From IMG/VR virus record IMGVR_UViG_3300030333_002529, positions 1 through 43,929 of that record: a stretch of 43,929 bases of DNA. One strand, written 5' to 3'. Both the position numbers and the translations under genes were made by a program. The notes beneath the pieces are model-generated. The model was not told the origin of the DNA and searched no databases. It worked only from the letters and a program-made list of their open reading frames with translations. This document shows, piece by piece, positions 1 through 43,929 of the stretch (position 1 is its first letter; each line of letters starts with the position of its first letter). The stretch is from a virus.

Positions 1-3000
1 CCATCAGGTCTTACATAGATGTAAGAAGGAATCATGTAGTTAGTACCAGACTGAGTGAATGACCAGTTACTATCAACGATTAAGTTGTCATCATCAGTAA
101 TAGCAGTAATCATATGTCCTTCAATAACACCAGGTGAACCACCTGTTGTATTAACGATCTTGATTGTATCACCGATCTTGAAGAATCTCTGGAAGGCAGC
201 ATTAGTACCTGTGACTCTTCTTGTACCAGCTGTAACAGCAACTGTACCTGTTCCTCCAACTTCACCAGATAGTGCAGCAGAGATCAACTGGTGGAATCCT
301 GATGAGGTTCCTGTGATGTCTACAATGTTAGTTCCAGCAAGTGCGTCTGCTAGTGACTCACAAAGCTTGAAGTGAGCGTTATCAATAACAACCACATAGT
401 AGTCCTTATTGTGAGTCAAACCACCGATAGTGCTGTTACCATTGTTATCGTAGATAACTCTAGTACCAGTAGCATAGTAGTGGTTGTTAATGTTGATCCA
501 GTTGTCTGTAGTATCAACATCAGTACCAGAACCATCAAACTGTTTTATAGAAGGTGGAACTTTAAATGGAATTGAAACTTCAAGTTCTGTCTCGGAGATT
601 GCCTTAACAGTAGTGTAAGAACCATCAACAACACCGAAGTCAGCAGTTGTGTTCTCAAACTCTTGAATACCAGATCCTTGTCCAGATAATTGGATAGTAC
701 TACCACCAGGAGTATTCGTTAATGTGAATCTATCTCCACTGATAGTGTTGATGTAGTAAGAATTACCACTTGTTAATCCACCAATAGCACCAGAAGCACC
801 CGTGTACTTAACAACTTCGTTGTTAGAGAACTGGTTAGTTGCAATATAAATGGAGTTCTTTAATGGGTTATCAAGAACAGCAGTAAATCTAACCTGTCCA
901 TTTGCACCAGCCAATCTCAATGGGCTAGAACCTGTACTTGACTTGATTCTGAATCTGTTATTATCGATTCTATCAATGTACCATGTACCACTGCTAGTAG
1001 TAGTTCTATTACCATGCCAATCATAGTAGTAATGAATTTCACCACCTTGAGGCATACTCAAAGTCATGGATTGGTTATTTGAGAATCCGTGGTTTGCATA
1101 GTAGAAACTATCATTGGTTGATTGGTTTCTCTTAAGGAGAATCCAGAACATAGTATGTCCACCATCAGTAGAGATATCTCTAAAGTACTGGTTAATACTT
1201 TGAGAATACCATCCCTGATAATACCACCAATAGTGACCTTGACCACGTATATTCATGTAGCTTCCACCAGACCATCCATTAGCATAGAAGCTTGATGTCC
1301 AGTAACTCTTACTACCACCAGAACCCCATGCACCACCAATGGTATAACCATAACTGTATCCACCATTGTTATGAGTGTTTACACCATAGTTTTCGTCATC
1401 TGTGATGAAGTCGTATTGACCTTGCCAACGCTCACTTGAACTTCTTGGTAGACTTTGTAGATGATATCCATAAGTTTTCCAATATGTTCCAAATGCATGT
1501 CTCCATGGCCAGCAATAGTAATAATGCTGTGTTCCATATCCACCACGCTCTGGCCTTGATGTGGAGAAGAACGCTGTCAACTCCCAGTTCTGCCTACCTA
1601 ATCCATAACTACCATCAACACTTGCGAAGTCATGTCCTGAATAAGTTGAACCCCACTGCCAGTAGTAAGTATAGATTCTTGTATTCCATTCATGCCAACC
1701 TTTATATTCTCTGTAGCATGTATAGCATAATCCAATCTTATGCTTACCATATGACCAGTTACCATCCCATGTTCCACTATAAGAATTACTTAAGTTAACA
1801 CGACCATAGTTTCTTCTCTGAGAATGGTGGAAAGCAATCTCAGTAGAGCTAACTCTCTCAATCCAATACACCTGCATCCTACGCATAGAACCGATTGGAC
1901 GTGCTCCTGGGGGTGGATAGTAAAGTACAGAATATCCGTTTTGGAGATCATGGTTACTATCGAACGAGACTACATTATTACCGTAATCTACTTGTGACTC
2001 ATCAAATGATAAAGTATATGTTGATTCGTAATCATACGGATCAATCTTCGTCATATCAACATCTCTGTTGACCGTAGCACTCTGCTCTGTATCAACGTAA
2101 TCCTGACCATCAGGAGCAGTAGCAGTAGGATCTTGAACTTCAAGTATCTTAGGAGATACAGTGTTAATGAAGTAGAAGTTTGTGTTATCAGCAAATCCGT
2201 GCTCAGAAACTGTGGTTAGATAAACCTTAGAGTTTGTTGTAGGAGCAAGCATTGCTACTCCAGCATTAACTCCAGCAATAACAGCACCAGTTGCTGTACC
2301 ACCACTGTGTACGTGAACAGAAGTATCTGTAACAGGACCTTGACCACCGTTTACATTAACTGTAATTGTTGTTGCGGTCTTAGAAAGAATTGGAATCGCT
2401 TGGTTGTAAACATAGTCAGCACCGTTAGAGGTAGCAGCACCAGAAGCACGAGGATATGATTTAACAGTTGAGTTTCCGTCTCCCTTATAATCACAAGTCA
2501 GTTTAATAGATTCTGTCTTAAGCTTAATGTTTTGACCAGCTAGTAAACTATGAGAACCAATGGTCAATACCATATCACCTGTAATTGGGTTATATGATAC
2601 GTCAGTAACGTCAATGTTCTGAATAGTTGCACCTGCGTTACCAGCCATATTAGCGTGGTTTACACAGTAGTAATAGAGGTTATCAGGAGTAGAGTTGTTA
2701 ACGTAGATTCTTGTGTATGCACCAGCTTGTCCAGGAGTTCCATGCTCATAAACATATGTGTCATAAGCAGAACCACCACCATGAGTACCATCAGCAGTTG
2801 TGGAGAATCTTAGTTGATGTGTATTGTTAGTAATATCAGACTGATCAAAGGTATAGATACCCTTTCTTGTCATTGGGAAAGCTGGATAAAGTTCTCCAGC
2901 ACCATCACCTGTAGTATCAATAAGATATTTGTTACCCTCTGCATTAACACCACCACTAGCAGCAATAGTAAGTTGTGCTGATCCACCTATAGTATCGATA

Positions 3001-3938
3001 CCAGTACCTGTAATTGTTTCTCCATCTTGGAATGCACCAGCAATATAGTTAACATATAAATTAACTCCTTCCACACGAAGAATAGTACCTTGAGCAGCAC
3101 TAGTATCACCTGCAATTACAGTACCAGGTACCCATTCCTGAGCTGGTTCGGTTGTAACTACAAGTCTTGTTATTGCAGCAACAGTAACCTTGTAGTTGTA
3201 AAGGTCAGACACAATACCAATTGATTGGTCTAGACTGATCTGAGAACCTTGGAAGAACTTACCTGGAATAATAGATGTATAAACACCTTGCAATTCTCTA
3301 GTTGCTGGTTGACCTGATCTTGCTTTATAAGTAAAGGTTGTAGATGTAGGTACAGCCTGAATGATATATGTACCTTCCGCAGTAACAGATGCAAGACCTG
3401 TAACTGTAATAGGAACACCACTTGTAAGGTTATGGTCGAAACTTGTAGTAACTGTAATAAGCTCGTTACCTTTAACAGCTTCTACTTTAGATATAAAGGG
3501 GATAGTAGTATCTGAAGTAGATGCAAAGAACGATGGAATGTTATTAATCGTCTGAATCGTTTCCCACTTAGAAGCCTGAGGTCCGTACTCAAAGTCGGTA
3601 TCAACGAGGTTTTCTGGGTTTGATACTCGGAACTTTGATACAGCATCAACAAATGTTTCAGATGGTTCCATCTTGACGGAATCTTCTTCCTCAAGAATTT
3701 GGAGTGTGTCTGAATCAGACATTGATGTCGTATCATACAGCAATGTGATTGTTGTATGATCAGTTGCAGAGTCGTAGCTAAACGTACCAGTTCTGGTAGT
3801 ATCAGCAAAGTTATAGATAATTTGGTTATCCGTTGTGTTAGTTATCAACAACATTCTTCGCTGGTGCTTATTACCATGCAAAGTAACTGTTCTTGCTGAT
3901 GCGTCAAACGTATAATCAAAGAGCAAGGTTTTTGCCAT
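1..3938 (-). CDS. Large virion structural / tail-fibre-like protein, C-terminus beyond window edge
   Basis: An open frame starts at an ATG (3938) and stays open for 1312 codons to the left edge, so the protein is incomplete. The first 150 residues (MAKTLLFDYTFDASART...) resemble a conserved N-terminus I associate with cyanophage structural proteins. Residues about 160-215 form a beta module ending in TYIIQAVPTSTTFTY that resembles E1_FCCH-type repeats. Residues about 350-440 carry H374, C425, H428 and M431 in the arrangement of a type 1 copper site (YYYCVNHANMAG). Residues about 690-960 are extraordinarily rich in Tyr, Trp and Gly. Further short beta modules follow. There is no signal peptide or membrane segment. 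It lies 92 bases after the Mtd_N-like gene, with no exact late-promoter box between. A role as fibre or adhesin is inferred from length and modularity; reading-frame confidence is high, function moderate. Confidence 0.85.
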   Translation of the reverse strand, partial: MAKTLLFDYTFDASARTVTLHGNKHQRRMLLITNTTDNQIIYNFADTTRTGTFSYDSATDHTTITLLYDTTSMSDSDTLQILEEEDSVKMEPSETFVDAVSKFRVSNPENLVDTDFEYGPQASKWETIQTINNIPSFFASTSDTTIPFISKVEAVKGNELITVTTSFDHNLTSGVPITVTGLASVTAEGTYIIQAVPTSTTFTYKARSGQPATRELQGVYTSIIPGKFFQGSQISLDQSIGIVSDLYNYKVTVAAITRLVVTTEPAQEWVPGTVIAGDTSAAQGTILRVEGVNLYVNYIAGAFQDGETITGTGIDTIGGSAQLTIAASGGVNAEGNKYLIDTTGDGAGELYPAFPMTRKGIYTFDQSDITNNTHQLRFSTTADGTHGGGSAYDTYVYEHGTPGQAGAYTRIYVNNSTPDNLYYYCVNHANMAGNAGATIQNIDVTDVSYNPITGDMVLTIGSHSLLAGQNIKLKTESIKLTCDYKGDGNSTVKSYPRASGAATSNGADYVYNQAIPILSKTATTITVNVNGGQGPVTDTSVHVHSGGTATGAVIAGVNAGVAMLAPTTNSKVYLTTVSEHGFADNTNFYFINTVSPKILEVQDPTATAPDGQDYVDTEQSATVNRDVDMTKIDPYDYESTYTLSFDESQVDYGNNVVSFDSNHDLQNGYSVLYYPPPGARPIGSMRRMQVYWIERVSSTEIAFHHSQRRNYGRVNLSNSYSGTWDGNWSYGKHKIGLCYTCYREYKGWHEWNTRIYTYYWQWGSTYSGHDFASVDGSYGLGRQNWELTAFFSTSRPERGGYGTQHYYYCWPWRHAFGTYWKTYGYHLQSLPRSSSERWQGQYDFITDDENYGVNTHNNGGYSYGYTIGGAWGSGGSKSYWTSSFYANGWSGGSYMNIRGQGHYWWYYQGWYSQSINQYFRDISTDGGHTMFWILLKRNQSTNDSFYYANHGFSNNQSMTLSMPQGGEIHYYYDWHGNRTTTSSGTWYIDRIDNNRFRIKSSTGSSPLRLAGANGQVRFTAVLDNPLKNSIYIATNQFSNNEVVKYTGASGAIGGLTSGNSYYINTISGDRFTLTNTPGGSTIQLSGQGSGIQEFENTTADFGVVDGSYTTVKAISETELEVSIPFKVPPSIKQFDGSGTDVDTTDNWININNHYYATGTRVIYDNNGNSTIGGLTHNKDYYVVVIDNAHFKLCESLADALAGTNIVDITGTSSGFHQLISAALSGEVGGTGTVAVTAGTRRVTGTNAAFQRFFKIGDTIKIVNTTGGSPGVIEGHMITAITDDDNLIVDSNWSFTQSGTNYMIPSYIYVRPD

Positions 3939-4030
3939 TTTCTTTTAATCCCCTTTTAAATGTTTATGAGTGGTTATTTCAATTCAGTGCAGATCATTTT
4001 ATATGAAATCTAATGTTGATGGTTTTTGGT

Positions 4031-4240
4031 TTACCAACCAAGGGCGGCCATCATGCCCATACTTGTTGTTACTTCTGCAGTAACATCGTCTCTTCGAGCA
4101 AATTCTATGCCCCCAGGAGTTGCTCCGTCATGGAGAACAAGGGTCATTTTCGTAGTATCTACGGTCAATTCTCCAAGAGCTCCAGTAAATGTTGACTGTT
4201 GTACTGTAGTACCTCGTCTCAACTGTACCTGCTTAGTCAT
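4031..4240 (-). CDS. Free-standing Mtd_N-like (tropism determinant N-terminal) small protein
   Basis: This 69-aa protein reads MTKQVQLRRGTTVQQSTFTG at its start and continues through GELTVDT and LVLHDGATPGG. That is the signature of the Mtd_N domain family, usually the N-terminal attachment domain of phage tail fibres and receptor-binding proteins. Here the protein ends almost immediately after the domain, so it is the domain alone. It has its own TATAAATA late promoter just upstream (4268-4275) and sits between two giant fibre-like genes. It could be a fibre adaptor or trimeric cap, or a relic of a longer fibre. The domain call is by eye from the motif; the free-standing role is inference. 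Confidence 0.8.
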   Translation of the reverse strand: MTKQVQLRRGTTVQQSTFTGALGELTVDTTKMTLVLHDGATPGGIEFARRDDVTAEVTTSMGMMAALGW

Positions 4241-4267
4241 AGCTATCCCTCGAATTTATGCTTCTTT

Positions 4268-4275
4268 TATTTATA
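4268..4275 (-). promoter_or_regulatory. T4-type late promoter, TATAAATA
   Basis: The minus strand reads TATAAATA exactly, the T4 late promoter box. It lies in the 51-base gap between the stop of the 3317-aa gene and the start of the 69-aa gene, 27 bases before that ATG. It would drive the Mtd_N-like gene and probably the fibre-like gene beyond it. Confidence 0.7.
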
Positions 4276-4291
4276 GAAGTAAAATCTTCAG

Positions 4292-7200
4292 TTATATTAT
4301 CGTTGCGAACATAAATGGTGGCTCGAATGTTCTGAGCTCATTGAGAGACTCTCCACTGAGAGTAATTGTTCCCTCTCCAATGTATGCAGATCTGACGAAT
4401 TTATCATCAGCACTACCACCAATTGTTGTAAGAAGAATATTTTCGTAGTCAACAGTGGCAGATTCAACTCCTCCACTGAAGGCAAATAGTGTTCCGTAAG
4501 GAGCAACATATCCGAAGGTACGTTTGATATCTGTGACTTCACCAGATACAACGTAATCAACATCACCTGCTGGATCAGCATGTGTAAGCTTAACATCAGT
4601 AACTTCTCCAGTGATATCACTGAATGAACCAGATCCGACATATCCCTTACGTACAAAGGCTTCTGCACCATGACCGAAGATATCATATAGAGTTGTATCT
4701 TCGTAATCAACGGTTGCAGATTCAGCAGCTCCAGATGCAGTGAATAGTGATCCAGATCCAGACTCAGCAAATGTAAGTGAATCATCAACAACACCACTAA
4801 TTGATGCAGTACCAGATCCTTGATAATGATCTGTCTGTCTTTCATCTGAAGTACCAAATATAGTTGCTGTACCAGAACCAATATTGTTAGGTGTGAATAT
4901 ATTTCTAGATTCACCACTGAGGGTAATAGTACCAGATCCAGAAAGAATAACTGCTTTTGCTTCAGAACTATTACCTGCAACTGTGTAAAGTAGGGTATCC
5001 TCTGGAGGATTTGTGGTGATTGATTCTGCGGAACCACCTGTCGTGAATAGGGATCCAGATCCAGTCCAATGTTTCGTGATCTGAATATCTGTAACTGCAC
5101 CAGAGATATAAGCTGAACCAGAACCAATCCAACTTGGAACCCATTGAATCGCTGCTTCTCCAGTGAAGGTAGCAGTACCAGTACCGATTTCTGGAGCTGG
5201 TGTAAAGCTCTCTGCTTTTGTACCAGAAATGATAATAGAACCAGATCCGATAAATGGTCTTGTTCTGGATGGTGCACCATCGCCACTGATTGTAAATATT
5301 CCAGTGGTGAACTCGCTTGTGGAGATAGATACTGCTGCACCAAGAGCTGTAAATAGAGATCCAGATCCAGACTCTGCAAATGTTCTTTGAACATCGGAGA
5401 CTGCACCAGATACAGTTGCAGATCCAGAACCAACCCAGTTCTCTGTATGCTTCTCTGTAACAGCACCTGTCCAAGTATAGAGAACTGTATTCTCTGGAGG
5501 ATTTGTAGTTGTAGATTCTGCAGAACCACCAGCAGTAAATAGTGATCCAGATCCAACCCAATCGTCTGTTTGACTTTCGAGTGCTGATCCAGATATGATA
5601 ATTGAACCAGATCCAGACTCTGCAAATGTTCTTTGAATATCTGAAACTGCACCAGAGAATGTTGTGGATCCAGAACCGATCCATCTCTCTGTATGCTTCT
5701 CGATACCAGCACCAACATATGTGTATAGTACTGTGCTTTCTGGAGGATTTGTTCCGATAGATTCGGATGCTCCACTTGCTGTCCAAAGAGATCCAGAACC
5801 AACTTCTGATACTGTACTTCTTTGTGATCCAGAACCACTGATTTCGTATAGACCAATACCATCGATATTTGCAGAGAAGCTTTCTGCAGCACCACCAACT
5901 GAGAACAATGAACCAGATGCAGTCCAGTGTTTCGTGATAAGTGGTTCTGGGATTTCTCCAGATGTAAAGTAAGAACCTTGACCAACCCAAGAAGGTGACC
6001 ATTGACTCTCGGCATTGCCAGACCAGACAAATAGTGCAATATCCTCTGGAGGGTTAGTACCAACTGCCTCTGCTGCACCACCAGCAGTAAAGACATTACC
6101 AGAACCAGTAAGGATGTAACGAACCTTGAATGTACATGCACCACCAATTGTGTAAGTACCACTACCAGTGATGTGTGGAATGTAACGAGTACCAGTAGCA
6201 GCACCAGATAGACTGATGGATCCAGATCCAATTTCTCTAAATACTGCTTTCTCAACTTTAGTACCACTAATCTGATGAAGTGAAGTACTCTCAGGTGGAT
6301 TGGTTGTAACAGATTCAGCAACACCACCAGCAGTGAATAGAGATCCAGAACCAAAGTACCTAACACGGTAAATGAGATCTGCTTCACCAGTGATAGTTGC
6401 AGTACCAGATCCTTCAAATGCACCAGTGTATTTCTCGGAACCAGAACCAGATAGAGTAATAGATCCAGATCCAACATGGGTTGCAGGAGTAAAGCTTTCT
6501 GCCTTAGTACCACCAACTGCGAATAGTGCAGTATCTTCTGGAGGATTGGTGGTTGTAGATTCAGCAGCACCACTAGATGTGTATAGTGAACCAGCACCAA
6601 TATGTCTGAGAGAGAAGGTGTAATGTGTAGAACCAACAATAGTGAAGAGATATGTTGACTCATAATCAACAGTTGCACTCTCTGCGGCTCCACTAGCAGT
6701 AAAGAGACTACCAGATCCAATCTCAGGTGCTGGAGTAAAGCTTTCTGCCTTAGTACCAGATAATGTAACTGTACCAGATCCAATGTAAGGTGCTCTAGCA
6801 ATTCTAACAATAGCTTCACCAGATACAGTTGCAGATCCAGAACCAATCCATCTCTCTGTATGCTTCTCGATAGCACTACCAACATAATCCCAAAGACCAG
6901 TTCCAGCCTCAAGAACAGCAACAGCCTCAACTGCTCCACCAGCAGTGAATAGTGAACCAGAACCATCAAAGTTAGCAAAGGACTTGCTCTCTGCACCTGC
7001 ACCAGAGAGGGTAACATTACCAGATCCAACCCACTCATCTGTCTGCCTTTCAACTGCAGCACCAGATAGAGTAATAGATCCAGATCCAGACTCAGCAAAT
7101 GTCTGACGTTCTGATATTCTAGTACCAGCAACTGTGTAGAGTAATGTATCCTCTGGTGGGTTGGTTGTTGTAGACTCAGCTGCACCACCAGCACTGAATA

Positions 7201-10200
7201 GAGATCCAGACTGTACAAATCCATGACCCCATGTAAATGCATAGGTGTTATTAATAAACTGAGGTGCAGTGTAAATGTATGCACTACCTTCACCAGTTAG
7301 AGCTGTTGTAGGTCTCTCTAGTCCTTCACCAGAAACTAGATATGTACCACCCTCACATCCTTGTCTCCAGACGAATGGAGTATTTGCAACACCACCAATT
7401 GTGTAAGTACCAGATGCAGCGAGACCAGGATGTGCAAGTGTGTTGTTGGAACCGTAGTCTTCTTCACCGCCCCATTTAACACCAAGGTCACCGTAATCAG
7501 CAAATACTGTTGTAGGATCAACGATGTTGCCTTCATCATCAACAACAAGTTGAGATGGTAAGGTATCGCTGTAATTCCATGTTCTAGATTCAGCAGCACC
7601 ACCAAGAGAACTGATGTTACCAGATCCGTAGTACTGCCAACTGAAGCTATATGTGTTACCAATAAACTGAGGTGCAGTGAAGATATCATATAGAGTAATA
7701 TCTTCGTAGTCGTATGCAACAACCTCTGCTGCACCACCAGTAGCAAATAGTGATCCAGAAGCAATATGTCCAAATGTCCTAGCAATACCAACGGTATCAC
7801 TTATTAGACCAAGATGATAAGTTCCAGAAGCAGATACAGTATCACTAGATCTCCATAGTTGACTTCCAAGACCAATCCAAATAGATCCATAATCATATTC
7901 ACCACCATCTTGAGGTGGATGAACTGTACCTTGATCATCAACAACAGTAACACTATCTGTTATTAAACCATTATCTTCCTGGAATGTTATGGCGGTGAGG
8001 TTAATATCATAGTTGTAAGTTCTAGACTCAGCACCACCAACAACAGTGAAGATAGAACCAGTTCCAACCTCACGGAATGTTCTTGCTATAGAATGAGTAC
8101 CACTTAGATCACCAAGTGATGTGTCCTCTCCAAACTCAGTTGAGGTAACAGATTCAGCTGCACCAAGAGCAGTGAATAGTGAACCTTCACCAGTATGTGC
8201 GTATGCTGGTTTGTAGATCTCAAATACTTCACCACCGAAGGTAAGAGTTCCATTTGCTGCAGCACCATTGGTAGCACCCAACCATACCTGACCATGATCC
8301 TCGGTATTATCACCAGGATATCCAAATCCACCATGATCATCAATTGTTGTAACAGCATCAGATATGAAACCGTTATCCTCAGTACTAAATGCCTGACTAG
8401 CAGATTCGTTGTAAGCATATGCTCTAGATTCAACACATCCACCAACACTAAACAATCCACCAGATCCATCAGGTGCATTCCAAATAAAGCAGTATGTGTT
8501 ACCAACAAACTGAGGTGCAGTGAAGATATCAAATAATGCAGTATCATTCTCAGGTGAATATGTTGAAGATTCAGCAGCACCAGAAGCAGTAAATAGTGAT
8601 CCAGAACCAGAGAAGTTACCAAAGGTGAATGCAGTAGATACAGAACCATCAATAACATAGGAACCTGTTACTGGTATTGCATTAGCACTGTAAAGTACAG
8701 ATCCGTAATCATATTCACCACCAGACTGAATAGTATCAACACTACCCTGATCATCTGATGTGACTACACTGTCTACTACTAGACCATGATCAGTTGATGT
8801 GAATACAACGATAGCATTCTGATCATAATCATATGTCCTACACTCAGCAGCACCACCTGTTGAGAATAGAGATCCTGTTCCAATCTCAACAACAGTACTT
8901 GACTGTGAACCAGAACCACTAAGATCTCCAAGTGATGTATCCTCACCAAATTCAGTAGTAGATACACACTCACCAGCACCACTTGTAGCGAATAGAGAAC
9001 CACCACCAGTGTATACACCCTTACTGAATGATTGAGTAACAGCACCATCAACAACGTAAGTACCTGTTGTTGGATATGTGGTAGAGGTGTAGAGAACCGA
9101 ACCGTAGTCTACTTCACCATCAGATTGAGGTAGTGCAACCTCACCATAATTGATTACATCATTAGTTGGATGTGTTGCATCAGTTACTGATCCATAATCA
9201 ACAGTACCATAAGTAACAACAGCAGAATCATTGTAAGCATAAGCTCTAGATTCTACACATCCACCAATACTGAACAATCCACCTGTGCCTGGAGGTGCAT
9301 TCCAAATGAACCTATAAGTATTACCAATAAATTGAGGAGCAGTAAAGATATCGAATAGTGCTGTATCCTCAGTAGGTTGATAGGTAGCAGATTCAGCAGA
9401 ACCACCAGTAGTGAATAGTGAACCTTCACCAGTATGTGCATAAGATGGTTCGTACTTAACATCACCAGATTCTTCTTGTGTCTTCTCATCCCCTACTTGT
9501 GGGAATGTACCAAATGGTTCAGTTAGATATTCTGGGTTGAGTGCATCAATTTCTTCCTGAGTCCACAGTGCTCTTGTTAGACTGATGGTATATGTTCCAG
9601 AGTTGGAAACAGTCTCTGATGTGTAAATTACGAATCCGTAATCTTCTGTGTCCTCATCGAACAATCCAAGATCACCGTAATTAATTACGTCATTAGTTGG
9701 ATGTGTTAAATCAGTTACTGCACCCCAATCAGCAGTATTAAATGGAAGTGTTGGACCAGGAGCATAGTTCCATGTAACACACTCAGCAGCATCAACTATA
9801 CTGAATAATCCACCTGATCCTGGAGGTGCATTCCATACGAAGCTATAGGTGTTACCAATATACTGAGGTGCAGTAAAGACATCAAAGAGACCTGTTGATT
9901 CCCAATCAACCGTTGCAGACTCAGCAGCACCAGCAGCAGTGAATAGAGATCCATCCTCTGATACAAAGTTCCAGCAGAAGCTGTAAGTATTGTTAATAAA
10001 CTGAGGTGCAGTAGTGAGAGTTACTAATCCAGTTACAGGATATACAGTCTCAGTGTAAATTACTGAACCATAATCATCTTCACCCTCTTGTATATCAGCA
10101 ACATTACCTTGATCAACAAGTGTAGTTGCAGCATCTGTTATTAATCCATAGTCATCACTTGTGAATGTAACGATGGAAGATTCGTTGTAATCGAATGTTG

Positions 10201-13200
10201 CAGACTCAGCAGCACCAAGAGCAGTGAATAGTGATCCAGATCCAACCCAATCCCTAGTTCTAATAGTATTACCAATACCACTTAGATCACCAAGTGATGT
10301 GTCTTCACCAAACTCAGTAGAAGTCTTACTCTCTGCAGCTCCACCAGCACTGAATAGAGAACCACCAGCAGTAGGATCTCTGAATACAACATATTCTGAA
10401 CCAATACCTGATGTCTGAAGTGTTCCTGTTACAGGATATATTGTAGAAGACCAAATTACTGTTCCGTAATCATCTTCACCTTCTTGGATGTTAAGATCAC
10501 CATACTCACCAAATACTGTTGCATTATCAACAATGTTACCTTCATCCTCAGTGGAGAATACATTAATAGAAGACTCGTTGTAATCAAAGGTAACAGATTC
10601 AGCCGCACCACCAATGGTAGGTAAGTTATAGTAACCAACATAACTCCATGCATATCTGTATGTGTTACCAATAAACTGAGGTGCAGTAAAGATATCAAAC
10701 AGTGCTGTATCATTAACTGGTTCAAATGCAACTCTCTCTGCAGCACCACCAATACTGTATAGAGAACCTTCACCAATCTGACCCCAGATAGGTTTGTACT
10801 GAACATGACCTGCTTCTTCTTGTGTCTTCTCTTGACCTGCAACTGGGAATGTACCGTAAGGTTTTGTCTCGTAAGTAGGAGGTAACTGATCAATCTCCTC
10901 TTGAGTCCATAGAGGTCTTGTTAAACTTAAGTTGAGTGATCCGAATGGAGTAGCAGTAGAGGTGAATATAATCTGTCCCTGATCATACTCTCCACCATAC
11001 TGAGGTTCTATTACAGAACCATAGTCATCAACTACAGTTACAGAATCAACTACCAATCCATTATCTACTGTTCCATATGGAATAATTGATGATTCGTTGT
11101 ATGCCCATGATACAGATTCTGCAACTCCATTAAGACTGAACAATCCACCTGTACCTGGAGGTGCATTCCATACGAAGCTATAGGTGTTACCAATAAACTG
11201 TGGAGCAGTGTAGATATCAAATAGTGTTGTAGCATCACCAAGTTCTGTGTTGGTAATACATTCACCAGCTCCACTAGCACTGAATAGTGATCCACCTTGT
11301 GTAGGATCTCTGAATACAATAGCATTTGGTGAAGTACCAGAAGCTTGAAGTGTTCCTGAAACAGGAAGAACTGTGCTAGTCCAGAATACCCAACCATAAT
11401 CATATTCACCACCAGACTGAGGTGCAGTGATAACTGTACTATCGTCAAAGACAGTAGCAGCATCTGTTATAAGACCACTATCATCAGTACTGAATACAAC
11501 AATGGAATCTTCACTGTAATCATATGTTATAGACTCTGCTGCACCACCGATAGTTGGTACTGAAGCATAACCAGTGTAATTCCAGCAGAAGCTATAGGTG
11601 TTACCAATACCTGCAGGTGAAGTGTAGATATCGAATAGTGTTGTAGAATCACCAATTTCTGTTGTAGATACACATTCAGCAGCACCACCTACAGTTGGTA
11701 TTCCACCAGTACCAGCAGGTGCTCTCCATACAAATCTGTATGTGTTACCAATCCATTCAGGTGCAGTGAATATATCAATAGATCCTGTTACAGGATATAC
11801 AGTCTCAGTGTAAATTACTGAACCGTAATTAATCTCTTCTTCTTGTGGGAGTGCGACTCCTCCATATTCAGCTGTAGTAGTTACACCGTCTGCTATTAAT
11901 CCTTCATCATCGGAAGAGAAGGTAACAATAGATGATTCGTTGTAGTCGAATGTTACTGACTCAGCAGCACCACCGACTCTGGACATTTCACCAGTACCAA
12001 TTTCACGGAAGACAAGTCTTTCGACCATGCTACCGATATAATAGTTACCACCAACTATCTGGAATGCACCAGTTGTATTTGGTTCTACAGTAACAGATTC
12101 TGCTGCACCACCAACTGAGAATAATGAACCCTGACCAATCTGACCCCAAATAGGAATGAATCTAACATCCTTCGCTTCTTCCTGTGTCTTCTCATCACCT
12201 ACCTGTGGGAATGTACCGTAAGGCTTGGTCTCATACTCTGGATTAAGTTCATCAATATCTTCCTGAGTCCACAATTCTCTTATGAGACTAAAGGTGAATG
12301 TTCCCTGTGCAGAATTAGCAGTAGCACTATAGACAATTAAACCATAATCATATTCACCACCATCTTGAGGTGGATGAACTGTACCATAATCCTCACCTAT
12401 AGCAGCATCTGTTATAAGACCACTGTCTTCACTGCTGAATGGTACAACTGTACTATCATTATAATCAAATGTTGTTCTTTCTGTATGTGCAACACCTTCA
12501 AAGGATGATATGTTACCAGATCCAATCTCTCTGAATGTTGCTTGAAGGTTAGTATATGCACCAGAATAAGTAAACAGTGCAATATCTTCAACTGGTTGAT
12601 ATCCAACTGCTTCGGAAGCTCCTCCCATACTGAAGAGGTTACCACTCTGTACGAATCCATGACCCCAAGTAAATGAGTAGGTATCGAAGTTATGACCCTC
12701 AGTAGCAGAAAGACCTGGATTCTCTGGTTGGAAATAATTCTCTGGAGTTGAATCATTAATAACTTTAGGATCAGTCTTGATAGTAAGTCCACCCATTGAG
12801 GTTGCAACACCCTCATGCCAGATGTACCACCAGTTCTCTGATAACCATCCTTCAGTAACAAGACCCCAATTCTCTGATTCAACTGGACTATCTGTTATTG
12901 ATCCCCAGTTATCAGTACTATATCCAATAGTAGCAGTTTCATCATATCCATATGTTCTTAGTATTGCTACACCACCAGTTACAGGTAGAGAACCAGATCC
13001 TGTCCAATGATACTGGAACTTAAGATTGCTATATGCACCAGACCAATTGAATAGAGTTGTCTCTCCTCCAACTACACTATCAGTTCTACACTCAGCAGAT
13101 CCACCAGCACTGAATAGAGATCCAGATGCAGTCCAGTGTGGTGCATTAGTTGTAAGATCTTGACCAGTTATATGGATAGATCCTTGACCTTCCCAATACC

Positions 13201-14245
13201 TAGCGTAAGTACCATCTCCTTGAATATCATAGAGAGCAATAAACTCATACGTTCCAGTATTTGCCTCTACGTTATTCCATATAATTCCACCATGATCATA
13301 TTCACCACCTGACTTAGGTTCTGCAATGCTTCCTTCATCTTCAGTCTCACTAAATCCATACCAGACTAATCCATGATCTTCTGTCTGTAATGTAAATCCA
13401 GATTCATCATTAAACTCATGTACAAACTTCTCAATACCAGCACCTGCATATGAGGTGTTACCAGACATAACCTCACGACTTGTCTGTGAGTATATCTCTC
13501 CACCAGTTAGACTGAATAATGTTGTCTTATCTCCAAATTCTGTAGAGGTCTTAGTCTCTGAGAGACCACTTGCAGCGAATAGACCACCTGAACCTGTTCT
13601 ATCTGTAGTAAAGCTATAAGTATTAAATTCTGCCCAAGGTGCATTACTAAACTTATGATATGATGTTGCACCTCTTACATCACCTATGTTGTATACAAAT
13701 CCCCAAGATTCTTCTCCTCCAGACTTGGGAGCTGTAATATCTCCAAAATCCAAAAGACTTGGGACTGCATCGACAGCTCCCAAGTCTTCTGTAGTGAATG
13801 GTACGAATAAAAATTCGTTCCAATCTAATGTTGTTGTTACCTCGCAAGTTCCAGATACACTAAGCCCACCAGAACCTAACCAGAACGCACTACTGCGTTC
13901 CATTCCACCACCCATTTCAAATAGGGATCCATTACCAGCCCATATCTTTCTGATACCCTCTAAAGCGGTACTAGCAAGCAATGCAGTTCCAGTAGAGACA
14001 TGAGGGGCAGGGCTCCATCTTTCAGTGGATCCACTAGATATGGTTGTTGTTCCAAATGGATAGTTATCTGCTGATACAGATATTTCTCCGTAACTATCTT
14101 GACTTAAATTACTTTCTGCTTCTAAATTCGTTGGAGCATCACCTATCGATCCATAATCATCCGTTACGTTAAGGACGGTAATATCGCCATAACTTTCGGT
14201 AGAGTATAGAGAAATTGTATTTGAATCGTAGGTATATTCGTTCAT
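4292..14245 (-). CDS. Giant repetitive beta-rich virion protein (3317 aa)
   Basis: This is one uninterrupted frame of 3317 codons, starting with ATG at 14245 (MNEYTYDSNTISLYSTESYG). Almost the whole protein is repeats. The N-terminal two thirds alternate DYGxITD/GGEYDYGSV segments, TAPQFIGNTYSFxW segments (at least ten copies) and GSGGLFSxGGAAES segments. The last third (about residues 2350-3250) is a tighter array of roughly 18-20 residue units such as GSGSLFTAGGAAES, TTNPPEDTxLYT and GSGSITLSGxxxE. Cysteine is rare, and there is no signal peptide or transmembrane helix. A hairpin terminator precedes it, and a late promoter follows for the next gene. The composition (Gly, Ser, Thr, Ala, aromatic) suggests a long beta-structured fibre or surface protein. 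I recognise no catalytic domain; the exact virion location cannot be told from sequence. Confidence 0.85.
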   Translation of the reverse strand: MNEYTYDSNTISLYSTESYGDITVLNVTDDYGSIGDAPTNLEAESNLSQDSYGEISVSADNYPFGTTTISSGSTERWSPAPHVSTGTALLASTALEGIRKIWAGNGSLFEMGGGMERSSAFWLGSGGLSVSGTCEVTTTLDWNEFLFVPFTTEDLGAVDAVPSLLDFGDITAPKSGGEESWGFVYNIGDVRGATSYHKFSNAPWAEFNTYSFTTDRTGSGGLFAASGLSETKTSTEFGDKTTLFSLTGGEIYSQTSREVMSGNTSYAGAGIEKFVHEFNDESGFTLQTEDHGLVWYGFSETEDEGSIAEPKSGGEYDHGGIIWNNVEANTGTYEFIALYDIQGDGTYARYWEGQGSIHITGQDLTTNAPHWTASGSLFSAGGSAECRTDSVVGGETTLFNWSGAYSNLKFQYHWTGSGSLPVTGGVAILRTYGYDETATIGYSTDNWGSITDSPVESENWGLVTEGWLSENWWYIWHEGVATSMGGLTIKTDPKVINDSTPENYFQPENPGLSATEGHNFDTYSFTWGHGFVQSGNLFSMGGASEAVGYQPVEDIALFTYSGAYTNLQATFREIGSGNISSFEGVAHTERTTFDYNDSTVVPFSSEDSGLITDAAIGEDYGTVHPPQDGGEYDYGLIVYSATANSAQGTFTFSLIRELWTQEDIDELNPEYETKPYGTFPQVGDEKTQEEAKDVRFIPIWGQIGQGSLFSVGGAAESVTVEPNTTGAFQIVGGNYYIGSMVERLVFREIGTGEMSRVGGAAESVTFDYNESSIVTFSSDDEGLIADGVTTTAEYGGVALPQEEEINYGSVIYTETVYPVTGSIDIFTAPEWIGNTYRFVWRAPAGTGGIPTVGGAAECVSTTEIGDSTTLFDIYTSPAGIGNTYSFCWNYTGYASVPTIGGAAESITYDYSEDSIVVFSTDDSGLITDAATVFDDSTVITAPQSGGEYDYGWVFWTSTVLPVSGTLQASGTSPNAIVFRDPTQGGSLFSASGAGECITNTELGDATTLFDIYTAPQFIGNTYSFVWNAPPGTGGLFSLNGVAESVSWAYNESSIIPYGTVDNGLVVDSVTVVDDYGSVIEPQYGGEYDQGQIIFTSTATPFGSLNLSLTRPLWTQEEIDQLPPTYETKPYGTFPVAGQEKTQEEAGHVQYKPIWGQIGEGSLYSIGGAAERVAFEPVNDTALFDIFTAPQFIGNTYRYAWSYVGYYNLPTIGGAAESVTFDYNESSINVFSTEDEGNIVDNATVFGEYGDLNIQEGEDDYGTVIWSSTIYPVTGTLQTSGIGSEYVVFRDPTAGGSLFSAGGAAESKTSTEFGEDTSLGDLSGIGNTIRTRDWVGSGSLFTALGAAESATFDYNESSIVTFTSDDYGLITDAATTLVDQGNVADIQEGEDDYGSVIYTETVYPVTGLVTLTTAPQFINNTYSFCWNFVSEDGSLFTAAGAAESATVDWESTGLFDVFTAPQYIGNTYSFVWNAPPGSGGLFSIVDAAECVTWNYAPGPTLPFNTADWGAVTDLTHPTNDVINYGDLGLFDEDTEDYGFVIYTSETVSNSGTYTISLTRALWTQEEIDALNPEYLTEPFGTFPQVGDEKTQEESGDVKYEPSYAHTGEGSLFTTGGSAESATYQPTEDTALFDIFTAPQFIGNTYRFIWNAPPGTGGLFSIGGCVESRAYAYNDSAVVTYGTVDYGSVTDATHPTNDVINYGEVALPQSDGEVDYGSVLYTSTTYPTTGTYVVDGAVTQSFSKGVYTGGGSLFATSGAGECVSTTEFGEDTSLGDLSGSGSQSSTVVEIGTGSLFSTGGAAECRTYDYDQNAIVVFTSTDHGLVVDSVVTSDDQGSVDTIQSGGEYDYGSVLYSANAIPVTGSYVIDGSVSTAFTFGNFSGSGSLFTASGAAESSTYSPENDTALFDIFTAPQFVGNTYCFIWNAPDGSGGLFSVGGCVESRAYAYNESASQAFSTEDNGFISDAVTTIDDHGGFGYPGDNTEDHGQVWLGATNGAAANGTLTFGGEVFEIYKPAYAHTGEGSLFTALGAAESVTSTEFGEDTSLGDLSGTHSIARTFREVGTGSIFTVVGGAESRTYNYDINLTAITFQEDNGLITDSVTVVDDQGTVHPPQDGGEYDYGSIWIGLGSQLWRSSDTVSASGTYHLGLISDTVGIARTFGHIASGSLFATGGAAEVVAYDYEDITLYDIFTAPQFIGNTYSFSWQYYGSGNISSLGGAAESRTWNYSDTLPSQLVVDDEGNIVDPTTVFADYGDLGVKWGGEEDYGSNNTLAHPGLAASGTYTIGGVANTPFVWRQGCEGGTYLVSGEGLERPTTALTGEGSAYIYTAPQFINNTYAFTWGHGFVQSGSLFSAGGAAESTTTNPPEDTLLYTVAGTRISERQTFAESGSGSITLSGAAVERQTDEWVGSGNVTLSGAGAESKSFANFDGSGSLFTAGGAVEAVAVLEAGTGLWDYVGSAIEKHTERWIGSGSATVSGEAIVRIARAPYIGSGTVTLSGTKAESFTPAPEIGSGSLFTASGAAESATVDYESTYLFTIVGSTHYTFSLRHIGAGSLYTSSGAAESTTTNPPEDTALFAVGGTKAESFTPATHVGSGSITLSGSGSEKYTGAFEGSGTATITGEADLIYRVRYFGSGSLFTAGGVAESVTTNPPESTSLHQISGTKVEKAVFREIGSGSISLSGAATGTRYIPHITGSGTYTIGGACTFKVRYILTGSGNVFTAGGAAEAVGTNPPEDIALFVWSGNAESQWSPSWVGQGSYFTSGEIPEPLITKHWTASGSLFSVGGAAESFSANIDGIGLYEISGSGSQRSTVSEVGSGSLWTASGASESIGTNPPESTVLYTYVGAGIEKHTERWIGSGSTTFSGAVSDIQRTFAESGSGSIIISGSALESQTDDWVGSGSLFTAGGSAESTTTNPPENTVLYTWTGAVTEKHTENWVGSGSATVSGAVSDVQRTFAESGSGSLFTALGAAVSISTSEFTTGIFTISGDGAPSRTRPFIGSGSIIISGTKAESFTPAPEIGTGTATFTGEAAIQWVPSWIGSGSAYISGAVTDIQITKHWTGSGSLFTTGGSAESITTNPPEDTLLYTVAGNSSEAKAVILSGSGTITLSGESRNIFTPNNIGSGTATIFGTSDERQTDHYQGSGTASISGVVDDSLTFAESGSGSLFTASGAAESATVDYEDTTLYDIFGHGAEAFVRKGYVGSGSFSDITGEVTDVKLTHADPAGDVDYVVSGEVTDIKRTFGYVAPYGTLFAFSGGVESATVDYENILLTTIGGSADDKFVRSAYIGEGTITLSGESLNELRTFEPPFMFATII
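4500..7200 (-). repeat. Short-period coding repeat array in the C-terminal third of the giant protein
   Basis: The DNA keeps repeating variants of the codons for GSGSLFTAGGAAES and TTNPPEDT. On the plus strand this appears as runs like agtgatccagatccag. The period in protein is about 18-20 residues, with two alternating unit types, one with LFTAxGAAES and one with xxTLSGxxxE. Copies differ at many synonymous sites, so they are old or under selection to diverge at DNA level rather than freshly duplicated. Confidence 0.75.
9465..12280 (-). repeat. Three copies of a roughly 450-residue super-repeat
   Basis: Three copies of a distinctive block, LWTQEEIDxLNPEY followed by GTFPQVGDEKTQEE, occur at about 12170-12280, 10805-10915 and 9465-9580. 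They are spaced about 1345-1355 bases apart, giving a super-repeat of about 450 residues. Each is followed by a GxGSLF segment and the same order of TAPQFIGNTYxF and DYGxI modules. The WTQEEID block is the only helical-looking, charged part of an otherwise beta-rich protein. Confidence 0.75.
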
Positions 14246-14257
14246 ACTTTACGAAAA

Positions 14258-14290
14258 CAATAAGAAGGGGGTGGAATATCTCCAACCCCC
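14258..14290 (-). terminator. Hairpin terminator after the 341-aa gene
   Basis: The minus strand reads GGGGGTTGGAGATATTCCACCCCC, a strong stem with one bulge, followed by TTCTTATTGTTTTCG. The T-tract is imperfect. It lies between the stop of the 341-aa gene and the start of the giant repeat gene, so it should end or process the upstream transcript. Confidence 0.6.
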
Positions 14291-14318
14291 AACCCGATAT
14301 ACTTAATAGTATTAGTAA

Positions 14319-15344
14319 TCAGTCGAGGCTGATGTTCAATGTAACCTTAATTTGGTCACCGTTGTTCTGAATAGGGTATGGACCATTTGTAAATCTTTCA
14401 GCGAACATTATGCTGCTGTAAAGAGTTAGGTTACCAGATCCATCCAATGCAGGAGTTGTGGTGAATGTTGATGTTGAAGGTGTACTAAAGATTGTGTATG
14501 TATTTTCAGTAGTTGTAGTGTTTGAAGTACCACGTGCAATGTAAATAACATCGCCTGGTTGTAAACCGTGAGCTTGAGTAGCAGTAACTGAAGTGTAGTC
14601 AAGTGTGATACTTGGGTCAGTAGCACCCTGAATGTTATCAGTTAGAGCAACAGCAGCGTTTGTATTATCAACAAGATAGATACGTCTTTGAGCACGATCA
14701 ATACCACCAATAACTGTACCAGCAGGAACAGCAGTGTTACCACCGATAGACATTCCGATTGTAATGTTATCCATTACAGAAGCTACGTTAGGAAGTGTAA
14801 TGTAGTCATTACCGATAACTCCAATACATACGTTTGAAGAATCGCCCTTTGTTAGAGTAGTAGCAGCAGCACCTGAAGCAGCATCAGCAACACCTTGAAT
14901 CGCAAGAGGCATGTTGTTTGCTCTTACAATGTAATAACCATATACGTTACCAGCAGCAGCATCAAATGTGAAAGTCTGTTCTGGGTAAGTAGCAGTTGTT
15001 ACAACACCAGCAGTAGCATCTTGATTAATTTTCCACTGCCCACCATTTAGGAGAATACCAGTCTGTTCTGTATAATCGTAACGTGATTCAGTACGATTGT
15101 TTACACAATAAGGATAACCTGTGTTTACAGTTTGACCATACTTGTTTGTATTACCATCTTGGTATGGTTCGTAGTATGCTGTCGCACTAGGCACATCACC
15201 TTCAGCAGGGGTCGTGTCAGTAGTGTAAAGCTTAAGAATTAGATCCCTTGGTGCATTATCCTCTCTATCCAAAACAAAGTTGTTCTGGTTAACGAGATAA
15301 CGAAGTGACTCAAGTTCGCCAATATTAGGTACTAGCAGTGCCAT
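14319..15344 (-). CDS. Virion structural protein, 341 aa
   Basis: The protein starts MALLVPNIGELESLRYLVNQ, a beginning I associate with cyanophage structural proteins. Residues about 1-130 look like one beta domain. Residues about 245-300 hold HGLQPGDVIYIARG and TFTTTPALDG, resembling the short E1_FCCH-type beta module also seen in the left-edge fibre-like protein. The C-terminus (NGDQIKVTLNISLD) is a final beta strand. A GGAG Shine-Dalgarno lies about 9 bases before the ATG, better than most genes here, and a late promoter box is 44 bases upstream. A hairpin terminator follows the stop. It is probably a late-expressed tail or fibre-associated component; the precise role is unknown. Confidence 0.8.
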   Translation of the reverse strand: MALLVPNIGELESLRYLVNQNNFVLDREDNAPRDLILKLYTTDTTPAEGDVPSATAYYEPYQDGNTNKYGQTVNTGYPYCVNNRTESRYDYTEQTGILLNGGQWKINQDATAGVVTTATYPEQTFTFDAAAGNVYGYYIVRANNMPLAIQGVADAASGAAATTLTKGDSSNVCIGVIGNDYITLPNVASVMDNITIGMSIGGNTAVPAGTVIGGIDRAQRRIYLVDNTNAAVALTDNIQGATDPSITLDYTSVTATQAHGLQPGDVIYIARGTSNTTTTENTYTIFSTPSTSTFTTTPALDGSGNLTLYSSIMFAERFTNGPYPIQNNGDQIKVTLNISLD

Positions 15345-15387
15345 TTAATTTGTCTCCGAAAATCGTTGTGTGTTGCTTGCTTACGTT

Positions 15388-15395
15388 TATTTATA
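15388..15395 (-). promoter_or_regulatory. T4-type late promoter, TATAAATA
   Basis: An exact TATAAATA on the minus strand lies in the 75-base gap between the 234-aa and 341-aa genes. It is 44 bases before the ATG at 15344, and the leader carries a GGAG ribosome binding site. The position and spacing fit a late promoter for the 341-aa gene. Confidence 0.7.
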
Positions 15396-15419
15396 AAATA
15401 ATCGTCCCTCGATTATTTA

Positions 15420-16124
15420 TCAAAGGAAAACTTTAAGAGATAACATGAATCTCCTAATCTGGTTTACCTGATCAACTCGGAACCGTAGCATATCCCCAGC
15501 TATTAAATCTTTATCCCAACTATTTAAATTATCACCACTTGCTTTCAAGTTTCCATTAATCTGTGGTTTATCACCACCAGTTATAGTTTGAAAGTTAGGA
15601 AAATCGTTGAATGTACATTTCTGTACATCCATAACTAAAACACCAACAACATCCGAAGTCAGTGTCCAAGACTGGATTCTTCCAGTCACATCTATCTGCA
15701 GTTCACCTTTCTCTCCAGTGTTCATATCTACAGAACCACTACCATAAACGAAGTTAATTGTTCTGGTAAGATCTGCAGTTGTTGATTGAGCAACGCAGAA
15801 AAGCTTATCTCCAGCACTAGGTGGTGTTGCAAATTGAATCTTATCTCCACTAACAGTATAATCTACTCCTGGATGTTGAAGTAATCCATTCTTAGAGACA
15901 ATTAATTGTCCTTCATTTGTTGGAAAATATGCAGTATTTCCTTCTGTTAGATTAAATTCAACCCTTGTTCCATCGAACTGAGAAGTGAAATCATCAAGAA
16001 CCTCATTATTATTCTGCAAATACTTTGCAGGTATATCATAATTTACACCAACTGCAAATTTCTTCTTGGCCTCAGAAACTATATTATAGTTTTGAGATTG
16101 TACTGATACGTTATAGGTAGGCAT
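15420..16124 (-). CDS. Virion structural protein, 234 aa
   Basis: The protein begins MPTYNVSVQSQNYNIVSEAK. Residues about 50-115 hold the motif NGLLQHPGVDYTVSGDKIQF followed by a P-x-x-G-D-K turn, a beta-sandwich module that also occurs in the gp7-like protein of this window. The C-terminal half contains a further beta domain ending LRFRVDQVNQIRRFMLSLKV. It starts with a TGATG overlap on the stop of the BppU-like gene, so the two are translationally coupled. No catalytic motif is visible. A baseplate- or fibre-associated role is inferred from context. Confidence 0.8.
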   Translation of the reverse strand: MPTYNVSVQSQNYNIVSEAKKKFAVGVNYDIPAKYLQNNNEVLDDFTSQFDGTRVEFNLTEGNTAYFPTNEGQLIVSKNGLLQHPGVDYTVSGDKIQFATPPSAGDKLFCVAQSTTADLTRTINFVYGSGSVDMNTGEKGELQIDVTGRIQSWTLTSDVVGVLVMDVQKCTFNDFPNFQTITGGDKPQINGNLKASGDNLNSWDKDLIAGDMLRFRVDQVNQIRRFMLSLKVFL

Positions 16125-16459
16125 CAGGAAACTCCAGGTGTTACTTCAAGTATTCCTTCAATAACTCTCGACTTAGTACCTGAAGGTGCAGTCAAAAGAA
16201 TATCATAAACATACCTTCGAGCTTCTAAAGTAGCTGATGTAGTATTAGGAAGGGTTATTGATAATTGTCCGTTATATCTGTCTGGAAAATCAACCGTAAA
16301 GTCTGTTGATGTAGATGAAGTATAACTTCTTTTCAATTTCGCTACAGCACTATAACCAGTTAAATTTAACGGTGTTGTATTCGCTTCATTCTGAATATTA
16401 AAGGTCGCACTAAAGTCGGTTCCTTTCTCACAAATTAAATTTATTGGTATAGCAGCCAT
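16124..16459 (-). CDS. BppU N-terminal-like beta structural protein, 111 aa
   Basis: The protein has the layout of the BppU-like N-terminal fold of baseplate upper proteins. It opens with a strand and KGTDFSATFNIQ, then LNLTGYSAVAKLKRSY, then GQLSITLPNTTSATLEARRY, VYDILLTAPSGTKSRVIEG and a final ILEVTPGVS strand. In other phages this fold anchors receptor-binding modules to the baseplate. Here it is a stand-alone domain, coupled by TGATG to the following 234-aa structural gene, which suggests the two products act together. The family call is by motif pattern only. Confidence 0.75.
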   Translation of the reverse strand: MAAIPINLICEKGTDFSATFNIQNEANTTPLNLTGYSAVAKLKRSYTSSTSTDFTVDFPDRYNGQLSITLPNTTSATLEARRYVYDILLTAPSGTKSRVIEGILEVTPGVS

Positions 16460-16462
16460 CTG

Positions 16463-16502
16463 ACATATAAAGAACCCCTCACTATTTAGCGAGGGGGAAC
16501 TT
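16463..16502 (-). terminator. Hairpin terminator after the 80-aa gene
   Basis: On the minus strand GTTCCCCCTCGCT and AGTGAGGGGTTC pair around an AAAT loop, followed by TTTATATG. It lies between the 80-aa gene and the BppU-like gene. No promoter box is visible between this hairpin and the ATG at 16459, so downstream expression would need read-through or processing. Confidence 0.65.
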
Positions 16503-16504
16503 TG

Positions 16505-16747
16505 TTATTCTGTTGGAGGTGTTTCAGGTGTTTCTGTTTCTGGTGTTGGTAGCGGTTCAGCATTAACATCACCAGTTAGAATACCAAGGGTTTCTAGTCC
16601 ACCTTGAAGTTTTGTACGATACTCTCTAAGACGAATGAGTTCTGTCTCTGCCTTAGAAATTTTCTCGTTAGCATCAGCAAGCTGTTTGGTAAACTCCTCT
16701 CGCAACTGTGCTGGTTCCATAGTAGGAGCCTTTGGTGTTTCAGTCAT
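16505..16747 (-). CDS. Small coiled-coil protein, 80 aa
   Basis: The protein has a central amphipathic helix (about residues 12-55, AQLREEFTKQLADANEKISK and on) with heptad-like spacing, and a Pro/Glu/Thr-rich C-terminal tail (TPETETPETPPTE). It has no other recognisable domain. It follows the 65-aa gene by 15 bases and is followed by a strong hairpin. It may be an assembly factor or a small structural component; function unknown. Confidence 0.75.
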   Translation of the reverse strand: MTETPKAPTMEPAQLREEFTKQLADANEKISKAETELIRLREYRTKLQGGLETLGILTGDVNAEPLPTPETETPETPPTE

Positions 16748-16762
16748 AATAAGTGATCGATC

Positions 16763-16960
16763 TTACTTATTTATTATAGCATGAATCATCGATTTTAGCT
16801 CAGCGAGTTCGGATTTTACCATCTGTAATTCCATATCAGAATATTTTGATCGAGCTCTTGCTGCTCTAATCTGATCAAATGATTTCTTATCCTTATTAAT
16901 TATAGCACCAGTTTCTGAGTCTCTATAAAGACCGTCCTCACCTTCTACTTGGATATCCAT
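16763..16960 (-). CDS. Small helical protein, 65 aa
   Basis: The protein starts MDIQVEGEDGLYRDSETGAI, continues with a basic DQIRAARARSKY segment, and ends in a helix MELQMVKSELAELKSMIHAI likely to form a coiled coil. Its ATG overlaps the stop of the 2737-aa gene as TAATG, giving tight coupling. I have a general memory of similar small proteins in T4-like cyanophages but no function. It could be a chaperone or cofactor for the giant protein encoded just before it. Confidence 0.75.
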   Translation of the reverse strand: MDIQVEGEDGLYRDSETGAIINKDKKSFDQIRAARARSKYSDMELQMVKSELAELKSMIHAIINK

Positions 16961-19900
16961 TAGAAGGATGCTACTGCTCTTATATCTTGTAGTTTAGGTA
17001 CGTATGATGGATTATCAGAATTCATAACAACCTTAACTGCAAAAGAAGTAAACTCAGGTAAATTAGAGATACTAAATGGAATCTCCTGATAAGAATCTTG
17101 CTTCTCAAAGAGACCAGATATTTCATTTTCTGGAGTAGCAGCCAACTCAATATCAGCTTTACCATCTACATTAAAGAACTTCCATTCAATATCATCAAAA
17201 TTAACTTCACTTGATTCTTCTTTAATCTTATAAAGTATCTTGATATCACTGACGTTTCTTACATTAGCAGTAATCTTAACATCAATTGATGTACCAGGAT
17301 TATCTAGAGAGATTTCTTTAGTAACATACTTAGCAATACCAGAAGTATTCTTAGAAGAATCTTCCGAAACATATCCTACACCATTTTGTAATGTTGCAGT
17401 TTTTACTTCCCACCAAGTTTCGGTATTAGCTTCTTGACCAACGAAACTAAGTAGATCAGTAACCCTGAATATATCATTCTGTTGATCTGCTGGATCCTTC
17501 TTCCTTTCATAAGGAGAAAGTGCTGTTACTTTAGAAGTAAAGTCATCATTGATAGGTTGTTTGTTATTAAACAATACCAATTCTTGAGTCTTAGCATCCC
17601 ATTCAACAACTGTACCACTAATCTTATCTAGATATAGATCATCAGTAGTATCTGAAGTTGTTGTTTGCTGTTCGTTGTATCGATTAACAGTTGTACCTAC
17701 AGTAAATGTAGGTGTTTTAAGACTAGATCCAGCATCTGTAATTGTACAATTTAAAGATGTATCAGTTCCAAGTGTTAGTACTTCTCTTGCTTTAAAGGTT
17801 CCTTCATTAGTTACCTGAACAGTCATTGTACTTGTACCACTATCCCAACCTATAACAGTACCAGCACCACCAGCAATATCAGCAACCTGTGATGTAGCAG
17901 CTACAGTTGTACTATTGATAGCCTGAGGAACTGTTATAGCAGCACCACTATGTCCTGTTATAGCAAAGGTAACAATTGGATAAAGCTTTATAATTTGATT
18001 CTGTCTACCATATCTATTCTCATTTCCAGTAGGATTCTCAATCCTATTAGATATAGTCTTAACCGAACTAGTTCTGAGATCGATAACAGGAGATAGTGTT
18101 GATTGAGTAGATGAAAGATCTAACTTATAAACTAAAGAATTTGCAATATCATTTCTCAATGCATTAATTCTAGAAGCTAATACCTTCTGGTTTATGAAGA
18201 AATGTTCTTGCTTAATAAATGTCTTCTCATAATCAGATTGAGAATAAGAAGAATAGTTAACAGGACCACTATCTACAGGAACTATATTAGTTGTTTTAAC
18301 GGATGATTCAATCTTTGTTTGTGGGAATGAAAGGTAACCAATATCAGCATACAATTTCTCATATTTCTTATTAAGAGAAATTAATCCACCCGATCCACCA
18401 CCAATAGCATTAGAGCTTGCATTAGTTGTAGATACAATATTGAATGTATCAATACCAGAGTTCTCAACTGTGAACAATGTAGTATTCAAAGAAGATGCTG
18501 AGATACCACCAGTCTCTTTCAAACCTTTAAAGAATGCAAATGACTTACCAGTATCTTCAAATCCGTGATCTCTATGTGTAACTTCAATATACTTATTATT
18601 TCCTCTAAATCTCTCTAAGTCAGCACTGCTACTTGCTTCTGCACTTGTACGTATGGAACCAGAGTCCATAGTTTCATAACCTATGTTATCATTTGTTAAC
18701 ATAACACTAGCAGTCCTAGAAATATCAAACTCTGCTCTATTAAGCTCGAACTTAATATCTTCCTTGAGGTTCTCTGTCCAAGAATCCACATTCTGTGATC
18801 TATAAACAGAACCTAATCCTGGTTGTACTGTAACAGTTCCTGAACCTGCAGGTTCTCCAACTTCTGATGCCCAAACTTCATAATCAGTAGAATCTGTTTC
18901 AACAACAAAAGCATATTCTGTATCATTCTGTAGATATACAGGATAATCAAATGTAAACTCAGTTGGTACACTACCAGCAACATCAGTTACTAGATTAGTT
19001 GATACACCCATTCTAACAGCAGGTGTATCAATATCTACAACTGCTTCTACAGCAGCACCAGCATTACCAGAACCAGTACCAGCAATAACAATAGATGGAG
19101 CACTTGTATATCCAGAACCAGATATAGAAACTTCAGAATTGAATAACTTACCACCAGATATTCCTAATGTTCCAGTAGCAGTAGTACCACCTGGTAACTG
19201 TGGACTCTCAATAGTCATTGCTGCACTATCATAATTAGATCCAGCACTAATAACCTTAAGATCAACAACAGATCCAGAATCTTTAGCAATAGTAACAGAT
19301 ATTGTAGTGTTATTTGTATTATTTGCTAGAGTTATTGATGGAGCAATAAGTTGTTCCCCTGCTTGGAAAGAACTACCATTGTTATTAGATAAAACTAATG
19401 TATACACTTGATCTGCTGATACTGGAATCTTATCTGCAGCTCCTGGTAATACTTCAATACCAGTTCTATCAAATATTTTAAATATAGGTCCAGTAGCACC
19501 TGATATTTGTCCAGTTACAATCTCACCAACCTCAAGAGATGTTTCTTGTGATACATAGAACTTCAACTTTGTTTCAGGTGAAATAGTCTTCTCTGTACCA
19601 GGAACAATATAACTTCCTGGCTTACCACTTACTGTATTGGTAATATAAGTTCTTACAGGAACTTTAGATGCCTTCTTATTAAAGAAGAGTTTTAATCCTG
19701 TAGCAAATACACCACCATCATATCCTTCTACCTTAAATGTTTGTGCTAATGGACTTGGTTTCTTCTGTGTACTTGTATCAAGATCAATAATCTGCTTACC
19801 TTCATTAGACTTAAGATATGCAGGTAATGTTGAAACAATACTACCAGGATTAGCAGGTAGTATTCCAGTAGGATAGTATTTAACTTCAGTATATGTTTCT

Positions 19901-22900
19901 ACAGTGTCTTTATTACTATCTGTAGAGCTTGAAGTAAATCTAATTGTTTTCTCACCAGTTGTGAATTGTAACTGTTCAGAAGTGGTATCGTAACTTGTAT
20001 TGTAGATATAGTTATTCCAAGTAGTTCCTTGTGTTGGGGCATAACCATTAGGTATTATAATAAGACCACTAGCATTACCACCATCATCTGTGATAATATC
20101 AGATCCAAATGTTGATAGTGAATTACCAGGGATTCCTGTAAATCTTAGATCAGGATTAGTCCATCTACTAACACTTCTACCCTCTATGAAAGGATAGATC
20201 TTTGTATTAGGCTTCATCCTACGAACAGTAAACTTAACTGCTTTAGATCTAGCAAATTGCTGTAATGAAGTAGCAACAGCAGTTTCACCAACTAACTTTG
20301 TATTAATTCCTTTACCAGTCTCATTGTTTTGTGGACTGATATTAGATGAACTTGCTACATTAGCAATCTTAACTGTAGATGCTACTTGATCAGAATTGAT
20401 ATCGGAAAGAGGTCCAATATTAAAGAAGTTCTGATTTGATCCAACCCAGTTTACTGAATAAGAATTATACAAGCTTGAATATGCATCACGTACATTATTC
20501 TTAGCAAGGAATATAGTATAAAGTGATGTGTTGTTATCAGATATTAAAGGAGCATCTGTATTCTCATACCATGAATCTACAGGTGTATTGAGAGTTGCAT
20601 CTCCAACATACTGAATAACAACAAATGGGTTAGGATTGATAGTCTTTGTAGCAAAGTTATTACTTAATAACTGTAAGTTAGTGTATGGAAGAGTAAGAAC
20701 ATCACCAGATCTTTGATAACCAGAAACTACTCTTTCATCTTCTTTTGTATTAACTTCAATTAAATCAAATGAATCTTCTTTAGACTGTGCTCTCAATACA
20801 GATTGTTTTGTATCAATCGAACACTTATAGTCTATAGACTTAAGGTTACCTACTTTATGAGTCTCGAAATTATCTACAACAAATCCACTCTTAAATCTTT
20901 CAAGTCCTATCTCATCCTTGATCTGCATATTTAATGCTTGCTGTTCAAGGACACTAAGTAGTGTATAGTATTCTAACCTCTCAACACGTTTCTCTAGCTT
21001 GCCGATATCACGCATTGTGTAACGCTTGTTATCAACAGGGATAACACGAACATCATTACTTGTTGTGGTATATGCAGGTATGTAAAGATAAGTTAAAGGT
21101 ATAGCATCATCAATACCCTCTGGTCTTGATGGGTTAAGTGAAGAGTTACCTTCCTTAACTATAAATTCACCTTTCTTAGTTAAGAAGATACCATCAATTC
21201 TATCAAGATATTGATTCTGATAGAATGATATAGTGTAAGGTAGATTTGAATCTGATGCTGGACAACTAGAAACAACACCACCACTACCAGTAAACTCGTT
21301 GAAAGAAGACTCTGTATAAATTGACTTATCTTGGAAACCAGTAATAGTAGCTTCAGTATCAACCTTTGGTCTAAAGTCAATAACATCTCTAAGGTTTGTT
21401 ATACCATATACAGATGAGTTAAATGTAGGAATATCATCAGCAGAAACACCTGCTTCATGTACATAAGAATCAACTACACAGAAATCACCCTGTGAATGAT
21501 CGAAGTAATCAAATGATGCTAATAACTGACCAGCAGGTAAATCAAAACCAGGTTTAAGGACAATACGAGATACATCATATAAAGTATCACGCTGACCATC
21601 ATCAAAAGTAAATCTACTAGTTACATCAGTACCACTAATTAAATTACCAGCAGTATCTACATTTGGAGGTGCAGTTGTGGAACCTTCATAAACATAGTTA
21701 AGTTTAATAACATCAGAATATGATACTGCATTAATTTCAGTTGCATTAATATCCTGTCCTCTCAAAGGAAGAACTCTATCTCCAGATGGAACAATTACAA
21801 TCTGTTTGTTTTTAACAATAGTCTTCAACCTAGGTCTAGACTTAGTAATTTCTAATGTTGCTGTAAGCTTAAGTGTTGGATAATCAGTACCACCTGAAAG
21901 AGATCCAAAATAGTTATCAGGTAATGTTATACTAACGCTACCAGCAGTCAATCCACTAGCAGTATCAGTAGAAGTTGCAACATCTACAGCAGAAGATGGA
22001 ACATATACAATATCACCAGTTTCTACAGCAGTTGCATTTCCTTTTTTGAGAACAGTAAGAATAAAATTGGTTTCTCTAAACTCTACAAATTTCTGTGTAC
22101 CAAATTCTAACTGTGCCTTAAATGTTACTGTTCCACCAGTAGAAGATGAATCCAATACAAAATCTTTTCTTTGATAGTACTTAATAGCAGTATCATCAAC
22201 ATTCTTAACTAATGATTTAATCTGCTTACTACCAGTCGGGAATATTAGAGTAGATTTAGATCCATTCTCAATCTTTGGTCTTACTCTTAGTACAGTTGTA
22301 CTACTTATAGTAGAAGGAAGTAAAGAATCTAAGTATATTCTTGATTTCTTAGTTCCTTGTGGTGAAGTTGCTTGCTGTACTATTGCCTGAATAAGGTTGT
22401 TGTTTGCGTCACTGAACTGGATCAAATCTCCCTGTACAAGACTCTTCGATGCATCACCACCAAAACCTGTACACTCAACATACTGATTACCCTCTACACC
22501 ACTAAAACTGAAGTCAGTTATATTAGTACTAGTAACATATTTCTCTCTAAACAACTCAACATCACTAGTGAATAGATTAGGTGCTAAAGCTCCTTCAGGT
22601 GCTACACCAAACCTAGACCACATAGACTTAACATTCTGTGGTGTGTATGTTTGTACGACATTCTTAAACAATACAGCACGTACTATTGCTTCATTACCAG
22701 CAACAAAACTAGTAGAAGTAGTCTTAACTGCTACTGATGGTGGTGATGAGTAGGTATTAGATAATGCATCTCTATTTTTAATAGTCGCTGCAGCATAACC
22801 ATCCGCAGAATCTATAGTAGAAGTTATAACAGATGTATCATATGATACACCATCTACAATTAAAGTCTCTAATGCACCATAGTTATTTCCTCTATGATCC

Positions 22901-25173
22901 ACAACAAAATGAGATATAGTATTCTCTCTAGCAATTCTTAGAGAATTTCCTTTCTCGTCAAATATAGTTTCTCCTTGAACAAACTCTCCATTAAGAACCT
23001 TACAATAAATTCTATTACCAGAAGATAGAAGACCCTTTGGTGATCCTTCTATTACTCCATAAGCACCACTCTTACTACCAGTAATATAAGTACCAGCTTG
23101 GAATGGAATGTTATCTGCTGAAGGAGCAGGTATATCACTATCTACAGTTATCTTAGTTAAGAAAGTTGGATTAAAATACGACATCTTGAAAGTCGTATTA
23201 TATTTGCTTGTTCCAGCAATTCTTCCTTTAGAAAGAATTGTATCAGAATCTGGATTAAATCCAACACCCCTTTCTTCTAAATGGAAATCTTTAGGCTTAG
23301 CAAGACCGATTGTAGGAACAATCATCTCACTATAAGAAACTATGTAACCAAATACATCAGTTGAAGTAGATTGTTCTGCTCCGTTTTGTGAGAAGTAAAG
23401 TCTAGTTCTATTATCAGTACCACTATCAACAGTAGAGAAATCTCTCAAATGGGTATCAACAATATCTCTTGGTCCAATAAAAGTGAATTCAACATAAGAA
23501 GAACTTCCTTTAAATGAAGCTGGGAAGTCAGCATCAGAACCACTAAATTTAGAATAAGCAAGAGATGTAATTTCTACTGCTTCATTAGCATTACCAGAAC
23601 CACCTTTTCTTACCCAGAAACTTCCATGTGATGATTCCCATGAAGTTGGTTTAATTTCACTAAATGTAGTACCAGCAGCAGTTGATGTAATATTAATAAG
23701 TACAGTCTTAATTGCTACATCAGCATCAGATGTAAATGCTCTTCTATTACGAGTTTGTTTGTGAGAAGCTATTACTTTACCATCAGTTTTATCTTCTGTA
23801 CCATTAAGACCTAATGATCCATCACCAAATGTACTATTAAGATATAATGTTGGGTATGATGTTAACTCAGCATCAAATGAATTTAAAGGAACTGAATTAT
23901 AAGTGTTAGTTAGATAGAAGCTTGCAAGACCACTATGCTTAAGAGTTATATTATCTCTCTCAAGTGACTCTCTTGATTTATTAACAGTTAAATACTTACT
24001 CTCTTTATTAACAATCTCATATCCCTTAATATATGCTTTACCAACTCCTACTGCTGCAATCATCTTTTGAGATGCTTCAGTAACAGTTAAACCATTAACA
24101 GTTCCATCAACACCTACACCATAAAGACCTTTGTTACCATCTTTCTGGTAATACTCTCTTAATTCTGTTGGGAATGCTTCAACAACATAATCACCAGACT
24201 CATCATATGTTCTTCTTGCTAGAGTCTCTTCAATTACATTGTATTCTGCTTGTTTTACCTTCTTCTGTACAGATCCCTTCTTAACAGTTAGAAGTTGTAT
24301 GAAATTGCTATCTGTAGAAGCATTATAATCATACTTAGCTAATCCTAGAGTGATTGATAAACGATGAGCACCAGGAGCACTAAAGTTTGCAAATCCTCTT
24401 GCTTGATCATAGAGTGTTCCATCCTCTTCAGGAGTGATCAAAGACTCTGTGATTTTAAATCCTACTTTAGCAGATGGAATATCAATATATGGTTCTAGAA
24501 TGATAAGATCAGAATCATTACGAACAAAATGACCATTAACAAAATAGATACCTTCTTCTACTTGTACAGCAGAAGCAAAACCCATTGCTGGACTGGTGAT
24601 AGAAGTCTCTACATCAGTATCAGGATCCTTTAAAGTAATAGAGGTAGGTAGAACACTTCCATCAGTTCCAACTACCATAAGTGGAGTATTTACTCCATCA
24701 ACAACTTCTAGAGTCTCACCTTGTCTAAAAGTAGACTCATTGTTAGAATTACCACTGCTAGTGTAGTTTACATATAGTGTATCTGCAGTTGTAGTAGTAC
24801 TATATCTAGTGGATACAACTGTACCAGTAACGCCAGATGTGATGCCTTTTAACGTCTGACCTACTAGTTGCTTAATATCATATTTTTTGAAGACAATATT
24901 ACCTCCCTCTGATACTGCAACTTCAGTAACAGAAGAAAGTTTAACGTAATCTAGTTTATTGTTTAATCCTACTTCACCAGGAATAACTAGATCACCTTGT
25001 TTAAATTGTTTACGTCCAAAAGATTCAATCTGATTTTGTAAAACAGATTGAAGTTGAGTTAGTTCTCTCGCTTGTATTGAGTATCCAGGTCGAAAAAGAA
25101 GTCGATAAAAATTCTTAGACGCACTGTAGTCATCATAGTATGGACTTACATTTAGATTCGTCTTTTGTGGCAT
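16960..25173 (-). CDS. DUF4815-like giant virion structural protein (2737 aa)
   Basis: The N-terminus (MPQKTNLNVSPYYDDYSASK, then FYRLLFRPGYSIQARELTQL) matches my memory of the DUF4815 family, large cyanophage virion proteins of unknown role. Around residues 1370-1420 there is a helical stretch (RYTMRDIGKLEKRVERLEYY), also typical of this protein. Around residues 2010-2035 is a GSGYTSAPSIVIAGTGSG segment, shared in type with modules in the gp7- and gp8-like proteins. The rest is beta-rich. It begins 26 bases after the gp8 stop without a clear Shine-Dalgarno, and ends in a TAATG overlap. Position directly after gp8 suggests a baseplate-periphery or tail-fibre-linked component. Confidence 0.85.
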   Translation of the reverse strand: MPQKTNLNVSPYYDDYSASKNFYRLLFRPGYSIQARELTQLQSVLQNQIESFGRKQFKQGDLVIPGEVGLNNKLDYVKLSSVTEVAVSEGGNIVFKKYDIKQLVGQTLKGITSGVTGTVVSTRYSTTTTADTLYVNYTSSGNSNNESTFRQGETLEVVDGVNTPLMVVGTDGSVLPTSITLKDPDTDVETSITSPAMGFASAVQVEEGIYFVNGHFVRNDSDLIILEPYIDIPSAKVGFKITESLITPEEDGTLYDQARGFANFSAPGAHRLSITLGLAKYDYNASTDSNFIQLLTVKKGSVQKKVKQAEYNVIEETLARRTYDESGDYVVEAFPTELREYYQKDGNKGLYGVGVDGTVNGLTVTEASQKMIAAVGVGKAYIKGYEIVNKESKYLTVNKSRESLERDNITLKHSGLASFYLTNTYNSVPLNSFDAELTSYPTLYLNSTFGDGSLGLNGTEDKTDGKVIASHKQTRNRRAFTSDADVAIKTVLINITSTAAGTTFSEIKPTSWESSHGSFWVRKGGSGNANEAVEITSLAYSKFSGSDADFPASFKGSSSYVEFTFIGPRDIVDTHLRDFSTVDSGTDNRTRLYFSQNGAEQSTSTDVFGYIVSYSEMIVPTIGLAKPKDFHLEERGVGFNPDSDTILSKGRIAGTSKYNTTFKMSYFNPTFLTKITVDSDIPAPSADNIPFQAGTYITGSKSGAYGVIEGSPKGLLSSGNRIYCKVLNGEFVQGETIFDEKGNSLRIARENTISHFVVDHRGNNYGALETLIVDGVSYDTSVITSTIDSADGYAAATIKNRDALSNTYSSPPSVAVKTTSTSFVAGNEAIVRAVLFKNVVQTYTPQNVKSMWSRFGVAPEGALAPNLFTSDVELFREKYVTSTNITDFSFSGVEGNQYVECTGFGGDASKSLVQGDLIQFSDANNNLIQAIVQQATSPQGTKKSRIYLDSLLPSTISSTTVLRVRPKIENGSKSTLIFPTGSKQIKSLVKNVDDTAIKYYQRKDFVLDSSSTGGTVTFKAQLEFGTQKFVEFRETNFILTVLKKGNATAVETGDIVYVPSSAVDVATSTDTASGLTAGSVSITLPDNYFGSLSGGTDYPTLKLTATLEITKSRPRLKTIVKNKQIVIVPSGDRVLPLRGQDINATEINAVSYSDVIKLNYVYEGSTTAPPNVDTAGNLISGTDVTSRFTFDDGQRDTLYDVSRIVLKPGFDLPAGQLLASFDYFDHSQGDFCVVDSYVHEAGVSADDIPTFNSSVYGITNLRDVIDFRPKVDTEATITGFQDKSIYTESSFNEFTGSGGVVSSCPASDSNLPYTISFYQNQYLDRIDGIFLTKKGEFIVKEGNSSLNPSRPEGIDDAIPLTYLYIPAYTTTSNDVRVIPVDNKRYTMRDIGKLEKRVERLEYYTLLSVLEQQALNMQIKDEIGLERFKSGFVVDNFETHKVGNLKSIDYKCSIDTKQSVLRAQSKEDSFDLIEVNTKEDERVVSGYQRSGDVLTLPYTNLQLLSNNFATKTINPNPFVVIQYVGDATLNTPVDSWYENTDAPLISDNNTSLYTIFLAKNNVRDAYSSLYNSYSVNWVGSNQNFFNIGPLSDINSDQVASTVKIANVASSSNISPQNNETGKGINTKLVGETAVATSLQQFARSKAVKFTVRRMKPNTKIYPFIEGRSVSRWTNPDLRFTGIPGNSLSTFGSDIITDDGGNASGLIIIPNGYAPTQGTTWNNYIYNTSYDTTSEQLQFTTGEKTIRFTSSSTDSNKDTVETYTEVKYYPTGILPANPGSIVSTLPAYLKSNEGKQIIDLDTSTQKKPSPLAQTFKVEGYDGGVFATGLKLFFNKKASKVPVRTYITNTVSGKPGSYIVPGTEKTISPETKLKFYVSQETSLEVGEIVTGQISGATGPIFKIFDRTGIEVLPGAADKIPVSADQVYTLVLSNNNGSSFQAGEQLIAPSITLANNTNNTTISVTIAKDSGSVVDLKVISAGSNYDSAAMTIESPQLPGGTTATGTLGISGGKLFNSEVSISGSGYTSAPSIVIAGTGSGNAGAAVEAVVDIDTPAVRMGVSTNLVTDVAGSVPTEFTFDYPVYLQNDTEYAFVVETDSTDYEVWASEVGEPAGSGTVTVQPGLGSVYRSQNVDSWTENLKEDIKFELNRAEFDISRTASVMLTNDNIGYETMDSGSIRTSAEASSSADLERFRGNNKYIEVTHRDHGFEDTGKSFAFFKGLKETGGISASSLNTTLFTVENSGIDTFNIVSTTNASSNAIGGGSGGLISLNKKYEKLYADIGYLSFPQTKIESSVKTTNIVPVDSGPVNYSSYSQSDYEKTFIKQEHFFINQKVLASRINALRNDIANSLVYKLDLSSTQSTLSPVIDLRTSSVKTISNRIENPTGNENRYGRQNQIIKLYPIVTFAITGHSGAAITVPQAINSTTVAATSQVADIAGGAGTVIGWDSGTSTMTVQVTNEGTFKAREVLTLGTDTSLNCTITDAGSSLKTPTFTVGTTVNRYNEQQTTTSDTTDDLYLDKISGTVVEWDAKTQELVLFNNKQPINDDFTSKVTALSPYERKKDPADQQNDIFRVTDLLSFVGQEANTETWWEVKTATLQNGVGYVSEDSSKNTSGIAKYVTKEISLDNPGTSIDVKITANVRNVSDIKILYKIKEESSEVNFDDIEWKFFNVDGKADIELAATPENEISGLFEKQDSYQEIPFSISNLPEFTSFAVKVVMNSDNPSYVPKLQDIRAVASF

Positions 25174-25198
25174 CGTAAACCAAAGCTAACATGGAAGA

Positions 25199-27016
25199 TT
25201 AGAATTCGATTACTAGCTTGATGTCCTCTATTTGGTCAGCAGCTCTAGTAATCAGTCTCCTGTTCTCTATGTATACGAGTTCTCCAGAGTTGTTCTTGAT
25301 CTCAGGAGTCGCCAAACCACTTGCAAATGTTACGCCTTCGGTAGTTGATGAGTATGTGCTATCAGGGTTAACTGATACAGAAGTACCACTATCAACAATA
25401 GCAGAACTTGAATTGTTTTCAAATGCTCTTACTATTCCATTATCAGTGTGTGCTTTAGGTGACTGGAAGTACTTAAGAATACCACCGTTACCGTTACCAT
25501 CTGCAGTCCAAGAAACAACTGTTCCTTTAGCAGTTCCAGCACCTCCATTTAAAGTTTGTGTGATTGTATTATCTTTTCCGAAAGAAGAACTAGTAAGACC
25601 AGTTCCATTAACTCTTACGGCGTATACACCAGAAAGGGTGTTTGCAGTAGCATAGTTTGTTGATCCCCACTGCAATGGATCTTTGATGAGTCCGATTCTA
25701 CGGAAGTCATTATCAACTGGGAAGTCTCCAGATCCTTCTGCATAGGTCAAACGGACGTTAACCATAACACGCTTGCCGTTAAGCTCCTGTGCAAGATTAG
25801 CACCATGACCACCTGCAGGAGGAATGATAACTTCAAGAGCACCACGAGCAGTTCCAGAAATCGTCTCAGCAGTACTTAAAGTTGCATCAGAGAATAAACC
25901 ATAAGCATTTCCACCAGCACCAGTACCTGTACCAGACTTAAGTGCAACACTACCATAAGTATAACCGTTACCTGCAGTCTGTACTTCAACAGCACTTATA
26001 GCACCAGTACCATCAGTAGTAATCTTAGCAACACCATCTGCTCCATCTCCTAAGATAGGACCATATAGAGTAGCACCAGTAGGAAGAGCAGAACCAGCAT
26101 CTGAAATCAAGATGGTATCAATAGCACCATCTGTAGCAGCTGGACCAGCATATGTGCCGATAGGCATAAAGTCACTGGATAAGAAATCCATAACCTGCTG
26201 AGTGGTCATTGTATAAAGGTACTTCCAACGATATCCGTCAGTAGGACCAGTATATACACCAGAAGCATAGTTATTTGCTGTGGTAGGCATATCAGATGCG
26301 TTACCACCACCAGAAACTACATCTTCCTTATTGTAAAGACACTTAAATACTTCGTAGTTATTGTTCATTACATAGAACTTAGCAGCTCCTAATGAAGTTG
26401 CTCCTGTAGCAGCAGCCTTTGCAGTACCACCTGAAGCAGGTGCAGCACTGTAATCAGGCTTATACATATCAAACTTAGGGTTGGTAACTGTGTTCCAGTT
26501 ATAACGTGAAACTACAGAAACAACATTGGATGACTCTACCCTTTTAGCAGCAATAAGCTCATCATAGATACTCTGCTTTTCTTCTTGGTTGTCTAAAGGA
26601 GAAGGTGCATTCGTTTCATCGGCAATACGATACACACCAGCTTTTGCTTCAGCACCAGTATCAGAACCACCTGTATATCCCTTAATCAGATTACCAGCAG
26701 TCGGTGTACCAGCAGCAGGGCTAGGAGAATGAACAAGAATTGAATTAGGATTTACCTTACGTACAGTTGCTTTCCATGTGGTAGATCCATATGCAGTACC
26801 ACCAGCAGCACCAGCATCATATACCTCCTCACCGACATTAAACGCAGTAGCATTGGGATCATAGATCTCCAAATAAGAATCCCATTGATCCGAACGACCA
26901 ACGAAGAAATACATACGTGCACGATCCGCACTAGTATCGTTTGCACCCTCCGTAAGGGATTCTAGAAATTGTTGAGCATTAAAAATGCGAAACTTTTCTG
27001 ATATGATTGCCGACAT
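25199..27016 (-). CDS. 8: Baseplate wedge subunit gp8-like
   Basis: The N-terminal region (MSAIISEKFRIFNAQQFLES, RMYFFVGRSDQWDS) and C-terminus (SGELVYIENRRLITRAADQI, then EDIKLVIEF) align by eye with T4 gp8, which has FGRSEPW near the start and SGEMIYMENRPPIIMAMDQT near the end. The GYRWKYLYTM segment at about residue 265 corresponds to GYVWEYLFEI in T4. At 605 aa it is nearly twice the 334 aa of T4 gp8. The extra length includes a GNGYTYGSVALKSGTGTGAG module near residue 350 and other Gly/Ala-rich stretches. gp8 bridges wedge proteins in the baseplate. Gene order gp6-gp7-gp8 supports the call. A double late promoter lies directly upstream. Confidence 0.9.
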   Translation of the reverse strand: MSAIISEKFRIFNAQQFLESLTEGANDTSADRARMYFFVGRSDQWDSYLEIYDPNATAFNVGEEVYDAGAAGGTAYGSTTWKATVRKVNPNSILVHSPSPAAGTPTAGNLIKGYTGGSDTGAEAKAGVYRIADETNAPSPLDNQEEKQSIYDELIAAKRVESSNVVSVVSRYNWNTVTNPKFDMYKPDYSAAPASGGTAKAAATGATSLGAAKFYVMNNNYEVFKCLYNKEDVVSGGGNASDMPTTANNYASGVYTGPTDGYRWKYLYTMTTQQVMDFLSSDFMPIGTYAGPAATDGAIDTILISDAGSALPTGATLYGPILGDGADGVAKITTDGTGAISAVEVQTAGNGYTYGSVALKSGTGTGAGGNAYGLFSDATLSTAETISGTARGALEVIIPPAGGHGANLAQELNGKRVMVNVRLTYAEGSGDFPVDNDFRRIGLIKDPLQWGSTNYATANTLSGVYAVRVNGTGLTSSSFGKDNTITQTLNGGAGTAKGTVVSWTADGNGNGGILKYFQSPKAHTDNGIVRAFENNSSSAIVDSGTSVSVNPDSTYSSTTEGVTFASGLATPEIKNNSGELVYIENRRLITRAADQIEDIKLVIEF

Positions 27017-27057
27017 AATTGAAAATTGGGTAGTTTTGTACTACAGGATATCCGAGT

Positions 27058-27071
27058 TATTTATATTTATA
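27058..27071 (-). promoter_or_regulatory. Double late promoter before gp8 (two overlapping TATAAATA boxes)
   Basis: The minus strand reads TATAAATATAAATA, two exact TATAAATA boxes sharing two bases (27064-27071 and 27058-27065). They straddle the stop codon of the gp7-like gene and lie about 42 bases upstream of the gp8 ATG. This would give gp8 its own late transcript, partly independent of gp7. Confidence 0.7.
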
Positions 27072-30000
27072 CTTGTCTAACTACAGTTCCTGCAGTTTCA
27101 GTTGTTAGACCTGAAGGTTGAATAGTATCTGAACTACCGTAATCAACGATAAAACGATCAGATAATTTTGAACTATAAGCGATACGGAACTTACCGACTT
27201 GTATCACACCTGTTGCATCAAATGCAGCAGTAGTTGATACCATAACATTAGAATCAGTCCAATCAAAATCACCGTCTAATATTGTTGCGGAAAGAACTGC
27301 CGTTGTGGAAGTACCCATACCGATAGTAGGAGCATTAGTAGGAGTTGTTAATCTAACTGTACCAGTCATTGATAATGTATTATCAAGCTCAATCTGTTTG
27401 ATTGAATGGGTCAACGATGTGGTTGTTCCCATTGCAGATTGAGTAATACTATGAGGTGTGGTAACATGAATCTCTGTTGCTCCAACAGAAACCTTATTAT
27501 CCCTAACGAGTTGTTGAGTAACTTTAACTTGATCACTCTGAGAAGATGCTGCAGCAACACTATGAGTAAACTCATATGCTAACTGTGTTGCTTCCCCAAC
27601 TAAGGATACTGTGGATAATGTATTAAGACCAGTTATAGTGTCTTCAAATTTACGGATGTATTTAGTATCAAATTGTCTAGTCTTCTTGATAATATCATAA
27701 CCACGAGAGACATTAACAACAGGAGGAGCAGTATATCCACTACCACCAGATTCTAAAATAACATCAATAACATTACCACCATCAACAATAACATGTGCTT
27801 TAGCACCACCACCATTTAGATCAACTGGTTCAAATGTTAATACTGGTGGTGTATCATAATTATGAGCTTGTGGATTAGAACCGAGAACAGTTTTATTCCA
27901 ATTCAATGACGTTACAGTATCACCAGTAATAACTGCTTTAATATCAAGACCTTCTCCTTTAGTGTCACCATTATAATTGCTAACAGAGATAACACCTACG
28001 TTATCACCTATTTGCGTATCTTCAACATGACTCAATGATTTAGATTCTCTAGGAGTTAATTTGACTGTTCTATAATCATCCTCACCATCGATCTTAATAT
28101 GATCACCAGGTTCGATTGAAGTTATAGTAGGTTTAACCCTATCATACAACCAAGAAACACTATCTTTTCTAAGAACTCTACTACCATCAACATCATTATA
28201 TGTAACTGATGTAGTAAGAGCAGATAAATCAACCTCAGTATAAGATGCAGTCTGAAGATCAGTATTTGCAGCAATTCTTAGAGGTTTGGTGAGATCAATC
28301 TTAGGATTCTGAGCAATAAGAGTAACATCCCATCCACTAGCAGTTTGGTTATACTTTCTAACCATACCAATGGTTGTATATACATCAGGTGTTGGCCAAG
28401 AGTTATCGGTAAACTGATAAACCACTGCACCATCTCTTACACCTGAAATGAAAGTAGCATATTCTGCAGAACCACCAGTAACAGTAATAGTTACTTCATT
28501 AAAGAAACGATCTGGTTCTACATTAAATGCATCTAATAATTGATCAATAGAAGTACCAGTTAATAAAACTATACCAACACTTTGACCTTTCTTTAAAGCT
28601 TGACTGAATGTAATACTAGACTCATTTATAGTATATGCAGTATTTCTCTTCTGTAATATTCCATCAATATAAACAAAAGCAAATCTATCATCATCAACAA
28701 CTACTACATCACCAGTCTTTTCATCTCTCATAATAAATGGTCCATTAATAGATCCATTGAAGTTCTCTTCTTGTAGACTCATTCTTACATAACCACCAAT
28801 ATTATGTGCAAAGAACTTATCTACAGCAAGAGGTTCTTGAAGAGTTAATGTATTCAGATTCTGTTTCCACTTAGGTGCTTCTGAAAATATAATTCTATCA
28901 GGATCACTAGCACCAGCAGATCTCTTAATGTAGTAAGAATTTAGTCTAGGGAATGTTTCATCATACTTAGCACTCTGGAACACTCCATTGATACCAACTA
29001 TAAGATTATGATCAACCTCTGTCTTTACTGGTGTATTATCAGTATAATATAATTCAAATTCTTTGTTTTCATTATTGAAGTAATCTGGTAGAGACTTAAC
29101 TACAGAACTACCATTCAATATAGATTCAACATTTAAGAACAAAGAATTTAAAGCAGATACTACAGTATCACACTCTGTAAATACATTGTCCTTAGCAAGA
29201 ATGTTTATATTCGTTAATGTCCTTAACGTAGTCCAATTACCAGTTCTTTGATTATTATCTTCAACCTTAGTGAATAAGTTTGGACCTTTATTAATAGTCT
29301 TAGTAACTATCTGGATGTAACTATTCAATGCAGATTCTACTTCAGCACAAGTTGTTACATAAGGACCATTAGGATCAGCAAGGATAGTCGTATCTTCATA
29401 AGGAACAATAGTAGTATATGTGCCAGTTGGAAGATTGTTCTTCATTGCCTCAACCATAAGTTGAGTTGCTTTTGTATAAGCAGCAATACTCTCTTCTTTC
29501 TGATCTACTATGTGATTAAGTTTATTCTTGTAATAATATCTCTCACCAAAATCAACAACATTCCAGTTACCACCATATCTTATATGATATACCATTGCAT
29601 CTATAAGATACTCAGTATCTCTCTGACACTTATCTTCATCAGGTATTGCTAAATTTGGATATGTTGCTTTTGTCCAACCAATAGTCTCTTCTGAAATATA
29701 TTTCTTATTTCCTTCAATAAGCTTAGCAGCATCCATGAACTTACCATTATTAATTCTACTGAATGAGAAGGTTATCTCATCAATATTATTAATTGTGGAA
29801 TAAACAGTTGTAGTTGCTCCAATACCAACATTTAATACACCACCAGTAGAAACAGTAACAGGACCATAATTAGTGGTTCCACTGTTATTAACGACTGTAC
29901 TAATATTCTGAGCTGGATATGCAATGTTTGCTGCATTAGAAACTTTGATCTGTGTGGAGCTTACTATCTCAGTAACTATAGTACCTTCATTAAATTGATT

Positions 30001-33000
30001 ACCACTACTTACATTCATTCCTACACATATACCTAAAGTGGAAGGAAGTGTAATAACATCCTGTCCTTGAGATACAACACAGTTCTTAACCGATATATCC
30101 CAATTCCTTGCTGCAGCAATACACAAGTTCATAGTATATTTGTATATCTCGACAGCAGAAGCTTCTACAGTTGTTTCATTAAAGTATTCTGTTGCTGCAT
30201 AATGAGAAGCAGAGTTACCACCAAATCTAAGATCATGCTCATAAGCATCTAAAATTAATCCAACATCTCTAACACACTTAGATTCTTTAGTATTCCAAGT
30301 TAAATTAGGATACTTAGATTTACCATATCCAACTGCTTCTTCTTGGATGAAATTCCTATTAAAACGCAATTGATTAGCAGCATCAATCCATGTACCTTCT
30401 TTTTGGAAGATAGGTCTAATCTTTTTCAAATACTGAAGGTTCTTGGAAGCTTCCTTAAATTGGAATAATCTTCCAATAAACTTAGTTGCTGCAATTGTAT
30501 TATTACCCTCTTGTCTAATACCAAATGGTGCTGTAGCAAAAGTAATCTTATCACCAGATACAGTATAAGCAGTCTCTGGTTCTTGTAATACTGCATCTAA
30601 TGTTATGGTCAAAGCCATAGCATTATATGGAGTTATTGGATTGTTAGTAGCAGCATCAACAATGGTAAACTCTCGTGTACCAGAAATATTACCATACTGA
30701 TCAAAAGTACCATCAAATGCTGGAGTGAGTTTAATCTCTTTAGCAATTAATCCAGATGTATCACTTGCTTTCTCTGTAAGAGATCCATTACCTCTCAATA
30801 CATTAATATCCTTAGATAAGTTTACAACAGTTTGATGATACCTTTTACTATCAGCAATACTTGCATTATTACTATTCTCATCCCATAGTCTTAATGTTGA
30901 AACTTGAGTAGTCTTGGAATTATCACTTACCTTTACATCTACCTTCGCATCTATATTAAGCTCACCAAACATCTTAAATCCAGCTGGATGAACTGACTCC
31001 TTAATGAGATCTCTCCAGTCTTCTATCTGTGTCTTAGACTCAATAACATAAGAATAATCTTGGTAGAATTTATTATCTGCTATCTTATGAGTTCTTACAC
31101 CAATTTTACCTTTATCAGAAGTATAAGTACCTAGATTATCATAATAAGATCTTAGATCAATTGAAAACTCTGCTCTCTGAACAGAAACTATTGTGCCAGT
31201 TGAATTACTGGCACTACCAGTAATAGTCTGACCTACAATAAATTCACCTTTAGTTACAGATACCTTAAGAATGTTAGATCCTATTCTCCATCCACCATTA
31301 GTAACAGTACCTTCTGCAAGTCCAGAAGTTACCTTTTCTCCACTCAAGAAATCATCTGTTGTGTCTAATATAATAACATCACTTGCCTTATGCTTTCTTA
31401 ATACTGAAGTATCATTCCAAATTCCAGATCCATTAAATTCGAGTTGTACATTCTTTGGAGATCCTATAGAAGAACCCAAAGCAAATATTCTAATATCACC
31501 TTCAACAACCTTAAGTTCTGGTTTGTATGTGTAGTTCTTTCCTTTGTTTGTTACAATAACATTTGCTATTCTATTATCAGCAGTTTTTAAAACATCAAAC
31601 CTTGCTTCAGATCCATCACCATCAACTACAACAACTTTTGGTTTAGAATAGTTAAATCCAGCTTTGTTGATTGTAACACCAACAATATTCTTTTCTACAG
31701 GATCCCATTGTGCAGTAACATCAGAAGCTCTACTACTATCTAATTCTGCTCCTAATACACCAGGAACTTTCCTATAACCAGAACCAAGATTAGATACCTC
31801 AACTTCGGCAATAGAACCAGTTGCACCTTTAGATTTTGTAGTATACCTAATATTACCAGTTCCATACCACTCAGGATTTTCTGTTAACTCATATACAAAC
31901 CTATCAGTTGTAACAAATGATACTTTAACTCCTGTACCAGTAGACTGAATAGAAGATGTGAGTGCATCAGAAATTAACTTCTGTCCTTGTAATGGATCAT
32001 TAATAAGCTCAATATAATTGTTATTATCAACAATACTTGTGGATGGACCAATTCTTATCTGCTTAGTTCCATCTACCATTGTTCTCACTATAGACTTATA
32101 GTAATACCTTTGATAAGATCTAGGTACTCTTTTAGTCAATATACCAGTAAGATTAACATCACCAAGTCTAGGACCATATCCAAACTTCACATATGAATAA
32201 GAACCTGTAGTACCAGGAGTACCAATATTAACAACTTCTGGTGCAATGATATTATCATTCTGACTAGGAGATATAATAAACTCAGATTCGCTGTTTGTAT
32301 AATGACTCAAATCAAATCTGTATTGATAATACTCTTGTATCTTAAGATTAGGTGATATTTCATATGGACCAGAAACAGATGAAGATATTTTTGTTACAAT
32401 CTTATAATCTGTAACAGTATCAATATCAATTAATTTCTTAGGTTCACTCTCATCAAATAGTGTAGCTTGATCTGTAATCTTATATGGAGTAAAGTCTCCA
32501 TTAGCAAAGAATCCTTGATCATGTTCTACAATCAGTTTATTATTCTCATATGAAATGATTTTAGGATCTAATGATGTACCTGTAACAGGAAGCAATTCCC
32601 CAACAGTAAATCTATAACTAGATCCATATAATGTAACAATTTCATTGTCGAAATGATCTATATCACTAGTATTATTCTGTGCCCTTGTGACAGTTACTGA
32701 TTTGGTAGACTCTGATATAGAGTTTACCTTAACAATCTCATCACCTATTGATAAAAGATCATTTTTTGATAACCCACTAATAGAATCTAATTTTAATACA
32801 GTCTCACCAGTAGCGAATCCAATATGATCGACTACTAAACGTAGACGTTGAGTATTAGTAGAAGCACCTGATCTGTTTAATGATGAATCCTCAACAGTAA
32901 GAATATCACCTTGCTTGTAAGTAGATCCTTTAGTTGTAATAACAACAGACTGTACAAATCCTAATCCACCAGCAACCTCCTGTACAACTATGGTTGCTTT

Positions 33001-36000
33001 TGCATTATTTGAGTCGCCGACTTTTCCTAAATCAGTTCTAGCAGCATTCTGATCAACAAATATAAGCTCTACATCCTCATATGTGTTTGCTGCATAATCA
33101 GCACCAGCATTAACCAAATCAGCTCTTCCTAATCCAGGATCATTAATTTGTGTTGATAATGTTAGTGACTTGATATCAATCTCTTGTGTTGCTCCTAATT
33201 GAACATAGTAAGTTGTTGTCGAGATAGAATCATCAGGATCTATTTCAACATATACAACATCACCTACACCAAGTGCATGATCACCATCAGTTTTAACTAA
33301 TGCAATATTCGTATTAACAATGAATGGTATTAAACCCGTACTTAAGCTTGTAGTTGATAATATCTCTGCACCAACTGTGTTTAATAGATTATTACTTCTA
33401 AGGAAGTATCCTGCCTGTTGTGAGAAAGTACCAGTTAATACTTTAAGTTTAACAGAATTTCTCTTATCAGTAGATTCGATTACTTCACCTGTTGCTATTA
33501 TAGATGGTGGGTCAGTTTTATTAACAGTACCATTAGTCAACTCTATAATTGCACCAGCAGTGAATGTAGCGTTTGTGTTAAGAACAATATTGATACTCAG
33601 TGTTGTAGAGTCAAATAAACCTGTAGAATCAAATGTTCCCGTAACATCTTCAAGAACAAGAATTTTACCATCAAGAACATCACCAACAACCTTACCAGAT
33701 ACTCCAGATGATGCTTGTGTTATTGTATCTCCACCAAACACATAGCAATTTTCCGTAATCTGAACTTTAGCTACTCTCTTTGCATCCGTAGCTTGTAGTT
33801 CTTCTACAGTATTTCCTCTAACTGCGGAAATGGTTCCAGCAGCATCTACACCACCAGTACCAGTATCATCTAGAATAATAGATGAACCAACTTTAAAATT
33901 ATCAGATGAGCTGTATACTTGGAATGCGTCTAAACTACCAGCAGAAACGTCTTTAACAACTCCCCTAGTCTTACGACCATTATTAGGTGTATCGACCCCA
34001 CGGAGGCGTACAGCGTCCAATGGGAGGTCATTCTGTGTTTGATTCTGATCGTAGTTAGCAGCAAGAGGTAAAGAATAGAAATTCTCACCAATAAGATATG
34101 GAAATTCTGGATCACCTAGATTATCAAATGTCGCAAAATATGCGTATGTTCCATTTGGATATTCTGGTGTTACACAATATCTTCCGTTATTCCTATCTAC
34201 AGTTCCGTATCTATCTGCGTAATAATAGTCTTGTATGAATGTTCCTAGCGGATATGTAACAAGGGATGGTCCATCTGGTCTAGTTGCATACTTCAAATAT
34301 CCTGATTGCATCCGCACAATGCTACTAGAAGAATCTACAGGATCAGAATATCCGTAAGGACCATATATGGGATTACCATCATATGCAAATCCAATGATAG
34401 GAGAATGATTAGTTCCCGTATCATTTCCTCTAAGTGTTGGTGGATATGAAACAGTACCGTAGTTATTGTATCCTCTATCATTAAGGTGAGAGATTCCAAA
34501 TTCAGAATCTAATGTCTCTTCTACAAATCTATTCTTGATCCACTCATATATTGAAGAACTTGCAAGTGCACCAGAACCACTTGGTATGACTTGGATTACA
34601 ACATTTTGTTCACTATAGAAAGATCCACCATTTACTTTAGTGCATCCAGATATTTGTCCAGTAGCAGATACTTGAGCAGTATATTCTGCATATCTACCTC
34701 TTCCTAGAGCATCAACTATTCTAATAGTTGGAGGAGCAGAATAATATTCACCAGGATCAGTAACTACTAAGCTTGTTATTGCTCCTTGTGTGATAACAGG
34801 TGTTAATACCGCATTCCTACCAGATACTATTTCAACAATAGGAGCAGCAGTATACGAACCAGCATCATCTATTCTAACAGACTCAACTACAGTACCAGAC
34901 AACACAGCAGTTGCCTTATATGGTTCACTATTAACAAGTACATAAGGAGGTCTAGAATAACCACTTCCTTGTGTAGTAACATCTATCTTAGTAAGACCAC
35001 CATAAAACACACCATCTTGATGCTTATGGGTATATGCTAAAGATCCATCTACTAAAATACCAAAATCTTTTCTTGGAGTCTTGTATACCTCAGTAGTTGT
35101 AATAGCATTCTTTCTTATAGTTCTTAAGAAGGATTGCTCGACAACTGTCTCTGTAGCAGGTATTGTCTGATTATAGAACATAGTCCTATTAACAGGTACA
35201 CCACTAGTACAGATATAATAATTGTTATCATCACTAAAGATTCTCTGTATACCAGGTATAGCATCATTTACAGATGCTTGTGTTCTAGGATCTCCTGATA
35301 AAGGAGTATAATTCGCATCATCATTAGGTAACCATCTAACAGTACCATCACTTTTCTTAATCTTAGGATCAACTGTATCAAATCCAGAATCTTCTACTAC
35401 TAAAGGTTCACCCTCAATACCATATGGTGTTGAAGTAGTAGGTGATAAGTTATAAACTACACCAAGTGCTATAAACTCAACATTATTTCCTTTGATTCTA
35501 TCATCACTATAAACTGTTGATCCTATATTATGAGTTCTAGTTAACTTTCTATTCTTAATCTTAAACTGTCTTATAGTTTTACTAGAATACTCAATAACTT
35601 CACCATCTACAAATATTCTTCCTTCTTTCTCCCACCCAAAAGTAGAATCAACATCTATAATATTTCCTGTTTGATCACTAGAAGTAATTGCTTTCTTAAG
35701 CTTAGTCTTATTTGCTATAGTAAACTGATTATTGATTGTGGATGGAGCAAGAACCAATTCCCATACATTAGAACCATCAACATCTTCTAGTTTCTTTATA
35801 TTATCAACTACAGCAGAAGCATAGTTATCTCCACGCTCTATAACAACCTTACCTATTAAATTTTTAGGATCACCACTTATAATAACTACCTTCAAAGCAT
35901 GAACATTAATCCAATCAGACTCTGATGATTTAAGTGTAGTATCCTTTGGAAAATAAACATCATTATCTTCACTACTTACAAGAGAATTGAAGATAAACTG

Positions 36001-36609
36001 AATAGAACGCTTAGTACCTTTTGATTTGTAGAAAGACGAGATGTTCTTTATAAGGGTTCTCTTATCGATTTCACCACGTAGATACTTCTCAGGTATACCA
36101 GCAAGGTATTCTGACTCAAAACTCTTTATGAGAGCATACAAAAACAGATTACTAAGGTTTTCTACCTTAACATCTGCTGCATGTGTATCAGCAGTAGTAG
36201 AAACATATGTACTGAGCTTATAAAGATCCCCAAGTTCAGTATTACCACTTACACCCCTAGCAACACCATTAAACTGATTAGGTGTCTTTGATGCATAAAA
36301 GAATATTTCATCATCAACTTTAGCAAGTCCACTATCAGGGAACCCTTCAGTCGATAGTACATTTATACTAGTATCTGAGATCCCAGTTATACCAACGGTT
36401 TTCGAGGATTGTGTTAGAACCTCTTTATCGTAAAAATTAATATCACGATATTTTGTTAAATTTGTAACAATGTCTAAAACACCACCACTAAGCTCTTGTT
36501 GAGCATAGTAAGATTTGAGGAACTTAACGAAGTACTCATAGTCCTCTACGATGAATCCAGGTAACTGACTTTCAATCAGTGCCGAGATATTTTTAGACTT
36601 TACGTTCAT
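27067..36609 (-). CDS. 7: Baseplate wedge gp7-like protein, enlarged to 3180 aa, with YHYH domain
   Basis: Residues 1-240 resemble part of T4 gp7 (DYEYFVKFLKSYYAQ, then IPEKYLRGEIDKRTLIKNIS, FYKSKGTKRSIQFIFNSL). Around residue 1860-1880, WRDLIKESVHPAGFKMFGEL recalls T4 SDVIRFVHPVGFGFIAI. T4 gp7 is 1032 aa, so this protein is three times larger. Inserted material includes a YHYH-type domain at about 735-860 (IIGFAYDGNPIYGPYGY, CVTPEYPNGTYAYF), many GxGYxxxP modules, and two related helical domains near 2090-2170 and 2310-2390 (KCVRDVGLILDAYEHDLRFG and KCQRDTEYLIDAMVYHIRYG). The start overlaps the gp6 stop as ATGA. The baseplate wedge role is supported by order and homology; roles of the insertions are unknown. 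Confidence 0.88.
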   Translation of the reverse strand: MNVKSKNISALIESQLPGFIVEDYEYFVKFLKSYYAQQELSGGVLDIVTNLTKYRDINFYDKEVLTQSSKTVGITGISDTSINVLSTEGFPDSGLAKVDDEIFFYASKTPNQFNGVARGVSGNTELGDLYKLSTYVSTTADTHAADVKVENLSNLFLYALIKSFESEYLAGIPEKYLRGEIDKRTLIKNISSFYKSKGTKRSIQFIFNSLVSSEDNDVYFPKDTTLKSSESDWINVHALKVVIISGDPKNLIGKVVIERGDNYASAVVDNIKKLEDVDGSNVWELVLAPSTINNQFTIANKTKLKKAITSSDQTGNIIDVDSTFGWEKEGRIFVDGEVIEYSSKTIRQFKIKNRKLTRTHNIGSTVYSDDRIKGNNVEFIALGVVYNLSPTTSTPYGIEGEPLVVEDSGFDTVDPKIKKSDGTVRWLPNDDANYTPLSGDPRTQASVNDAIPGIQRIFSDDNNYYICTSGVPVNRTMFYNQTIPATETVVEQSFLRTIRKNAITTTEVYKTPRKDFGILVDGSLAYTHKHQDGVFYGGLTKIDVTTQGSGYSRPPYVLVNSEPYKATAVLSGTVVESVRIDDAGSYTAAPIVEIVSGRNAVLTPVITQGAITSLVVTDPGEYYSAPPTIRIVDALGRGRYAEYTAQVSATGQISGCTKVNGGSFYSEQNVVIQVIPSGSGALASSSIYEWIKNRFVEETLDSEFGISHLNDRGYNNYGTVSYPPTLRGNDTGTNHSPIIGFAYDGNPIYGPYGYSDPVDSSSSIVRMQSGYLKYATRPDGPSLVTYPLGTFIQDYYYADRYGTVDRNNGRYCVTPEYPNGTYAYFATFDNLGDPEFPYLIGENFYSLPLAANYDQNQTQNDLPLDAVRLRGVDTPNNGRKTRGVVKDVSAGSLDAFQVYSSSDNFKVGSSIILDDTGTGGVDAAGTISAVRGNTVEELQATDAKRVAKVQITENCYVFGGDTITQASSGVSGKVVGDVLDGKILVLEDVTGTFDSTGLFDSTTLSINIVLNTNATFTAGAIIELTNGTVNKTDPPSIIATGEVIESTDKRNSVKLKVLTGTFSQQAGYFLRSNNLLNTVGAEILSTTSLSTGLIPFIVNTNIALVKTDGDHALGVGDVVYVEIDPDDSISTTTYYVQLGATQEIDIKSLTLSTQINDPGLGRADLVNAGADYAANTYEDVELIFVDQNAARTDLGKVGDSNNAKATIVVQEVAGGLGFVQSVVITTKGSTYKQGDILTVEDSSLNRSGASTNTQRLRLVVDHIGFATGETVLKLDSISGLSKNDLLSIGDEIVKVNSISESTKSVTVTRAQNNTSDIDHFDNEIVTLYGSSYRFTVGELLPVTGTSLDPKIISYENNKLIVEHDQGFFANGDFTPYKITDQATLFDESEPKKLIDIDTVTDYKIVTKISSSVSGPYEISPNLKIQEYYQYRFDLSHYTNSESEFIISPSQNDNIIAPEVVNIGTPGTTGSYSYVKFGYGPRLGDVNLTGILTKRVPRSYQRYYYKSIVRTMVDGTKQIRIGPSTSIVDNNNYIELINDPLQGQKLISDALTSSIQSTGTGVKVSFVTTDRFVYELTENPEWYGTGNIRYTTKSKGATGSIAEVEVSNLGSGYRKVPGVLGAELDSSRASDVTAQWDPVEKNIVGVTINKAGFNYSKPKVVVVDGDGSEARFDVLKTADNRIANVIVTNKGKNYTYKPELKVVEGDIRIFALGSSIGSPKNVQLEFNGSGIWNDTSVLRKHKASDVIILDTTDDFLSGEKVTSGLAEGTVTNGGWRIGSNILKVSVTKGEFIVGQTITGSASNSTGTIVSVQRAEFSIDLRSYYDNLGTYTSDKGKIGVRTHKIADNKFYQDYSYVIESKTQIEDWRDLIKESVHPAGFKMFGELNIDAKVDVKVSDNSKTTQVSTLRLWDENSNNASIADSKRYHQTVVNLSKDINVLRGNGSLTEKASDTSGLIAKEIKLTPAFDGTFDQYGNISGTREFTIVDAATNNPITPYNAMALTITLDAVLQEPETAYTVSGDKITFATAPFGIRQEGNNTIAATKFIGRLFQFKEASKNLQYLKKIRPIFQKEGTWIDAANQLRFNRNFIQEEAVGYGKSKYPNLTWNTKESKCVRDVGLILDAYEHDLRFGGNSASHYAATEYFNETTVEASAVEIYKYTMNLCIAAARNWDISVKNCVVSQGQDVITLPSTLGICVGMNVSSGNQFNEGTIVTEIVSSTQIKVSNAANIAYPAQNISTVVNNSGTTNYGPVTVSTGGVLNVGIGATTTVYSTINNIDEITFSFSRINNGKFMDAAKLIEGNKKYISEETIGWTKATYPNLAIPDEDKCQRDTEYLIDAMVYHIRYGGNWNVVDFGERYYYKNKLNHIVDQKEESIAAYTKATQLMVEAMKNNLPTGTYTTIVPYEDTTILADPNGPYVTTCAEVESALNSYIQIVTKTINKGPNLFTKVEDNNQRTGNWTTLRTLTNINILAKDNVFTECDTVVSALNSLFLNVESILNGSSVVKSLPDYFNNENKEFELYYTDNTPVKTEVDHNLIVGINGVFQSAKYDETFPRLNSYYIKRSAGASDPDRIIFSEAPKWKQNLNTLTLQEPLAVDKFFAHNIGGYVRMSLQEENFNGSINGPFIMRDEKTGDVVVVDDDRFAFVYIDGILQKRNTAYTINESSITFSQALKKGQSVGIVLLTGTSIDQLLDAFNVEPDRFFNEVTITVTGGSAEYATFISGVRDGAVVYQFTDNSWPTPDVYTTIGMVRKYNQTASGWDVTLIAQNPKIDLTKPLRIAANTDLQTASYTEVDLSALTTSVTYNDVDGSRVLRKDSVSWLYDRVKPTITSIEPGDHIKIDGEDDYRTVKLTPRESKSLSHVEDTQIGDNVGVISVSNYNGDTKGEGLDIKAVITGDTVTSLNWNKTVLGSNPQAHNYDTPPVLTFEPVDLNGGGAKAHVIVDGGNVIDVILESGGSGYTAPPVVNVSRGYDIIKKTRQFDTKYIRKFEDTITGLNTLSTVSLVGEATQLAYEFTHSVAAASSQSDQVKVTQQLVRDNKVSVGATEIHVTTPHSITQSAMGTTTSLTHSIKQIELDNTLSMTGTVRLTTPTNAPTIGMGTSTTAVLSATILDGDFDWTDSNVMVSTTAAFDATGVIQVGKFRIAYSSKLSDRFIVDYGSSDTIQPSGLTTETAGTVVRQV

Positions 36610-38414
36610 TCTGGAACTGCACTAAAGTTGGATTTGGAGATATCAACATCAAGATATAGTTCTCGTACAGCATCTACATCTCTTGATGCAGGTTCTACAC
36701 GGATTTCAATTTTATTATCATTAAAACTTCCCTTAATAATAGTAAGATCATATAATTTAATTTCACCATGAGTGTAATTAATATCACCTACACCTTTCTT
36801 AAGGTATACTTTCTCACCAGTAAGAGAATTCAGTCTATATAGGTCTATTTTACCGAAGGTATCATCCTCCAGATACACTGTGAAGGAAGGATACTCACTG
36901 ACTACAAAACCAGTTGACTTCATTACTGATGCATCACATGAATCTTTAAATTCATTTACAAAACAAAGTTCATAATAATAAGTAGAATTCAATGTAGGAT
37001 AGAAATCCTTTCTAAGAGTTATATTAGTAAGGTTTGAGTTGATAGAACTATCTGCACCATCTATAACTGATGCAAATCTACTATGACGGAATTTACCATT
37101 AAACTTCTCTGTCTCTGCAGAAGCAATGTAATCTTCAACTGCTTTAATAACTTTAGATTGAATTTCTGCTTTACTTAAAGTAGTTTTAGAAGTCTTGTAA
37201 CTTATTGTTGAATTAAGTTCGATATAAAGAATAGAAGGATCAACAATTACAGGTGTAACAGAAGCAACTGAATAATCTCTCAAAGCTTTAACTATTTCAT
37301 TTTTAGTGTAAGATGAGATAGTACTAGCATTATCTGGTTTAATTGCGATCTTTACCTTTCCAAATTCAGGAGGATTATCCTCTTCTCCACCAAATGTAAT
37401 GATATCTGATATAGAAGCATAAACCTTCTTAATAATAGAAACATAGTCATCTGCTGTAACTGCCCTGTCCTGAGTCGCAAAACTCTTTGGAGCTTGTTTC
37501 TTGATGGAAGAGACTGATTCTGGATTAGCACCGCCTGTAGAGGCATTTACGAGGGTTACAGAGGTTCCATATGGAAAGCTATTACTAGGATTGATCTTAT
37601 CATGTATCAAACCAGAGAAAGTGAATGTCCTTGCTCCATTTGTAGTATCTGCAGATGTAGTAAGATAAGTTATCTCTACATAACTACCATTTTCTAACTT
37701 TTTACCAAATACTCCATCACCAAAAAAGATCTCATAGTTCTCATCTTCTATTTCCTCTACGAAATAGACTTCTGATGTACCATCAAGATTTAAAATGTTT
37801 TCTGCACTACTAAATGTTAAGAAAGATGTATCTCCTTGCTGTTTATATACTTTTACACGGATAGTTGATACATCTGTACCAGTATTATTGATAACAAAAC
37901 GCTGATTCTTAAGAGCAGTGTTAATTATGTAAGACTGAGTTAATAAAGTACCTTGATATATGTCGATTCCCTCATATGTTGCTGTATTATTAACAAGAGG
38001 AGTTTCCTGATCTTCAATTACGACATATTGATATAGAGTATCATCGTAATTAGTAACAAATCCTGTTCCTTGCTTTAGTACAAGTGTATCAGGAGTAGTA
38101 CCACTACCCTGATAATCAACTACAAAATCAACAGTTGCTTTTGGAGCAGTTGCTGATCTAGGTCTATACCCAATTTGTTTTGCTAAGCTTACAACATTGT
38201 CTCTCAGAGTTGCAGAGTCAAGAAACATTTCATTTACCACCATGTTGGTGTTAAATGCTGTATAATAAGTGTTATATGCTAAAACATCTAAAAACGTAGT
38301 GATAGCAGACCCTTCAAAGTCATAGTCAGTAAAATCTGACTGTGCTCTCATGTAGTCTTTAAGTGCGGCCTTAATATCCGCAAAGTCTAAATTAGCAACT
38401 TGAGTATAGGGCAT
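36606..38414 (-). CDS. 6: Baseplate wedge subunit gp6-like (Baseplate_J-type)
   Basis: The N-terminus (MPYTQVANLDFADIKAALKD, DFEGSAITTFLDVLAYNTYY) and the segment MFLDSATLRDNVVSLAKQIG are characteristic of gp6 / gpJ-type baseplate wedge proteins. The central RAVTADDYVSIIKK motif is a hallmark of the J-like family. At 602 aa it is close to T4 gp6 (660 aa). gp6 forms the inner ring of the baseplate with gp25 and gp53. It begins with a TAATG overlap on the gp25 stop and ends in an ATGA overlap with gp7, a tightly coupled wedge operon. Confidence 0.93.
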   Translation of the reverse strand: MPYTQVANLDFADIKAALKDYMRAQSDFTDYDFEGSAITTFLDVLAYNTYYTAFNTNMVVNEMFLDSATLRDNVVSLAKQIGYRPRSATAPKATVDFVVDYQGSGTTPDTLVLKQGTGFVTNYDDTLYQYVVIEDQETPLVNNTATYEGIDIYQGTLLTQSYIINTALKNQRFVINNTGTDVSTIRVKVYKQQGDTSFLTFSSAENILNLDGTSEVYFVEEIEDENYEIFFGDGVFGKKLENGSYVEITYLTTSADTTNGARTFTFSGLIHDKINPSNSFPYGTSVTLVNASTGGANPESVSSIKKQAPKSFATQDRAVTADDYVSIIKKVYASISDIITFGGEEDNPPEFGKVKIAIKPDNASTISSYTKNEIVKALRDYSVASVTPVIVDPSILYIELNSTISYKTSKTTLSKAEIQSKVIKAVEDYIASAETEKFNGKFRHSRFASVIDGADSSINSNLTNITLRKDFYPTLNSTYYYELCFVNEFKDSCDASVMKSTGFVVSEYPSFTVYLEDDTFGKIDLYRLNSLTGEKVYLKKGVGDINYTHGEIKLYDLTIIKGSFNDNKIEIRVEPASRDVDAVRELYLDVDISKSNFSAVPE

Positions 38415-38809
38415 TATCGTGTACGATTAAGGAAGAACTCAATATCTTGAGGTGGAAGATCATCCCTACCTGTAATAGAGAAAGCTAGATGCACTTCAAA
38501 TCCATTCTGATCAAAATCAGGCATTACACTAAGTTCTAGTATATTAATCCTAGGCTCATATTCGACTAAACAATCTTCTACCGCAGTTTGAACAAGACCT
38601 GCCGTAGCATAGTCTAATGGTTCAAACAAATAGCTACGGACATCAGATCCAAATTCACTATTATATAATCTTTCTCCCTTCTCTGTAAGAAGGATATTTA
38701 TTACCGCTTGCTTAATAGCAGCATTCTCCTTCTTCACAAGTAGATCATTCGTGATCTTATTTCTTGTGAAAGAAATAGAAAAGTCCTTGAACTTTGTAAC
38801 GGTAGGCAT
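38414..38809 (-). CDS. 25: Baseplate wedge subunit gp25-like
   Basis: The 131-aa protein contains the gp25 pattern: AAIKQAVINILLTEKGERLY, then NSEFGSDVRSYLFEPLD and YEPRINILELSV. Length matches T4 gp25 (132 aa). I chose the ATG at 38809 (MPTVTKFKDF) over the TTG codon one position upstream. gp25 is a conserved core wedge protein of contractile injection machines that binds gp6. It follows the oxygenase gene after a short gap holding a perfect inverted repeat, and is coupled to gp6 by TAATG. Confidence 0.93.
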   Translation of the reverse strand: MPTVTKFKDFSISFTRNKITNDLLVKKENAAIKQAVINILLTEKGERLYNSEFGSDVRSYLFEPLDYATAGLVQTAVEDCLVEYEPRINILELSVMPDFDQNGFEVHLAFSITGRDDLPPQDIEFFLNRTR

Positions 38810-38822
38810 CAAGCATAGTTTG

Positions 38823-38845
38823 AGTGATATATTATGTATATCACT
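38823..38845. other. Perfect 9-bp inverted repeat between oxygenase gene and gp25
   Basis: AGTGATATA and TATATCACT pair perfectly around a five-base loop. The repeat overlaps the stop codon of the oxygenase gene and ends 14 bases before the gp25 start. There is no T-tract, so a classic terminator is unlikely. It may be an mRNA processing or translation-control hairpin, or a chance structure in AT-rich DNA. Confidence 0.5.
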
Positions 38846-39446
38846 TTATTGGTCTTAATGATTCAGGAGGACCAGCTCCATCACCTTCACACACATCAAA
38901 TGCTATAGAAACACGAATACCATCCTTATCATGAGGAGGAACCCAGTGTGGTACATCTGCAGAGAATATAATAAGATCTCCTTTACTATTATCTACACGC
39001 ACATCCTCATAAACCTTTGGCTTCACTTGGAAGTTAAACCATGTACCATCTGTAGGACCACCACAATATAAAATACATGATGCCCAACTCATAGGTGGAC
39101 AATTAGGTGCAGCAACATCTCTATGAGCATGAATACCAAGACCTTCACCATTTCTGAAGGTATTTGCCCACATTCTTACATTTAATCCATCAGGAAAAAT
39201 TCTGCGGATAGCAGGCATCATAATACTATGAATAATCTTATCATCCAAATGATTGTAAGATCCTGCTCTACCACCAAGAGCATCCGTTTTCTTATATACT
39301 GAATACTGACCCAAAGCAGCTGCTTCATCAGGGCCAGTTGATTTAACGTATTCTTCTGTCTCTATAACACGCTTGTATAATATATCGCATTCAGCTTCAG
39401 TTAACCATTTAGGTATAATCTGATATTCAGGCCCCTTTAGTTTCAT
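38841..39446 (-). CDS. 2-oxoglutarate/Fe(II)-dependent oxygenase-like protein, 201 aa
   Basis: The double-stranded beta-helix signature is complete: H108 and D110 (IHAHRDV) as the HxD pair, distal H167 (DVPHWVPP), and R178 (GIRVSIAFDV) as the likely 2-oxoglutarate-binding arginine. The segment GDLIIFSADVPHW is typical of 2OG-Fe(II) oxygenases. Such genes are common in T4-like cyanophages, often among structural genes, with unknown substrates. The start overlaps the preceding 50-aa gene by 20 bases. Possible roles are hydroxylation of a virion or host protein, or nucleic acid modification; nothing in the sequence decides between them. Confidence 0.85.
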   Translation of the reverse strand: MKLKGPEYQIIPKWLTEAECDILYKRVIETEEYVKSTGPDEAAALGQYSVYKKTDALGGRAGSYNHLDDKIIHSIMMPAIRRIFPDGLNVRMWANTFRNGEGLGIHAHRDVAAPNCPPMSWASCILYCGGPTDGTWFNFQVKPKVYEDVRVDNSKGDLIIFSADVPHWVPPHDKDGIRVSIAFDVCEGDGAGPPESLRPIK

Positions 39447-39579
39447 GTGGATATAGGTCTTCAGTTTTATATTTGTTAATATCTCGCTTTTTGGTCTTCT
39501 TTAACCATGCATCAGCATCTGCTTCAGTAAGTAAAGAACTAATCTCTTCTTCTGCTCCTCTAGGGTATAAGTCTTCCAT
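39427..39579 (-). CDS. Small protein, 50 aa, between two oxygenase genes
   Basis: A 50-codon ORF from ATG 39579 reads MEDLYPRGAEEEISSLLTEA and continues with DADAWLKKTKKRD. It ends 20 bases inside the next gene and begins only 5 bases after the stop of the upstream oxygenase. The compact spacing, charged composition and predicted helix (LLTEADADAWLKKTKK) support a real gene. DLYP occurs twice, near each end. No family is recognised; it could be a partner of one of the flanking oxygenases. Confidence 0.6.
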   Translation of the reverse strand: MEDLYPRGAEEEISSLLTEADADAWLKKTKKRDINKYKTEDLYPHETKGA

Positions 39580-39584
39580 TGTTT

Positions 39585-40271
39585 TTAGTGATAGTTGGTC
39601 AGTCCACCTTGCATTTGCATGTTATCAAACCTTACTTCCTTTAAGTTAAAAGACATTGATATTCTTTCAACATAAGAATGATAAGGATAAACTAGATGCC
39701 ATAGGTAAGAAGGGAACATATACATGTTACCTGCTTTAGGATGTATTACAGCATGTTGATTAGCATGTACTATATCTAAGCACCCTGCTGTTTCTGCTGC
39801 AAATCCATTCTCTTCTCTTTCTTTCTCAATATCTTCTGGTATATCTATAAACACAACGGCACTTATAATACCACTATGGTTGTGTATAGGATTAAACTCA
39901 TTCTTATCTGAAAAGTTAACCCAAGGTCCATCTCCTAGATTAAAACTAATCTTATGATCGTTTGGATCTAAGAATCTACCTGCATTCTTTCCATCCTTAG
40001 TACAACGATCTGTTGTTATTTCCCTATCATATGTGCCTTTAAGGTAATTAAAGACATGTGGTCTAAGAAAGTCAACAAATTCTTTTTGTGGGTATGGTGC
40101 AGCTTTCTGAGCTTGTATATTACCAGCTAACTTATCACTAACGTCATGACCCATTCTTACAGAATCAAGGTGCTTTAGGAGAAAGTCTAAAAACTCTCCC
40201 CTTATATCACCTTTATACACTAATGGTCCAAATGGGACAAAACATTCATTATGCGGTTGGTTTTTGGTCAT
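39585..40271 (-). CDS. 2OG-Fe(II) oxygenase-like protein (2OG-FeII_Oxy_5 type), 228 aa
   Basis: The C-terminal half carries FNPIHNHSGIISAVVFIDIP and later PKAGNMYMFPSYLWHLVYPY and VERISMSFNLK. This matches the 2OG-FeII_Oxy_5 / TIGR02466-type pattern with an H-x-H motif (H130, H132), distal H192 and R203. It differs clearly from the neighbouring HxD oxygenase, so the two are not recent duplicates. It overlaps the preceding 119-aa gene by 23 bases and is followed after 5 bases by the 50-aa gene. Substrate unknown; related cyanophage proteins are usually annotated only as oxygenases. Confidence 0.82.
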   Translation of the reverse strand: MTKNQPHNECFVPFGPLVYKGDIRGEFLDFLLKHLDSVRMGHDVSDKLAGNIQAQKAAPYPQKEFVDFLRPHVFNYLKGTYDREITTDRCTKDGKNAGRFLDPNDHKISFNLGDGPWVNFSDKNEFNPIHNHSGIISAVVFIDIPEDIEKEREENGFAAETAGCLDIVHANQHAVIHPKAGNMYMFPSYLWHLVYPYHSYVERISMSFNLKEVRFDNMQMQGGLTNYH

Positions 40272-40608
40272 CTATATGATCAGATAATAATTTATGAATA
40301 GCATTGATCGTTTCACTATCTTTCATCTGCTGCTCATGAATCTTAACGAGCCATTCAGAAACCTTATGCATTAATAAACTGTCTCTATCAGGTGGGTTAT
40401 TTGGCCATATGTAATCTGGATCAGGACCACCACCTGGGTTATCCATCGCCCGTTCCCACGCATCAGGAGGGTAGTTTACATTTGGATTATATGAGTTAGC
40501 AGCATTAGATCCTACAGGAGGTGCATACTCCTCACGTATTTTATCTGGAACAGAACTCACAGAGATATTATAGTCAGGATCATGCGACCCCTTATTTTCA
40601 GTAGTCAT
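40249..40608 (-). CDS. Acidic, proline/asparagine-rich protein with C-terminal helix, 119 aa
   Basis: Residues 1-80 look extended and disordered, rich in Pro, Asp and Asn (PNVNYPPDAWERAMDNPGGG, DPDYIWPNNPPDRDS). Residues about 80-115 form a helix (LLMHKVSEWLVKIHEQQMKD) that may oligomerise. The gene overlaps the start of the downstream oxygenase by 23 bases, implying coupled translation. I do not recognise a family. A scaffold or adaptor role beside the oxygenase is possible but unsupported. Confidence 0.75.
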   Translation of the reverse strand: MTTENKGSHDPDYNISVSSVPDKIREEYAPPVGSNAANSYNPNVNYPPDAWERAMDNPGGGPDPDYIWPNNPPDRDSLLMHKVSEWLVKIHEQQMKDSETINAIHKLLSDHIDDQKPTA

Positions 40609-40643
40609 AATAGTTTATATTCGGAGCTTTCGGCGATAGGCGA

Positions 40644-40772
40644 TTACTCGCTTTCTTCTGGATTATACTTCTCACGTTCCTCGGTATCTATATTACCGTC
40701 CTTATCATCATCCCAGTCCTCTCTATACTGGAGATTCCTAGGTTTTCCAACCACATAGTTGAATTCAGTCAT
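40644..40772 (-). CDS. 42-aa protein with a canonical EF-hand-type loop
   Basis: The ORF starts at ATG 40772, overlapping the stop of the 48-aa gene as ATGA. Residues about 21-32 read DDDKDGNIDTEE, which fits the 12-residue EF-hand calcium loop: acidic residues at 1, 3 and 5, Gly at 6, Ile at 8, Asp at 9 and Glu at 12. The protein is too short for a full EF-hand pair. It is highly acidic overall (PEESE end). The coupling to a very basic neighbour (48 aa) suggests the two products could interact. Calcium binding is inference from the motif. Confidence 0.65.
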   Translation of the reverse strand: MTEFNYVVGKPRNLQYREDWDDDKDGNIDTEEREKYNPEESE

Positions 40773-40915
40773 TTTCTTCCTTGTCCTCGGTAGCGTTTCT
40801 TAGCTCCATTGCGAGAGCTGGCACTGTATTTAGTATGCTTCCCCATTCCCTGTCGAGTTTTCTTGGGTATTGCCTCTACATAATCGCCAGCACTCAACGA
40901 TCTATTTTTCGCCAT
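40769..40915 (-). CDS. Small, very basic protein, 48 aa
   Basis: The ORF runs from ATG 40915 (MAKNRSLSAGDYVEAIPKKT) and ends with a Lys/Arg-rich tail (GAKKRYRGQGRK). I recall near-identical small proteins in T4-like cyanophages, which supports it being real. The charge suggests nucleic-acid binding. It overlaps the acidic 42-aa gene as ATGA. Function unknown. Confidence 0.7.
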   Translation of the reverse strand: MAKNRSLSAGDYVEAIPKKTRQGMGKHTKYSASSRNGAKKRYRGQGRK

Positions 40916-40926
40916 AATAATATTGC

Positions 40927-40946
40927 AAAGTACTTATATTATAACA
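40927..40946 (-). promoter_or_regulatory. Possible promoter upstream of the 48-aa gene
   Basis: The 37-base gap contains TGTTATAATATAAGTA on the minus strand. This holds an extended -10 sequence (TGTTATAAT) overlapping TATAAGTA, a one-base variant of the late box. No well-spaced -35 is visible. It could serve either middle or late transcription. Confidence 0.4.
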
Positions 40947-40952
40947 CACTCG

Positions 40953-41288
40953 TCAACCCGTAATAACTCTGATTGCACCTGCAGCACCTACACGAATGTT
41001 AGTACTAGCATTTAAAACATCTCCCATCTTAGCAAGTCTCTTACCACCAACTAATACCTTGGGAGAACCTGATGCAATAACTGTACGGTCATTGCTGCAA
41101 GGTGATGGATTAGACGTACAAGTCATTCCAGGACTGTTAGGCATTTTATCTCCATCCCTGATAGGTTGCATTCCATTAATCTTCACTTTCGTGTATGGTG
41201 TGGAAGGAGTCATCGTGAACGGAGAGCCTGTGCATGGACAGGAAGCACCTGTATCAACTATTCCTTTATAAAGTGTTGGGGCAGACAT
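40953..41288 (-). CDS. PAAR-domain spike-tip protein (gp5.4-like)
   Basis: The 111-aa protein has the glycine/valine-rich repeated strand pattern of PAAR proteins (DRTVIASGSPKVLVGGKRLA, KMGDVLNASTNIRVGAAGAI). T4 gp5.4 (97 aa) is the counterpart that caps the gp5 spike. It has four cysteines, C17, C19, C57 and C64, and no histidine, so the usual His-containing zinc site is absent; a Cys4 site is possible. It starts 5 bases after the coiled-coil gene. The spike protein gp5 itself is not in this window. Confidence 0.85.
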   Translation of the reverse strand: MSAPTLYKGIVDTGASCPCTGSPFTMTPSTPYTKVKINGMQPIRDGDKMPNSPGMTCTSNPSPCSNDRTVIASGSPKVLVGGKRLAKMGDVLNASTNIRVGAAGAIRVITG

Positions 41289-41293
41289 TAGAA

Positions 41294-41659
41294 TTATAGA
41301 GAGGGAGTGTTAATATCATCCAAGTATACCGTAGGTGTCCTCTTTGAAAGGGCACTAAGGCGAGCTTCGATATCTGTGAGACGTACCCCATGATTTGTCC
41401 GAGGGGCACGATGGGAATCTTTTTCGAGCTTACGAAGTCTTTCATCTACAGTATCTAGGTACTCAGAGACCTTTACGTATTCCTCAGATTCAGGTGGTCT
41501 GTACATCAACGTAGGAGTCTCCAATGCTTTCACTCTTTGGAGTAGCTCTGAGACTTGGTCCTCTAGTCGCTTGGTCGGACTGAGTTGATTGGTATCTTGC
41601 TGATGCTGCATGGTCGAAGTAATCACAGAATTGGTCAAAGTTTTGAAGTGCCTCTTCAT
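41294..41659 (-). CDS. Coiled-coil protein, up to 121 aa; start uncertain
   Basis: From about residue 30 the protein is clearly coding and helical: RLEDQVSELLQRVKALETPT, YVKVSEYLDTVDERLRKLEK, and LTDIEARLSALSKRT, with heptad spacing. It ends 5 bases before the PAAR gene, so a spike-related role is possible. ATG 41659 has a weak GGA upstream; ATG 41611 (MQHQQDTNQL) has none. Codon use before 41611 fits a different frame better, so part of the N-terminus may be supplied from the overlapping frame (41490-41699), by shifting or as a separate gene. Confidence 0.65.
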   Translation of the reverse strand: MKRHFKTLTNSVITSTMQHQQDTNQLSPTKRLEDQVSELLQRVKALETPTLMYRPPESEEYVKVSEYLDTVDERLRKLEKDSHRAPRTNHGVRLTDIEARLSALSKRTPTVYLDDINTPSL

Positions 41660-41699
41660 ACGTCCAAGTTGATGGACTTTTTTCGGGATTTTTTGTCAC
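41490..41699 (-). CDS. Overlapping upstream ORF with GTG start, alternative frame
   Basis: This frame opens at GTG 41699, about 45 bases after the late promoter box, and encodes STWTYEEALQNFDQFCDYFD. Up to about residue 35 its codons (GAA, CAA, GCA, TCA, AGA) match the phage preference better than the other frame. Beyond that the other frame clearly takes over, and this one ends at 41490. It could be a real short gene, the first half of a shifted product, or two halves split by a sequencing indel. There is no clear Shine-Dalgarno. Confidence 0.35.
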   Translation of the reverse strand: MTKNPEKSPSTWTYEEALQNFDQFCDYFDHAASARYQSTQSDQATRGPSLRATPKSESIGDSYVDVQTT

Positions 41700-41748
41700 G
41701 GAAATTTTTTTGGAATTAAGGGTTTTGAGATTTCAATTTTGTAAAAAT

Positions 41749-41756
41749 ATTTATAT
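41749..41756 (-). promoter_or_regulatory. T4-type late promoter, TATAAATA
   Basis: An exact TATAAATA on the minus strand lies in a 155-base gap after a strong terminator, followed by AT-rich leader. It is the first late box upstream of the coiled-coil, PAAR, oxygenase and gp25-gp6-gp7 run, so it probably opens the structural late transcript. Confidence 0.75.
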
Positions 41757-41818
41757 GTCGTTGGGATACTTTTGTAGGTTAGCTCTTTTGAATTTTCGCT
41801 CGGGCCATCGGGGCATAC

Positions 41819-41844
41819 AAAAAAGGGGGCAAATCACTGCCCCC
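41819..41844 (-). terminator. Intrinsic terminator after the 62-aa gene
   Basis: Minus strand GGGGGCA and TGCCCCC pair perfectly around a six-base loop and are followed by TTTTTTG. This is a textbook rho-independent terminator, 11 bases after the stop of the 62-aa gene. It separates the accessory genes from the late structural operon. Confidence 0.9.
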
Positions 41845-41854
41845 TGTGAAATCC

Positions 41855-42043
41855 TTATGCCTCCACGTCCATCCACCTGAACTGTGAAATTGTGCCGACT
41901 CTCCAAATTGTGATTGGTTCGCCGATTTCCTGAGACCAGTTGAATGCCATGTCTGCTGCTGCTTCAAATCCTGTGGCAACGAATTCACAAATCATGTCGT
42001 TGAATTCGCCTGTGGATTTTGGTTGAATTGCCCAAGTGGTCAT
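41855..42043 (-). CDS. Small conserved-looking protein, 62 aa
   Basis: The protein begins MTTWAIQPKSTGEFNDMICE and contains FEAAADMAFNWSQEIGEPIT and IWRVGTISQFRWMDVEA. Its acidic/aromatic balance, AGGGA ribosome binding site about 9 bases before the ATG, upstream promoter and downstream terminator make it a well-defined single-gene unit. I recall similar small cyanophage proteins of unknown function. No catalytic motif. Confidence 0.75.
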   Translation of the reverse strand: MTTWAIQPKSTGEFNDMICEFVATGFEAAADMAFNWSQEIGEPITIWRVGTISQFRWMDVEA

Positions 42044-42073
42044 GCGTTGGATCCCTGTGTGATTTACTCTTTA

Positions 42074-42101
42074 ATTATAGCAGATCAGTCACCGTAGACA
42101 A
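42074..42101 (-). promoter_or_regulatory. Sigma-70-like promoter for the 62-aa gene
   Basis: On the minus strand TTGTCT (42096-42101) and TATAAT (42074-42079) are separated by 16 bases. The -10 is perfect and the -35 matches at four of six positions. It overlaps the end of the nuclease-like gene and lies 30 bases before the 62-aa ATG, fitting early or middle expression by host polymerase. Confidence 0.6.
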
Positions 42102-42846
42102 TGGTCGGTGACGAATCATTTACAAATTGTTGTACTTTGTCTTGTTGGATTTTGATCACGGTCTGACTGTTCTTATTTGCTTTGCTTAGTCCTAGCATTG
42201 CCTTGATGCCATTGTTGCTAGTCACCCTAAGACGTAGACCAATATCAACACCAGACCCAATGTCATTAATGCCCTTACCTGGTGCAATGAAAATAATCTT
42301 GCGACTGGACTTGCCACGCCCTTGCACTAATACTGGTTTGTATTGCTGTTTCAATAATTTCACTAAAGGGGTGGCAGCATGGTCTATAATGTATAGGGTG
42401 TCTGCCTCGGTGTCTGCCACTACCAGTTTGAATCCGTCTTGCTTATCGCATACCTGTTCTTGGAGAAACTTGGCAATTTGCGTTGACGTGATTTTCGATA
42501 GTGCTGCTTCACAGCATTTGCTATACCAATCACGGACTTCAGCGATATCAGGGACAACGCTGTTTTCTCTAGCATACTTAATGAATCTGAAGTAGTCCGT
42601 AAATACGGTTCTGTCGATGATGCCATTTGTTGATGATGTGTTGATCCAATCAAACGACCCGTTGGCAAGACCTTTCTTTCTTTTGATAGAAATGGGAACG
42701 CTACCTGCCATTGCATCTGCTTTATTCTTTGTCCCTCCAAGATGAGTGACAGGACAATCGAAATAATTACGATTGTTGAGAAGTTCAATGACAGCATGTT
42801 CATTAGCAATGCCTTCGTAGTGGGTTGATCCGTTGGTTTTAAACAT
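42085..42846 (-). CDS. Possible PD-(D/E)XK-type nuclease, 253 aa
   Basis: Residues about 10-60 read HYEGIANEHAVIELL, then CPVTHLGGTKNKADAMAG followed by VPISIKRKKG. A Glu in a helix, then an Asp in a strand, then an x-I-K strand is the pattern of PD-(D/E)XK nucleases, although the usual E/Q/D before xK is Ser here. The C-terminal half (LVVADTEADTLYIIDHAATP, KSSRKIIFIAPGKGIND) looks like an alpha/beta partner or DNA-binding part. I chose ATG 42846; an in-frame GTG at 42909 would add 21 residues and overlap the preceding 54-aa gene. Neither has a strong Shine-Dalgarno, though GGAA precedes the GTG. A role in host DNA breakdown or phage exclusion is possible; confidence in the family is low. Confidence 0.6.
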   Translation of the reverse strand: MFKTNGSTHYEGIANEHAVIELLNNRNYFDCPVTHLGGTKNKADAMAGSVPISIKRKKGLANGSFDWINTSSTNGIIDRTVFTDYFRFIKYARENSVVPDIAEVRDWYSKCCEAALSKITSTQIAKFLQEQVCDKQDGFKLVVADTEADTLYIIDHAATPLVKLLKQQYKPVLVQGRGKSSRKIIFIAPGKGINDIGSGVDIGLRLRVTSNNGIKAMLGLSKANKNSQTVIKIQQDKVQQFVNDSSPTIVYGD

Positions 42847-42895
42847 GGGAGTATGCGTGATCGACACGCTGTAAGGTTGACAAGAAAAAAGTGAC

Positions 42896-43060
42896 CTAGT
42901 GGCGGTCACTGATATTCCAACTGCCAGTTGGATGGGATTTGAACTGAAATCCTTCTTTGTGCATGGCGGTCAATGCTGCCATGACTGCTTTGTCTTTTAG
43001 ACATGACTCAGACATTAGGACTTGGTTGTCGAATGCCTTGATAAGAGGTTTGTTGTTCAT
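42896..43060 (-). CDS. Small protein, 54 aa
   Basis: ATG 43060 opens an ORF reading MNNKPLIKAFDNQVLMSESC, then LKDKAVMAALTAMHKEGFQF and KSHPTGSWNISDRH. The N-terminal half looks helical. It ends 14 bases past the alternative GTG start of the nuclease-like gene. TATAAT lies only six bases before the ATG, with no room for a Shine-Dalgarno. Family unknown. Confidence 0.6.
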   Translation of the reverse strand: MNNKPLIKAFDNQVLMSESCLKDKAVMAALTAMHKEGFQFKSHPTGSWNISDRH

Positions 43061-43066
43061 GTCTTA

Positions 43067-43072
43067 ATTATA
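43067..43072 (-). promoter_or_regulatory. -10-like TATAAT almost abutting a start codon
   Basis: Minus strand TATAAT is followed by TAAGAC and then ATG. TTGACC occurs 19 bases upstream of it, a suboptimal spacing. If used, transcription would begin at or near the ATG, giving a leaderless message for the 54-aa ORF. Confidence 0.35.
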
Positions 43073-43109
43073 AGGGGTGAGGGGTGCAAGTGGTCAAAGC
43101 TTGTGACAC

Positions 43110-43259
43110 TTAGTAAGGTTGCACCTCTGCCCTCATGCCGACCTCTAAAAATGTTTCAATAAAGTTCAGAGCATCGGCATATGATCTGAAGTTGACAAGG
43201 CGTGGGTGGCGTTGATGCCCCACCCAATACCTGACAGTTGTTGTTGATGATGATCGCAT
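43110..43259 (-). CDS. Small basic protein, 49 aa
   Basis: ATG 43259 shares its T of a TAATG overlap with the stop of the DUF3574-like gene. The product reads MRSSSTTTVRYWVGHQRHPR, then LVNFRSYADALNFIETFLEV and GMRAEVQPY. The tight coupling and a plausible beta-strand then amphipathic-helix layout support it. No family is recognised. Confidence 0.6.
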   Translation of the reverse strand: MRSSSTTTVRYWVGHQRHPRLVNFRSYADALNFIETFLEVGMRAEVQPY

Positions 43260-43564
43260 TAGTTGAAAATGGCGTTGGTTTGCACTTGAGAGATAAGAAC
43301 GGATTCTTGTCTGAATTGCTTCTTATACGCTGCAGCGATGCAGTTCAAAGATAGCATATATTCATCAAGTTCAGAATCTGCGATCTCAATGTAAAAGATT
43401 TTAGTCTTTTCAAATTGACCTTTCCAGATGCCTTCACCGTCAATGAATGTGCCATACTCAAAGTGTGGCATGATTTCCTTTTTAATGAAATCGTTCATCA
43501 TATGGTCAGTTACAGATCCCTCGTTAGGAATGTCTCTGCCCATTGTGAGTTCAAGTCTAATCAT
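43259..43564 (-). CDS. DUF3574-like protein, 101 aa
   Basis: The sequence LTMGRDIPNEGSVTDHMMND, then FIKKEIMPHFEYGTFIDGEG and later YKKQFRQESVLISQV follows the DUF3574 pattern (GR-x-P-x-G-x-V, F-x-G-x-x-x-x-x-G, F-x-Q-x-S-V-L). I chose ATG 43564; the longer frame to 43630 would run through the terminator hairpin and gives unlikely residues. The product is coupled by TAATG to the 49-aa gene. Function of the family is unknown. Confidence 0.7.
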   Translation of the reverse strand: MIRLELTMGRDIPNEGSVTDHMMNDFIKKEIMPHFEYGTFIDGEGIWKGQFEKTKIFYIEIADSELDEYMLSLNCIAAAYKKQFRQESVLISQVQTNAIFN

Positions 43565-43594
43565 GGAAACTTGTTGACTACTCTTTAATAATAC

Positions 43595-43621
43595 ACAAAA
43601 AAAGACCCCGTGTGGGGTCTT
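43595..43621 (-). terminator. Intrinsic terminator after the basic protein gene
   Basis: Minus strand AAGACCCC and GGGGTCTT pair perfectly across a four-base loop and are followed by TTTTTTTG. It begins 6 bases after the stop of the 95-aa gene, a textbook rho-independent terminator. Confidence 0.92.
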
Positions 43622-43626
43622 AGTGG

Positions 43627-43914
43627 TCACTTTGCAAACTGTCTCACGTACTGGTTGAGTTTGGTGAAGTCTTGCAGTAGCATTGTGATTTCATAATTAT
43701 GAATCGCCCATCTTGCCTTGATGTCTTGGACATAGCGTGATGGAGTGATGAGTTTAGCAGATGATGGACGGCGTGGGGATGATACCTTGACTGTCTTCAC
43801 TGCCTTCACTTTTCTCACTGTTGCAGTTACCTTCTTTGGTGCTGCTAGTGGAGTGCTTACCTTACGTGCTGCAGTCTTACGAGTGCGAGTCTTGCGAGGT
43901 GTTGCAACGGTCAT
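43627..43914 (-). CDS. Basic histone H1-like protein, 95 aa
   Basis: The first 60 residues are Lys/Arg/Ala/Thr/Val-rich with repeated basic clusters (PRKTRTRKTAARKVSTPLAA, KKVTATVRKVKAVKTVKV), resembling histone H1 or nucleoid-protein tails. Residues about 60-95 (YVQDIKARWAIHNYEITMLL) form a small helical domain. The start ATG lies 15 bases from the window edge, so its promoter is not visible. DNA or RNA binding is inferred from charge. A perfect terminator follows. Confidence 0.75.
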   Translation of the reverse strand: MTVATPRKTRTRKTAARKVSTPLAAPKKVTATVRKVKAVKTVKVSSPRRPSSAKLITPSRYVQDIKARWAIHNYEITMLLQDFTKLNQYVRQFAK

Positions 43915-43929
43915 AAAATGATGAATTCA

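Follow-up and report, generated by a model that had tools for sequence, protein, structure and literature searches.

The carrier gene and the domain in the window

The DNA analysed is the IMG/VR virus contig IMGVR_UViG_3300030333_002529, and the term window refers here to this whole stretch of 43,929 bases. At its left edge lies an open reading frame (ORF) of 1312 aa. In the PHROGs comparison, its product matched a virion structural protein (phrog_5838, E 2.6e-34) and a baseplate wedge subunit (phrog_2885, E 9e-19). This marine phage is T4-like, and the gene sits in a T4-like structural cluster together with baseplate wedge proteins, a PAAR-type protein and two 2OG-Fe(II) oxygenase-like genes. 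The positions of the features are presented in Table 1.

The family HMM matched the window protein at residues 326-440 (E 5.7e-42). A preliminary description of this DNA had placed the domain from residue 340 onward, but the real start lies ~20 residues earlier. The same description had named H374, C425, H428 and M431 as a complete type 1 copper-like ligand set, and all four residues were found at their codons in the left-edge ORF. In the window copy, the spacing from the first His to the Cys is 51, and the loop with the remaining residues reads C-V-N-H-A-N-M; a six-frame scan of the window revealed this loop as the sole C-x2-H-x2-[MQ] in a plausible gene. Both the window copy and the family follow the type 1 copper ligand order H...C-x(2-4)-H-x(2-4)-M.

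Table 1 Features of the window and cellular carriers of the domain (ligand roles are predicted; counts refer to family members)
Feature	Position	Strand	Remarks
Virion structural protein ORF with the domain	3..3938	-	1312 aa, open at left window edge
Cupredoxin-type domain	2613..2981	-	residues ~320-442 (~123 residues), N-terminal strand 321-328 included
H374, first copper-ligand His	2817..2819	-	H in 222/224
C425, thiolate ligand	2664..2666	-	sole Cys of domain; C in 220/224
H428, second ligand His	2655..2657	-	H in 221/224
M431, axial Met	2646..2648	-	M in 221/224
Trp/Tyr-rich stretch of the 1312-aa protein	~1050-1850	-	residues ~700-960
Repeat protein	4292-14245	-	3317 aa
Weak ligand-free relative of the domain	32188..32358	-	residues 1418-1474 of a 3180-aa structural protein (27067-36609)
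Two adjacent 2OG-Fe(II) oxygenase-like genes	38841-39446, 39585-40271	-	beside baseplate genes
Predicted surface lipoproteins, domain near C-terminus	L175, L178, L179, L182, L184, L192, L195, L196, L197, L199, L225		marine bacteria, Marine Group II archaea

When nine window proteins were searched with the family HMM, the ligand-free relative was detected with an E of 6.9e-5. Two further peculiarities of the window proteins were recorded. The 3317-aa protein contains many GSGSLFxxGGAAESxT-type repeats, and 21 of its stretches match phrog_11522, a family of unknown function. The 1312-aa protein has a stretch very rich in Trp and Tyr, with a CYTC pair (C738, C741) and a YYYCWPW motif (C809).

Distribution of the family and conservation of the ligand residues

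The preliminary description had noted that the TADGTHGGG and GTPGQAGAYTRIYV setting recurs in marine phage proteins, and this proved correct: the domain is present in 81 phage records, most of them from phages of Synechococcus, Prochlorococcus, Pelagibacter and Methylophilales, and in 458 IMG/VR stretches, confirmed among the first 600 candidates. With another family member as the query, 70 phage records were obtained. The carriers are variously annotated as genes for tail fibres, for the baseplate wedge initiator (gp7), for virion structural proteins, or for structural and packaging proteins adjoining the portal, and multiple matches per phage occur (five in P-SSM2, five in MED4-213 and three in Bellamy). 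The PHROGs with the domain carry general names only, e.g., tail fibre or structural protein, and the window domain has no match in the versions of Pfam and NCBIfam that were searched; thus, annotation is probably incomplete for many marine structural proteins. Two small phage-type proteins (L163 and L173) consist of a Cys-containing, zinc-finger-like N-terminus (CDRCGFRY...CRSCYEE in L173) followed by the domain. In BFVD, a beta-sandwich protein of Pithovirus LCPAC302 (A0A481Z6J5) matches the window model with an E of 8.8e-6 and 29% identity and is a possible giant-virus relative.

Genome contigs of bacterial and archaeal origin, for the most part marine, yielded 99 confirmed stretches, some of which may be of phage or prophage origin. 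In SAR86, SAR92, K189A and Marine Group II, the domain often lies close to the C-terminus in proteins whose N-termini are lipobox-like (11 cellular ORFs), a combination suggesting that the cellular copies are displayed outside the cytoplasm. Some cellular carriers possess cadherin-like or collagen-like repeats ahead of the domain. On a contig of Prochlorococcus AG-418-C09 (L200/L284, ~181-188 kb), a large protein combines a ligand-poor family domain with bridge domains of the Copper-bind type (see below).

These data raise a key question: are the four putative ligands a property of the whole family, or do they vary freely among homologues, which the preliminary description had named as an outcome speaking against a metal site? 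They turned out to be near-invariant, and conservation across the family rules out a chance motif. A search of all collected loci with the profile of alignment A1, which was itself built from ligand-bearing rows, yielded 224 distinct complete members, and all four ligands are kept in 219 of them. The five departures from HCHM are NSAM, HEDM, HNNY, KDHV and one single change of M to L, indicating that the ligands have mostly been lost in sets; ligand-free copies also occur beside intact ones. Alignment A1 comprises 15 diverse hand-picked sequences, and H, C, H and M make up four of its eight invariant columns.

Since the query pattern of the first viral scan contained C..H..M, conservation was rechecked with a query from the N-terminal half of the domain. 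Among all loci collected at that stage, 165 of 170 domains retained C..H..M, and in the resulting list the motif was missing only in L105, L148 (M to L) and the truncated L118. In the larger alignment A7 (76 phage and cellular rows), H, C, H and M were the sole columns listed as invariant by the alignment tool, although only the first His represents a free test there because C..H..M was required for entry; with gaps ignored, the loop glycines G400 and G403 also reach 100%. A lone Cys per domain was found in 214 of 216 cases, which leaves the residue no partner and speaks against a disulphide role.

Predicted fold and kinship to cupredoxins

The fold of the window copy was predicted with AF2 for residues 331-446, i.e., with strand 1 absent (pLDDT 81.6). 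The fold search against PDB with this model returned mainly Ig folds and some multicopper proteins, all weak and none significant. A conserved upstream strand, VTVAS, is visible in the wider family alignment (AQLTIAAS at residues 321-328 in the window), and its absence from the model probably explains the weak Ig-like matches. L234, a SAR92 member with 39% identity to the window copy, was modelled with strand 1 included, resulting in a pLDDT of 95, a pTM of 0.87 and eight strands in a Greek-key sandwich of the 7-8-stranded type. In this model, His50 is located just before a strand, strand 91-96 ends at Cys96, His99 and Met102 occupy the following loop, and the last strand spans 104-109, so that by strand assignment the Cys ends the penultimate strand and the His and Met lie in the next loop.

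In the Foldseek search of PDB, the best matches of the L234 model were nitrite reductase, rusticyanin, plastocyanin, pseudoazurin and laccase, with a top E of 8.8e-5, 36 matches at E<=1e-3 and moderate TM-scores of ~0.5. Nearly all of the best 50 matches are cupredoxins or multicopper proteins, SO1698 being an exception by name. The resemblance to cupredoxins anticipated in the preliminary description was recovered with the full-domain L234 model and not with the window segment lacking strand 1. Nor does the modelled strand layout place the ligands far apart, the other adverse outcome named there: in the prediction for L234, they would occupy cupredoxin positions. Given the identity between L234 and the window copy, a cupredoxin-like fold (described in PMC4059628) can be transferred to the latter by homology.

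At the level of sequence profiles, kinship to known cupredoxins is more distant. The Pfam family PF00127 (Copper-bind) has a cut-off of 21.2 bits, which L234 does not reach with 16.6 bits. Nevertheless, no Pfam family is matched by more A7 members than Copper-bind (23 of 76), with weak matches (best E 0.0039) that lie under the cut-off, by score in the member shown and judging by E-value in the others. Weak matches to PF25489 (At5g54830-like domain) were also found in 11-12 members of alignments A4 and A7, and this domain may be a distant relative. Applied to 17 marine genomes, PF00127 retrieved ordinary cupredoxins, members of the phage domain family (under the cut-off) and a bridge set of cupredoxins (alignment A6: L274, L280, L281, L284 and L285) from marine Bacteroidetes and a Prochlorococcus genome; all five bridge proteins match Copper-bind, three of them above the cut-off.

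Profile-profile comparisons with hhalign gave probabilities of 92-96% between the family and the bridge set (the best, A4-A6, being 96% with an E of 4e-9), 98% between the bridge set and ordinary cupredoxins (A5-A6, E 2e-13), 64-91% between the family and ordinary cupredoxins, and <1% between the family and an fn3 control. After permutation of columns, none of the 150 permuted profiles reached the real score of the closest viral relatives (A3) against A5, A6 or the combined set. When the four ligands were masked, the hhalign probability fell to ~1-13%; thus, much of the sequence kinship signal is the ligand set itself, and the cupredoxin fold match of the L234 model represents a line of evidence separate from this ligand-heavy link.

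In sequence searches of PDB, the A7 profile found six matches at E 0.5-1.1 among 177,635 sequences, five of these matches being blue copper proteins (pseudoazurin, plastocyanins), the HMM of the closest viral relatives (A3) picked antibody heavy chains, and the single window domain retrieved nothing meaningful. The blue-copper signature C-x(1,2)-[PG]-x(0,1)-H-x(2,4)-[MQ] with its upstream context, a PROSITE-style pattern, occurred in none of the 216 members. The family does not group with Ig/fn3-like domains, as judged by the fn3 comparison and the single Cys; Ig domains proper were compared by the fold search.

Interpretation and comparison with known systems

The ligand conservation, the L234 model with its PDB matches and the profile links to Copper-bind all support the central proposal of the preliminary description that a structural protein of the phage contains a site of the cupredoxin type. 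We consider it likely that residues ~320-442 form a domain that has a cupredoxin fold and a complete type 1 ligand set and belongs to a mobile virion subfamily, for which we infer copper binding and a stabilising or adhesive role. By fold and ligands, the domain is a cupredoxin-like, as yet unnamed cupredoxin subfamily. Copies of this subfamily would have moved between marine virion proteins that are otherwise unrelated (tail fibres, baseplate proteins, products of portal-adjacent genes), as well as between surface lipoproteins of marine bacteria and archaea. The site formed by H374, C425, H428 and M431 would bind copper. Free copper is almost absent from the bacterial cytoplasm, and loading would thus probably take place once the virion is outside the cell. 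With less certainty, its main job may be that of a metal-stabilised surface or adhesion module, comparable to the Ig-like domains of other phages, instead of a catalytic or light-sensing one; this role is a guess. Nothing was found in favour of the light-sensing function suggested in the preliminary description, and the domain may be redox active.

Another important question is whether a metal is held at all. The domain could be a cupredoxin-like or Ig-like beta-sandwich adhesion module with an H/C/H/M cluster that persists for reasons of packing or folding, and the weak resemblance of the window model without strand 1 to Ig folds, the antibody chains picked by the A3 HMM, the ligand-free copies beside intact ones and the loss of homology signal upon masking are all consistent with this. 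We nevertheless regard such a metal-free module as unlikely, since the four metal-type residues hardly change where most other positions vary, their losses come mostly in sets, the lone Cys has no disulphide partner, and the full-domain model matches cupredoxins and not Ig domains.

Somewhat less probable still, in our estimation, is a site that holds another metal in nature (Zn or Fe) and serves host attachment. The iron-binding HxH tail motifs reported for T4 and marine phages (PMC11705849) and the location of the domain in tail fibres and baseplates point in this direction; however, the thiolate and Met ligands are those of the type 1 copper set, whereas HxH iron sites use paired histidines, and the presence of the domain in portal-adjacent genes and cellular lipoproteins would not be expected for a dedicated receptor key. 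A redox-active domain engaged in electron transfer or copper/ROS handling at the host surface during adsorption seems the most improbable of these alternatives: redox activity is typical of type 1 sites (PMC4059628) and the cellular homologues look like surface lipoproteins, but neither an enzyme domain nor a gene for a redox partner was identified, and the domain behaves as a module that moves between structural proteins.

The copper-binding, metal-stabilised reading would have consequences beyond the window. The domain recurs in many ocean phages, in proteins of the tail and of the head, which suggests that copper or a similar metal may be a constituent of their particles. With the site occupied, abundant marine phages would have a copper centre in their virions, and trace copper would acquire a testable link to phage stability or adsorption, in parallel to the iron-in-tails hypothesis. 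The broader idea that many ocean phages incorporate type 1 copper sites into their virions, that redox-active copper of the free virion acts in attachment or stability, and that phages are an unrecognised pool of copper ligands in seawater is put forward only tentatively, and we rather doubt that it holds in full. Among the open-access papers searched, none describes a cupredoxin as part of a phage virion, although an earlier description may exist elsewhere; the closest concept there is iron bound at HxH motifs of tail fibres (PMC11705849). Virion proteomics of S-SM1 (PMC3037559) found many such large hypothetical proteins in cyanophage virions, and carriers of the domain may be among them.

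Known cupredoxins serve as electron carriers or form parts of copper enzymes. With the Copper-bind proteins (plastocyanin, azurin, pseudoazurin, amicyanin), the phage family shares the ligand order and the eight-stranded sandwich, although the window-type domain is embedded in large virion proteins. Unlike classical cupredoxins, the family almost never has Pro or Gly between the Cys and the His, usually has Pro and not Asn after the first His (Gln in the window copy), and possesses a long Gly/Thr-rich insert (TADGTHGGG ... GTPG..GAYT). The bridge set (GHPFYLKT ... YYYQCSLHxGM) has HP and C-x2-H-x2-M in common with the phage family but differs in an H-to-C spacing of 43-44 versus ~50 and in lacking the FDQSDSSN stretch. 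Ig-like domains of tailed phages, such as T4 Hoc, are mobile beta-sandwich modules shuffled among structural proteins, as is the phage cupredoxin-type domain, but have no metal site. The preliminary description had compared the order His...Cys-x2-His-x2-Met with plastocyanin and azurin; the order itself is present, but the loop length equals that of amicyanin, the ligands of which are His53, Cys92, His95 and Met98 (PMC12723479). Finally, the His-x-His iron sites in phage tail fibres, the subject of the Ferrojan/Trojan Horse hypothesis (PMC11705849), likewise place metal ligands in marine phage tail proteins, but there the histidines are paired, the metal is iron, and no cupredoxin-like domain is involved.
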